Source: Siphlonurus alternatus
Lineage: Eukaryota > Arthropoda > Insecta > Ephemeroptera > Siphlonuridae
Reading direction: 5' to 3'
DNA length: 64,000 nt
Assembly (NCBI GenBank): GCA_949825025.1
Contig: OX463787.1
Span: 19,501,482 to 19,565,481 of the forward strand
In this document: piece by piece, positions 1-64,000 of the stretch
How positions within the stretch are numbered: the stretch's first letter is position 1
Layout: every line of letters starts with the position of its first letter
Notes under the pieces: model-generated
What the model was told of the DNA's origin: nothing
The model's input: only the letters and a program-made list of their open reading frames with translations
Database searches by the model: none
Position numbers and translations under genes: made by a program

Positions 1-650
1 GGCGATGATTTGTAAAAAACCTTTTAATTTGAAAGTTCAAACACATTCATATGTTTGTCATGAAATAAAATACTTTTATTTATTAAATTGAAATCTTAGA
101 ATAAAAAAAAAAACAGGACAGTTTTTATAACTACATTAGAAATTATTTTGAAGTTGTCGATGATTACTTTTAGCGTAATTTTTCCAGACAAAAAATATTT
201 TTGTCATCCGACCACATACAATAATTAATTAATAGAGTAATCACACCGAAGATGGAAATGCATAGTATAAATTCGTATTGTTAAGAATCGGTTTATAATT
301 TTATTTACAAAACTTTAAAATTATTAGAACCAAATGATTAAATAATATTTATGGTATTATATATTTTAATAAATATTTAAAATTTTATTTTTTATAAAAA
401 TTAGTTCTACAACAATAAAATTTTAATTTTTATTATTTTTCATTCCGTTTTATAGCTGTAGTGTCCATGTTTTCCTCATTACAAAAAAAAAAAATTAAAT
501 CCGGATTCATTTGTCAAAATACGAGCACTCACCTTTCTACTTATATACATAACATGACGCCATATCCCTTTACGGGGTAAGCCAGCAGGATTATTACCTC
601 GGTCGTCTACAAATTGCCTACCAAATCGTTTCTAATTAGAACGTAATAAA
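1..650. other. AT-rich intergenic sequence
   Basis: Very AT-rich sequence with homopolymer A and T runs. I see no open reading frame of note, no RNA gene and no clear repeat boundary. Confidence 0.5.
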
Positions 651-794
651 GTGCATTTCCATGGAGCGAAGTCACGCGAGACTTGGTGGGGTGAGAAAAG
701 CGCACTTGCAGTGAAACTTTATGGCGGCCATATTGACAAGAAAAAATCATGGCACGATTCAAGCCTCGCATGACATCGCTTCATGGAAATAGAC
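651..794. mobile_element. Small MITE with about 30 bp imperfect terminal inverted repeats
   Basis: The left end reads GTGCATTTCCATGGAGCG and the right end is its imperfect reverse complement (about 4 mismatches in 30 bp, ending at 794). The element is 144 bp, non-coding and less AT-rich than its surroundings. The target-site duplication is unclear, so the superfamily cannot be assigned. Confidence 0.55.
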
Positions 795-896
795 TGTATT
801 TTATATTGTAACATTATTTATTTATTTAGTTACTAAACAAAATTAATTAATAGTATGCAATATACAAATTACAGTAAGTATGCAAAAAAATTTACA

Positions 897-1003
897 ATCA
901 TGGTTAAAATCACATCAGATCCATAAGGAAATGGACGAGGTCAATAGATTTTGATGAATTTCACATGTGTTACACATCTGACCTAGGGTGATAAGGTTTA
1001 GAT
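897..1003 (+). repeat. Left arm of a long-range inverted repeat (partner 5168-5276)
   Basis: About 107 bp here is the imperfect reverse complement of 5168-5276. Shared blocks include GGTTAAAATCACATCAGATC, TTTTGATGAATTTCA and AGGTTTAGATATTA. The two arms enclose a palindrome, a pogo-like element and a 5S-SINE. They may be the terminal repeats of one old DNA transposon that later collected insertions, or two solo copies of one repeat in opposite orientation. Confidence 0.65.
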
Positions 1004-2269
1004 ATTATTTTTCCAAATTTCGAAAGAACCCGAAATTCAAAAAAGTTTAAAAAATGAATAAAAAGACCAATCTTGAGAAATAAAAAAAATTATATTTCAA
1101 ATTCAGTTCAATATAACTTTACAAAATAAATTTATTTGGGTTTATAATAGAGTTGCTAAACTTTTTTGCATTGATGATGTTGACCTAGAAATTTTATTAA
1201 GGTCAAAGGTTAGAGGTCAAATTATTATTATTATTATTATTTTTTTAGCTTTTTAACTGAACCCTAGTATAGGGTACTGGCCACATTTAAGTGACTGAAT
1301 TGAATTTAACCTCCCGGCTTTTCGTATACCCTACATTTGTGGATCCCTTCCAAACCAGGACGGCCATGGCCTAAGCAATCCATCCCAGCATTCGCCTGGT
1401 TGTGACTGAGGAAACCATGGAAACCTTAGTCAGGATGGTCGGCAATTGATGGAGGATGCCATCAATCACCTCCCGGATGCACGAGTGGGTGTTCTTTAGC
1501 AACCGCTACTTGTGAAAAGTTTGGCGGTGCATGGCTGGGATCGAACTCACGACCATCCGATTACGAATCAGAGGTGTACACCACTGCGTCAAGTGCCTGG
1601 TCAAATTATAAACAGCATATAATTTCATAGCAGGGCCCCTAGCTAAAAAAATTCAAGACATAGGATTTGAAGAATGTTAATCCTTCTATAACATAAAACA
1701 TTCAGATTAATGGTAGATTCAAAAATTTTGAAGTAAAATTTTTTTTTATTAATTATTCCGAGGTTTAATGAAAAATTTAAATTTCGAATTTTGGATTTTT
1801 TTGAAATTTGAAAAATTAATATCAAAAACTCATCAACCTTGGTCAGATGAGTGACCTTTGTGAAATTCTTGACAAAACTTGATTTTTTTTTTTCAAAAAA
1901 CCTCGGAATAATTATTAAAAAAAATTGTTACTTCAAAATTTTTGAAACTACCATAAATTTGAATACAGTATACAGTATGTTATATAAAGATATAAGTTCT
2001 TCAAAACGTATTTTTTTAGCTAGGGGCCCTGCTATGGAATTATATGCTTTTTGTAATTTGACCTCTGACCTTAATAAAATTTCAAGGTCAACATTGTAAA
2101 CGCAAAAAAGTTTAGCAATTCTATTATAAACCCAAATAAATTTATTTTGTAATTTTATGTGGAACAGAATTAAAGATACAATTTTTTTAACTCTCAAGAT
2201 TGGCCTCTTTATTAATTTTTCAAACTTTTTTGAATTTCGTTTTTTTTCGAAATTTGAAAAAGTAATATC
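1001..2269. mobile_element. 1.27 kb palindromic (foldback) element, left arm interrupted by a SINE
   Basis: The ends are GATATTA-TTTTTCCAAATTTCGA at 1001 and its reverse complement ending at 2269. Internal blocks also pair, such as the GGTCAAAGG/GACCTCTGACC region and the GCAGGGGCCCCTAGCT / AGCTAGGGGCCCTGC pair near 1631-1646 and 2019-2033. No coding potential. The left arm carries a SINE at 1226-1598 and the right arm has the uninterrupted sequence. Confidence 0.75.
1226..1598 (-). mobile_element. tRNA-headed SINE, full length (minus strand)
   Basis: Read on the minus strand, the head has an A-box-like TGACGCAGTGG and a B-box-like GAGTTCGATCC, with a clover-leaf-like anticodon arm whose loop is TTCGTAA. 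The body carries the shared core described in the findings (TGACTGAGG..., CGAATGCTGGGATGG), and the 3' tail is A-rich with (ATT)n-type repeats. An 11 bp target-site duplication GGTCAAATTAT flanks it at 1215-1225 and 1599-1609. The opposite palindrome arm at about 2055-2070 shows the empty site. This is the best-defined copy of the family in the window. Confidence 0.88.
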
Positions 2270-2720
2270 ATATAATATATAATACCTATAACTCTAGAAG
2301 TATAGGGATTTTTGTCGCCACCGAGCTAGGGATCATGGTGTTTCACAGAGGGCTCTGAACTTCACTACCCTGTTTTTTTTACTGCACAATTGCCACAAAA
2401 GCTTCAAAAATTAACAGAAGACGTTGTGGCGCTAGTCTAGCAGTTTTGTCGCATGTGTTATGCCAGATGCGTGGAGGTGTGGGGGAAGGGAAGGAAAACC
2501 GCCCGAGGGGCATGTAGTTTTATTATAAGTGAATGTTGACCGAAACTTGCCTGGTATAAAGAAAATGAACCTTTTGCACGAAAAAATATATATAATACAT
2601 TAAAAGTATACAAAACACGTGCAATATTTTATCATGATAATATTCTCTTTTGTTGACTGCTCATCACCAAGTTTTAATTCTTAGATTTTATATTTACTCA
2701 TATTATACCATTATATATTA

Positions 2721-3990
2721 CAGTAAAACCTTGATTTTACGAAATTGAAGGGACCGAAAAATCGGGACTTTGAGGTTCGTAAACTCGAGGTCCTCAAAAA
2801 AAATTAAAAAAATGCCGTAAAACGTACGAATTAACAAATTATTGCAATAAAAATTCGTTTTTATGATTGATTCAGATTTATTCGAGTGGTAATAGAGATT
2901 AAAACAGTAGAAAAATATGAAATAGCGTGAGATAAAAAGATCGCGATTTAAGAGAGTGATCGATCGCGTATTATATAATGTCGCGCGGTAATTCGGGATT
3001 ACGTGAAAACATAAAAAATAATCAAAACGTTACTAACAGTAAGACACATAATATATGGCATTAATATATTATTAATGACATATAAAAATACATTAACGGT
3101 GCGATGTAAATTTGCATCTCTTAGGAAATCGCAATTTTTACGTGAATATCATAACATCGCGGACGTGACTTTTGAAGGGGTGGAAAAAAAAAAAAAAAAA
3201 AAACTTCAATTTCGTGTATTTTAGGTCTTTTAGAAAATGAAAGAATTCATATTAATTTTGTTTTCGCAATTCGCAATCGACATTTGAAATGCAGTCAACG
3301 ACGTTATTTCTATTCGCGTAGCCAATAAAATAAAAGTACTGTTCATATATACGCGGTTAATTTTCCATAACGACGTGCGTTTTATTTTATTTTTTAAATT
3401 TTTTTAATTTTTATTTTTATTCATAATTTATTAAATAAAATTTAAAATTGAATGAAGTTTTGAGATATATATATAATGTACTCCATTCATGCAGCAATGC
3501 GATTGGGTCGTACGATCTGGCCGGACGAAGAGGATTCGACACTTTATTATTTTTAAGATCTTATTTACATCGAATTAGACCACGCAGTTGCCATACAAAT
3601 AAAAGTTTTATCAATCAGTTATTGTTTTATGACTAATAAATAAAAAATCTTACGAATTGACGCTATAAAATAAAATTAATCTCGATTCTCGATCACAAAT
3701 TTTACGTTACGACGCACGCGTAATTTACATTTAAAAAACGCTTTAAATTTTTTATATATGACAAATATATGACAAATCATAGGGCTATGGACAAATATAT
3801 TCGTAAACCCGAGGTTAATGCTCTCTAGGGACCGTGAGCACTTCGTATTTCGTAAAATCGAGTTTTCGTATTATATAAATTCAAGGTTATTTAACATGCA
3901 TTTCCCTATCTAACTATTCGGGACCGAGAAAATACTTCGTAAAATCGCGAATTTCGTTAAATCGAAGTTCGTAAAATTGAGGTTTTACTG
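2721..3990. mobile_element. Non-autonomous pogo/Tigger-like element (Tc1/mariner superfamily)
   Basis: The terminal inverted repeats start CAGTAAAACCTTGATTTTACG at 2721 and end with GAGGTTTTACTG at 3990, flanked by TA on both sides (2719-2720, 3991-3992). TA duplication with CAGTAAAACC-type ends is typical of pogo/Tigger elements. The interior is 1.27 kb with no transposase ORF (the longest is 62 codons), so it is a deletion derivative or MITE. Interior motifs of the type CGTAAA-TCGA recur near both ends and may be subterminal transposase sites. Confidence 0.8.
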
Positions 3991-4067
3991 TATATATAAT
4001 ATATGGTATAATTATATTATATATTATACTGTATAATTATTCTAACCGCATATTTTGTTTGAAAAAA

Positions 4068-4341
4068 CACCGAAGTCAGGCTACGTCGAGCGTGGTTAGT
4101 ACTTGGATGGGTGACCGTTTCAAGTAGAAAATACGCTGCTCCCTCCCTGGGGTAAATTCATCTCGCTTTCCACCCAGTGCAGTGATGCACTTGTGTGTGG
4201 TTCCCCAGGCTTTGGACATTACTTTGGTCCATTGAGAAAAAGTAGAGGTGTCCGTCCTGACTGAGTTTTCCACGGTTCCCTCAGTCTCACCTCAGCGAAT
4301 GCTGGGACGCGTAAGCATGCAGGCCGCGTGGCCACTATCGG
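4068..4341 (+). mobile_element. 5S rRNA-headed SINE (SINE3-type), 5'-truncated copy
   Basis: It begins inside the 5S internal promoter (CACCGAAGTCAGGCTACGTC, then GGTTAGTACTTGGATGGGTG), so it lacks about 45 bp of the head. A SINE body follows: GCTTTCCACCCAGTGCAGTG, then the shared core TCCTGACTGAG...CTCAGTCTCACCTCAGCGAATGCTGGGACGCG. The 3' part is cut after about 274 bp, without the GAGCTGTAAGCTCTTA tail seen in the copy at 35531. Confidence 0.85.
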
Positions 4342-5167
4342 AAGAAAGTTATAGCCTTGAGCAGCAATATTTTATATATTTTTGTTTTTTTTTAAGGAAG
4401 AGAAAAAAAAACACTGCACTCTTTTTATCTTAATTCATAAAAAAATAACTTTCGTTTTTCCTAGCTAGCCTATAAAAATTAAAGGAGCAACAACAATGTA
4501 AGAATATAGTACTGACAGCGAGATGACACTAAATAAATCGCTAATATTTCAATTCTGTATAATATTTATTAGAATTATAATAATTTATAATGTTTTTTTT
4601 TTTTACATGGCTTTTTTATAAAACAAGTTTGAAAACGGCAATATATAAATTTTAAATAATATATATTTTATATCTCCCTGCTTTTTTTCAGTTTTTATAT
4701 ATATATATATATATATATAATATATTTATATATATTTATTATATAATATATAATAATTTTAATATAATATTATATAATTACGCAGTAATAATTATCAGTT
4801 ACAAGCAATATTGTAACTGACTGTGAGGGATGACATAATTTACTGCCGGTTGCTAGCAACCCGCCGGCCCGCCCGCCTGCTATAGTAAAAATCACATAAA
4901 GAGAATAATTTTTTCACCCCTCTCGCAACGCTACAGGATGGGAATATGAGCCTTGTGGACGATTTTCGTAGCTGACGCGTGGTATAGTTGTCCGGCCCCT
5001 TGCCATCACCTGCTTGGCCGTGTTTCGCTGGTGGTGCAGGCGTGACGTCACACCAGATGCGACAAAAACGCCATCTCTTTTCTACCATGAAAAGGTCGAC
5101 CATCCCCTGTAACTTATGCAACTAGTTTTGACGACATGGTTTAACGTGGGGTCTGGACTGGCCTGGT

Positions 5168-5276
5168 AATATCTAAACCTCATCATCCTAGGTTAGATGT
5201 GTAATATATATGAAATTCATCAAAATTTATTGACCCCCTCCATTTCCTTATTGATCTGATGTGATTTTAACCTCAT
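5168..5276 (-). repeat. Right arm of the long-range inverted repeat (partner 897-1003)
   Basis: Imperfect reverse complement of 897-1003. Just inside it, 4850-5160 is locally GC-rich (for example CCCGCCGGCCCGCCCGCC near 4860) and non-coding, a compositional contrast with the flanks. Confidence 0.65.
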
Positions 5277-5346
5277 AAATAAAAAGTATTTTATTAGCTT
5301 ATCCTCATTTCTGAAGAAAAAAAGAAAAAAAAATATATCTTCTTAT

Positions 5347-6518
<1,172 letters not shown>

Positions 6519-6838
6519 ATGGAGTACCGACCTCGAAATTTTGTATAACAGAAATGGATAGAGGATGAAAAGTTATGTTACTCTGATTTCTTTTAGATTT
6601 TTTTAGGGACCGGAAAGTATTGCTAAAAAGTTTTGGCGAGGTCGGGTTCGAATCCACGTCTGTTTTTGGTCCTATCTTTTATTAAGGGAAGCGGCAAGAG
6701 GCAGCACTTTTTCTGTACTTTCAATAATTTTTAAAAAAATAGTTGCCGGAGTCTAAAAAATCTGATAAAAATCAGAGTATCATAACTTTGCACTCTCTAT
6801 CCATTTCTGCAATAAAGAAATTGAGGACGGTACTCCAT
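6519..6838. mobile_element. 320 bp palindromic MITE (GGAGTACC ends)
   Basis: The left end ATGGAGTACCGACCTCGAAA and the right end TGAGGACGGTACTCCAT are inverted repeats, and inner pairs such as GAAATGGATAGAGG / CTCTATCCATTTC match as well. The internal stretch GTTATGTTACTCTGATTTC resembles the interior of the palindromic MITEs at 41595 and 46227, so the three may be one family with divergent ends. It lies about 0.9 kb downstream of the protease-lectin gene. Confidence 0.7.
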
Positions 6839-7600
6839 TTAAATGAAGAAAGCTAGAGACCTAGGAGGGAAAGTGGTATGGATAAGATCTAAGTAAAAAG
6901 CTTGGCCAATCAAAAGAAGTTATTCTTGGGACGTCAGAGTAATGACGCACTCTGATTGGATGAAAAATGGAGAAGTTACATTGTGAAATTAGAAAATTGT
7001 GACGAAAGTAAATATAGACACCATTTTTGTACGGACATTGATTGGCTGCTCTCTAGAGGTCAAACTCGAAAGCTCAGAAAAGCATAAAAAAAACACCGTG
7101 CATTATTTGAGTATTCGTGCTTTGCCACTGTTCCGTGTTCCGTGTTCCCTCCCCAAGGAGGCTAGAAGTAAGGAGGATGCACGGAGATGAAACCCTCACA
7201 CGAACCAGCCAGAAACGCTGAAAGGCTGTAGTTGATCACTCTTTTAGAGCCAATTTTATCCGCTAAAAATTTAAAATTGAACTGAAGAAACAATCAAAAG
7301 TCACTTTTAGTAAATGTACTTTTATTTAATGCAGTGACCTTTTTAAATGAAGATGGATTAATTTTAAATGAAATAAACCCAATTTTTGTCCCGATATTGA
7401 AGGAATTAATTTACTCTATTTGAACCTTTTGCGGATGAAATTGGCAAAAAAAATGAGATCAACAATTGCCTTTAATAATTTCGTCCTGTCCGTGTATGGG
7501 CAGCAGTTCCATATCTTCTACTTACGTTTAGTCTCCTTGCTCTAGCAGTCAAGGATCAAAGTGAAGTTCAAATCAATACGAAGCGTTTGCTCTCTAGCGG
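6839..7600. other. Intergenic sequence downstream of the protease-lectin gene
   Basis: No recognised repeat or RNA gene. A 63-codon frame at 6999-7190 has no recognisable domain and was not accepted. Confidence 0.4.
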
Positions 7601-7693
7601 CCAAAACTAGAACTCGGAACAACAGATGAAAAAATATGCATACTTTGATTTTTCAAGTTTAGACACGAATTGGCAGCAGCTCCATGTCCCTCC

Positions 7694-7699
7694 TTTATT
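7694..7699 (-). terminator. Polyadenylation signal AATAAA of the protease-lectin gene
   Basis: TTTATT on the plus strand is AATAAA on the gene's strand, about 53 nt past the stop codon at 7752. That is a normal distance for a short 3' UTR. Confidence 0.6.
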
Positions 7700-7751
7700 G
7701 TTGTCTCCCTGTTCCCTACTGTAAAGCTTGCCTGGAAGCAGTGAAAAAAGT

Positions 7752-7993
7752 TTAAGAGCAGCGTAGTTCCAGTTCACATATAAACTGGAACTGTCTCGAG
7801 CATGGATCATCTCGCCACCAATGAGATTCTTTACCCCAAACATTCAACAATATACAATCTTCGTCTTCCCCTTCAAACTCCAAGTTGTTCGGCTGTCCTC
7901 TTCTCCAATCAGTGTATGTAAAAATTTCTCCGGTCGTCCACTTGTAAAATCCTTCCTGCTCCTGGTCGTTTCCACTAATCCACATGTTAAAAC
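7752..7993 (-). CDS. Exon 9: C-terminal half of the lectin domain and stop
   Basis: 242 nt, phase 1 entry after acceptor TTCCAG. It encodes residues 367-446: WISGND, then the Ca-site-like QPN (400-402), C413, WRDD (426-429), C431 and FIC (439). QPN is neither EPN (mannose type) nor QPD (galactose type), and the usual WND is WRDD, so sugar specificity cannot be predicted. Confidence 0.92.
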
Positions 7994-10900
7994 CTGGAAA
8001 AAAGAAAAGACAGTTTAGGGTCTTGATGCACAGTTGAAAAGAAGGTAAAATTACACAGAAATCCATTTTTTAAACTGAGTCAAGAACTCAAGATATTTTA
8101 TTTTAAAAATTAGTAGAGAGTTCATAGTAATTCCACTGTAAATTGTTCACATTTTTTTTGAGCCCATGAAATATTTGTCGAAAAGTATTGTCGGGTTCAG
8201 GTATAAATTCCCTATTCTTTGATATCCCGTCCATTTAATGAGAGATTCTTAGAGAGGCGTCATTATTCTGCATCCTCAATAATTTTCAAAAATAATTTCC
8301 TGTCTTAAAAAAAAATAAAAAAAGTTAAAAAAAAATCAAAAGTACACCCTACATCGTTTTTCCCACTAAAAATTCCTAAATTGATACCCCTTTCATATAT
8401 TAAAACATTGAAAAAAAATTAAATTACTAGCAAGAATAATTTTTTTACAAACTCACCGCCATCTTTGGTTATCTGTTGAACTAGGTGACCTTTGACCCTG
8501 TCATTCTCCTCCTTTGTCGTTAGGCTGGCCAACTCCATACCGTTTGACTTACAGAACCGCTGAGCTTCGTACCAGGTTACCTCCTAGTTAATTAAAATTA
8601 TAGATTATTGATAAAACGTAACATATCGTGGCAAAAATTTCTTCAGCTTTGTAGCCCATACACTCATCCTTCTCACAAACATGACACACCAACGACAGGA
8701 CCCCCACCTATCTTGACTTTATACAAGATACTAACGCAGGACTTAGTAAAAAAATATGGATATGCAAAGATGCAAATCTGTGCGTGAAATAGAGAGCACA
8801 GAACATCTATCGAACTTTTGCGAACATCTGCGAAATCATCACAAAACTAAGAATGTGAATTTTTGTATTAAGGATTAAAAAATTTTGAATTAAATATATG
8901 AATTTGATCTCTGAGCTATGAATTGACTAGTGTATATTTATATATTATTATAGTACTCACCCTGGATTGTTCAAAGTAGTAATACTTGTCCCCAACTCTC
9001 GTTAGTTGCAGTGCACTAACTGTAAAAGTATATAATATTTTGAATGGAAAACCTGCACTATACTTACTTATTTCTAGAATGAATAGAGGTTGTGAAATTC
9101 AATAAGTGTTATCTTTTCTACATTGTGTTTTGTATTGAAATTATTTTTACATTAAATTTAAAAATGTGCAAGTTCTTTTGGCGATTCTCAATCTATAATG
9201 AATAGTGAGAGCTTGAACAGCTATTGATTCTTCCAGTAGCCGTGGTTGCAGATACAATAATGTATTTCAAATAAGTAAATTCCTTAAAACTCTGACATAG
9301 TAAATATTAACTTTTGCTATTTTAATTTATAGCTTACATCTTTATTTTTTTGAAAATGAGAAATTATATTTTTAGTGTTGTTAAAAAAAAATCTAGAAAA
9401 ATATCACAATATCTTTGGAAATGGTTGGTTTTTGGAATATCTTAATTATGAATGAACAAGAATGAAGATATTTCTTAATTCTAGAATTACCAAGGGGAAA
9501 GGGGGCGGTCGAAAACGACTTACAATTCCCTTAAGGCGGAAAAGAGTATAAAATACTTCTGAAAAAATTATAAAATTGTTATTTTTAATTTTTCATCGAG
9601 TAATATATTTCCTTAAAAAAAATACAATAGAAAAAATTGGGTTAAGAATAGTAAAATTTAATTTAAATATTTGGGTCTTCGATCATCCCTCCCCCTTTCC
9701 TTTGAAAAAAATAGCGTGTAATGCTAAGGATGACGCATTGTAACTTACAAACATTTTTGTGCCTAATGCTGCAAGAAGATAGTTTTAGCCAGGGAAGTAA
9801 GTTTGCCATATCAGTGAACAAAATGTAGTTGGTAAGGTCACATAAGCCGGAGTCGTCATCTTCCAGTTGCAGTGATTTACTGACGAGTCCACGCAGAACC
9901 CAGGACTTGGATCCATCTTGTTTAGTACGACGAACATACATCCCACTGCCACTGTCACCGTTACATGGTCCTGTGCCTGAAATCGAATTGAAATTCTGTT
10001 ATTTTAAAACTATAGACAAGACATCGATTATTTGAATAAATTAATTATAATTAAATCAACGGTTAAAATATTTCGAAAAAATTCAACGATTGTCCCAAAT
10101 TGATTTGAAAAACATCTTTTGTAACGAAATGTTCTTTTAAATTTCTCAGGTTAAGCCTTTAACTATTTTTGATTCCTAAAATTGACATTATCATTTTCTT
10201 TATTAACGTTTGGTTTGTTCTTACCATCTCTTCTTCCTGCACAGAATGTGTAATTGTTGTTTGCAATATGAAGAAAGTCAGTATTGCTTGCAAGGCATTT
10301 TTCTTTGTCAATTATTGGTAGTTTTATCATTCTAGGAATCTCTGTCATTGTTTTGTTGCTTGCATCTCTCCCCCAGCCGACAACCTGCAGAAAATTATTA
10401 AATATTTTATTTTAATTTTTGTGTCGTTTCGTCACTGACTACACTCTATTACGTTCATTGGGATAATAAAACCCTTATGAAAATAACAGGTAAACTTAGA
10501 TTGACATTTTCCGCCATTGCAAGAGCAACGTGAAGAAATAAATAATAAATGGCAACAATTCTTTTGTGTGACCATTTGATCGAATTTATGATTTCACGTG
10601 GATATCATTACATTTATTTAAACCAAAATAATTCAACCATACTTAACAAACTTGGCTATATTTTTCTGAAAAAGGGTATTTAGTTCATTATTTGGCAAAT
10701 AAGGCTGCAAAATCTGAGCGCCACTAGTTAACACGCTATCAAAGATTTAATTCTCGTGTGGGTCATAATTGTCCCATTGAACGTGATAACATTTAGTTAA
10801 GGTCTGTCGCTATGAAAATATGCAAGTGGAATGAAAAGAGATGTCACTACCAGTCTTTAGTAAATGATGTCCGAGATTGGGTGATTTTAATTCCAACATT

Positions 10901-11486
10901 TCAAAGGAAATAATAAGATTAACCGTTTTTAAATGAGCAACAGTCATTATAATTATGTTTATCTATTTCCTAGTCTGATGAATTTGTGAATACAATAATT
11001 ATATGTTAAGTTATTGCAGTTAAAAAAATGCCCCTATAACTCAGAGAGCAAAAGCTCAAGGCAAAGAAAGAAATATAAAGGGCAGCCGTGCCGTGATGAA
11101 TGCTCCTTCTCTACCGTTGCGAGTGCGCCTCAACATTCCATTGTATTTTAAATTGAATAGAAGGGAGAGTAACGGTAAATAAACAAATATGTATTATTTT
11201 GAAAGAATTAATATTATGATTTTTAGGATAGTAAGCATTGAAACTTTTTTTTTTTCGATAAAAAAATAAAATATATTATTGTATTTTTTAATTCCTTTTG
11301 TTATATATAATGAATCTAACTCGAATCTAACTTGTAAGTAATAATCCTAATAATTACGTAATTTTATATATTAAAATTTACTATCATTCATAATGCTGTT
11401 TCGCTTTATGTGGCTCATCATATCTAATCATATGCTTGAAATAAAAATAATTTGATAATAATTTGTTTCTGGATCCGCGCCTGATT

Positions 11487-11549
<63 letters not shown>

Positions 11550-12237
11550 TTTTTTTTTTTTACAAGGATACACCCCTTAGAGCTTATAGCTCGCGGCGAG
11601 GTACTGGGTAGGGATATAAGGTAGGGAACGGATAGTGGCCACGGCCTGCATGCTTACGCGTCCCAGCATTCGCAGAGGTGCGATTGAGGGAACCGTGGAA
11701 AACCTCAGTCAGGACGGACACCTTTACTTTTTCTCAATGGACCAAAGCGATTTCCAAAGCCTGGGGAACCACACACAAGTGCATCACTGCACTGGGTGGA
11801 AAGCGAGACGAATTTACCCCAGGGAGGGAGCAGCGTATTTTTTACTTGAAACGGTCACCCATCCAAGTACTAACCACGCTCGATGTAGCTTGACTTCGGT
11901 GATCTAACGAGAACCGGTCAATGCACTGCGCCAATAATATTATTATTAAAAAAATAATAATTAATAATAATAATAATATTATTATTAATAATAATAAATA
12001 AATATTTATTTATTTATATTTATTTATATTTATATATATTTTATATTTTTGTATAGATATGTATTATATAAATACATATAACTATACATATAATACTATA
12101 TATATATATAGTTATATAATATTATAACTATATTATAAATGTTATAATAAATATTATAATTTTATATAATTACGGTCCAATAATTAATAATAATTATAAT
12201 AATTAATTAATTTTTCTCTCAATAAAAAAATCGATAC

Positions 12238-12276
<39 letters not shown>

Positions 12277-15200
12277 GTATTTTTTTTTTTTATTGGAGGA
12301 ATTTAATAGCTAGAGCTAGGCCTTGTAGGAGCCATCAATTTCCGTGTGCAGACTACCAATGCTGAGATGCATGAGCACGGCCCATAGGTCTGCACGGCCC
12401 ACGGGCCCGCCCGTGCAGATCCGTGCGCGGGCCCGCAGAACCTAAGCCGTCTCGGCGCCCTCCCTGCTGCTGGTAAAGCTCAAGCTGACCATCCTCACTT
12501 GCCTCGCTGCTTGCTGGCGAGCAAGCTAGGTGCAGTCCCGAACAATGGGACAATGCACAGTACATCCGAGGAGAAAAAAATTCAGCAAGAGGGCTTGTGA
12601 CAAAGTGGGGAAATATAGTGTGTAATTTTCTTACTTGTAAAGTCCTTAAAACATTGCTGTACAGTATCCATATTAACTTGTTCATCAGAGAATATATATA
12701 TAATTAATATTATAGAGTTAAAAATTAAATATCCTTTAAAGTTTTGTAAAAATGTTGGAACAAAATTCCTCCAATCAGTATTTTTCGAAACGCAAACGTT
12801 GCGCCTCTGGTGGCCGGCTACGTAGCGACAGTCCTTAATGTGTAAAAACGTAAACACAAACTATATATGGAGCATTCTTTATAATTTAAAAGAAGACTGA
12901 AGGGAAATAACAAAGACTTACTGTTCCAATGCTGCTGGTTCGATATGGGTCAAATTTCAAATTCCATAGACAAACTGGGTTTACAGTGTCAGTATATTGA
13001 ACTGGAGACTCTAGTTCCAGAAATGCAACATCAGTACCATGATCTTTATTTTCAAGATATGATGGATGAATTACCACGTTCTGAACCTGTTGGAAAAAAA
13101 ATTTAAACTTATTAATTTAGTAATGACTTTCCTAGTGTGCTTACTATTAATTATTGTTGTTCAAAACATTCGCAATGATTTCACAATAAACAAAGTATAT
13201 ATTTATGTAAATATGGACCAACAAGTACTAAAAATAAATAAATTTAAAATGCATATCAATGGTTTCTTTGAGAAAGCACTCGTTTGCAATTTTCAGATTG
13301 AAGAAAATGATGGGTTCGCCTATAATGATAAATGACAATTTTTTTTTTTGCAAAGTTATATCCGTCATTTTCCGGCTTTCCTGATAGTTTTTCAGTGGAA
13401 CCATAGATGATTTATTATTAAAGAATGAAAAAAGTCAATTTTTTGTAATTATTGTTCACTTCTACAAAAAATAAAAATAGTCAAGGAAACTCAACGTATT
13501 TTGTGACACAAAATAAAATATAATTAGAAAAAGGGAAAGAAAAAATTAGAAAAGATTGTGATAAATATTGGAAATAAATTACTCAGGATTGTATTATTTT
13601 TATAACATGTATTCAAAATAAATGTGAAATCGTTGTAAAAAAGATTTAACCACTGAGCAGCAATCTAAAATTGGAAATAAATTACTTAGGCTTGTATTAT
13701 TTTTATAACATGTTTCAAAATAAATGTGAAATCTTTGTAAAAAAGATTAAACCACTGAGCAGCAATCTAAAACATTGGATTACCGGTTCACTGCAAAACC
13801 CCATTACATTAAAGTGCCTCGTTTCACTATTTTTTTTTTTTTAATTTTTCTTTTGTTTTAAGTATTTTATTATTAAATTATGTACAAATACAGTCAAACC
13901 TAGGCCCTAAATGAAGCCTTATCGGTTGGAACTGAGTTACATACAATAAAATTATTCAACACGTATAAACCAAAGCTTAAACAAAATTACCTACATTTTT
14001 TAATAATAACAATACAAAACATTACCAAAAGATAAAAAAAAAAAAAAAAAAATAAGCACGAACAAATTTAAACCCTTCAACATCAACGGAAGCGCAAATA
14101 CAATTCATAGAATGGTATTACAGCTCACATTAACGCAAATTATTTAATATAATTATGCTTTCTCAGCATTTTTTTCAATAACGTTTTTTGGTCAATTGAT
14201 CTACGTAATATTTATCGGTATTTTGTTCTAAATTTTTGGTAGCACAAAATTCCATGTTCTTTCTCCAAATCTATTATTACTTCTTGGAGTTGCAGCAGGT
14301 TCATTTAAAAGAGTCCTAGTATTATGATAATGTACTCTAGGCTCTAAATTTTTCATATCCTTAAATTTTTCAATAGTAAGCACTAATTTTGTTAATTCAT
14401 TGACTGGTAAAACATTGAAATATTTAAAATAAATCACGTCACAATCACATTTTTGTAACCCTTTTTAATTCTTTTTAAAATCCTTAGTTGCAAATTTTTT
14501 AAATTAGTTAAATTACCTGATTTTGTAAAACCCCATGCGAGTACTCCATACGAAATTATTGTGTGACCAAGTGCAAAATTAACATTTCTTAACATTTAAA
14601 TGCTCTATCATTTTATTTAGCTGCAAACCATTGCCAAACTTTAGTTAACTCATACAAGCTGCAAGTAAAACACATCTTGAAATGCGCCAAAGTTTGGCAT
14701 GTTCGGAAATGCCTGAATGGAAGGATTCTTATTGCAAAGAAGGAAAATATAAAGATAGAAAAATTGTTGAAAAAAATAAAAAAGTTAATATGTTCTTTTG
14801 ATTCACAAGATCTCAATCTTTCTTTTGACATTTTGGTACTGAATGACACTTACAAATCTTCGCTGTACGCCATTTTCTTGTTCCCAGTTCTGACTCCTGC
14901 TCCTTCCCATTACCAATAAAATATCTGATCCATTTAACGTGTAGTCTCCTCTTTCTAGGGAATAAACCCTTACGCAATGTGCAGCTGTGGAGTAAATGAA
15001 AATAATTAAAAAAAAAGCCGTCTTTGATGTAAAATTACATATTTCATGCTTGAACTAATATTGTAGTTTAAAGTAAAGTAAAGTAAATGTATCATAGTAT
15101 TAAAATTTTTCAATAATTTTGATTATTTATTTTATATAAGCTTTTTTGATTGAATGAGTTTCATAACTAAATTTTCATACAAAGTTAAATTTCTATTGTT

Positions 15201-17816
15201 ACAATGATAACTCTATAAAGACATGTACTGTATATGTGGAGCATTCTATAAACATAAATATGAAGAGGTAGTGTAATACTGATTATGTAAGTAACTGGAC
15301 AGCACAAACTTTACTTCTCCTCTGTTTGTAGATATATTCTTGCAGTCTATAGAGGCGTGGGTAACCAAAACTCTTTGTGTATCGATGGACTTAACACTCA
15401 TCTTAAATTTTCCTACATTTGGAAGCGATACTGGCTCTTATGCACGATGCGTTTAACCCAGTTTCTAACCACGTTTAGCTTAACCACGTTTATCTAAACC
15501 ACGTTTAACTATATCTGTTTTACAAGTTAAAGCATCTAATAAACGTGGTTAACTGAAACGTGGTTAGAAACCTGGCTAACTGCTTCGTGAATTGCACCCA
15601 ATATATCTGTGTCTATTGAAGCTGCAGCTCTAGCAAATGAGAAAGGGGTAAAGTTTATGCTGTCCAAAGGTGTACATCTAAAATTAATAACTCAAAATAT
15701 GTACCATCAAAAGTCCTTTGTTGTCAGGGTAGAAAGATGCATTCCCAATTTCTAGCTTATCACAGAGCTCTGGATTGTCTGTTATGTCATCTATGCCAGC
15801 CACTTGCTTGCTTGATAGTTCTGATTTCTCTCTAACTGGTCGGCATTGATGAGACAGCAAAATTAATACCCTTTTGGTACATATTTTGAGTAAATGATGT
15901 ACGTGGAAGTAGCGTCTAAATAATGCATTCCATAAACACAAATAAGAAATAAAGTAACTTACCAGTGATAACAAGATGTTTGCTGACAAGAGATCCTCCG
16001 CACTTGAACTCAGGATTGCCATTCTCCTGATGAAACAGAGCTACGATCCATGGCCAACGTTTAGGATCTAACACCGGCTTACCACCCACTATCAGGTCCT
16101 TGTGTTGATGATGTATTCCACAGTGATGAGCTAAGGTGACAGAAAAATATGAAGAAACATTTACTGAGAGGATTGATTAACTTTATAACCGGTAGCTTCT
16201 GACGTTATCGTGACGCCATTGTCGTAACTCAGATACGTCACACATGACATGTTAAGTTCATTTGATTAGCTAGATGATAATAGTAACAGTGTACATTCAA
16301 GAAAAGGTGTGTACAGAGCTACAACTGAGACAAAATAGAGGCCTCTTTGTCTCTTTGTCTTATGGGTCCTTCAATTTAGTTCCAGTTCTTCTTCCCGATC
16401 CGTTTTTGAGAATAGTCCATATTGCAGAATGTACCCAATGCGATGTTGTATTGTTCTTGTAATTAGCTAATCAAAGTTAGGAGGGACTTGTAAAGGATTA
16501 TGGATGAACAATAGGCAGGATTTCAGTTTATGAGATTAGGTATCAAAGATAAGAAGGTGATGATTGGAAAGCCAAAATGCAAGGTATGTGGTGATGCTGC
16601 CGGGGCAAGTATGACTATGGGGCATGGAGTGCAGAAATGTATGTTGATAATGCAGGCGCTAACATGAAGAAGATGAAATAGGAATTTGAAGCAGTCACGT
16701 GACGGTTTCTTAGCCGACCGTGAGCAGGTCCAAGAAATTTTGATTGTGGGGATACGGTGAGGCGGAACATGATAAATATGAAACAAATTGACTAAGGAAA
16801 AAGATAATTAATAAATAGTTAAGACAGGGATGGTTACCAGGATGAGGACAGATAATTTGAGCAGAGCGTCGGACGACAGTATTGCAAGCTTTCAACCATT
16901 CTGGATTAATCCTCAATTTAGTTTTACCGAAAAAATGAGTGGCCACTATAAACCAATCACCGTTGGTATCATTAACAAAGACGTCATCCGAGCAGTTTCC
17001 AATCGCTGATCACCAAATATCTAAGATGACGTCACCGATGATGAAATTAACGGTGATTTGTTGACAGTGGTGTGACCACTAATAATTCCGTGGAACTAAA
17101 TTTAAGGTTCATAAAATTGCTACCCATAAGAAACGGAGGTCTCTATAGTGCCTCCATAGGTTCATTTTATAGGGCACGCTACACATTCCATTAGCATTTC
17201 CAATTGTCAACGAGAATTGTCGAACATCGAGATTCATCAATCCGACGATGTAAGCCATCCGTCCAGTATAAAATATAGTCGTTTAGAACAATGGGTTGTG
17301 AATTAATGGACTATAATTTCTGAAAAGGCAATTTGCATGAATAGTACAATAACCTCAATTTATTGCAAAAATAGATAAAGGGTGCAAATTTGTGCTATTA
17401 CAATTTTTTATAGTGAAGAAACTATTTAAAAAATATATATTGAAAATTTTTCTTGTGAAATCAAGAAGCGGCACATTGTATGAAATTTAAATGAATTGCT
17501 CCTCATTACTCATTAAAAAAATACTTTTAATAACTTCTCAATATCAGTTTCTGGTTTGTAAGGGACATTATATAAATCAGAGTAGAATTAATATGTATCT
17601 AAAATCTATTTCTATAATACTTTTTTACGTCTTTACTAAATGTATTGCATTTATAAACCCTTAACAAAATTTGTGCTAAAACTCAAATCTCTGTAATTAT
17701 TATCATGCAACAAATTAAACTGCTGTTAATTTGGGCCTTACACTTAAAGACTTACCTTGTATTACGGTGAAAACAAATGACACTGCTACTGCGATGAATG
17801 TAATCACAATCGTCAT
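7752..17816 (-). CDS. Secreted serine protease with C-terminal C-type lectin domain, nine exons
   Basis: Joining nine exons with GT-AG introns gives 1341 nt, 446 aa plus stop, with consistent phases throughout. Exons: 17816-17756, 16130-15963, 14984-14854, 13086-12922, 10384-10225, 9976-9749, 9019-8961, 8583-8457, 7993-7752. Residues 1-21 are a signal peptide and 22-33 a very short propeptide with one Cys (C24). The chymotrypsin-fold protease starts at I34-V-G-G, with catalytic H79 (TAAHC), D139 (TDVAFLEL) and S237 (GDSGSG), and runs to about residue 295. A C-type lectin domain fills about 305-446, with C335, C413, C431, C439, QPN at 400-402 and WRDD at 426-429. It is probably a secreted, lectin-targeted protease acting in immunity or coagulation. 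That role is inferred from family, not shown. The lectin domain follows the protease here, whereas horseshoe-crab factor C has it before. Repeats occupy several introns. Confidence 0.92.
8457..8583 (-). CDS. Exon 8: N-terminal half of the lectin domain
   Basis: 127 nt, acceptor AACTAG, donor GTGAGT. It encodes residues 325-366, including the typical C-type lectin stretch TWYEAQRFC (C335) followed by ELASLTTKEEN. Confidence 0.9.
8961..9019 (-). CDS. Exon 7: linker and first strand of the lectin domain
   Basis: 59 nt, acceptor TTACAG, donor GTGAGT. Residues 305-324, with the hydrophobic strand KYYYFEQSR that normally opens a C-type lectin fold. An alternative acceptor 4 nt inside (GTTAG) gives a stop at once, which fixes the boundary. 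Confidence 0.88.
9749..9976 (-). CDS. Exon 6: catalytic serine exon
   Basis: 228 nt, acceptor TTTCAG, donor GTAAGT. Encodes GTGPCNGDSGSG (S237) and the end of the protease domain (RGLVS..., LFTDMANLLPWL). The specificity-pocket position 189 (chymotrypsin numbering) aligns with Gly231, not Asp, so trypsin-like Arg/Lys preference is not expected. The usual W-G after VS is K-S. Confidence 0.92.
10225..10384 (-). CDS. Exon 5: VVGWG and EKC region of the protease
   Basis: 160 nt, acceptor TCTGCAG, donor GTAAGA. Residues 176-228: VVGWGRD, then a linker, KCLASN and FCAGRRDG. The Cys pattern matches chymotrypsin-family C168/C182. Confidence 0.92.
11486..11543. repeat. (TA)n microsatellite in intron 4
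   Basis: TA dinucleotide run adjoining the 3' tail of the minus-strand 5S-SINE at 11571-11933. It may have grown from that SINE's TA-rich tail. Confidence 0.85.
11571..11933 (-). mobile_element. 5S rRNA-headed SINE in intron 4, near full length
   Basis: On the minus strand: GGCGCAGTGCATTGACCGGT, then TCTCGTTAGATCACCGAAG and GGTTAGTACTTGGATGGGTG (5S A box to C box), the GCTTTCCACCCAGTGCAGTG segment, the shared core, and the tail GAGCTATAAGCTCTAAGGGG. It is in the same orientation as the host gene, so its Pol III-type promoter and tail lie in the sense transcript. ORFs seen across it are chance frames through the SINE. Confidence 0.9.
12340..12570. other. GC-rich island in intron 4
   Basis: A compositional outlier in an AT-rich intron, with runs such as CACGGGCCCGCCCGTGCAGA and CGGGCCCGCAG that form short inverted repeats. 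Just beyond, on the minus strand near 12672-12630, an ATG (MDTVQQCFKDFT) is followed by a good donor (ACAA|GTAAGA). It could be a nested first exon or part of a mobile element. Not resolved. Confidence 0.35.
12922..13086 (-). CDS. Exon 4: catalytic aspartate exon
   Basis: 165 nt, exactly 55 codons, phase 0 on both sides. Acceptor CCAACAG, donor GTAAGT. Residues 121-175 include VIHPSY, TDVAFLEL (D139) and NPVCLW. C154 in this stretch could pair with propeptide C24, as in chymotrypsin. That pairing is inferred. Confidence 0.92.
13566..13772. repeat. Two-copy tandem repeat of about 103 bp in intron 3
   Basis: The unit from TTGGAAATAAATTACT to CACTGAGCAGCAATCTAAA appears twice in a row with few differences (a TCAG/TTAG change, a small indel at GTATTC/GTTTC). 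Confidence 0.9.
13829..14620 (-). pseudogene. 5'-truncated LINE fragment in intron 3 (C-terminal reverse transcriptase region)
   Basis: Minus-strand translation gives GHTIISYGVLAWGF then LKNLQLRILKRIKK, the region that follows the catalytic core in jockey/I-type reverse transcriptases. After a one-base frame shift near 14450 it continues YFNVLPVNELTKL...NTRT...RTWNF to about 14228. The 3' end is A-rich, with a poly(A) run at 13829-13840 (plus-strand T run). It is a dead-on-arrival insertion with the same transcriptional orientation as the host gene. Clade is a guess. Confidence 0.7.
14854..14984 (-). CDS. Exon 3: catalytic histidine exon (below ORF-size cutoffs)
   Basis: 131 nt, acceptor ACTCCACAG, donor GTAAGT, phase 1 in and phase 0 out. 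With the last base of exon 2 it rebuilds TAAHC (H79), then the loop SLERGDYTLNGSD and the strand LLVMGRS. The match to the active-site His motif and both splice signals makes this short exon secure. Confidence 0.92.
15441..15596. mobile_element. 156 bp MITE in intron 2 with repeated AACCACGTTTA motif
   Basis: Inverted ends TGCACGATGCGTTTAACC and its imperfect complement GGCTAACTGCTTCGTG-AATTGCA. AACCACGTTTA or its complement occurs five times. Short and non-coding, on the intronic side of exon 3. Confidence 0.65.
15705..15835 (-). other. 131-nt exon-like cassette in intron 2, possible alternative exon
   Basis: The minus strand has an open stretch after a CAG acceptor at 15838-15836 and before a weak GT donor (GATG|GTACAT). 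It has the same length (131 nt) and same phases (1 in, 0 out) as exon 3, and is less AT-rich than the surrounding intron. It would encode 43 residues from VREKSELSS to KGLLM, without a catalytic His and without clear similarity to exon 3. It could be a mutually exclusive exon giving an inactive protease-like protein, or it may be chance. Confidence 0.3.
15963..16130 (-). CDS. Exon 2: propeptide and start of the protease domain
   Basis: 168 nt, acceptor CACCTTAG, donor GTAAGT. Completes Ala21 and encodes HHCGIHHQHKDL, then IVGGKPV and the WPWIVALFH strand through CGGSLVSKHLVIT. The activation bond is Leu33-Ile34, not the usual Arg/Lys-Ile. Confidence 0.92.
17756..17816 (-). CDS. Exon 1: start codon and signal peptide
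   Basis: 61 nt from ATG at 17816 to donor CAAG|GTAAG. Encodes MTIVITFIAVAVSFVFTVIQ, a textbook hydrophobic secretion signal. The ATG lies about 40 nt from a TATA-like element, and no upstream in-frame exon is needed because the signal peptide is complete. Confidence 0.85.
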
Positions 17817-17854
17817 TCTTGAGCCGCACAGCATCTGCTTGCAGGATACAGTTT

Positions 17855-17868
17855 GTATATATATTATA
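17855..17868 (-). promoter_or_regulatory. TATA-box-like element of the protease-lectin gene
   Basis: TATAATATATATAC on the gene's strand, about 40-50 nt upstream of the ATG, implying a 5' UTR of roughly 10-20 nt. AT-rich background makes such motifs common, so the support is positional. Confidence 0.4.
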
Positions 17869-17974
17869 CAAAAAAGCACTACGGAAAATAAAAATTGATA
17901 TCATCCTTAACCCTATCATTACCATGGCACTTTTTCTGTCAATCACTTTACATAGGAGGGAGGGGGGTCTAAAC

Positions 17975-18595
17975 GATTGACCTCAGTTACTACACGAATA
18001 AAAGAAAATTTCTGTCAGACGGAACAGAATAAAATATATTTTGAAATTTTGAGAAGGATCTAAATTTTAATTGCTTATGGTTTGAGCAGATTTAAAGGGG
18101 TGGTTTTCTCACAATATCTCCACTTCTAATTTTCGTCAATAAGATCGGTATTACACGATACGATTTTTCTAATTATTGCATACAATTTTTCAATGCATGA
18201 AAACTTCAACTCCATTTGCTATTATGAAGAAAAATTTTCTTTTAAGGATAATTGTAAGCAAAATTGTAACGGGTAATACATGCTTAAAGCCGGTATTACA
18301 CCATACAATTTTTCTAACTATTGAATACAATTTTTCCTTACAAGAAAATTTCATCTCCATACAAACAAATGGAGTTCAAATTTTCTTGCAAGGAAAAATT
18401 GTATTCAATAGTTAGAAAAATTGTTTCGTGTAATGCCGGCTTAAGGCTAATGTTAAAATCCTACCTCAGTTTTCTCAAAACTGTTTATACTTCAAAATTT
18501 GCATAGCAAATTTTGATGGCGAGTTCGAAGTTCTCTGCAAATCTTGTTCAATTCAAGGGGGCCGATTCCGAGATTTCCATCAACTGAGGTCAATC
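17975..18595. mobile_element. MITE with GATTGACCTCAGTT ends, carrying a nested hairpin MITE
   Basis: It starts GATTGACCTCAGTTACTAC and ends CAACTGAGGTCAATC, inverted repeats of about 14 bp. Internal blocks (CTTATGGTTTGAGCAGATT, GGGGGCCGATTC) match the uninterrupted family members at 29021-29347 and 50109-50438. A nested element at about 18144-18445 explains the extra length. Confidence 0.8.
18144..18445. mobile_element. Nested hairpin MITE with CGGTATTACAC ends
   Basis: CCGGTATTACACCATACAAT at about 18280 is the reverse complement, with a few changes, of the sequence ending GTGTAATGCCGG at about 18440, and the two arms fold back over about 80 bp each. A second partial copy of the same end begins at 18145. 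It is absent from the related MITEs at 29021 and 50109, which act as empty sites. Confidence 0.75.
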
Positions 18596-19147
18596 CTTAA
18601 GTAAAAAGTTAAAGATTTTTCTTTAAAATATTTTGATCTGAATTATAATTGCTGTGTGGCTTACCAAAGATTTTAATTTTTACAGAAGTTTTTAAAGCAA
18701 TATTTTACACTTTTTCCCGGTTTAAATGATTTACAGGTCGTAATGACTCATCCCTTCCATTTGGTAATGATAGAGTTAACGGTATATAATATATATATAT
18801 ATATATATCATTACAACTTTTAAAATTAAAAGGTTATTTTTTAAACTTTAAAAATATTACTACTGCATTTCTTTTTTCAATTTTTGTAGCGTGAACTGAA
18901 CTCTAAAATTAATTATATAAATGAAATTATATAATACAGTAAAAGAGCGGTCCGAAACCTCCGAACGCCCATCAATTCATCAAATTATCCTTATGGAATA
19001 ATTGTCGTAATAATAATGGTGTTAAAATTTAAAGACACTTCTAGAATTAATTTAAAAAAAAAAAACAAATAAAAAATAACTTAACAAAATATTGAAATAA
19101 CAGAATATGGTTATAATTTGCAATAAAAATATAATTTATAATGTTAT
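18596..19147. other. AT-rich intergenic sequence
   Basis: Contains a short (TA)n run near 18785-18810. No gene or clear repeat seen. Confidence 0.5.
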
Positions 19148-19322
19148 ATAAGTTTGTCCAAAGCTTACTTGACAGTGTGCAAAAAAAGGTAAAAAAAAAA
19201 GTGAAACCACTATGAATTACATTCTGCCTTTTCGCTAAAACAAAACTACTTATTATTTGTAAGGTTTAGTGCACGCGGCCTCTAAACATCATTTATGTTT
19301 TTTATAGGATAGTATAGTCGTA
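19148..19322 (+). repeat. Dispersed repeat R200, diverged copy
   Basis: Shares an ordered set of blocks with later copies: GTCCAAA-CTTAC, GTGAAACCA, ATTACATTCTGCCTTTTCGCTA, AAACTACTTATTATTTGTAAGG, TAGTGCACGCGGCCTCTA, GATAGTATAGTCG. The other copies lie at 26520, 27605, 28262 and 31116 and in copy B. This is the only copy outside the segmental duplication. Confidence 0.65.
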
Positions 19323-20600
19323 CCAGTATGTGTGTAGTACCGGATACGTAAATTTTTTATTGTAATTTTTATATTATACGCAACTGAAAAAACTGGATAA
19401 TACTTCATTATTATTTAATTTTTGTAACGATGACAATCTGATGTTTATGCTGTAAAGAAATGTAACTACTTCCAGTGGCACGTTATTTTAAGACAAGTGT
19501 GTAATATTATATATATTCAATCAATACAGAATAAATTTTAGTTATATATTTAAATTTTAATTAATTATACATTATTATATTGCTTTTGTTAAAAAGCCTA
19601 ATATCCGTAGTTCAAATTACCGATTTTTGACCTAAACTTCTTTTAAACGTCAGCGTTGTGACATATCAGGATTCCGACAGGGCATTGCTTTGGTGGCAAA
19701 AAAGCTGCTGGGTTGAACGTCGCTGTTAATCTGTTCTGCCAGAAAAAAAATTCTTTGTATGCCAACAATTCCAACACACTCGTAGAATCCAGTGTGTGTT
19801 TATTTAATGAAGCGCTTGGCTACAAAAGTTTGGCAGTTCCTTGGATCAAACGAATGACTATTCAATGGGAAGTATCCATCTTGACGTCACCAACCACCAA
19901 CCATTTGTCCTACTATTTACTACCAAACAATAATTGTACGCACGTAAGATCCTATACGGAACAATTTTTCGATCGCAAATTTTTAACCCCGTAAATAAAT
20001 TGGTTGCAAATTTAATGTGCGAATTGGCACTAACTTTTTACGATAGCTGCTATGAAAACTTTGGCCGTGTCTCATTTAAAGAATGCGAACTAAAAGTGTA
20101 TACACTTCAAATACTAATTTAGTATATTATATACTTATTTTAAATGAGACAACTTTACTGTAAACTAGCGCCAACACTTCGTAGTGTCAAAAGTTGGAAA
20201 CATTTGCATCAGCTGATCAATGTTAAAAAATTTAGTGTCTGTGTTAGTGTTTAAAATTGCTATTTCAAACACTAAATACTAGACCCTTCAAACCCTTCAA
20301 ATACTTGAACACTTGCGTTAATTGAGACAACAGTTAGTGTCAATATGGCGTCAACACTTCAAAAAATTGACAATCGATAATGTGTTTAGTGTGCATTTTT
20401 GTGTATTGGCATTCATTCTTTATTATAAGATGCAGTTCAGTTTTTAAAATCAGCAAACAAACATTGTTCAATTACAACATGGCAAACAAATCGGCTGGTG
20501 GATACGGAGCAAAGATGCATAACGCTCCGTTTAGTGCCCGGGTGTACAGATATGTTTATAACATTTTATAACACACTTCAGTGTATTGTCAAAAATGATT
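19323..20600. other. Intergenic sequence with weak repeat traces
   Basis: Between 20068 and 20332 the ends GTCTCATTTAAAG and TTAATTGAGAC are imperfect inverted repeats, suggesting an old MITE. At 20500-20545 GCAAAGATGCATAACG and AGTGCCCGG resemble a minus-strand tRNA-SINE head. ORFs of 62-93 codons in this stretch have no recognisable domains. Confidence 0.4.
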
Positions 20601-21014
20601 GAATATTAAATTTTAAAAAAAATATCAAATAGTTAAATATTTTGTTCAATTTGTTGATAGACTACTAGTCATTTAAAAATCCTATTTTATTGTATTAAAA
20701 TCTTTGTAAGTAGTTTTTTTAATTATATGTAATAATAATTTCTAGTTTAGATGGGTGTGACGGGGATATTTTTATTATTTTCTTAGTCCGTGGGTACTTT
20801 TAATTTTATCATTAATTTAAACAATTTATTTTGTAATTTATGATTAAATTTTGTGTTGTATTGCTTGATTTATTTAAGGTAAATATTTGAAGGAAAAAGA
20901 AAAACGTATTTTATTTTAATTGTGAGTTGTTCACTGTACATTTTATTATAGTTATCATTGAACAACTTTTTATTATTTCCAGAAAAATTGATATCTTTGT
21001 ACAAGCATTGTTAA

Positions 21015-21476
21015 AGGTGAACTGAAGGGATTGCTTTTTTTTCCCATTAGGGAACCTTATACTACCTATCCCATCCATCTGCACTAATTTTTTCATGGCA
21101 GATACTTATTGTGCTGCTGTAGGACAATTAGTGAAAAAGTGAAGTTGTGACGTATCAGCGACGGTTGGTTGACTTAAAACTCGCCGCCGTGAAAAAACAC
21201 ACGAGCGACCGCGGAAACTGCCGAGGGAGCGGCGATCGCGAGCCGATCGCCACTCCCTCGGCAGTTTCCGCGGTCGCTCGCGGTCGCTCGTGTGTTTTTT
21301 CACGGCGGCGAGTTTTAAGTCAACCAACCGTCGCTGATACGTCACAACTTCACTTTTCACTAATTGTCCTACAGCAGCACAATAAGTATCAGCCATGAAA
21401 AAATTAGTGCAGATGGATGGGATAGGTAATATAAGGTTCCCTAAAGGGAAAAAAAAGCAATCCCTTCAGTTCACCT
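21015..21476. mobile_element. 462 bp near-perfect palindromic element with TTAA target
   Basis: Ends AGGTGAACTGAAGGGATTGC and its reverse complement, with arms of about 225 bp that stay paired to a small centre near 21245. The right arm has one extra 10 bp unit (CGGTCGCTCG). TTAA flanks both sides (21011-21014, 21477-21480), and copy B has a single TTAA in the uninterrupted sequence. TTAA suggests piggyBac-type transposition, but the repeat phase also permits a TA or 3 bp target. Overlapping ORFs on both strands only reflect the palindrome. Confidence 0.92.
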
Positions 21477-21533
21477 TTAAATAATATTTCTTATATTTTT
21501 AACGAAGCATTTAAATAACACAATGTACTATAC

Positions 21534-21544
21534 TTAAAATATAA
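21534..21544 (+). repeat. LINE target-site duplication, left copy
   Basis: TTAAAATATAA here and at 26497-26507, single in the copy-B empty site. The first T's could come from the (ATT)n tail, so the true length is 8-11 bp. Confidence 0.85.
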
Positions 21545-21566
21545 GTATAGTATAGTATAAATATAT

Positions 21567-21685
21567 GTCTACGGCCATATCACGTTGAATGCACCGGTTC
21601 TCGTCCGATCACCGAAGTTAAGCAACGTCGAGCGCGGTTAGTACTTGGATGGGTGACCGCCTGGGAATACCGCGTGCTGTAGATG
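21567..21685 (+). rRNA. 5S rRNA-derived sequence at the LINE 5' end
   Basis: 119 nt running from GTCTACGGCCATATCACG through GTTCTCGTCCGATCACCGAA and GGTTAGTACTTGGATGGGTG to CGCGTGCTGTAGAT. All parts of metazoan 5S are present, including the helix I pairing of GTCTAC with GTAGAT and the A box, intermediate element and C box. No T-run terminator follows, so Pol III would read through. It is part of the LINE insertion (see the empty site), so it is not an ordinary chromosomal 5S gene. It may act as the element's promoter or be a template-switch capture. Confidence 0.9.
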
Positions 21686-22809
21686 TAAAATTTGGGGGCG
21701 TGGCTTCGGCGGCCATCTGTATAGACGTGCTCTGTATCGGCTTACAATTTACTACTTAATTTGTTGGTGTCTACGGTTTATATTGGCAAAATAACTTACA
21801 ATACTTATTGTAAACTCTTCATCTACTGTTTTGTGATCTTATATTTGATTATCTTATCTGCAGTTGTGAGTAATCTTTAATATTGTTACCTTCGAGGTCA
21901 CCCACTGTCCTGTGACAGTTCTACAGAAAAGCGATGCAGCTTCCATTATTAACGTGAGTTATTGCCTGCAGTAAACATATAAATATTATTTGTTTCATCT
22001 GCAAACATTTTACAAACTTTGTGCTATATACTTCTAGTGCAAATTATTATAAATTATATGTGATGTCAGTTAATAAAAGCACGCCCCTTCTACACAAAAT
22101 CGACTCGTCCAAGTAAATTTAACCAGTTGGCCTGCCGCCTACCTGACATTTTTTTAACTACTACCTGTGCGCATGCGCTCAAAGGAAGTTCCTTGCGGTC
22201 ACTCTAGTCTCTAGTCTCAGCGTTACTCCTTCACTCTCTGCAACCCGCACTACATTCACGCACGGAGGGTTGCGGAGATTCAGGCGCTTGAATATTTTGG
22301 ACGCACTGTGAACTTCTAGAACTTCACATCCGCATAGAGAGATCCGTTTGCGTACTCTATGGCGGGCAGTTGTTCGTCCTAGCGGCTTGCAAGTGCCCCG
22401 TGAAGAGAAGTCGGGCATGTCGATTGACCTAAGTCCCGTGAAGATGCTGAAAGTAGATGTCGTCTGACCGCCACGAGCCGATGAATATGATGTGAAGACT
22501 GTACATACTGTGATATTGACTGATTATTGTTGTAAAAATTTTAAGGTATTTTTCTAGTATATTATTCATATTTATTAAATTCTCTGGTGTCTTTTTTTTT
22601 TTTCTAAACCAGATTTTATTAAATTGTATTCAGTAACTATTATATAAATTTTGTAAATACTTTTTTTTGTTTGCTTATAGTATTCGCTCTTGTAGTACTC
22701 TTTTGGTCTACGGGGTTGAATGGCACAGTTTTTAATGTATTTATATGTATTTTTTTTTTAATCTTTTAATATTTTAATTAGTGTCACTTTGTTTATTGCA
22801 ATAGGTAAT

Positions 22810-25800
22810 ATGTCAAATTATCATATCATTGGGTTGCTCTTACTTTTTTGTTTCTCTTTTAACGCAGGGCATTATGCGGATAATTATTACCGCTATAGGT
22901 ACTATGAGTATCGGGTTCTTGAATTTGCTTATGAGAGATTTGAATTCACAATAAGAAAAGTGCCTAAATTGCATGTCCCTTGTTGGCTTTATATATGGGA
23001 TTTATGGCAGCGACCGAGGGAGGGGAGTCGTCGCTTACGACGCTATATGTTCCTGAGGCATCGGCGGCGAGTGAGACATGAGGGGCGACACAGGCAGCGT
23101 TGCTTTTTGCCGGATGGGGGTTTGCCGGAGCGCTTACCCAGACCACTCCTCGTACGTTACCTCACTCAACTCATTCGTCGTCGCCTGCTATTGTCTAGCT
23201 TACATGCTTGGTACTTTTTTATACTGTTGTTATTGTGTAATGATGTGGAGCTAAACCCTGGACCTCCTCGTATTTGTTTTTGTTGTCAAACGGCGGGAAG
23301 AAAGAACCAGATATTTATTAACTGTAGTAAATGTCATAATTCAGTTCATAGAACATGCTCTAAAATTACTCCCGTCGATTTCCGCAAATACAGGAGGGGA
23401 TTTAAATGGTTCTGTTGGACATGTTCCTTACCTCAGCTCTCCGATTCATTCTTTAGTAATTCTTCAAATGAATCTTTTTCAATTTCCTCTATATGCTCTT
23501 CTACACGTTTACTTAATTCTAATGTATCTTTAAAAGTCCTTTCATTCAATGCTCGTAGTTTGTGTTGTCCTAAACATCACAGTGACACACTAGCTTGGAT
23601 TAAAAGTGTAAACCCAGATATATTATGTATATGTGAAACGTGGTTGTCGAATGATGTGACGGACAGTCAAGCTCTGCCGGATGGTTACACTATATATAGG
23701 AGAGATAGACCATCTGGTGCATATGGAGGTGTTCTATTGGCAGTAAAAAGTGACATACAATCTATGCGTATGTCACAGCTTGAGACTGAGGCTGAAATTG
23801 TCTGGGCTAGTGTTACTTGTGGTAAACATAAAATATTGGTAGCGTCTGCATATAGATCCCCAAATAGTTCTGCTGTTGATAATTCCGAGTTAATTAAGTC
23901 CTTAAATCTTGCATCAGAATTACAAGTAAGTTTTGACTCTACACTTGTGTTGGGAGATTTCAGTTTGAATGTGGACTGGGGTAATGATATGCCGAAGGAC
24001 AAGATTGGCAGTGAGTTCCTTGCTGCTTTTTATGATCTTTTCCTCACCCAATTAGTTAAGCAAGCTACAAGGATTTCAAACACATCTAGATCTATATTAG
24101 ATTTATTGTTAACATCTGATCCTAATCTAATATCAAATTTAAATATTGTACCTAGTTCATCTGATCACCATGCTCTCAATTTTGATATCAAAATAAATCC
24201 AGTGCGTACTAAGCCTGTAAAAAGGTACGTTCGTAATTTCAAGAGAGTTAAGTGGGAAGATTTGAAAACTTGTTTCCTTAATAATCTACCTGTTGATTTT
24301 AATAAGTTTGCAAGTGTGGATGATGCATGGAGTCATTGGCATTCAAAATTTAATGATTGCATTGATTTGCATGTGCCAAAAACAATAATTAAACGTAAGA
24401 ACATTCATCCTTGGATTAACAGTGGTATTATTAAGGAAATTAAAAAACGTGATCGTTTGTTCAAAAGGTGCAATATGAAACCTACTGTCGAGAATTGGGA
24501 GCGCTACAGAATTTTGAGAAATAAGATAAAAAAGATGATTCGGTCTGCTTTTGATAACTTCATGTGGTCACTTAGTAAAGCTTGCAATTGTAAAATTTTA
24601 TGGAGATATTTGCGAGCCAAGTTTAGAAGTTCTCAGCCACAGACTTTTAAGGATAATGGTAATGTCTTGTCCTCTGATTCAGAAATATGTAATGCTTTTA
24701 GTAACAAATTCAAAGCAAATTTTTCTAAGAGGATGAAGTCTGACATTTGTGCTCCATCTCCAATAATTGATGGACCTAAGTTGTTGACATGCAATTTTAC
24801 GTCCATGGATGTAATGCATAACCTTCTGTTAATTAGGCCTGATGCATCCTGTGGTCCAGATGGTATACCTGCCTTGGTTCTTCGTAATTGTGCTGCTGCT
24901 TTGGCTCCTTCACTTTCTGCATTTTTTAACTATTCTATGTCCCATGGGATAGTACCAAAGGGGTGGAAAGAAGCAAGGGTAGTCCCTATACACAAATCTG
25001 GACCTAAGGATGACATATGCAATTACAGACCTATTTCCCTTACATGTCTTGTTTCTAAGTGTATGGAGAGAACACTTTGTAAATCTATTTTGGCACACTT
25101 AAAAGCAAATGGGCATCTAAATAAGAATCAGCATGGGTTTTTGCCAGGTAGATCGTGTACTACTATGCTCGCTCATGTCATTGATGAATGGATGTTTGGT
25201 TTAAATAAGAAAAGTGTGAGGCAAATTGATGTTATATCTCTGGATTGGGCCAAGGCGTTTGATGCCATACCTCACGAACGTCTTGCACACAAGATTTGGA
25301 GATGTAACATTAGAGGTAATGTTAAAAAATGGCTTGATTCGTTTTTGTCTGAGCGCACGCAAACAGTTGTGTTCAGGGGTGTGTCGGCTGATCCTGTTGA
25401 AGTCACATCTGGTGTACCTCAGGGATCTGTTATCGGCCCTTTGCTCTTTACAATATTCATGCTAGATCTTCCTGATTGTGTGTCTTCATCAATTTCAGAA
25501 TATGCTGATGACAGCACATTGAGTAGAGAGATCACAGGTATTGAGGACACTGAGGCCCTTCAGGAGGACTTGCATTCAATATCGATGTGGTGTAATGTGA
25601 ATAATTTAATGTTGAATGCTGCCAAATGTTTGTATATTCGTTTAACTAGATCTGCTAATCCTATAACTGTATCTTACTCTGTTAATGATGTTTTGATACC
25701 AGAATGTAAGCAGCTTAAATTACTGGGCATTACAATTACTTGTGATTTGAAGTGGAATGTCCAGACAGAAAATGTAAGAAAAAAATCAATGAAAGTATTG

Positions 25801-26292
25801 GGTATGTTGAATAGGAGTTTTAAAGGGGCCAAGCCTAGTGTAAAGCGAATGTTGTACATTGCATTGGTTAGGTCTTTGTTAACTTACGGCTTGCCTGCAT
25901 GGCACCCTACCTCTGCTTCCAATATTCAGAAGCTCGAGCGTGTTCAAAGTCGTGCTTCTCGTTTTATTCTTGGTCATAGGAAGTATGATAAATGTGATGA
26001 CGCCTCCAAGCGGCTCGTGTCTTGTAATTTGGTAAATGTATTTGATTTATGCAGATCAATTGATGTTAAATTTATTACCAAATGTATTTCAGGTGCTTAT
26101 GATTTTGAAGTGTTTAGTGCTAACAGAGTGATAGTGAAATCCCGTAGGGATGGTTTGCGTGGTGATAATGTTACTCTTACTACCCCCAAGTGTCATTCAG
26201 ATGCTTACCTTCATTCTGTTTTCCCTAGATTGATTTCTGTGTTTAACTTGCTACCTGAATCTATTAAGAGACCGTATTTGGACTTATTATGA
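22810..26292 (+). CDS. LINE polyprotein: 2A-like leader, zinc finger, AP endonuclease, reverse transcriptase
   Basis: 1160 aa from the first ATG. The frame stays open 21 nt upstream, but only through a TTG codon. Residues 1-25 are hydrophobic and an Arg-rich stretch follows. Residues 144-152 read DVELNPGP in context LLLLCNDVELNPGP, matching the 2A ribosome-skipping consensus. A PHD-like Cys/His finger fills 156-205 (CFCC, CSKC, H-x-x-x-C, CWTC). The APE endonuclease spans about 241-455, with FNARS, CETWL, GDFS and SDH (451-453). The reverse transcriptase follows, with HGFLPGRS, LDWAKAFD (811-818), GVPQGSVIGP and YADD (898-901), then the RSLLTYGLPAW and LERVQSRASRF thumb region. No ORF1-like gag is separate. 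GDFS for the usual GDFN is the one odd catalytic-region residue I noticed. It copies its RNA at nicked target DNA in the nucleus. Confidence 0.95.
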   Translation: MSNYHIIGLLLLFCFSFNAGHYADNYYRYRYYEYRVLEFAYERFEFTIRKVPKLHVPCWLYIWDLWQRPREGSRRLRRYMFLRHRRRVRHEGRHRQRCFLPDGGLPERLPRPLLVRYLTQLIRRRLLLSSLHAWYFFILLLLCNDVELNPGPPRICFCCQTAGRKNQIFINCSKCHNSVHRTCSKITPVDFRKYRRGFKWFCWTCSLPQLSDSFFSNSSNESFSISSICSSTRLLNSNVSLKVLSFNARSLCCPKHHSDTLAWIKSVNPDILCICETWLSNDVTDSQALPDGYTIYRRDRPSGAYGGVLLAVKSDIQSMRMSQLETEAEIVWASVTCGKHKILVASAYRSPNSSAVDNSELIKSLNLASELQVSFDSTLVLGDFSLNVDWGNDMPKDKIGSEFLAAFYDLFLTQLVKQATRISNTSRSILDLLLTSDPNLISNLNIVPSSSDHHALNFDIKINPVRTKPVKRYVRNFKRVKWEDLKTCFLNNLPVDFNKFASVDDAWSHWHSKFNDCIDLHVPKTIIKRKNIHPWINSGIIKEIKKRDRLFKRCNMKPTVENWERYRILRNKIKKMIRSAFDNFMWSLSKACNCKILWRYLRAKFRSSQPQTFKDNGNVLSSDSEICNAFSNKFKANFSKRMKSDICAPSPIIDGPKLLTCNFTSMDVMHNLLLIRPDASCGPDGIPALVLRNCAAALAPSLSAFFNYSMSHGIVPKGWKEARVVPIHKSGPKDDICNYRPISLTCLVSKCMERTLCKSILAHLKANGHLNKNQHGFLPGRSCTTMLAHVIDEWMFGLNKKSVRQIDVISLDWAKAFDAIPHERLAHKIWRCNIRGNVKKWLDSFLSERTQTVVFRGVSADPVEVTSGVPQGSVIGPLLFTIFMLDLPDCVSSSISEYADDSTLSREITGIEDTEALQEDLHSISMWCNVNNLMLNAAKCLYIRLTRSANPITVSYSVNDVLIPECKQLKLLGITITCDLKWNVQTENVRKKSMKVLGMLNRSFKGAKPSVKRMLYIALVRSLLTYGLPAWHPTSASNIQKLERVQSRASRFILGHRKYDKCDDASKRLVSCNLVNVFDLCRSIDVKFITKCISGAYDFEVFSANRVIVKSRRDGLRGDNVTLTTPKCHSDAYLHSVFPRLISVFNLLPESIKRPYLDLL

Positions 26293-26496
26293 ATGTGTTA
26301 ATCAGTATTTTGACGAAGTAGTTGTTTTTCATTTGAAATATCTGATATTATTATTGTTGTTATTTTTTGTGTGGGTGACTGGACACTTTAGTGAATGGGA
26401 TATCCTTTTTCACGTCACCCATTGAGTTGTTGTACTGTTTTTTTTTCTGTACTGATACTCAATAAACAACTATTATTATTATTATTATTATTATTA
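26293..26496 (+). other. LINE 3' UTR with AATAAA and (ATT)n tail
   Basis: 178 nt of 3' UTR (GTGTGGGTGACTGGACACTT region) and AATAAA at 26461-26466, then about nine ATT units. Microsatellite rather than poly(A) tails are typical of CR1/L2-type elements. Neither SINE family in the window shares this 3' end, so this LINE is not their obvious partner. Confidence 0.85.
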
Positions 26497-26519
26497 TTAA
26501 AATATAAACGTGTTGTTAT

Positions 26520-26705
26520 ATTATAAGTGTTGCTAAATCTTATTTGGTAATATAATATGCGAATAAACATTTCGTATAACCAGTTCTTCCATAAATTTAT
26601 TTCCGCCTTCTCACTACAACACAACAAACTACTTGTTACAAGGTTAAGTTCACGCTGCCTTTAGACATTATTTGTATGTTTAGAGGAGTGTATAGTAGAG
26701 CCAGC
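26520..26705 (+). repeat. Dispersed repeat R200 (copy-B counterpart about 47600-47795)
   Basis: Ordered blocks GTGTTGCTAAATCTTA, GAATAAACATTTCGTATAACC, ATTTCCGCCTTCTCACTACA, CTACTTGTTACAAGGTTAAG, AGTGTATAGTAGAGCC. Same family as 19148. Confidence 0.7.
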
Positions 26706-26884
26706 ATAAATGTAGTACTGGATATATCAATAACGTGCTGTACTTTTAACAATATTAATTTCCTTTTAAATCAAACCCTATATATAAAACTGAGTACTTG
26801 TACTTATAATATTACTAAATACGCACTAACTGTGAGTTTGAAACTCCGAATATTTCGAAATCCTATAACTTCAGCGTTTCGCAG

Positions 26885-27224
26885 GTTCATCCGGAACGGG
26901 GGCAGCAACGGATTTGTAATCCATCCCAGCATTTGTCTGCAACTTAAAGAAAAGTAGAAACCTCAGCCAGGATGGACGCTACAGCTTTTGTCTATGAACT
27001 GGAAGTACATTTACAATGTCTACGGTTTAATCGCAAAATGTCTATTTTGACCGCTAAAGGGCTGCTGAGAGAGCCGCGCTGATTGGCTGATGAACCGGAA
27101 GTGCAATGGTCTAAATTTAAGGATACCAAATGGTGGAAAAGCGCAACGATTTACCTCTGGGTGGAAAACTTATTTTTTCTTGAAAATGGTCACCCATCCA
27201 ACTACTACCCACGCTCGGCGTTGC
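26885..27224 (-). mobile_element. Diverged 5S-headed SINE, minus strand (copy-B counterpart about 47967-48325)
   Basis: The 5S head remains at 27189-27224 (plus-strand GGTCACCCATCCAACTACTA, then CACGCTCGGCGTTGC). The shared SINE core remains at 26918-26975 (ATCCCAGCATTTG, AACCTCAGCCAGGATGGACG). The segment between them differs from other 5S-SINE copies. Confidence 0.65.
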
Positions 27225-27326
27225 TTAAAATATAGATAACATGCAGAAATATGAATAAGAACTGGAAGGAACTTTGTCATTTTTCAGTTTTTCCAACGAA
27301 TAAATTAAATTATATTTTTTAACGAA

Positions 27327-27600
27327 CCCTAGCTGGAAAATTACGTCTTCAACTCATGCCTTTACACCGTGTTTATACCTAATATTTTTAACTCTTATAC
27401 ACATATTATTTCCCCTTCACTCAAAAAGAGGATGAAATGAATATGATAATATTTCTAACATTTTATGCTCAATATGAAGAAAGAATACGTAATCTCGTCT
27501 TTTCCGTCTTTTTTCCTCTAAAATGGTGCAAAATAAAAGGACAAAAGACGAGAGGGGAGCTTAATAGCGAAGTAAAGATGATATTTATTTCAACTCGGGT
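27327..27600 (+). mobile_element. CTAGTT-family MITE, copy 1 (copy-B counterpart 48426-48699)
   Basis: Ends CCCTAGCTGGAAAATTACGT and ATTTCAACTCGGGT, inverted repeats of the form ACCC-AGTTGAA. Internal hairpin arms are GACGAGAGGGGAG and CTCGTCTTTTCC. Non-coding. Confidence 0.8.
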
Positions 27601-27604
27601 ATAA

Positions 27605-27745
27605 GTGGGGCAAAATCTTACATGGTACTAAAAAAAATTATTTCGTGAAACCAGTTCGTGAATAAATTATAATCCTCCTCTTCGCTACAAATATTGTTAC
27701 AAAGTTAAGTTTAAGCACCACTTGGAGGTTGTTATTTCTATTTAT
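27605..27745 (+). repeat. Dispersed repeat R200, short copy (counterpart about 48705-48845)
   Basis: GTGGGGCAAAATCTTACATG, ATTTCGTGAAACCAGTTCG, CCTCCTCTTCGCTACA, TGTTACAAAGTTAAGTTTAAGC. It directly follows a CTAGTT MITE. Confidence 0.65.
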
Positions 27746-28261
27746 TAATAAAAAATTAGTGATGTACTATAATACGACTTGAGCTGTAACCACATGCAAA
27801 TTTTAGCATATTTTTTTAATCAGTTTTTTCGTAATAAATCTTGAAAATTTCTTATGATAATTTAACATGGATGATTTATCAAGATTTTTTTTACAGAAAA
27901 TCTAATTCGAAAAAAACAAAAAAATCTCAAAGTTTGCATGTGCTTAAAGCTTAATTCATAGAACATTGCTATATTTTTTTTATACCAATTAACGCAGTAT
28001 TTTTTTTTTTAGATAATATATATCAAGGGTCTTTGTCAGGTAAGGCCTAATGTTAAGCGACGCGCTCATTCAGACTTTTGATTTTTTTTCTGGAGAAACT
28101 ATTTGAGATGGATTTTTTTTGGATTTCAGGACCACTTTAACTTGAGTTAGACTGTACTAACTCAACTTTTTTTCTCGTGCGAACTTTACTTAAAAAATTA
28201 GTTCATTTTTACAAGAATTTTTATAAAATCGGTGCAACGCTTCATAAATTTTATAATAAAC

Positions 28262-28452
28262 ATTGAATTAAGTGTGGCCAAATCTTACATTGTATTTTGC
28301 AAATAAATATTTCTTGTAACCAGATGAAACTAGTTCCTCCATAACTTACATTCCGCACCTTCCTGCTAAGAAACAAGTACTCGTATTCAAGGTAACGCGC
28401 TCTCTAGAAACTCTTTTTGCATATTAAATTTGAATATGTCGAAAGGAGAGTA
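28262..28452 (+). repeat. Dispersed repeat R200 (counterpart about 49355-49543)
   Basis: AAGTGTGGCCAAATCTTACA, TTTCTTGTAACCAG, CTTACATTCCGC, GTAACGCGCTCTCTAGAAAC, GGAGAGTATAGTGG. A CTAGTT MITE starts a few bases after its end. Confidence 0.7.
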
Positions 28453-28458
28453 TAGTGG

Positions 28459-28797
28459 TCCCTAGTTGAAAAATTACGTCTTCAACTCATCCTTTACACG
28501 TCTAAACCTAATCTTTGAACCTCTAAAATACATCTTATTTCCTCTTCGCTCGAAAAGTAAGAATAAAATGAAGACAATATATCCAATATTTTATGTTAAA
28601 GAAGAGGAAGAAAGATGAGAGGAGACCTTAATAGATGAAATTATTATTTATTTTAACTCGGGTGAGCATAAAATGCTAGTAAAATTGGGTTTCTCTCATC
28701 CTCACTTTGTGAGCAAAGAGGAAATAAGATGTGTTTTAGAGGTAAAATATTACGTTTAGACGTGTAAAGGATGAGTTGAAGACGTATTTTTTTCAAG
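28459..28797. mobile_element. CTAGTT-family MITE, copy 2, with an inverted half-copy (counterpart 49548-49890)
   Basis: 28459-28662 is a complete short copy. 28680-28797 is a half-copy in the opposite orientation (GTTTAGACGTGTAAAGGATG, then GAGTTGAAGACG), so the pair can fold into a larger palindrome. Confidence 0.75.
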
Positions 28798-29020
28798 TAA
28801 GGAAGCTTAACATTTCAGCCTATTTTTAGAAGAAATATCATATAAATTTGACTGTAAATAATTGACATAGATGAAAACAATCACTTTTGACTGCATTTAA
28901 AATCATGTATTTTCGTCTTTTCGTGAATTATGATTCAACAAACAAATGAAGTAGCCGGAAGTAAAATAATTTTGGTTCACTAATCACATACAAACTCTAG
29001 GATACTACAAATATATTAAC

Positions 29021-29347
29021 GATTGACCTCAGTTACTACGCGAGTCAAAGGAAATTTCTGCCTGGGAGAATTGAATGAAATAAATTTTAAAAAATCGAGA
29101 ATGCTCTAAAACTTATTCGCTTATGGTTTGAGCAGATTCAAGGTGACAGTTTCCTTACAACAGCTCCATTTCCGGTTTCCGTCTATAAGACCAATGTTAA
29201 ACTTCTACCCCAGTTTTCTTAAAACTGATAAAACAGATTCATTTCAAAATTTACATGCCACCTTTATTGATGGTGAGTTCTAAGTTCTCTGCAAATCTTG
29301 TAGCATTTAAGGGGGCCGATTCTGAGATCTCAATCAACTGCGAGGTC
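29021..29347. mobile_element. GATTGACCTCAGTT-family MITE, uninterrupted (counterpart 50109-50438)
   Basis: 327 bp, starting GATTGACCTCAGTTACTACG and ending CAACTGCGAGGTCAAAC. Matches 17975-18595 except for the nested hairpin there. Confidence 0.8.
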
Positions 29348-29416
29348 AAACCTTAAACCCCTAATGTAAATTTCCTCTTCATAGTTTCTGGTTCAAAACT
29401 GAAAGAAACCTCACAT

Positions 29417-29856
29417 TGGACAATTTGCACCAATTTTTTTTACTAGCTCAATCGAAAGAGGAGGTCGAAAAATACACTTGTGTATTTTATGAGATTTTTA
29501 TTCGTACTGCATCATGGCTAAAAGAGAGGTCACGTGACCTGGAGGCGTCGCCCGCATCGCCTATGACGTCATTGAATTGTTCGGTCAAACAAACGATCGA
29601 CTTTATAACGCTTGTAAACAACCACGTTGCTATGGAAACAAGCAACAGTTAATTTAATGATAACAAGCGTTATATAGACGATCGTTTGCTTGACCAGACA
29701 TTGGTGACACGGGCGCCGCCTCCAGGTCACGTGACCTCTATACATCCCTATTTTAGTCATGATGCAGTAAGAATAAAAATCTCATAAAATTCATAGTTGT
29801 ATTTTTCGACCTCCTCTTTCGATTGAGCTACTAAAAAAATTGATGCAAATTATCCA
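29417..29856. mobile_element. 440 bp palindromic MITE, GAAAGAGGAGGT subfamily (counterpart 50505-50944)
   Basis: TGGACAATTTGCACCAATTT at the left is the reverse complement of the right end AAATTGATGCAAATTATCCA with few changes. The arms of about 200 bp include CAATCGAAAGAGGAGGTCGA and GAGGTCACGTGACCTGGAGG. Internal TGACGTCATTGAA and the GAAAGAGGAGGT block also occur in the 1.95 kb foldback at 53397, so they belong to one broader family. Confidence 0.85.
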
Positions 29857-29929
29857 TTCCATGCATTTGCTTTAAAAAATTTGTGAAGAAACTGTAGCAG
29901 TGTTTTTGTTTTTTCCAGTCCCTGCTAAA

Positions 29930-30130
29930 TCAATGTCTAAAATATCCTACCTAGCAATCACCTGATTATGACTAAGGAAACCATGGACACCTCAGTAAAG
30001 TTGGTCGGTAATATATAGATGAAGGATGAATCACAATCTGGATGTACGAGTGTGTTTCTATTTGTAATCAATCGCCATGTTGTAAGGCAAATTGCTGGGA
30101 TTAAACTGACGACCCTCTGTTTACGAAGCA
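29930..30130 (-). mobile_element. Diverged tRNA-headed SINE, minus strand (counterpart about 51030-51218)
   Basis: Retains CACCTGATTATGACTAAGGA, GTTGGTCGG, GGATGTACGAGTG and TGCTGGGATTAAACTGACG in SINE order, with many changes. Confidence 0.65.
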
Positions 30131-30144
30131 AAATATAAAGTATA

Positions 30145-30348
30145 CCCTAGTTGAAAAATTACGTCTTTAACTCATCTTTTACACGTCTAAACCTAATCTT
30201 ATACCTCTAAAACACATCATATTACCTCTTCGCTCAAAGTAAGGATGAAATAAAGACATTACTTCAAACATTTTATGTTCAAGAAGAGGAAAAAAGACGA
30301 AAAGAAAGAAGTGAAGTGAAGAAAAGATGAAATTTATTTCAACTCGAG
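30145..30348 (+). mobile_element. CTAGTT-family MITE, copy 3, with TA target (counterpart 51233-51436)
   Basis: TA at 30143-30144, then CCCTAGTTGAAAAATTACGT; right end TTTCAACTCGAG followed by TA. TA duplication and short inverted ends suggest a Tc1/mariner-type MITE. Confidence 0.8.
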
Positions 30349-30410
30349 TATTATAAATGATGTTGTTTGCAATTAAAAAATGTACATCAATACCAGTATT
30401 TTTTTTTTCG

Positions 30411-30731
30411 CTTCAACGGAACCCTGCTGTGGGTACTGGCCACAATTAAGTGACTGAATTTAACCTCCCGGCTTTTTTTAGACCCTACTTTTGTGAGTCC
30501 CTTCCAAACCTAGGCGGCCGTGGCATAAGCAATCCATGCCAGCATTCGCCTGGTTGTGACTGAGGAAACCGTGTAAACCTCAGTCATGATGGTCGGCAAT
30601 AGATGGAGGATGCCATCAATTACCTCCCGGATGCACGAGTGGGTGTTCTTTAGAAACCGCCATTTGTAAAAAGTTTGGCGGTGCATGGCTGGGATCGAAG
30701 TCACGACCAATCCGATTACAAATCAAAGACG
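30411..30731 (-). mobile_element. tRNA-headed SINE, minus strand (counterpart about 51500-51815)
   Basis: The plus strand shows the 3' end (AACCCTGCTGTGGGTACTGG), the core (CCAGCATTCGCCTGGTTGTG, ACTGAGGAAACCGTG) and part of the head (GGGATCGAAGTCACGACC). The first about 30 bp of the head is degraded. Confidence 0.85.
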
Positions 30732-31115
30732 TCGACTTTTTTATAATACTTACTTTAGAAAACAATTAAAGTAAAACTTTTCAATTATTTTTGTTAACAA
30801 AACAGTGAAATAACATGATATTAGAGTTACAAATAGAGGCTGCAAGTGTTTCCGGAGGGAAAATTTTCTCCATAAGCCACCATGCTAGAAAATTTGAATT
30901 TTTTCTCTGTAACTATTAAAGCAATAAATTTGAATTCATCTCCTACCCCCCCCCCCCCCCATTTAGCGATCTTCTGATAATGAATCAAGAACTTATTTTC
31001 CTCTAAAAAATTCCTTAAATGCCAAAAAAAAAATTTGCTTTATTTCTACATAGGTTTAGGTAGAAAGGTAGGAACAACGCAAAATTAGCTGACTTGAAGC
31101 CTCTATATAAATTTA

Positions 31116-31325
31116 ATGTGATGTTATAAAAGTGTGTCTAAATCTCATATGTCAATCTGCAAATAAACATTTCGCGAAACCGGTTCCGCAATATGTTTTT
31201 TATTTCGCCTGCAGACACAAAACCACTTCTTGTAAATTCAAGGCTAAGTTCAAGCGGTCTCTAGACATCACTATGTATCTTGCATATATATTTGAGTATG
31301 TATAGAGGAGAGTATAGTCGAAATA
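31116..31325 (+). repeat. Dispersed repeat R200 (counterpart about 52203-52412)
   Basis: AAGTGTGTCTAAATCTCATA, AACATTTCGCGAAACCGG, AGTTCAAGCGGTCTCTAGAC, GGAGAGTATAGTCG. A CTAGTT MITE follows 45 bp later. Confidence 0.7.
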
Positions 31326-31369
31326 ATGTAATATATAATAATTAATTTATTAATAATTATGTATTGGAA

Positions 31370-31637
31370 CCCTAGTTGAAAACTTGCGTCTTCAACTCAT
31401 CCTTTACACGTCTAAACTTAATTTTTTACCTCTAAAACACATCTTATTTGTTCTTCTCTCAAAGTGAGGATGAAATGGAGACAATATTTCTAACATTCTA
31501 TGTCCAAGAAGAGGAAAAAATACGTAATCTCGTCTTTTCACCTCTTTTTCCTCTAAAATGGTGCAAAATAAGAGGAAAAAAGACGAGAGGAGAGTTTAAT
31601 AGTGAAGAATAGATGAAATTTATTTCAACTCAAGGGT
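31370..31637 (+). mobile_element. CTAGTT-family MITE, copy 4 (counterpart 52457-52724)
   Basis: Starts CCCTAGTTGAAAACTTGCGT, ends TTTCAACTCAAGGGT. Inner inverted arms GAGGAAAAAATACG and CTCTTTTTCCTC. Confidence 0.8.
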
Positions 31638-31664
31638 GTTTAAAATTTTCCTTATTCTTTGGAA

Positions 31665-31905
31665 GCCAGAACGGCAGTGGTTAAATTATCCCAGCAAGTA
31701 TTCGCCTGCATGTAACTCAGAGAACCGTGGAAATCTCAAATACGAGGTTTGGTAGTTCATGGAGGATGTTACTCAAACCGTATGCACACGTTGGTTTTCC
31801 TTTTTTTAAAAAAAACGCAATCATTAAAAGTTTGGCAATTCCTGCGTAGTATATAATGCACGATTACGAAGCAAAGATGCATAACGATGCATCAAGTGCC
31901 AGACT
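31665..31905 (-). mobile_element. Diverged tRNA-headed SINE, minus strand (counterpart about 52750-52993)
   Basis: Plus-strand remnants of the body are ATCCCAGCAAGTATTCGCCT and AGAGAACCGTGGAAATCTCA. The head is CGATGCATCAAGTGCCAG. The middle is rearranged. Confidence 0.6.
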
Positions 31906-32002
31906 TAACTGATATATTTATAATACTTTTTATGATTGATAATTAAAGCGTGTAAAATTTTTTTGAGCATTTCAACTTGTTAACAAATTTTTTATCAACA
32001 CT

Positions 32003-32350
32003 TGACGCAGTGGTATGCCAATCTGATTCATAATCGGATGGTCGTGAGTTCGATACAAGCAATGCACCGCCAAACTTTTCACAAGTAGCGGTTGCTAAAG
32101 AACACCCACTCGTGCATCCTGGAAGTGATTCATGGCATCCTCTATCAATTGTTGGCCATCCTGACTGAGGTTTCCACGGTTTTCTCAGTCACATATATGC
32201 AACCACGCGATTGCTGAGATGGATTGCTGAGGCCACGGCCGTTCTAGTTTGGAAGGGACCCACAGAAGTAGGGTCTACGAAGAGCCGGGAGATTAAATTC
32301 AGTCTAATTGTGGCCAACAACAGGGTTCAGTTAAAAAACTATAAAAAAAA
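32003..32350 (+). mobile_element. tRNA-headed SINE, full length, plus strand
   Basis: Head ACTTGACGCAGTGGTATGCC, then GAGTTCGATAC; body ACACCCACTCGTGCATCC; core TCCTGACTGAGG-TTTCCACGG-TTTTCTCAGTCACA; 3' part AGGGACCCACAGAAGTAGGG, GGGTTCAGTTAAAAAACTA and an A-rich tail. Its copy-B counterpart (53090-53396 plus 55347 on) is split by the 1.95 kb foldback. This copy gives the empty site. Confidence 0.9.
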
Positions 32351-32849
32351 ACATTTATTCAATTGTTTGCTTTGCAGATCCTAATTTAAAAGTCTTGAAT
32401 TATATAATAATATTAAAAGTTTAATGTTAAAAATAATAGTGCATTTAGACAGAACTGATATCAGTATAGCTATAGAGGCTTCAAGTTGTCCCCGGCAGGA
32501 AAATATGGCTCCATAAGAAACCATGTTACAAAAAGTTGTATTTTTTCTCAGTAACTATTCAAAATATTAATTTGAAAATGTGTCATACTCATTCATACTT
32601 CCCCTTTTATTAGGGGTCTTCTGAAAATGAATCATGCATTAAAAAAAAAATCTATTTCAAATTAGTAAAAATACAATTCCGAGATTTTTTCATTTAGGTT
32701 GGAACACAGCAAAAACAGCTGACTGATATTAATATTATACTTTTTAATCATATTTTGGAATTGATTAATTTTGTTTTACTTATCATGCATCCTCAACTAT
32801 AATTAAAAAAAGGCTTAAAATTTAAAACATAAAAAACATTAAAAAAAAT

Positions 32850-33095
32850 TAAATTTTAACTCATCTTTTACACGTCTAAACCTATTCTTTTTACCTCTAA
32901 AATACATCGAATATTATTTCCTCTTCGCTCATAGTGAGGATGAAATGGAGAAAATATTCCTAACAATTTATGCTCAAGAAGAGGAAAAAAGATGTAATCT
33001 CGTCTTTTTCCCTCTATAATTGTGCAAAATAAGAGGACAAAAGACGAGAGGAGAGCTTAATAGCGAAGAAAAGATGAAATTTATTTCAACTCGGT
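32850..33095 (+). mobile_element. CTAGTT-family MITE, copy 5, left end missing (counterpart 55889-56135)
   Basis: Begins TTTTAACTCATCTTTTACAC and ends ATTTCAACTCGGTA. The first about 20 bp of the family are absent. Confidence 0.7.
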
Positions 33096-33098
33096 ATT

Positions 33099-33406
33099 TT
33101 ACACAGCAAAGTCTTCTACTCGCAATGGTGGTAACAAACCATTGTTTATAATGTCTATCGGATGAAGCCTTTTTCATTGTTAAACATAGGACGACGTAGT
33201 GTCTAATTTTGCCACCAGATCAGAGAACTTAATGGCATTGTTGGCGCTAGGCAACAACAACAACAACTTCAAAATTAACGGTCATTTTCCATAAGTTAAC
33301 ATGTAAATCAACAACCGTCCCATGTTTTTCCTTTCACGCGACAGACATTACACAACAATACTTTGTTTACTAACAACGAGCAGAAGACTTTGCTACACAG
33401 TGTAAT
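33099..33406. mobile_element. Inverted-repeat element with AGCAAAGTCTTCT ends (counterpart 56138-56445)
   Basis: Left ACAGCAAAGTCTTCTACTCG, right CGAGCAGAAGACTTTGCTAC. An inverted relative sits at 36690-36955. ATGTAAATCAACAACCGTCC and GACGACGTAGTGTCT are shared between the two. Confidence 0.75.
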
Positions 33407-33674
33407 TTACGATAGAGGAAATACACAAGCACGTTACCTTGGTTTTCCCCAACATCGACGCTCAGTTGTTCGGTCAACGGCCAGACAAGAACTGATGAGC
33501 CAGAGAGAATTTAGTTAGCAACAAACCTGTTCACCTCCAGTCAGGTATAGTCACAACTAGAATTAGTGGAATTATTTATACACTTGTTGCATAGGAGCAG
33601 AGACGCAATGCTACGAAACTTCGCCTTGAATCTTCGCCGCGAAACTTCGCCACGAATGCCGTAAAACTTCACCG

Positions 33675-35464
33675 CACGGAAAAAAAACTTCACTTAATTT
33701 AAGGCTTAACCTGAGAAATTTGGACGAAAAATTCGCTACAACAGATTTTCTTCAAATTAATTTGGTGGACTTACAACAATCGTCAAATTAGCTCTGAATT
33801 TTTTCGGAATTTTTTAACCGTTGGTTTAATTATAATTAATTTATTTAAATGAGAATTTTGTATCCTTCCAATGTTAAATTTGTTAATTAGCATTGCAAAA
33901 AAACTATACAACAGATTCTTTTAGTTTTTTTTTTACTAAAACCTAATTTTTTAGACTATTTTTCTGAATTGTTTTCATATATTTTGAACCGTGGCGATGA
34001 TCGTTTCCTATATGTGATGAGAAATGTGGCAACGTTCTCAAGGACTGATGTCACCACCCCCTCCTAAAAAATTATTCGCATTCCAATGCAAACAGTGTTG
34101 CCACTATAGCCACGCCTCTTGACCTTGACAGACAAATTCTCAGGTTATACCTTAAGCGAAAATCAAGCGAAAAGTTCTATTGGTTTTGACACAGCTGAAT
34201 TTTTCATTTGAACCGAACGAACGCTTTCGCTTAAAAATATGAAGCTATTTGAAATGAACTTTCATTTACAACAAAAAGAAAATTCGCTTGGTGTAAACGA
34301 AATCCAAGGTGTGGGTCAAACGTCAGATCGCTTGTCCCGAGCAAAAAAATAGCTGACCTCAAGAGTGCCCATCGCTTGTAGTGAAGGAGCTGCAGCAGCT
34401 ACCGCAAATGAAAAATTCGCTTAGAATAATTGAAGTGGATTCTTGTTTCAAAATTTGCTTTCCCTTGATTTAAATAATGTTTTTCATATTTTTAAGCGAA
34501 AAAGTTCGTTCGAAGCAGCTCGAAAATTCAGCTGTGTCATATTCAATAGAACTTTTCGCTTGATTTTCGTTTGAATTAAGTGAAGTTTTTTTTTCATATT
34601 AACTTAATGTATTGTGCATTTTTACATTGGGATTTTTTTACTTACACATGCGCTTATTTCACTCATGATTGCATAATTAAATAAAAAAAAAACACACGAT
34701 TTATTGTTATCATCTTAAAATTGTCACAAAGTGTCACAACATCATCACTTTACACCAATTTATACTTAGTAGGCACATGCATGTAATTCTAACCGGCCTC
34801 CATTTCTGATCAATCACTGAGGTTATCCGGTGACGCTCCCAACACAATTATATAAACTAACTTTGTACTTACTGTGTAGTCACGTTAAACTATTGTAATT
34901 TAGTTCACATAAATGCCTGGGATAACCTGGGCATTTCGGACCTAATAAGTATATTTAGATAATTAGATATTATAACTATTTCATCACTTCGAATCACAGA
35001 CACTTATAACTTCCAGAACAAGTGGCCAAAGACTGCCAGCAAACATGGTAGGTAGGAAGTGCACGCGGGACTGCAGGTATAAAGCGAATTCTTGACCCAC
35101 TTTGCTTCTAAATTCCAAAATAAGCAATTGAATCATTTATTATAAGCGAGTTGTTCGTTTACATTTTAAATGAAGTATTTCGATTGTATCAAGCGGTCAA
35201 TTTTTCAAACCTTCCCTTCTTCTAAACGAAAACTTCATTTCAAATAAACGAAAATTTCAAGCGAATTCATTCGTTTGAATTAAGTGAGATACTTTGCTCC
35301 ATGTAAATGAAGTATTCACTTGTGCTGCAACTGAAATCTGTTGTTTGGATCAAACGATCAACTTTTGCGAGTTCAGTCTAAACGAGTGAAAAAATCGCTA
35401 CCTCTAAACGAAAATATTTAAGCGAAATATTTCGTTTAATCTAAATGAAATATTTTTTTCCGTG
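33675..35464. mobile_element. 1.79 kb non-autonomous DNA element, CACGG ends (CACTA/EnSpm-like candidate)
   Basis: Ends CACGGAAAAAAA and TTTTTTTCCGTG, flanked by CG on both sides (33673-33674, 35465-35466). The copy-B counterpart near 56712 is continuous (CACCGCAAAACTTTG). Both ends are rich in short motifs of the AAGCGAAA / TTCGCTT / AACGAAA type in both orientations, as expected of subterminal transposase sites. A nested inverted repeat (AAGCGAAAATCAAGCG at 34154 and CGCTTGATTTTCGTTTG at 34557) occupies the left half. No transposase ORF. Confidence 0.85.
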
Positions 35465-35530
35465 CGCAAAACTTTGTTACCGATTTTATTACTTGCTATT
35501 TTCGCGAGTCTAGTTCACGCGGTTGAGCGC

Positions 35531-35916
35531 GGCGCAGTGTATTGACTGGTTCTCGTTAGATCACTGAAGTCAGGCTACGTCGAGCGTGGTTAGTACTTAG
35601 ATGGGTGACCGTTTTAAGTTAAAGTAGCCTCGGTTAAATTCGTCTCGCTTTCCACACAGTGGAAGTGATGCACTTGTGTGTGGTTCCCCAGGCTTTGGAC
35701 ATCGCTTTGGTCCTTTGAGAAAAAGTAGAGGTGTCCGTCCTGACTGAGGTTTTCCACGGTTCCCTCAGTCTCACCTCAGTGAATGCTGGGACGCGTAACA
35801 TGCCATGTCCACCTGGTCCACCATCCGTTCCCTACCTTATCCCTGATCCCTACCTGTTATACCCCGCCGTGAGCTGGAGCTGTAAGCTCTTAGGGGTGTA
35901 TATATATATATATTAT
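35531..35916 (+). mobile_element. 5S rRNA-headed SINE, full length (counterpart 56778-57163)
   Basis: Head GGCGCAGTGTATTGACTGGT, TCTCGTTAGATCACTGAAG, GGTTAGTACTTAGATGGGTG; body TTTCCACACAGTGGAAGTGA; shared core with GACTGAGGTTTTCCACGGTT and CCTCAGTCTCACCTCAGTG; tail GAGCTGTAAGCTCTTAGGGG and (TA)n. Length about 385 bp. A 63-codon frame across it is not a gene. Confidence 0.92.
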
Positions 35917-35994
35917 ATTTAAAAACAAAACAAAAAAAAGAATTATATTTTTGAATTTCTCGTTTAATTTTTTCGACATTTATTTAAGGGTGTG

Positions 35995-36338
35995 GTGGTA
36001 ATAATTAAGCTCAATGTTAAAAAAAAATACTTCTTATGAAAATTATGAAACATGTTATATATCTTAAGATTTTCTCCTTTATATTCCCTATCATTGTAGC
36101 TAAAATATGATATATTATGGATCGAGTTACAAACTTTTAAATTTGACTAATTTAACATTGAAATTCTATTTCTCCATGTTAAATTAGTCAACTTTAAATA
36201 TTAATAACGCGAAAATTATATCGTATTTGTATACCTGATATTTTAGCTATATATACTGACAGAGGAGAAAATTTTAACTTTTTTTCATAATCTTCATATG
36301 AGGATTTTTTTTTTACATTGGCCGTGTTACCTTACCAA
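35995..36338. mobile_element. Palindromic MITE, about 344 bp (counterpart about 57240-57585)
   Basis: GGTGGTAATAATTAAGCTCA with the AATGTTAAAAA stretch pairs with the right end TTTTTTACATTGGCCGTG-TTACC. Inner TTTGACTAATTTAACATTG pairs with CATGTTAAATTAGTCAA around the centre at about 36170. Confidence 0.75.
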
Positions 36339-36407
36339 TTATTAAATATTGGTAGGCAATATTTTTATATTTTGCGAACGATTCACGAAAGTTGCATATC
36401 TGCTTTG

Positions 36408-36476
36408 CAGCCTTGTTAATCACCATGCCCCATAAAAATAACACAACACAGCACATGGTGATTAACAAAGCTGCAA
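36408..36476. repeat. Stem-loop, about 20 bp arms (counterpart about 57784-57852)
   Basis: GCAGCCTTGTTAATCACCATG-type left arm pairs with CATGGTGATTAACAAAGCTG, with a 25 nt spacer. Confidence 0.8.
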
Positions 36477-36554
36477 GAAGAAAATTTTCCAAAGCAAGCA
36501 ATATGCTTCGGAATCTAAAACAATGCGTAAATCGGTTTTTAAATTATCACTGAT

Positions 36555-36640
36555 GACAAGCAAAGTGTTGTAGTCATTGGATAGGTGACCGTTTTGAAAA
36601 AAAATCACACTTTTTCTACCCAGGAGTAAATTAAACTCAA
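36555..36640 (+). pseudogene. 5S-SINE head fragment (counterpart about 57945-58010)
   Basis: GTAGTCATTGGATAGGTGAC followed by CGTTTTGAA and TCTACCCAGGAGTAAATT. It resembles the 5S internal promoter and the start of the 5S-SINE body with many changes. Confidence 0.5.
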
Positions 36641-36689
36641 ATTTTTTTGCTTGATTCAACAATACTTTATTTTATAAACAAGTTTAAAT

Positions 36690-36955
36690 CAAATTATTGT
36701 TGCTGGTAATGTCTGTCCTATGAGTGAAAAACATGGGACGGTTGTTGATTTACATGTTAACTTATGGAAAATGACCGTTAATTATGAATTTGTTGTGTCT
36801 ACTAGCGCCAACAATGCCATTACGTTCTCTGCTCTGATGGCAAAATCAGACACTACGTCGTCCCATGATTAACAATGAAAAAGGCATCATGCGACAGACA
36901 CTACAAACAATGGTTTGTTATAACCACTGTGAGTAGAAGACTGTGATTATAGTAT
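36690..36955. mobile_element. Inverted relative of the 33099 element (counterpart about 58075-58325)
   Basis: Runs in reverse orientation to 33099-33406: CATGGGACGGTTGTTGATTT, GTTAACTTATGGAAAATGAC, GACACTACGTCGTCC, GAGTAGAAGACTG. Confidence 0.7.
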
Positions 36956-37230
36956 TAATTCTTTATTGGGCGATAATAAATATTAAAGTCGGGATCATTA
37001 TATAGTTCAGTGGGATCATTTAACTTTGTTTTGACCCTCCAATTAGTTTTGTATTGGAGGACAAAGAAAAAGTTTCGTGAGGTCAAATAAAAGATAAATG
37101 AAGACGATTTTATAAGAGAAAGAGAAAAAAATGTTAGATTAAATAAATTGAAATTCCAATAGAAGCATGCATTTATAGCACATCAAACATAAAAATATTG
37201 TTAATAAAGAATATAGCTTTTTTTTTAAAT

Positions 37231-37360
37231 GAACCCTCCCTATAGTATAGGGTACTGGCAACAATTAAGTGACTGAATTTAACCTCCCGGCTCTTCGTAG
37301 ACCCTACTTTTGTGGATTCCTTCCAAACCAGGGCAATCCATACCAGCATTCGCTTGGTTG
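37231..37360 (-). mobile_element. Truncated tRNA-headed SINE, 3' part only (counterpart 61978-62108)
   Basis: Plus strand AACCCTCCCTATAGTATAGGGTACTGG-type end (the TATAGTATAGGGT block is a small palindrome), CCTCCCGGCTCTTCGTAGAC and CCAGCATTCGCTTGGTTG. It stops inside the core, so it is 5'-truncated, a common product of target-primed reverse transcription. Confidence 0.85.
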
Positions 37361-37995
37361 TTAACATTAAAGGGATTGTACTAATTTTAGACTAAAAATT
37401 AATTGGAAGAGGAATTTTAGAGCTTTTATGCATTTAATTGTAAGCTCTGAACCTAAAAAAAAAAAGATCAAACGGGTTGTCCATTGTTTCATATTTAATT
37501 TTAATTATATTGTCTCTTTACTTTAATTATAATACCAAAATACATTAATATTTCTATTGAATTTGAACTATTGTATTCTCTTTAATCTGATTACCTGACC
37601 TGTAGTCTTTTTTTTAATAAATATAATAAATGTATAAATTGTTAATAAAATTTATATAATAATATATTGAATTTTTTATACAAACTTTTATCACAGTGAA
37701 GGTAATTATAAATTTCAGTAATGAAACGTGTCCAAATCATGCAGCTACAGTCAAATTTACATAACATTCTCTCCGGAAGTAGCAGGAAGTGTAAGGTTTC
37801 TGATTTTTCTCTTCGTATTTCTATTTCAGCGTTAACAATTTCACACAAACATGGCTCCGTATTTCTACTTTAAATCACTATGTAAAGTTTCAAAATTGAA
37901 ATACAAACAAAAGAGCTGCAAACTTCACACTTTCGGCTACTTCCGGACGGAATACAAAATTAATTTGACTGTGTTTACAATATAACGCTAGTATA

Positions 37996-38265
37996 TCCTA
38001 GTTGAAAAATTACGTCTTCAACTCTTCTTTTACATGATTAAACCTAATATTTTTACTTCTAAATCACATCTTATTTCCTTTTCACTCAAAGTGAGGATGA
38101 AATGAAGAAAATATTTCTAACATTTTATGTTCAAGAAGAGGAAAGAAGACAACATAATCTTGTCTTTTCCCCTCTTTTGTCCTCCAAAATGGTGCAAAAT
38201 AAGAGGAGAAAAGACGAGAGGAGAGTTTAATAGCGAAGAATGATGAAATTTACTTCAACTCGGGT
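37996..38265 (+). mobile_element. CTAGTT-family MITE, copy 6, just outside the duplication edge
   Basis: Starts TCCTAGTTGAAAAATTACGT and ends ACTTCAACTCGGGT. It begins 5 bp past the right edge of copy A and has no counterpart at the right edge of copy B. Confidence 0.8.
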
Positions 38266-39794
38266 AACTTTTGGCTTGCCTGCAGGAAGGGAACATTTGT
38301 AAATAATGATAATAATAAAAGTAAATAAACTTCCATTATGCATAAAAAAAGTCGTATGACATGCAGAATTAATTTTATATTAGTAAATAACTTTTTCGTG
38401 GCAAGGATATTCATATTGAATTGTATTTCACTTTTCGGACTTTTACCGGCAAAGGTAAAAGTCCGAAAAGTGAAATAAAATTAATTTTATATAAGCCATG
38501 ATGTATAATTATATAACATTTAAGCTTTCGTTGGGGAAAAAAAAATGCAAATCAAAATCTTTATAAAAAAGTATTCGCTAAGATGCTACGCCTCCCTCCA
38601 AGGTTTCGCACTAGTGTAAGCTCTCTGGTCATACCTAACCTTTTATACGTTAATTATATATATTTAACGAACCGATCCTTATATCTGAGTATCTTGCGAG
38701 TGAGAATTTTTTTCTACCGGGCTATCTAGTGTCTTCGTATTATATAAGTAAAATATAATATGCATATTTTTATATTCTAATAATTAATATATTTTATACA
38801 TTTATTTAAAGTAGAGTGATTTCAGCCAGTTTTTATATAATGCCATATATAAATATATAGCAAATGTTCTGCGCAGTGGCGTAGCCAAGGGGGAAGGGGG
38901 GTTCGGGGTTTACCTTACCCCCTCCATGAAGATCAAGTAATGACTGGATATAAGAAGAAAAAAAGAAAAATTATAGAAATTTGAAAAAAAAAAAAGTTAA
39001 ATAAAAAATTGAAATTTAGGGGATATCAAGTAGTCTTTTCTTTAAAATAAACCAATGATATATAAGTTAGTTTCTATTTTTAACAGGAATAAGTGTGACT
39101 TATAAATAAATGTATTATTTCCCTTACAAACTGCATTGCATGCATATATAACTACTATATTGTATAAATTAAAACGCTCTCACGTGTGCTGCACTTTCAT
39201 TTAATTGGTTGCTCCACGCCGGACAAAATTTAACAAAAATAAAAGAGAAGCAATTCACTTCTTATATTTATATTTTTTTTTTACAATATCTTAATGAACT
39301 ATATGTATAATGATGTGAACTTGGATTATTAAATAAATTTTCAAAATCAAAATCAATTAAATGAAACGTACACTGATTCTATAAAAATAATATAAAAGTG
39401 GTTAAGTTAATTACTTGATTTAATTAAAATGATTTACTCAAAGCTTTTATTATTACGGGGGTGAAAAACATGTAAAATGTTAAAAAAATTGCATCAAGAA
39501 TATAATGCTTTTTTTTGTTGTTGTTTTAATATTTCACTATGCGGTAACGAAAATATATATTTAATTCCCTGTTATGACATTTACATTTTTTTTGTGAGAC
39601 ATCAGGCTCTAGCAGTTTCTACCATTTATCTTATTTTTGTTGTAATTACTGTATTATTATTATTTTTTTATTATAATATTTAGTATTATTATAAGCTGTT
39701 ATAGAAAGCAGTTAATTTTATCAAATATATCATGTATCGTCTCTTATATATATACTTCTTATTTCAGACTGGTGAACAAAGCAGCCCCTTGTGT
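38266..39794. other. AT-rich spacer between the duplication copies
   Basis: Contains a perfect 23 bp hairpin (38425-38476). I see no gene. A 68-codon frame at 39477-39683 is rich in Phe/Ile/Leu from AT bias and unsupported. Confidence 0.5.
38425..38476. repeat. Perfect 23-bp inverted repeat with a 6-nt loop
   Basis: Left arm 38425-38447 starts ATTTCACTTTTCGGAC, right arm 38454-38476 ends GTCCGAAAAGTGAAAT, loop GGCAAA. No mismatches. Confidence 0.95.
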
Positions 39795-42700
39795 AGCTAG
39801 GGAACTAACGACCAAATATCAGTAAAAACGGGCTATTAACGATACAATCCTGAAATTTTCAGTACTGGTACAGAGCCTCTTTTTGGTCATTTTTGGCGGC
39901 GGTACCCAAAAAAAAGTTCCATAGGGTGACCTTGAGTGACCTTTGAACTTTGACCTCCGATTAAATTGGATTTATTTTTTTTACGAGGAAACTAAGGCAG
40001 GTACGAAAAAATTTGTCATGAACAAATGTGTTTGCAACAAACTGAAGATTCATTGTGAATTTTTGTAAAGACCTAAGTCCATAAAAAACAAAATGGCGGC
40101 CAGTGAAACTTTAATTCATGCTTTTTTACGTCACTCTTCAGCTTATTTCAAGTAGACTAGCAAACTTTTTTGTATATAATGACAATTTTTAATTGCCCGT
40201 GATTATCAAGATTAAGAAAAGTCATAATACTTGCTGATAAGACAACAATAACGTAAGATATTGTAATTCTTATTGATTATTTTGCCTCCTAGTGTATACG
40301 GCTTTGTAAAAAAAAAATTAAAAAAATGTGATAAAAGCCTACAAATTTCAGGAATGGTTTATTTGGTCATAAGGACCATAAAAAAATTAGTTCCTAAAAA
40401 ATTAAGACCCCCTTTGACCCCTGGTGACCTTCAAAAATGGTAATTGTGGAGAACTGGAAACATTTTTTTCTGATAAACAGCAGCTTCGGACGAAAATATT
40501 TCTAGTACAAAATATGATTGGAATGACTGGAATTATGTCCCTGATTTTTTTCAAAACGCAGTGTTGCCAAATAGAGCACCCACGTTGCCAAACGTGCCCT
40601 TAAAATCTGCATCTTAGGGTCACTTCATTGCAAACAATCCGTGCTTCGAATTTAAGCTTTAATATTCATTGCATGAATCATGAACTGGGATCATTAAAGA
40701 AATCCACCATAAATTTGTTACGGTCCTCCCACCCCCCCCCTCCACACCCCCCACTTCTTCTTGAACCCTGGGGCCATTTAAAAAACGACAGTCTCTCGAT
40801 GATATTCTTGCATATGATTATTATTATTTTATTATATATTATATTTTATTTTTAATACTCAAGAATATCATTGGAGTGATTTTAAGAGTATCCCTAATTT
40901 TTTAATGCTGCGCTGCCAAGTGTTCTTGAAATCTGAGACTTATGGAAGTATTTATGTGTTATCTGGAAGAGTGCACTGCATCGTTTTAGCCACAATTAAT
41001 AGACGGCCCTTGGCATGCATGTATATTTTTCAATACGTTACTATACTTCAGCTTCTTCAGGATCAAGGGAAGATGGGTTTTGAAATGGAAAAACTGGGGT
41101 AGGGAGGAATTCCTATAGAAGGTAATAAAAATGAAATATGTTATATATGGAACGCCCGTTCAGGTCCCCAACTGTCGGTACCCAAAGCGCATCTAATTTA
41201 AAACTTATCATTGAAGATATCGTCCCTGCATGCTCCGCAATCTATCTTTTATTTCAGATGGGCGCGAAAATGAGCTTATTTTACACTTACTTACAACTCT
41301 CAATTGCGCTCACCTGCATGCATGATATAGCAGAGAGCTCATTATTGCGGAAAAGGGACAATATTGGGCAACACCGCTACCAGAACCGAGGGTGGGTTTC
41401 GTGTTTAGCATTTATTAAACATATATACATATATTATATATTATAATATAATATAAAAGTTAATGTATGTTATTAATATATTATATAAATTAAGACTGTT
41501 ATATCAAAAATAAAACAAACATTTAATTATAAATACATTACGTTAATAATTGCATTATGGAATGACTGAACAACTTACATATTAGTAACATCAATGGACA
41601 ACCTGCATGACAATTTGTTTTTTGCAAAAATGAATAGACTGAATAGAGGGTACCAAATTATGTTGCTCTGAATTCTTTCACATTTCCTTGAGTCCCGGAA
41701 TTATTTTTAAAAATTATTGAAAGTTCTGCAAGTTATGTTGGCCCCGTTGGATCCATAGTTAAATGATAGAGCCTAGACGCCTATTGACGCCTCCAGGGGA
41801 CGTGGCCGAACTTTAAATAATTATTTAAAAACAGTTCCTGGCCTAAAATAAAAGCTGCATGAAAAAATTCAGAGTAGCATAATTTGGATGCAGTAAAAAA
41901 GAATCATACAGATTGTATTGTATCTCCTAAAAAAAAAAATAACAACAACATTACAGTACGCGATGTAACTTTATTAATCATTATTAATACAACACATATT
42001 TGGTATACCAGCAATTTGAAAATGACTATTATATTATATATAATATAAGTTATTTGTTCCGAAAATAATATAAAAACAGCTCTCCGTTCTGGTAGCGGTT
42101 GTGCCTTTTTTTTTTAAATGTTAAGTATCTCTGGAGATAATCCTACCTCCACCCCCCCCCCTTTTCCATTTCAAACCCCATCCCCCATCAGTGGATCCTC
42201 CCTTGATCCTGAAGAAGCTGAAGTATAGTAACGTATTGAAAAATATACATGCATGCCAAGGGCCGTCTATTAATTGTGGCTAAAACGATGCAGTGCACTC
42301 TTCCAGATAACACATAAATACTTCCATAAGTCTCAGATTTCAAGAACACTTGGCAGCGCAGCATTAAAAAATTAGGGATACTCTTAAAATCACTCCAATG
42401 ATATTCTTGAGTATTAAAAATAAAATATAATATATAATAAAATAATAATAATCATATGCAAGAATATCATCGAGAGACTGTCGTTTTTTAAATGGCCCCA
42501 GGGTTCAAGAAGAAGTGGGGGGTGTGGAGGGGGGGGGGTGGGAGGACCGTAACAAATTTATGGTGGATTTCTTTAATGATCCCAGTTCATGATTCATGCA
42601 ATGAATATTAAAGCTTAAATTCGAAGCACGGATTGTTTGCAATGAAGCGACCCTAAGATGCAGATTTTAAGGGCACGTTTGGCAACGTGGGTGCTCTATT

Positions 42701-43466
42701 TGGCAACACTGCGTTTTGAAAAAAATCAGGGACATAATTCCAGTCATTCCAATCATATTTTGTACTAGAAATATTTTCGTCCGAAGCTGCTGTTTATCAG
42801 AAAAAAATGTTTCCAGTTCTCCACAATTACCATTTTTGAAGGTCACCAGGGGTCAAAGGGGGTCTTAATTTTTTAGGAACCAATTTTTTTTATGGTCCTT
42901 ATGACCAAATAAACCATTCCTGAAATTTGTAGGCTTTTATCACATTTTTTTAATTTTTTTTTTACAAAGCCGTATACACTAGGAGGCAAAATAATCAATA
43001 AGAATTACAATATCTTACGTTATTGTTGTCTTATCAGCAAGTATTATGACTTTTCTTAATCTTGATAATCACGGGCAATTAAAAATTGTCATTATATACA
43101 AAAAAGTTTGCTAGTCTACTTGAAATAAGCTGAAGAGTGACGTAAAAAAGCATGAATTAAAGTTTCACTGGCCGCCATTTTGTTTTTTATGGACTTAGGT
43201 CTTTACAAAAATTCACAATGAATCTTCAGTTTGTTGCAAACACATTTGTTTATGACAAATTTTTTCGTACCTGCCTTAGTTTCCTCGTAAAAAAAATAAA
43301 TCCAATTTAATCGGAGGTCAAAGTTCAAAGGTCACTCAAGGTCACCCTATGGAACTTTTTTTTGGGTACCGCCGCCAAAAATGACCAAAAAGGGGCTCTG
43401 TACCAGTACTGAAAATTTCAGGATTGTATCGTTAATAGCCCGTTTTTTGCAGTTAGTTCCCTAGCT
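39795..43466. mobile_element. 3.67 kb palindromic foldback element, ends AGCTAGGGAACTAAC
   Basis: The left end AGCTAGGGAACTAAC (39795) and right end GTTAGTTCCCTAGCT (to 43466) are perfect inverses, and arms of about 1.3 kb follow at high identity (for example GGCGGCGGTACCC at 39895 and GGGTACCGCCGCC at 43363). A spacer of about 0.7-0.9 kb (41110-42110) holds a smaller MITE. TA may be the target duplication. No transposase frame survives. Frames of 65-102 codons at 40628-41446 do not resemble any protein I know. Confidence 0.92.
41595..41905. mobile_element. Diverged palindromic MITE in the spacer of the large foldback
   Basis: TGGACAACCTGCATGACAAT, AGAGGGTACCAAATTATGTT and GACGCCTATTGACGCCTCCA parallel the cleaner member at 46227-46554. 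The right end is decayed. Confidence 0.65.
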
Positions 43467-44040
43467 AAAAGACGTGAAGCTAGCCATACGTCACCTGGAG
43501 GACAAGCGAGACGAGACAGCCACACCCACAATGAACGGCAACGGTCAAGACTGCGATTGCAGAGAAAAAACAACAGCTTCATGCAGTGAGTGAAGTAATA
43601 CTAAAATAGTTGTGTCATTTAAACATGATTACAGTATTCCACAACAGTTTAGTTCACAGTGTTTTAATTAATTTCCGTATTTTTATGTATTTTTAAAGTA
43701 ATTGGAAAAAAAGCATCAACTAATATACAGTTTATCATACTTTGTATGATATATGTAGAATGTACACAAAATGTACACACATTTTGTTTTAAAATATTGA
43801 ACTTTTTATTTCATTTTCTCTTGTATGATGTGCCTTTATAATTAATTTCAAAGATTTCCTAAGGTGAATTTGGTGTATTAAATTGATTATTAACTTTTAA
43901 TTAACGAAATATATTTATTTTCCTGCTGTTATATAATGCTATATAAAATGAATGTATTCTACATATTCTGTGAATAAAATACAGGTTTCTATTAAAATAT
44001 TAAATAACGTTTTATTATTATTACGTATTAATTTCACCTA
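43467..44040. other. Spacer sequence
   Basis: 43470-43580 is relatively GC-rich (GGAGGACAAGCGAGACGAGA) and the rest AT-rich. No gene or repeat assigned. Confidence 0.4.
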
Positions 44041-44255
44041 TGCAGTCCAATTGAATCCATGCTTTTCCAATTGAATCCATGCTTTTCCAATTGGAAAAGC
44101 ATGGATTCAATTGGAAACCATTACCTAATTCCGATTGAAATATCCAATTGGATGGTCCAATTGGATATTTCAATCCAATTAGATGGTCCAATCGGATTGC
44201 CAATCCAATTGGAAAAGCATTGCCAAATCCGGAATGAAAATTCAATTGGGATAAA
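44041..44255. repeat. Cluster of CCAATTGGA/TCCAATTG motifs in nested inverted repeats
   Basis: About 12 occurrences of CCAATT or AATTGG in 215 bp. A tandem pair of TCCAATTGAATCCATGCTTT is followed by its reverse complement, then ATATCCAATTGGATGGTCC-type palindromes and a CCAATTGGAAAAGCATTGCC unit. Frames here on both strands are by-products of this repetition. Confidence 0.85.
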
Positions 44256-46226
44256 TCCATATGGAGATTTGTGATAGGGTATAAATACATATAGTATTGT
44301 ATGATTTGAAATAAAGAACATTTTTTATTTAAATAAAATAATGATTATCATATTTAAGTTCCCCACTTCAGTGCGCTTTATACAAATTTGAATACAAATT
44401 AACGGAATTACTCTATAGAAACAGTTTTAATGTACTATAATTTTAATAATTATACAGTATAGCTGTTATCTACTTCTTCTTCTTGTTTCGTTTTTGAGAA
44501 TAAACCGTTGTTAAACAGCTATACACCCAGGTACTAAGTAAGTTTGGACTATGTTGTACTACTTGTAAATGTAAAATACGGGAAAGCCTGAACGTAGCTC
44601 GACGCTCTGTTTTATTTTTTTCAGAAACTAAACACTATATGTTCTTTTCATATAGGTATTTTAATAGATGCAGAGGTTAATAAGATAATTATGTGCCATG
44701 TTTTAGGGGCTGATAAAAACTGAGTGTAAAATATATATAACAATAATTTTTTGCACACGTATAAATATGTACAGCTATAAATGTCGCTATTTTCAGCCTG
44801 CTCTGCTTTTATATTAAACATGTTATTTTTCTATAAAATTATACAGAAATTAATAATTGCCATGGAATGTAAGCAATTGAGATATCACGGAGTGTAAAAT
44901 TTTTATATTGATTTTTGATTTTTTCAGCTTTAAATGTACACCTCGGGCAAGCATGAACGTTATGCTTTGTTTGTATTTTTGAATTTAAAAACATTTTTTA
45001 TTATTAACATAGATGCCATGCAGAGAGTTATATGAGTTATATTTATATAAAATATAAATATATTTTTTCTACAATTAATTATACAGATATATGAATGCAA
45101 ATCTCGGGAAAGCATGATCGCTAAGTGCATGATGCCCGCCACTCTAAAATCTAATTTAAAAACAAAATTTATTAATGTCCATAGATTCTGATGCAGAAGT
45201 TAAGAGTCACTTTGTGATAACGGTTGAGCGATTACGAAGTGTATTAAAATATTACATCATATACATTTGCAGGTATGATTGGTGCGTTCGAGCATGGAGT
45301 TGTATGCTGGAAAATGATGCAACTTTACTCACAGGTGAGGTTCAATATATCTCCTCTCTTACTTGGCAGGGAATTAAAAATAGGCAATATCCGCATTTTC
45401 AAAAATAGAAGAATTACATAAACTTGGCTGTATTTGTTGACCTTCCTAATTTAAGTACTTAGAATATTAAATTTATTGCAGATGAGGAGGGAAAAGGAAC
45501 AAAAAATATCATTACAAGTAATTATAATTTTTAAGTGCCTTATATTTAAAATTTCTAATTTAATGGAATATTTTCCTTAAATATATGCGTCCTTCAAACA
45601 TTTTGTGTAGGATTTTTTTAAACTTTATTCCAAAATATTGTAAATATTTATAAAATTAAAACCTAAAATTTTTACTGACATAATATGTATTTTTTTTATT
45701 TAAATTACATAAATAAAAATAAATATAGCTTTTCTCTTATCGTAAAGCAGAACAGTTTGCAGCACTGGCTTATACGTAATGTTATTTATAAGAAAATGTA
45801 TGTAATATAATATGACTTGTTCTCTAGGCAAGCGGATATGGCAAGAAAGCAGCAGCATATTCCGTACGTCAGTCGAGTGCATCACTTTTTGGACATCCCT
45901 TGGAACTTCTGATACTTCAATCTCGTGTACCCTGAGCTGAGCTACAGCATCAACTGGAGATCTTTGACAGTGACGTTACAGTAATCTTTAAACCAACAGT
46001 GCAAAGTTACTCTACTTCTATTTACCATTTTTTTTTTTTTTTTTTTTTTTTTACAACAGATCATAATTTTTGTGCCTTTTAATTCAGTGTCTCACCTGAA
46101 TAAAAATTAAACTTGCGGAATCAATTTAACTTAAAGATAAAAGAGAACAATTTTTAAATTATATACATAATATATAACATTTCACATGTCAACAATTAAG
46201 AATGTTTTCTCTATGAACTGTAAGAA
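44256..46226. other. AT-rich spacer with degenerate repeats and an exon-like patch
   Basis: Similar stretches recur near 44578 (CGGGAAAGCCTGAACG), 44943 (CGGGCAAGCATGAACG) and 45104 (CGGGAAAGCATGATCG), each followed by a GATGC-AGAG-TTA block, indicating old duplicated units. At 45826-45940 a less AT-rich stretch follows a TTCTCTAG acceptor-like site and stays open for 37 codons. No gene is called. Poly(T) of about 24 lies at 46029-46052. Confidence 0.4.
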
Positions 46227-46554
46227 TGGACAACATACATGAAAATTTTTTATTGCAGAAATGAATAGAGGGTACCAAATTATGCTACTCTGAAATTTTT
46301 CAGTTCTTTTTGAGACCCGGAACTATTTTTAAATAATTATTGAAAGTCCTGTGATTTCAGTTGGCACCCCTGATGCCTTAATAAAAAGGATGGAAACTGG
46401 ACGCCTATTGACGCCTCTAGGGGGCGTGGCCGCACTTTCAATAATTATTTAAAAATAGTTCTGGGTTTCAAAAAAATCTGAAAAATTCAGATTAGCATAA
46501 TTTTTGTACCCTTTATTCAGTTCTGCAATAAAATTTTGTCATGTATGTTGTCCA
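46227..46554. mobile_element. 328 bp palindromic MITE, TGGACAACATAC ends
   Basis: TGGACAACATACATGAAAAT pairs with ATGTATGTTGTCCA; inner TGAATAGAGGGTACC pairs with GGTACCC-type sequence at about 46505. The centre has GACGCCTCTAGGGGGCGTGG. Related to 41595 and, more distantly, 6519. Confidence 0.85.
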
Positions 46555-46865
46555 TTTGTGAAATTATCTAAAAAGAATTTAATTATCCAATTCAATAAAT
46601 TTGTAATTTGAACCTAATTTTTATCCCAAAGAGAATGAATAAAAAATAATTATATGTTACGTATGTGTTTAAGTTTTCTCTCCTGCATGTTTTTTAATAT
46701 AGAAATCACCAGAATAAAATTAATTTAAATTAATTTATTTTTAATGAATTTTTAAAAAAATTCTAGTTCTTTTAGGGTGAATAAGAATTCATTATAACAA
46801 CGCCATATTCCGTTTCAATATTACGGTGTCAAGAAGAGAAAAATTCCTCCTCTCCCCTTCCCATT

Positions 46866-47116
46866 CCCCCCCCCCCCCATTCTGGGGCAACATTGTACAT
46901 CAACGGTTTTACTGCATTTTTTCAATGCATTTTTTATTTTGCAGATGCATAGTTTCAACATTGTTACAACGTTGATAATAGGTTGACCAACAATGCAGTT
47001 GCAATGCAAATTCTGCGGCAATAGTAGATGTTGTTGCAACATTGATGATCAATGTTGTTTCGATGCATTCGGTCACCGATTATCAACATTGTAACAATGT
47101 AATTTGGTTACATGGG
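46866..47116 (-). mobile_element. CCCATGTAAC-ended element abutting the left edge of copy B
   Basis: Ends GTTACATGGG at 47107-47116, directly before copy B starts. The body repeats CAACATTG / CAATGTTG many times. Its other end lies near a poly(C) run (46866-46879) and is not defined. Related ends occur at 62741. Confidence 0.6.
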
Positions 47117-50100
47117 GAATATTAAATTTTAAAAAAAATATAAAATAGTTAAATATTTTGTTCAATTTGTTGATAGGCTACAAGTCATTTCAAAAAACCC
47201 TATCTTATTGTATTAAAATCTTTGTAAGTAGTTTTTTTAATTATGTGTAATAATAATTTCTAGTTTAGATAGGTGTGACGGGAATATTATTATTATTTTC
47301 TTAGTCCGTGGGTACTTTTAATTTTATCATTAATTTAAACAATTTGTTTCGTAATTTATGATTAAATTTTTTGTTGTATTGCTTGATAAATTTAAATATT
47401 TGAAAAAAAAAAAGAAAAACGTATTTTATTTTAATTGTGAGTTGTTCACTGTACATTTTATTATAGTTATCATTGAACAACTTTTTATTATTTCCAGAAA
47501 AATTGATTTCTTTGTACAAGCATTGTTAAATAATATATCTTATATTTTTAACGAAGCATTTAAATAACACAATGTACTATACTTAAAATATAAACGTGTT
47601 GTTATATTATGAGTGTTGCTAAATCTTATTTGGTAATATAATATGTGAATAAACATTTCGTATAACCAGTTCTTCCATAAATTTATTTCCGCCTTCTCAC
47701 TACAACACAACAAACTACTTGTTACAAGGTTAAGTTCACGCTGCCTTTAGACATTATTTGTATGTTTAAAGGAGTGTATAGTAGAGCCAGCATAAATGTA
47801 GTACTGGATATATCAATAACGTGCTGTACTTTTAACAATATTAATTTCCTTTTAAATCAAACCCTATATATAAAACTGAGTACTTGTACTTATAATATTA
47901 CTAAATACGCACTAACTGTGAGTTTGAAACTCCGAATATTTCGAAATCCTATAACTTCAGCGTTTCGCAGGTTCTTCCGGAACGGGGGCAGCAACGGATT
48001 TGTAATCCATCCCAGCATTTGTCTGCAACTTAAAGAAAAGTAGAAACCTCAGCCAGGATGGACGCTACAGCTTTTGTCTATGAACTGGAAGTACATTTAC
48101 AATGTCTACGGTTTAATCGCAAAATGTCTATTTTGACCGCTGAAGGGCTGCTGAGGGAGCCGCGCTGATTGGCTGATGAACCGGAAGTGCAATGGTCTAA
48201 AGCCAAGGAAAAAAGCCAAGGAAACCAAATGGTGGAAAAGCGCAACGATTTACCTCTGGGTGGAAAACTTATTTTTTCTTGAAAATGGTCAACCATCCAA
48301 CTACTACCCACGCTCGGCGTTGCTTAAAATATAGATAACATGCAGAAATATGAATAAGAACTGGAAGGAACTTTGTCATTTTTCAGTTTTTCCAACGAAT
48401 AAATTAAATTATATTTTTTAACGAACCCTAGCTGGAAAATTACGTCTTCAACTCATGCCTTTACACCGTGTTTATACCTAATCTTTTTAACTCTTATACA
48501 CATATTATTTCCTCTTCACTCAAAGTGAGGATGAAATGAATATGATAATATTTCTAACAGTTTATGCTCAATATGAAGAAAGAATACGTAATCTCGTCTT
48601 TTCCGTCTTTTTTCCTCTAAAATGGTGCAAAATAAAAGGACAAAAGACGAGAGGGGAGCTTAATAGCGAAGTAAAGATGATATTTATTTCAACTCGGGTA
48701 TAAGTGGGGCAAAATCTTACATGGGACTAATAAAAATTATTTCGTGAAACCAGTTCGTGAATAAATTATATTCCTCCTCTTCGCTACAACTATTGTTACA
48801 ATGTTAAGTTTAAGCACCACTTGGAGGATGTCATTTCTATTTATTTATAAAAAATTAGTGATGTACTATAATACGACTTGAGCTGTAACCACATGCAAAT
48901 TTTAGCATATTTTTTTAATCAGTTTTTTCGTAATAAATCTTGAAAATTTCTTATGATAATTTAACATGGATGATTTATCAAGATTTTTTTTACAGAAAAT
49001 CTAATTCGAAAAAAACAAAAAAATCTCAAAATTTGCATGTGCTTAAAGCTTAATTCATAGAACATTGCTATATTTTTTTATACCAATTAACGCAGTATTT
49101 TTTTTTTTTAGATAATATATATCAAGGGTCTTTGTCAGGTAAGGCCTAATGTTAAGCGACGCGCTCATTCAGACTTTTGATTTTTTTCTGGAGAACCAAT
49201 TTGAGATGTTTTTTTTTATTTCAGGACCACTTTAACTTGAGTTAGACTGTACTAACTCAACTTTTTTTCTCGTGCGAACTTTACTTAAAAAATTAGTTCA
49301 TTTTTACAAGAATTTTTATAAAATCGGTGCAACGCTTCATAAATTTTATAATAAACATTGAATTAAGTGTGGCCAAATCTTACATAATAAACATTTCTTG
49401 TAACCAGATGAAACTAGTTCCTCCATAACTTACATTCCGCCCCTTAATTCCTGCTAAGAAACAAGTACTCGTATTCAAGGTAACGCGCTCTCTAGAAACT
49501 CTATTTGCATATTAAATTTGAATATGTCAAAAGGAGAGTATAGTGGTCCCTAGTTGAAAAATTACGTCTTCAACTCATCCTTTACACGTCTAAACCTAAT
49601 CTTTTAACCTCTAAAATACATCTTATTTCCTCTTCGCTCGAAAAGTAAGAATAAAATGAAGACAATATATCCAATATTTTATGTTCAAGAAGAGGAAGAA
49701 AGATGAGAGGAGACCTTAATAGATGAAATTATTATTTATTTTAACTCGGGTGAGCATAAAATGCTATTAAAATTGTGTTTCTCTCATCCTCACTTTGTGA
49801 GCAAAGAGGAAATTAGCTGTGTTTTAGAGGTAAAGTATTACGTTTAGACGTGTAAAGGATGAGTTGAAGACGTATTTTTTTCAAGTAAGGAAGCTTAACA
49901 TTTCAGCCTATTTTTAGAAGAAATATCATATAAATTTGACTGTAAATAATTGACATAGATGAAAACAATCACTTTTGACTGCATTTAAAATCATGTATTT
50001 TCGTCTTTTCGTGAATTATGATTCAACAAACAAATGAAGTAGCCGGAAGTAAAATAATTTTGGTTCACTAATCACATACAAACTCTAGGATACTACAAAT

Positions 50101-53100
50101 ATATTAACGATTGACCTCAGTTACTACGCGAGTCAAAGGAAATTTCTGCCTGGGAGAATTGAATGAAATAAATTTTAAAAAATCGAGAATGCTCTAAAAC
50201 TTATTCGCTTATGGTTTGAGCAGATTCAAGGCGACAGTTTCCTTACAACAGCTCCATTTCCGGTTTCCGTCTATAAGACCAATGTTAAACTTCTACCCCA
50301 GTTTTCTTAAAACTGATAAAACAGATTCACTTCAAAATTTACATGCCACCTATATTGATGGTGAGTTCTAAGTTCTCTGCAAATCTTGTAGCATTTAAGG
50401 GGGCCGATTCTGAGATCTCAATCAACTGCGAGGTCAAACCTTAAACCCCTAATGTAAATTTCCTCTTCATAGTTTCTGGTTCAAAACTGAAAGAAACCTC
50501 ACATTGGACAATTTGCACCAATTTTTTTTACTAGCTCAATCGTAAGAGGAGGTCGAAAAATACACTTGTGTATTTTATGAGATTTTTATTCGTACTGCAT
50601 CATGGCTAAAAGAGAGGTCACGTGACCTGGAGGCGTCGCCCGCATCGCCTATGACGTCATTGAATTGTTCGGTCAAACAAACGATCGACTTTATAACGCT
50701 TGTAAACAACCACGTTGCTATGGAAACAAGCAACAATTAATTTAATGATTACAAGCGTTATATAGACGATCGTTTGCTTGACCAGACATTGGTGACACGG
50801 GCGCCGCCTCCAGGTCACGTGACCTCTTTACATCCCTATTTTAGTCATGATGCAGTAAGAATAAAAATCTCATAAAATTCATAGTTGTATTTTTCGACCT
50901 CCTCTTTCGATTGAGCTACTAAAAAAATTGATGCAAATTATCCATTCCATGCATTTGCTTTAAAAAATTTGTGAAGAAACTGTAGCAGTGTTTTTGTTTT
51001 TTCCAGTCCCTGCTAAATCAATGTCTAAAATATCCTACCTAGCAATCACCTGATTATGACTAAGGAAACCATGGACACCTCAGTAAAGTTGGTCGGTAAT
51101 ATATAGATGAAGGATGAATCACAATCTGGATGTACGAGTGTGTTTCTATTTGTAATCAATCGCCATGTTGTAAGGCAAATTGCTGGGATTAAACTGACGA
51201 CCCTCTGTTTACGAAGCAAAATATAAAGTATACCCTAGTTGAAAAATTACGTCTTTAACTCATCTTTTACACGTCTAAACCTAATCTTATACCTCTAAAA
51301 CACATCATATTACCTCTTCGCTCAAAGTTAGGATGAAATAAAGACATTACTTCAAACATTTTATGTTCAAGAAGAGGAAAAAAGACGAAAAGAAAGAAGT
51401 GAAGTGAAGAAAAGATGAAATTTATTTCAACTCGAGTATTATAAATGATGTTGTTTGCAATTAAAAAATGTACATCAATACCAGTATTTTTTTTTCGCTT
51501 CAACTGAACCCTGCTGTGGGTACTGGCCACAATTAAGTGACTGAATTTAACCTCCCAGCTCTTCGTAGACCTTACTTTAGTAGGTCCCTTCCGAACCGGG
51601 GCGGCCGTGGCATAAGCAATCCATGCCAGCATTCGCCTGGTTGTGACTGAGGAAACCGTGTAAACCTCAGTCATGATGGTCGGCAATAGATGGAGGATGC
51701 CATCAATTACCTCCCGGATGCACGAGTGGGTGTTCTTTAGAAACCGCCACTTGTCAACAGTTTGGCGATGCTTGGCTGGGAACGAACTCACGACCAATCC
51801 GATTACAAATCAAAGACGTCGACTTTTTTATAACACTTATTATAGAAAACAATTAAATTAAAACTTTTCAATTATTTTTGTTAATAAAACAGTGAAATAA
51901 CATGATATTAGAGTTACAAATAGAGGCTGCAAGTGTTTCCGGAGGGAAAATTTTCCCCATAAGCCACCATGCTAGAAAATTTGAATTTTTTCTTTGTAAC
52001 TATTAAAGCAATAAATTTGAATTCATCTTCTACTCCCCCCCCCCCCATTTAGCGATCTTCTGATAAATAATCAAGAACTTATTTTCCTCTAAAAAATTCC
52101 TTTAATGCCAAAAAAAAAAAAATTTGCTTTATTTCTACATAGGTTTAGATAGAAAGGTGGGAACAACGCAAAATTAGCTGACTTGAAGCCTCTATATAAA
52201 TTTAATGTGATGTTATAAAAGTGTGTCTAAATCTCATATGGCAATCTGCAAATAAACATTTCGCGAAACCGGTTCCGCAATATGTTTTTTATTTCGCCTG
52301 CAGACACAAAACCACTTCTTGTAAATTCAAGGCTAAGTTCAAGCGGTCTCTAGACATCACTATGTATCTTGCATATATATTTGAGTATGTATAGAGGAGA
52401 GTATAGTCGAAATAATGTAATATATAATAATTAATTTATTAATAATTATGTATTGGAACCCTAGTTGAAAACTTGCGTCTTCAACTCATCCTTTACACGT
52501 CTAAACTTAATTTTTTACCTCTAAAACACATCTTATTTGCTCTTCGCTCAAAGTGAGGATGAAATGGAGACAATATTTCTAACATTCTATGTCCAAGAAG
52601 AGGAAAAAATACGTAATCTCGTCTTTTCACCTCTTTTTCCTCTAAAATGGTGCAAAATAAGAGGAAAAAAGACGAGAGGAGAGTTTAATAGTGAAGAATA
52701 GATGAAATTTATTTCAACTCAGGGGTGTTTAAAATTTTCCTTATTCTTTGGAAGCCAGAACGGCAGTGGTTAAATTATCCCAGCAAGTATTCGCCTGCAT
52801 ATAACTCAGAGAACCGTGGAAATCTCAAATACGAGGTTTGGTAGTTCATGGATGATGTTACTCAAACCGTATGCACACGTTGGTTTTCCTTTTTTAAAAA
52901 AAAACGCAATCATTAAAAGTTTGGCAATTCCTGCGTAGTATATAATGCACGATTACGAAGCAAAGATGCATAACGATGCATCAAGTGCCAGACTTTACTG
53001 ATATATTTATAATACTTTTTATGATTGATAATTAAAGCGTGTAAAATTTTTTTGAGCATTTCAACTTGTTAACAAATTTTTTATCAACACTTGACGCAGT

Positions 53101-54158
53101 GGTATGCCAATCTGATTCATAATCGGATGGTCGTGAGTTCGATACAAGCCATGCACCGTCAAACTTTTCACAAGTAGCGGTTGCTAAAGAACACCCACTC
53201 GTGCATCCTGGAAGTGATTGATGGCATCCTCTATCAATTGTCGACCATCCTGACTGAGGTTTCCACGGTTTTCTCAGTCACATATATGCAACCACGCGAT
53301 TGCTGGGATGGATTGCTTAGGCCACGGCCGCCCAGTCTGGAAGGGACCCACAGAAGTAGGGTCTACGAAGAGCCGGGAGATTAAATTCAGTCTAATGGGT
53401 TGGCTGCACGGCCGATTTTAAGTGGCGGAAACGAAAGAGGAGGTGCTGAAATGCAGGTGTGAATTTTATGCGAATTTTTTGAGCACTGTAACTTTGTATA
53501 AATGCAGTTTTAAAAGGTGCATTTCACCTGGAAGCCATCGCCTACCGCCTTTGACGTCATCGAAATGTCAGGTTCGGTTCAATATAGATATGCATACCTG
53601 TACTCACCTGCATAACAGGTAGCCAATCAAAAACAATCCAGCCAAAATTCAAAATTTCAAATGCCTAGCCTGATCGAAGTGGATGAGTTTTAAAACTTAA
53701 AAAATGCACATTATTCCATGTACGCGTACTGTAAAAACACACTGGGAGATAAGTAATATTACAAACATACCTTTCATCATATTTAAATAATAGAAATTGT
53801 TTCTCAAATAGTTTCATTTTATTGAAGAGAAGATGCAATATCAAGTCCTTCCACCACACTCTCTTTTTAAATGATTGGCGCCGTTAGCAGCAATCAGCCA
53901 ATGAAAATGTGTAAATTTATCATACTGGACTCCTTCCGTATCTGCTGAATATCTATTGAATTATTATATTAAACCTAAAACTGAGTCTCTTTTCTTATCT
54001 ACGAAGATAGTAGGATGCCGTAGGATTCATATTTAACTTTATTAAGACCCTTGAATCATAATTTTTAAATGTCTTTTCAACCCCCTATTTGCTGCTGCTA
54101 AAACCATTAGTGGAATGATTGAAAAATAAATACAGTTTTAATTTCGACTATCCTAGCA

Positions 54159-54232
54159 TGGGCGTCTGTGGCCTAGTGGAAGTACACTTGTCATCCACGC
54201 AGAAGTTTTAGGTTCAAATCCCCTCTGGGTCA
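54159..54232 (+). pseudogene. tRNA-like sequence in the left arm of the foldback
   Basis: GGGCGTCTGTGGCCTAGTGG contains an A-box-like TGGCCTAGTGG, followed after about 35 nt by the B-box-like GGTTCAAATCC. Acceptor and T stems pair poorly, so it is tRNA-derived (SINE-head-like) rather than a working gene. Confidence 0.55.
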
Positions 54233-54510
54233 TTTTATATTTTTAGTAGCACGAGGAAGTTTATTTCACATTTTTAATGCAGACGGGGTAAAATAATATT
54301 ATTATTTCTTACAATATAATTATATTATATTATTATAAGTCACACTTTTCCATATAAATACGCACTTCAAAAACTTTGCAAAAAAAAAAAAAAAAAGCGT
54401 GTCATACAATGATAGAAAAATTAATAACAAATCATAAAAGACAAAACAATTTTACCCCGTCTGCATTAAAAATGTGAAATAAACTTCCTCGTGCTACTAA
54501 AAATATAAAA

Positions 54511-54583
54511 TGACCCAGAGGGGATTTGAACCTAAAACTTCTGCGTGGGTGACAAGTGTACTTCCACTAGGCCACAGACGCCC
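54511..54583 (-). pseudogene. tRNA-like sequence in the right arm of the foldback
   Basis: Mirror copy of 54159-54232 with one or two differences (GCGTGGGTGACAAG against the complement of CTTGTCATCCACGC). Confidence 0.55.
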
Positions 54584-56777
54584 ATGCTAGGATAGTCGAA
54601 ATAAAAACTGTATTTATTTTTCAATCATTCCACTAATGGTTTTAGCAGCAGCAAATAGGGGGTTGAAAAGACATTTAAAAATTATGATTCAAGGGTCTTA
54701 ATAAAGTTAAATATGAATCCTACGGCATCCTACTATCTTCGTAGATAAGAAAAGAGACTCAGTTTTAGGTTTAATATAATATTTCAATAGATATTCAGCA
54801 GATACGGAAGGAGTCCAGTATGATAAATTTACACATTTTCATTGGCTGATTGCTGCTAACGGCGCCAATCATTTAAAAAGAGAGTGTGGTGGAAGGACTT
54901 GATATTGCATCTTCTCTTCAATAAAATGAAACTATTTGAGAAACAATTTCTATTATTTAAATATGATGAAAGGTATGTTTGTAATATTACTTATCTCCCA
55001 GTGTGTTTTTATAGTACGCGTACATGGAATAATGTGCATTTTTTAAGTTTTAAAACTCATCCACTTCGATCAGGCTAGGCATTTGAAATTTTGAATTTTG
55101 GCTAGATTGTTTTTGATTGGCTACCTGTTATGCAGGTGAGTACAGGTATGCATATCTATAGTGAACCGAACCTGACATTTCGATGACGTCAAAGGCGGTA
55201 GGCGATGGCTTTCAGGTGAAATGCATCTTTTAAAACTGCATTTATACAAAGTTACAGTGCTCAAAAAATTCGCATAAAATTCACACCTGCATTTCAGCAC
55301 CTCCTCTTTCGTTTCCGCCACTTAAAATCGGCCGTGCAGCCAACCCATTGTGGCCAACAACAGAATTCAGTTAAAAAACTAAAAAAAAATCATTAATTCA
55401 ATTGTTTGCTTTGCAGATCCTAATTTAAAAGTCTTGAATTATATAAAAATATTAAAAGTTTAATGTTAAAAATAATAGTGCATTTAGACAGAACTGATAT
55501 CAGTATAGCTATAGAGGCTTCAAGTTGTCCCCGGCAGGAAAATATGGCTCTATAAGAAACCATGTTACAAAAAGTTGTATTTTTTCTTAGTAACTATTCA
55601 AAATATTAATTTGAAAATGTTTCTTAAACATTTATACTTCCCCTTTTATTTGGGGTCTTCTGAAAATGAATCATGCATTGAAAAAAAAATCTATGCCAAA
55701 TTAGTAAAAATACAATTCCAAGATTTTTTCATTTAGGTTGGAACACAGCAAAAACAGCTGACTGATATTAATATTATACTTTTTAATCATATTTTGGAAT
55801 TGATTAATTTTGTTTTACTTATCATACATCCTCAACTATAATTAAAAAAGTGCTTAAAATTTAAAACATATAAAACATTAAAAAAAATTAAATTTTAACT
55901 CATCTTTTACACGTCTAAACCTATTCTTTTTACCTCTAAAATACATCGAATATTATTTCCACTTCGCTCAAAGTGAGGATGAAATGGAGAAAATATTTCT
56001 AACAATTTATGCTCAAGAAGAGGAAAAAAGATGTAATCTCGTCTTTTTCCCTCTATAATTGTGCAAAATAAGAGGACAAAAGACGAGAGGAGAGCTTAAT
56101 AGCGAAGAAAAGATGAAATTTATTTCAACTCGGTATTTTACACAGCAAAGTCTTCTACTCGCAATGGTTGTAACAAACCATTGTTTATAATGTCTATCGG
56201 ATGAAGCCTTTTTCATTGTTAAACATAGGACGACGTAGTGTCTAATTTTGCCACCAGATCAGAGAACTTAATGGCATTGTTGGCGCTAGGCAACAACAAC
56301 AACAACTTCAAAATTAACGGTCATTTTCCATAAGTTAACATGTAAATCAACAACCGTCCCATGTTTTTCCTTTCACGCGACAGACATTACACAACAATAC
56401 TTTGTTTACTAACAACAAGCAGAAGACTTTGCTACACAGTGTAATTTACGATAGAGGAAATACACAAGCACGTTACCTTGGTTTTCCCCAACATCGACGC
56501 TCAGTTGATCGGTCAACGGCCAGACAAGAACTGATGAGCCAGAGAGAATTTAGTTAGCAACAAACCTGTTCACCTCCAGTCAGGTACAGTCACAACTAGA
56601 ATTAGTGGAATTATTTATACACTTGTTGCATAGGAGCAGAGACGCAATGCTACGAAACTTCGCCTTGAATCTTCGCCGCGAAACTTCGCCACGAATGCCG
56701 TAAAACTTCACCGCAAAACTTTGTTACCGATTTTATTACTTGCTATTTTCGCGAGTCTAGTTCACGCGGTTGAGCGC

Positions 56778-57163
56778 GGCGCAGTGTATTGACTGGTTCT
56801 CGTTAGATCACTGAAGTCAGGCTACGTCGAGCGTGGTTAGTACTTAGATGGGTGACCGTTTTAAGTTAAAGTAGCCTCGGTTAAATTCGTCTCGCTTTCC
56901 ACACAGTGGAAGTGATGCACTTGTGTGTGGTTCCCCAGGCTTTGGACATCGCTTTGGTCCTTTGAGAAAAAGTAGAGGTGTCCGTCCTGACTGAGGTTTT
57001 CCACGGTTCCCTCAGTCTCACCTCAGTGAATGCTGGGACGCGTAACATGCCATGTCCACCTGGTCCACCATCCGTTCCCTACCTTATCCCTGATCCCTAC
57101 CTGTTATACCCCGCCGTGAGCTGGAGCTGTAAGCTCTTAGGGGTGTATATATATATATATTAT
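56778..57163 (+). mobile_element. 5S rRNA-headed SINE, duplicated copy of 35531-35916
   Basis: Identical in layout to the copy-A element and nearly identical in sequence. It shares the flanking sequence, so it was duplicated with the segment and did not transpose independently. Confidence 0.92.
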
Positions 57164-57647
57164 ATTTAAAAACAAAACAAAAAAAAGAATTATATTTTTG
57201 AATTTCTCGTTTAATTTTTTCGACATTTATTTAAGGGTGTGGTGGTAATAATTAAGCTCAACGTTAAAAAAAAAATACTTCTTATGAAAATTATGAAATA
57301 TGTTATATATCTTAAGATTTTCTCCTTTATATTTCCTATCATTGTAGCTAAAATATGATATATTATGGATCGAGTAACAAATTTTTAAATTTGACTAATT
57401 TAACATTGAAATTCTATTTCTCCATGTTAAATTAGTCAACTTTAAAAATTAATAACGCGAAAATTATATCGTATTTGTATACCTGATACTTTAGCTATAT
57501 ATACTGATAGAGGAGAAAATTTTAACTTTTTTTCATAATCTTCATATGAGGATTTTTTTTTTACATTGGCCGTGTTACCTTACCATTTATTAAAAATTGG
57601 TAGGCAATATTTTTAAATTTTACGAACGATTCACGAAAGTTGCAAAT

Positions 57648-57779
57648 CAGGGGGGTCTTCAAATAACACCACTTAACGTAAACTTAGCCTAAGACTGTCT
57701 TAGCGCAACAATAAAGAATACGCTAAGACTGTCTTAATTTTAGGATTGTTGTAATTTGTGTTATTTGAAGGCCCCCCTG
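57648..57779. mobile_element. 132 bp MITE with CAGGGGGG ends, only in copy B
   Basis: CAGGGGGGTCTTCAAATAAC pairs with GTTATTTGAAGGCCCCCCTG. Inner GCTAAGACTGTCTTA and CTAAGACTGTCTTAG repeat. Copy A near 36400 lacks it. CAGGG-type ends are common in hAT MITEs, but no clear 8 bp duplication is visible. Confidence 0.85.
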
Positions 57780-58384
57780 TTTTGCAGCCTTGTTAATCAC
57801 CATGCCCCATAAAAATAACACAGCGCAGCACATGGTGATTAACAAAGCTGCAAGAAGAAAATTTTCCAAAGCAAGCAATATGCTTCGGAATCTAAAACAA
57901 TGCGTAAATCAGTTTTTAAATTATCACTGATGACAAGCAAAGTGTTGTAGTCATTGGATAGGTGACCGTTTTGAAAAGAAATCACGCTTTTCTACCCAGG
58001 AGTAAATTAAACTCAAATTTTTTTGCTTGATTCAACAATACTTTATTTTATAAACAAGTTTAAATCAAATTATTGTTGCTGGTAATGTCTGTCCTATGAG
58101 TGAAAAACATGGGACGGTTGTTGATTTACATGTTAACTTATGGAAAATGACCGTTAATTATGAATTTGTTGTGTCTACTAGCGCCAACAATGCCATTACG
58201 TTCTCTGCTCTGATGGCAAAATCAGACACTACGTCGTCCCATGATTAACAATGAAAAAGGCATCATGCGACAGACACTACAAACAATGGTTTGTTATAAC
58301 CACTGTGAGTAGAAGACTGTGATTATAGTATTAATTCTTTATTGGGCGATAATAAATATTATAGTCGGGATCATTATATAGTTT

Positions 58385-58668
58385 TGTAACCTCCTATATT
58401 AATAATGTTCCGAGTGAGATCGGTGACTCTGCAGATAAACGTGCAGACTCTGCATTCAGCCAACCTGGCAGTGCAGAAGTGTAATATGCAAGTGATCATT
58501 CCTACGCCAGCCACGAGCGCGCGAGCGTCTCGTGCGTCTGCCGCTAGGCAGGCGCGGTTGTCTGTATATAATAGAAGTTTAATAAATAATTTTAGGGTAA
58601 TCGTGTGTATGAGTTAATCTAACCCCAGTTTATTGAGTAGCTATGGTACAGAGAAAAGCTCTGTTACA
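58385..58668 (+). repeat. 5' LTR, 284 bp
   Basis: TGTAACCTCC...CTCTGTTACA, with a TATA-like TGTATATAATAG at 58563-58574 and AATAAATAA at 58581-58589. The GC-rich stretch CACGAGCGCGCGAGCGTC lies upstream of the TATA motif. Confidence 0.88.
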
Positions 58669-58669
58669 T

Positions 58670-58687
58670 TGGTGTCGAGAAGTGGGA
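58670..58687 (+). promoter_or_regulatory. Primer binding site, tRNA-Leu type
   Basis: TGGTGTCGAGAAGTGGGA starts one base after the 5' LTR. The complement of a metazoan tRNA-Leu 3' end is TGGTGTCAGAAGTGGGA. The only difference is an inserted G after TGGTGTC. Confidence 0.7.
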
Positions 58688-61674
58688 TGTCATATCTTCA
58701 AATGGCATTCGAACATTTTAATTAAAGCTACTATATAAAGTGGGCATTTTAATGGCTTAAAAAAGTGCGCGTAAAAATAAGTCGGTAGAATTAACAAGAA
58801 TTTATTACAATTTTTTTACTAATCTTCGGGGCAACGTTGTTTTAATCACAGTACTCCAGACGACGGAAAAGTGCAGTATTTGTAAAGGAGAGAGACATAT
58901 GATCAACGTGGAAAAATTTAAAGTTAGAAATCATCAATACCGTGGTTCAGCGTTCATCATGAAGATTCGAGGGCCGCATCAATTCAACTTCATGCAACAG
59001 TTAGGTTCGTCACAGAAGACATCCCCCATCGAGAGGGCTTGCGGACCACGTCGTTGTCTAAGATGTATCTTCGACTCCAGGAGGAGCGCGGTGCCATGAT
59101 CGAGGACCATTCAGAGCTTCGTCTTGTACAACCGGACCATGTAGTCGTCCGACCACGTCAAAGAGAGTGAAAAGTGGTAAGTTTGACCCACATTTATTAT
59201 AATTTGTTTTAATGTAAGTGCGGCACATTGAGTTTACTGTAATTTTCGTTCAAATAATTAATAAATAATGAAAATGCAAAGTTTTTTTTCCCATTTCGTG
59301 GGATTGTATTTGTTGATTGCAATAATTGTGAGGCAAAATAAATTATATTTAAAAATAAATGTGAACGTTCATTGAAAATATACAGCAAATAAGATGATGT
59401 TTAGAACGAAGCACAAGTTTTAATAGTGGATTTGTAGTGCGTTTTTCTCGTGAGAGTTTAATTTATACTGGCTTGGAGATTTTTAAAGTCTATTAAATAT
59501 AAAGTGCAAATGATCGAGTACTAGAATTACGTGCAATAATATTTTTCGTTTCATGTGGTGTTTGTCGCTCGTGAGGTGAATTGTGAACAATATTTACAAT
59601 ACTGATGAAATTCAATGAGAGAAAAAGTAGTGATTTTTCTTAAAGCTGAAATTTGCTTATCAGCTGGGATATTAAATTTCAAAGGAGTACACACATAAAA
59701 AATGTAATTAATTGCTGAAAATGTACATTAAAAAAAGTTTTGTTTTTTACCAGCAAAATGGTAAAATAATTGTAACATGTCAAATCCTTTTTTTACGTTT
59801 TCTTTTCTAGTTTTACATTTAAAATAAAGAAAAAGAGAGTTAATAAGATGCAAACATTAATTTTTAAACTAAATTGTTTGATGTCAGCGTGGAGGAAAAA
59901 TCTGTGAAATTATTTTGAGCTAATTAATTGAGCTGTTGAAATTGTGGCTGTAGAATGTCAGAACTTGGTATTTAATGAAGTTTTTTTTAATAGAAGGAGT
60001 ACTTGTACCGCTAGCTGTAGGTATATATCCTGCAAAGGTTACTGTATGGATCTCTAAACAGACTGAGTTTAATTCGAGTTTTTGATTTTAAGCAGTTGAT
60101 AAAACGTTGGTTTTTAAGTTATTTATATGCTTGTTTAAAAAGATGTACAGTTTCAAGCATTAATTTTATTTTAATTGAGATAAAATTATGTAGTTCTTTT
60201 TGTGGTACAATTCTGTGATAATTATTATCAGTTTTTATTATTATTTTCATGAAGTAAATATTTCTCTCATATTTTAATTTAAAATGTTCAATAATGCTAC
60301 AATATTTCTTGTTTATTTTACTTAATTATTTTTAATGCTATAAGAATACGAGCCATATGCAGTCATGTATGTTTTTATACTATATAGTTGAAAGTTTTAT
60401 CACAACTTTTTAGTAACAAATCGGTAACTGTAATAAGAGGGAACTATTCAGTTAAATTTTGAAAAAGCAACTCAATTAATGGGTAAAAGTGAAATAAGCA
60501 CATAGAAACACGCATATTATGTGTAGCATGCCGGAGCAGTGTAATTGTATGCTATTGTGAAATATGACCGCGCAACATACCACGTCAGGTAGAGCGTGAG
60601 GCAAGCCAGTGCGGGTTTTTCCGTATCAAGGAAGTGATACGATGTTGAGTTTCACATATTTTTCGCCCAAGGGTGGCGATATGCTCCGTAAGTAAAAGAG
60701 TAATTAAGGCATGCGTGGTACAGCTATCGATGTAGCTACTTGTTAAACAATGGGCAGTAGTAAAAGCATTTGAAGATTTTCTGTGGCGGCAGATTATCTG
60801 TAGCCAAATGTGCAGCATTTTTAATTTGTTGATGCCTTGGGATTCGCCAGTCCCTGCATGGGGCGCTAACCAACATATATTACCTGATGCTACTTGTTTT
60901 TTGTCTAATCCTCCAGAGGATACAAGTTCTTATTGGTAGAGGTTACTTAATGAGTAAATAGAAGCATGCAAATGAATTATTATTGAGCAGTAAAATGTTT
61001 ATTTATCGCGAACGCGCGAAAGTGAGCTGCAAGGACAGCCAATTTATTTTGCTATAATGCAAAGATGTACTGCTATACTGAAATAAATAGTAATGATGGA
61101 GGTACGTGCTAAATAAGAGTAATGCCTAATAGATGCGTGAATGCGTGCAATGCAATGAACATTGGTTGTGTCTATAATTTTTGATGGGTTTTTGAGACTG
61201 CGAATGTTAACTAATAAAAAAGGTAGTCGTTTTTGTGAGTTGCGTATATAAATAAGATGCATTTATACAGTTCCCAAATAAATTAATTAATAAATAAAAT
61301 TTAATAAAACAGTTGTGATGTTTCAATAAAATATAATATATATGTGCAAATAACACAGTAAAAGTACTCATATGCCAGCCAGTTAGTTAAAAAATAAAAT
61401 TACAGGCCAAATTTCAAGTGCTAAAATAAAATATTATATTGGTGTATAAATGTTGTATACGATCAAGTGTTTTAAATAATATGCTTCAGTAAAAATCCAT
61501 GCAGTTACAAAATATTTATAAAGAATTTAAAAACAGTGATGTGTTTTTTCTTGCAAGTTGTTATTAATATTCATTAATAAAATAAAAGGTAGATAATTTT
61601 TTGCTTTCAGCTGTGTAAAATTTCACAGCATGTACTTTATGTTCAGTGTCCTTTTGACATTGAAATTTGCAGTG

Positions 61675-61751
61675 TTAGGTTAATCGCGTGTATGAGTTAA
61701 TCTAACCCCAGTTTATTGAGTAGCTATGGTACAGAGAAAAGCTCTGTTACA
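61675..61751 (+). repeat. 3' LTR remnant (last 77 bp only)
   Basis: Matches 58591-58668 (GTGTATGAGTTAATCTAACC, then the shared end CTCTGTTACA). The first about 206 bp of the LTR are absent, so the U3 region is missing. Confidence 0.85.
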
Positions 61752-62740
61752 GTTTAGTGGGATCATTTAACTTTGTTTTGACCCTCCCATTAGTTTTGTA
61801 TTGGAAGACAAAGAAAAAGGTTCGTGACGTAAAATAAAAGATAAATGAAGACGATTTTATAAGAGAAAGAGAGAAAAATGTTGGATTAAAGAAAATTGAA
61901 ATTCCAATAGAAGCATGCATTTATAACACATCAAACATAAAAATATTGTTAATAAAGAATATAGCTTTTTTTTTAACTGAACCCTCCCTATAGTATAGGG
62001 TACTGGCAACAATTAAGTGACTGAATTTAACCTCCCGGCTCTTCGTAGACCCTACTTTTGTGGATTCCTTCCAAACCAGGGCAATCCATACCAGCATTCG
62101 CTTGGTTGTTAACATTAAAGTAATTGTACTAATTTTAGACTAAAAATTAATTGGAAGAGGAATTTTAGAGCTTTCATGCATTTAATTGTAAGCTCTGAAC
62201 CTAAAAAAAAAAAAAGATCAAACGGGTTGTCCATTGTTTCATATTTTATTTTAAATATATTGTCTGTTTACTTTAATTATAATACCAAAATACATTAATA
62301 TTTCTATTGAATTTGAACTATTGTTATCTCTATAATCTGATTACCTGACCTGTAGTCTTTTTTTTAATAAATATAATAAATATATAAATTGTTAATAAAA
62401 TTTAAATAATAATATATTGAATTTTTTATACAAACTTTTATCACAGTGAAGGTAATTATAAATTTCAGTAATGAAACGTGTCCAAATCATGCAGCTAGAG
62501 TCAAATTTACATACCATTCTCTCCGGAAGTAGCAGGAAGTGTAAGGTTTCTGATTTTTGTATTCGTATTTCTATTTCAGCGTTAACAATTTCACACAAAC
62601 ATGGCTCCGTATTTCTACTTTAAATCACTATGTAAAATTTCAAAATTGAAATGCAAACAAAAGAGCTGCAAACTTCACACTTTCGGCTACTTTCGGACGG
62701 AATATAAAATTAATTTGAATGTGTTTAAAATATAACGCTA

Positions 62741-62935
62741 CCCATGTAACAAGGATATGTTGCAACAACGGATTTAATCCATCTTCGGATCCGTTTTATA
62801 TCGGTGGTCAAAATACGGTTTCAAGAGGTTTCCTAGGACCGGTATGTTTCCGTTGCGGAAACGTCGTGCAAAACAGCCAATAAAAACCTGTTCTGTAACC
62901 AAATTAATTACGGGGGGGGGGGGGGATTTTTTTTT
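62741..62935 (+). mobile_element. CCCATGTAAC-started element abutting the right edge of copy B
   Basis: CCCATGTAACAAGGATATGT starts exactly where the match to copy A stops. GTTGCAACAACGG resembles the CAACATTG-rich body of 46866-47116. A poly(G) run at 62911-62924 parallels the poly(C) run at the other element. The right end was not found. Confidence 0.5.
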
Positions 62936-64000
62936 TTTTGCCGCCAAAAATATTTTCTTGAATATTCGGCTCGTTTAGCTCGTCGTTTGTTTATATTAAT
63001 TGAAAATTATTATTTTAAATAAAAATTTGCATATATAAAAATTATAAACGCCCTACAACTAATCTTTTTTTAAGCAATGGAGGCAAATGACTTTCTGCAA
63101 GTAATAAGTAAATTCTAGTTACTCACCGAAAATTGTTTCTGCTGTGCTATTAAAAATATTACACAAACACGTCATGTCAGTAATCACTTTAAAAATTACA
63201 ACAATATTGCACTCTATATGAAATGCATACACTGCAATATTATAATTCCTTTATAAAATGAATTATAAAACGGGAGTTTCTTAACTTTTGAACACCGGCG
63301 GTACATAATAATAATTTAATACAGTTAAATTGGCATTCTACGCACACCATACATAGATCTATAGTTTCAATTAATTGTACTTCAGGTAAATTTAAGTTAA
63401 ATTTACTATATTACATATCACTTTGTGGCCACTGTAAAAGGTATATATTTAAACTAAAAATTAAATTAATGAGTACTGAAGTACAGTAAATATTAACACT
63501 TTCAATTAAACAAAATTCCCAATGCACTGTTCACACGTCCTATCTCTATAAAAAACATCGCGGACTAGAGGAAGTAAGGAGACTTTAGGCGTCACATCTC
63601 GCCAAACAGCAGTTATTCAGAAACAATTGATCCCTTTCTTCCAATCAGATCGCGAGATGAATTCGTCATCATTGCCGGTTGTTAAATTTTAAATTAAATT
63701 TCGTTAAAACACATTAAATTTAATGTCTCCTCGCCGCGCCAGCTCCGGCGTCTTTTCTCACGCCCACACATGATGCTGCTTGGCCGGTCGGCTGGATTGG
63801 CGCGATATCTTTTTTTTTTACCGTCTCTTTTCTCGACTTTCAATATTTTTTCTCATTACATAAAATAATAATTTTTTTCCCTGAATTTTACTGTGAAATA
63901 AGTTTGTAATAATAATATTATTTTGAAGAATCTTTTATTAGAGATATATATTTACAGTCTATATTTTTCTTAACTCAATAAAATTATGGAAAATTAATGT
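62936..64000. other. Intergenic sequence with a GC-richer patch near 63550-63810
   Basis: Mostly AT-rich. CTCCTCGCCGCGCCAGCTCC at about 63727 and GGCCGGTCGGCTGG at about 63782 stand out and could be a promoter region or mobile element. No ORF supports either. Confidence 0.4.

Follow-up and report, generated by a model that had tools for sequence, protein, structure and literature searches.

Background

In the available part of Law and Burns 2026 (PMC13174262), 27 5S/LINE-1 insertions are described from mammals, typically antisense and truncated, with a target-site duplication (TSD) in 20 of the 27. The same part of that source describes U6/LINE-1 insertions, which are in the sense orientation and in which U6 is mostly full-length and the LINE partner is frequently 5′-truncated, and it ascribes sense small-RNA/LINE-1 chimeras either to a switch of template or to RNA ligation. 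For a fungal LINE, MGL of Magnaporthe, chimeras formed by template switching are described in the portion of Gogvadze et al. 2007 (PMC2104539) that is accessible. 5S-derived sequences are also known as heads of other elements, and Kojima 2024 (PMC10886601), in its available text, covers SINE3 and Cassandra, both with 5S heads, and brings in Ajax as a further case.

The locus described here lies in a stretch of 64,000 nucleotides from Siphlonurus alternatus (the window), where a complete, sense-oriented 5S rRNA sequence stands at the 5′ end of a LINE. As in the U6/LINE-1 chimeras outlined in PMC13174262, a full-length Pol III small RNA is joined in sense to a LINE 5′ end, in one insertion and with a bracketing TSD; unlike in those chimeras, the small RNA is 5S, the LINE is a non-L1 element bearing a 2A sequence, and the LINE is full-length rather than, as frequently there, 5′-truncated. 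The likeness to the mammalian 5S/LINE-1 chimeras of the same partly available source is that 5S is joined on the 5′ side of the LINE, whereas here the 5S is sense and complete and the LINE full-length, and there the insertions are typically antisense and truncated. With the Magnaporthe MGL chimeras, as far as the accessible text of PMC2104539 goes, the locus shares template switching by a non-mammalian LINE, one MGL case being TSD-flanked, but the partners of MGL are WEIRD RNA and Mg-SINE rather than 5S. In SINE3, too, the 5′ end of a retroposon is formed by a head derived from 5S; SINEs, however, are non-coding and propagate with their head, whereas this LINE encodes an ORF and its other found copies are headless, which places it outside SINE3. 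In a literature search that took in few subscription journals, we found neither a LINE family starting with 5S nor a full-length, sense 5S/LINE chimera outside L1. The original prediction knew of no LINE with a 5S-derived 5′ end, a remark that is overtaken by the 5S/LINE-1 chimeras in print in the part of PMC13174262 cited above.

Results

Searching the window with Rfam gave a single match above the gathering score, a 5S rRNA (RF00001) at 21567-21685 on the forward strand (112.2 bits, E 6.8e-24), and its alignment covers model positions 1-120 with zero non-standard pairs marked. Chance similarity to 5S was rejected on this E value, and the prediction that the LINE begins with a near-complete 5S sequence is borne out, the sequence being complete against the Rfam model. 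A tRNA search of the window found none, and a Pfam scan of 10 of the window's 33 other ORFs of at least 90 aa gave no match. Octamers common to the 5S and the LINE 5′ UTR had prompted a test for further 5S relics in that UTR; the alignment score was at the level of noise, with equally high scores in 638 of 1000 sense-strand shuffles and in 370 of 1000 shuffles of the other strand. The features of the locus are collected in Table 1.

Table 1. Coordinates of the insertion, its target site and related features, in positions of the window
Feature	Position	Strand	Basis
Left TSD TTAAAATATAA	21534..21544	+	11-mer repeated at 26497 and at empty site 47583
22-nt AT-rich filler between left TSD and 5S	21545..21566	+	Sequence reading
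Host 5S rRNA sequence, nt 1 to about 121, complete, without terminator	21567..21687	+	Rfam and host 5S loci
Junction As (5S 3′ end, LINE 5′ end or untemplated addition)	21688..21690	+	C10, C1 and C3 ends compared
LINE 5′ UTR, own 5′ terminus about 21689-21691 as in C3 and C1	21691..22809	+	Genome copies compared
GGCGGCCATCT, candidate YY1-like site	21708..21718	+	Single occurrence in window, both strands counted
LINE ORF, 1,160 aa, ATG at 22810	22810..26292	+	Stop-to-stop frame 22762-26292
LINE 3′ UTR with predicted hairpin	26293..26471	+	Sequence reading
(ATT)9 tail	26472..26498	+	Sequence reading
Right TSD TTAAAATATAA, first two bases ambiguous with tail	26497..26507	+	11-mer match
Empty site in sister segmental duplicate	47526..47686	+	Comparison of duplicates
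5S-headed SINEs, five copies	4068; 11852-11918; 27188-27228; 35545-35611; 56792-56858	minus for 11852 and 27188	

The 11-bp TSD TTAAAATATAA is present at both ends of the combined unit and occurs a single time, at 47583, in the empty site, where both the 5S and the LINE are absent, while a fourth occurrence in the window lies at 62725. Joined across the insertion, the flanks agree with the empty site in 135 of 137 bases; the left flank is identical to the sister duplicate at 67 of 68 positions, and the right flank is 97.6% identical to it over a 5833-column alignment with 99 mismatches. A single TSD together with an empty site points to the arrival of the small RNA and the LINE in one event, and a 5S already present at the target before the insertion was rejected, as the empty site has none. 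These results uphold the original prediction in placing an empty site at 47.56-47.62 kb, in having one duplication bracket both 5S and LINE, and in having the 119 nt of 5S arrive with the LINE. Its extent for the element, 21545..22809, is refined at two points: AT-rich filler of 22 nt separates the left TSD from the 5S, and the element continues to about 26497. By parsimony, the insertion is younger than the segmental duplication.

That duplication (20601-37990 and 47117-62740) consists of several collinear pieces with copy-private insertions and is useful for dating. About 55 nt upstream of the LINE TSD lies a palindromic, TTAA-bracketed insertion of about 465 nt (21012-21480) that is missing from the sister duplicate; from its sequence it looks like a TTAA-type MITE or foldback element, which we would liken to piggyBac.

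The LINE encodes an AP endonuclease and a reverse transcriptase in a single ORF, as an APE-type non-LTR retrotransposon does. Its product contains, in order, a 2A-like DVELNPGP (from 23242), a PHD-like Cys/His motif, the AP endonuclease and a reverse transcriptase with YADD, and it matched PF00078, PF14529 and PF03372 in Pfam (RVT_1 and endonuclease domains) as well as LINE-1 ORF2p chains. Its protein relatives number 84, and the nine highest-ranking of them show 37-52% identity. The element is placed as an APE-type non-LTR retrotransposon, putatively of a CR1/L2-like group; for the clade itself (CR1, L2, Daphne or another), the (ATT)n tail and the PHD-like motif are no more than hints. About 20 nt inside the LINE's own 5′ end sits GGCGGCCATCT; on the opposite strand it is similar to a YY1 site like that of human L1, and this candidate site may mark an ordinary Pol II start. 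A segment of about 140 nt of the 5′ UTR (22322-22464) is matched at 93-94% at C9:732675 and C11:8805447 without the rest of the UTR, and more weakly at further loci, and is perhaps a conserved module of related LINEs. 2A-like sequences in non-LTR retrotransposons are mentioned in the available part of PMC4981915.

The genome to which the window belongs (455,680,777 bases, or 455.7 Mb, in 102 contigs) was searched for further copies. In the first search, which listed the best matches first, 40 of 990 candidates were scored and yielded 64 matches; in a second search with the UTR only, 11 of 11 candidates were scored and yielded 12 matches, and repeat counts from these searches are lower bounds. 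The LINE 5′ UTR was found at at least four places, namely C10 (the window copy), C3, C1 and C7 (in two pieces, split by another insertion), and the other seven matches of the UTR search are short fragments of 74-94% identity. Relative to C10, C3 differs at 32 of 4779 aligned bases (0.67%) and C1 at 38 of 4773 (0.80%); the long open frame of C10 is kept in C3 and is shorter in C1 and C7. The LINE of C3 starts at query 3 (window position about 21691) and that of C1 at query 1 (about 21689), each preceded by unrelated DNA, and no 5S was found in the 1.5 kb upstream of either. Neither of the two other found copies that reach the 5′ end (0/2) thus starts with 5S, and the small RNA is private to C10 among the copies found, its junction there lying no more than about 3 nt from where the LINE normally begins. 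C1 is flanked by a ATTAATTAA repeat in AT-rich DNA, a candidate TSD; no clear TSD was found for C3, which is therefore a slightly weaker model of the normal LINE end.

The C7 copy starts at the equivalent of window position 21711 or so, inside a 5S-headed SINE, with about 22 nt of the LINE 5′ end missing. It was considered as a second, SINE-LINE chimera, and this reading was withdrawn once the remainder of the SINE appeared downstream. Because the rest of such a SINE follows about 20.6 kb downstream, C7 is most likely a LINE 5′-truncated by about 22 nt within an older 5S-headed SINE. Across C7:1282000-1312000, the SINE is apparently split by the LINE copy together with over 15 kb of additional DNA, in which long antisense open frames occur, and the (ATT)n tail adjoins the rest of the SINE at ACATC, a candidate TSD of that length only. 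In separate genome-contig and viral-contig collections, no relatives and no 5S were found; one 19-mer match in a viral contig was judged to be chance because nothing of greater length aligned.

The flanks of host 5S sequences were read at 25 fetched loci, which are the best-matching ones and hence a non-random sample. The 5S of the LINE is identical to all 25 of them over 116 of 116 nt and, at five of the 25, also shares ATGTA up to nt 121, giving an identical stretch of 121 nt that ends at 21687. Every one of the 25 loci has a run of at least five Ts within 25 nt of GTAG (nt 116), and no such run is present in the 5S of the LINE. As the copy ends at about nt 121 without a T-run terminator, mature 5S rRNA, rather than a 5S gene, most likely served as the template; the small RNA is present in sense with probably mature ends. 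Elsewhere in the genome, host 5S sequences occur on many contigs, often as inverted neighbours, with variation at positions 119-120 (ATGC, ATGT, ATAT), and a second 5S class, 91-94% alike, is located on C2 and C5.

On the upstream side of the 5S, the initial 8 nt of the filler, together with the TAA before them, repeat 11 nt of the adjacent upstream flank in inverted orientation, a match reached by 27 of 5000 shuffled fillers. It is possible that this part of the filler originated by snap-back synthesis during closing of the 5′ junction, a foldback origin that we infer. The best other match of the filler within the window is 18 of 22. An origin as the 5′ flank of a 5S gene was rejected, the best match among the 25 host loci being 12 of 22, which 283 of 2000 shuffled fillers equalled. 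Two genomic 5S matches extend 8-9 nt into the filler, at C8:6141342 (query 13) and C4:9512985 (query 14), and the extension at C8:6141342 proved on checking to be within chance. On the downstream side, the one to three junction As are compatible with several joins.

The five 5S-headed SINEs of the window are of differing ages, and those at 35545 and 56792 are a duplicate pair. In their heads, nt 45-95 are kept at 38-46 of 51 positions, as against 12-29 of 44 for nt 1-44 and 15-16 of 24 for nt 96-119. Most of nt 1-44 is absent from two of the copies, those at 4068 and 27188, probably owing to truncation, and the other three keep 28-29 of these 44 positions. Such a pattern has the look of long-term descent as a promoter head, while the 5S of the LINE is intact throughout, as is expected for a fresh copy of rRNA. 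The SINE heads were rejected as the source of the LINE's 5S, since they match mainly nt 45-95. A derivation of the SINE bodies and tails from the LINE UTRs was also dropped: in six comparisons with three SINE copies, 52-133 of 200 shuffles scored as high.

Discussion

We favor, at a probability of roughly 0.84, one retrotransposition event with an end-to-end template jump from the LINE RNA onto mature 5S rRNA. The LINE endonuclease would nick the target, and the reverse transcriptase, starting at the (ATT)n tail, would copy the whole length of the LINE RNA as far as its 5′ end (about 21689-21691). From there the enzyme would cross, end to end, to a mature 5S rRNA with a free 3′ end and copy that molecule to nt 1, and the 5′ junction would be closed with the 22 nt of filler, templated in part by foldback. 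Against such a jump it can be held that just one copy with 5S was found and that the mammalian 5S/L1 chimeras in the available part of PMC13174262 are typically antisense and truncated, unlike C10. Of the two origins that the original prediction had offered, a jump of the reverse transcriptase to 5S RNA is thus retained, and capture of 5S as a transcribed promoter is given up. Copies starting at about 21686 without 5S had been named beforehand as what would speak against promoter capture, and C3 and C1, which start at about 21689-21691, are such copies.

If ligation or trans-splicing had joined the 5S and LINE RNAs ahead of reverse transcription, and the product had then served as a single template, the resulting structure would be identical, and the part of PMC13174262 available lists RNA ligation beside template switching for sense-oriented chimeras. 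We consider this order of events unlikely, as it has no positive evidence here and would need a free, ligatable LINE 5′ end. End-to-end jumping, from R2 biochemistry, requires only a free 3′ end on the acceptor, and we infer that the joining took place during reverse transcription and not by earlier RNA ligation.

A 5S-headed subfamily, in which the 5S would be a captured Pol III promoter carried and passed on by the LINE lineage, is suggested by the position of a complete 5S, internal promoter region included, at the 5′ end, and 5S heads act as promoters in SINE3 and, partly, in Ajax according to the available text of PMC10886601. This family-promoter reading fails on the two closest copies, C3 and C1, which have no 5S, and is further opposed by the undecayed state of the LINE's 5S over its full length, unlike the SINE heads with their conservation mainly in nt 45-95. 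Moreover, the sequence from the 5S to the tail is far from free of Pol III terminators: it holds 47 runs of at least four Ts, 20 of at least five, the longest of 12, and these should stop Pol III, which makes a Pol III promoter role for the LINE family unlikely. Taken as a whole, the subfamily is very improbable.

Insertion in two steps, the LINE first and then a separate 5S retropseudogene exactly at the LINE 5′ end, would leave both bracketed by the LINE TSD anyway, is compatible with the empty site taken alone, and could draw on the TAAAAT that stands 27-32 nt before the 5S and again directly after it. No separate TSD is evident around the 5S, however: the longest words common to its 40-nt flanks are 6-mers, none of them adjoins the 5S on both sides, and at least one common 6-mer occurred in 591 of 2000 shuffles. 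With such 6-mers at chance and no evident TSD of the 5S's own, a single event is a much simpler reading, and a second insertion would also have had to hit a spot no more than about 3 nt away from where the LINE begins, so that two steps are hardly credible. LINEs that target 5S genes exist by name (Mutsu), but a 5′ transduction, with the LINE once directly behind a 5S gene and transcribed from it, has a negligible probability, because C10 has neither terminator nor spacer, its LINE starts at the usual 5′ terminus, and the DNA upstream of C3 and C1 contains no 5S in 1.5 kb and that before C7 merely a SINE head.

Conclusions

The insertion is real, recent and well documented, and it belongs to a known kind, the small-RNA/LINE chimeras; its combination of partners is new, and its record is exceptionally clean. 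It has the look of an isolated accident of an established type rather than of a new sort of promoter. As a natural record of an apparent end-to-end template jump made by the enzyme of a non-L1 LINE, it is unusually well controlled, in that the 5′ end of the donor is given by sister copies, the acceptor is defined almost to the base, the empty site is kept and the event is recent. It shows how a small-RNA head can come to sit on the 5′ terminus of a LINE, which is plausible as a stage by which SINE heads arise, and the genome also contains 5S-headed SINEs alongside the 5S-LINE chimera.

Judged from its sequence, C10 carries an intact 5S promoter region, of putative promoter function, before a complete LINE. 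That this open-frame copy is the founder stage of a 5S-headed element has only a slim chance. If it were, its transcripts, either short Pol III products that stop at the earliest T-runs or long products of Pol II, could seed a new 5S-headed SINE or LINE subfamily, and C10 would present the rarely seen first step in the acquisition of 5S heads like those that the SINEs in the window have.
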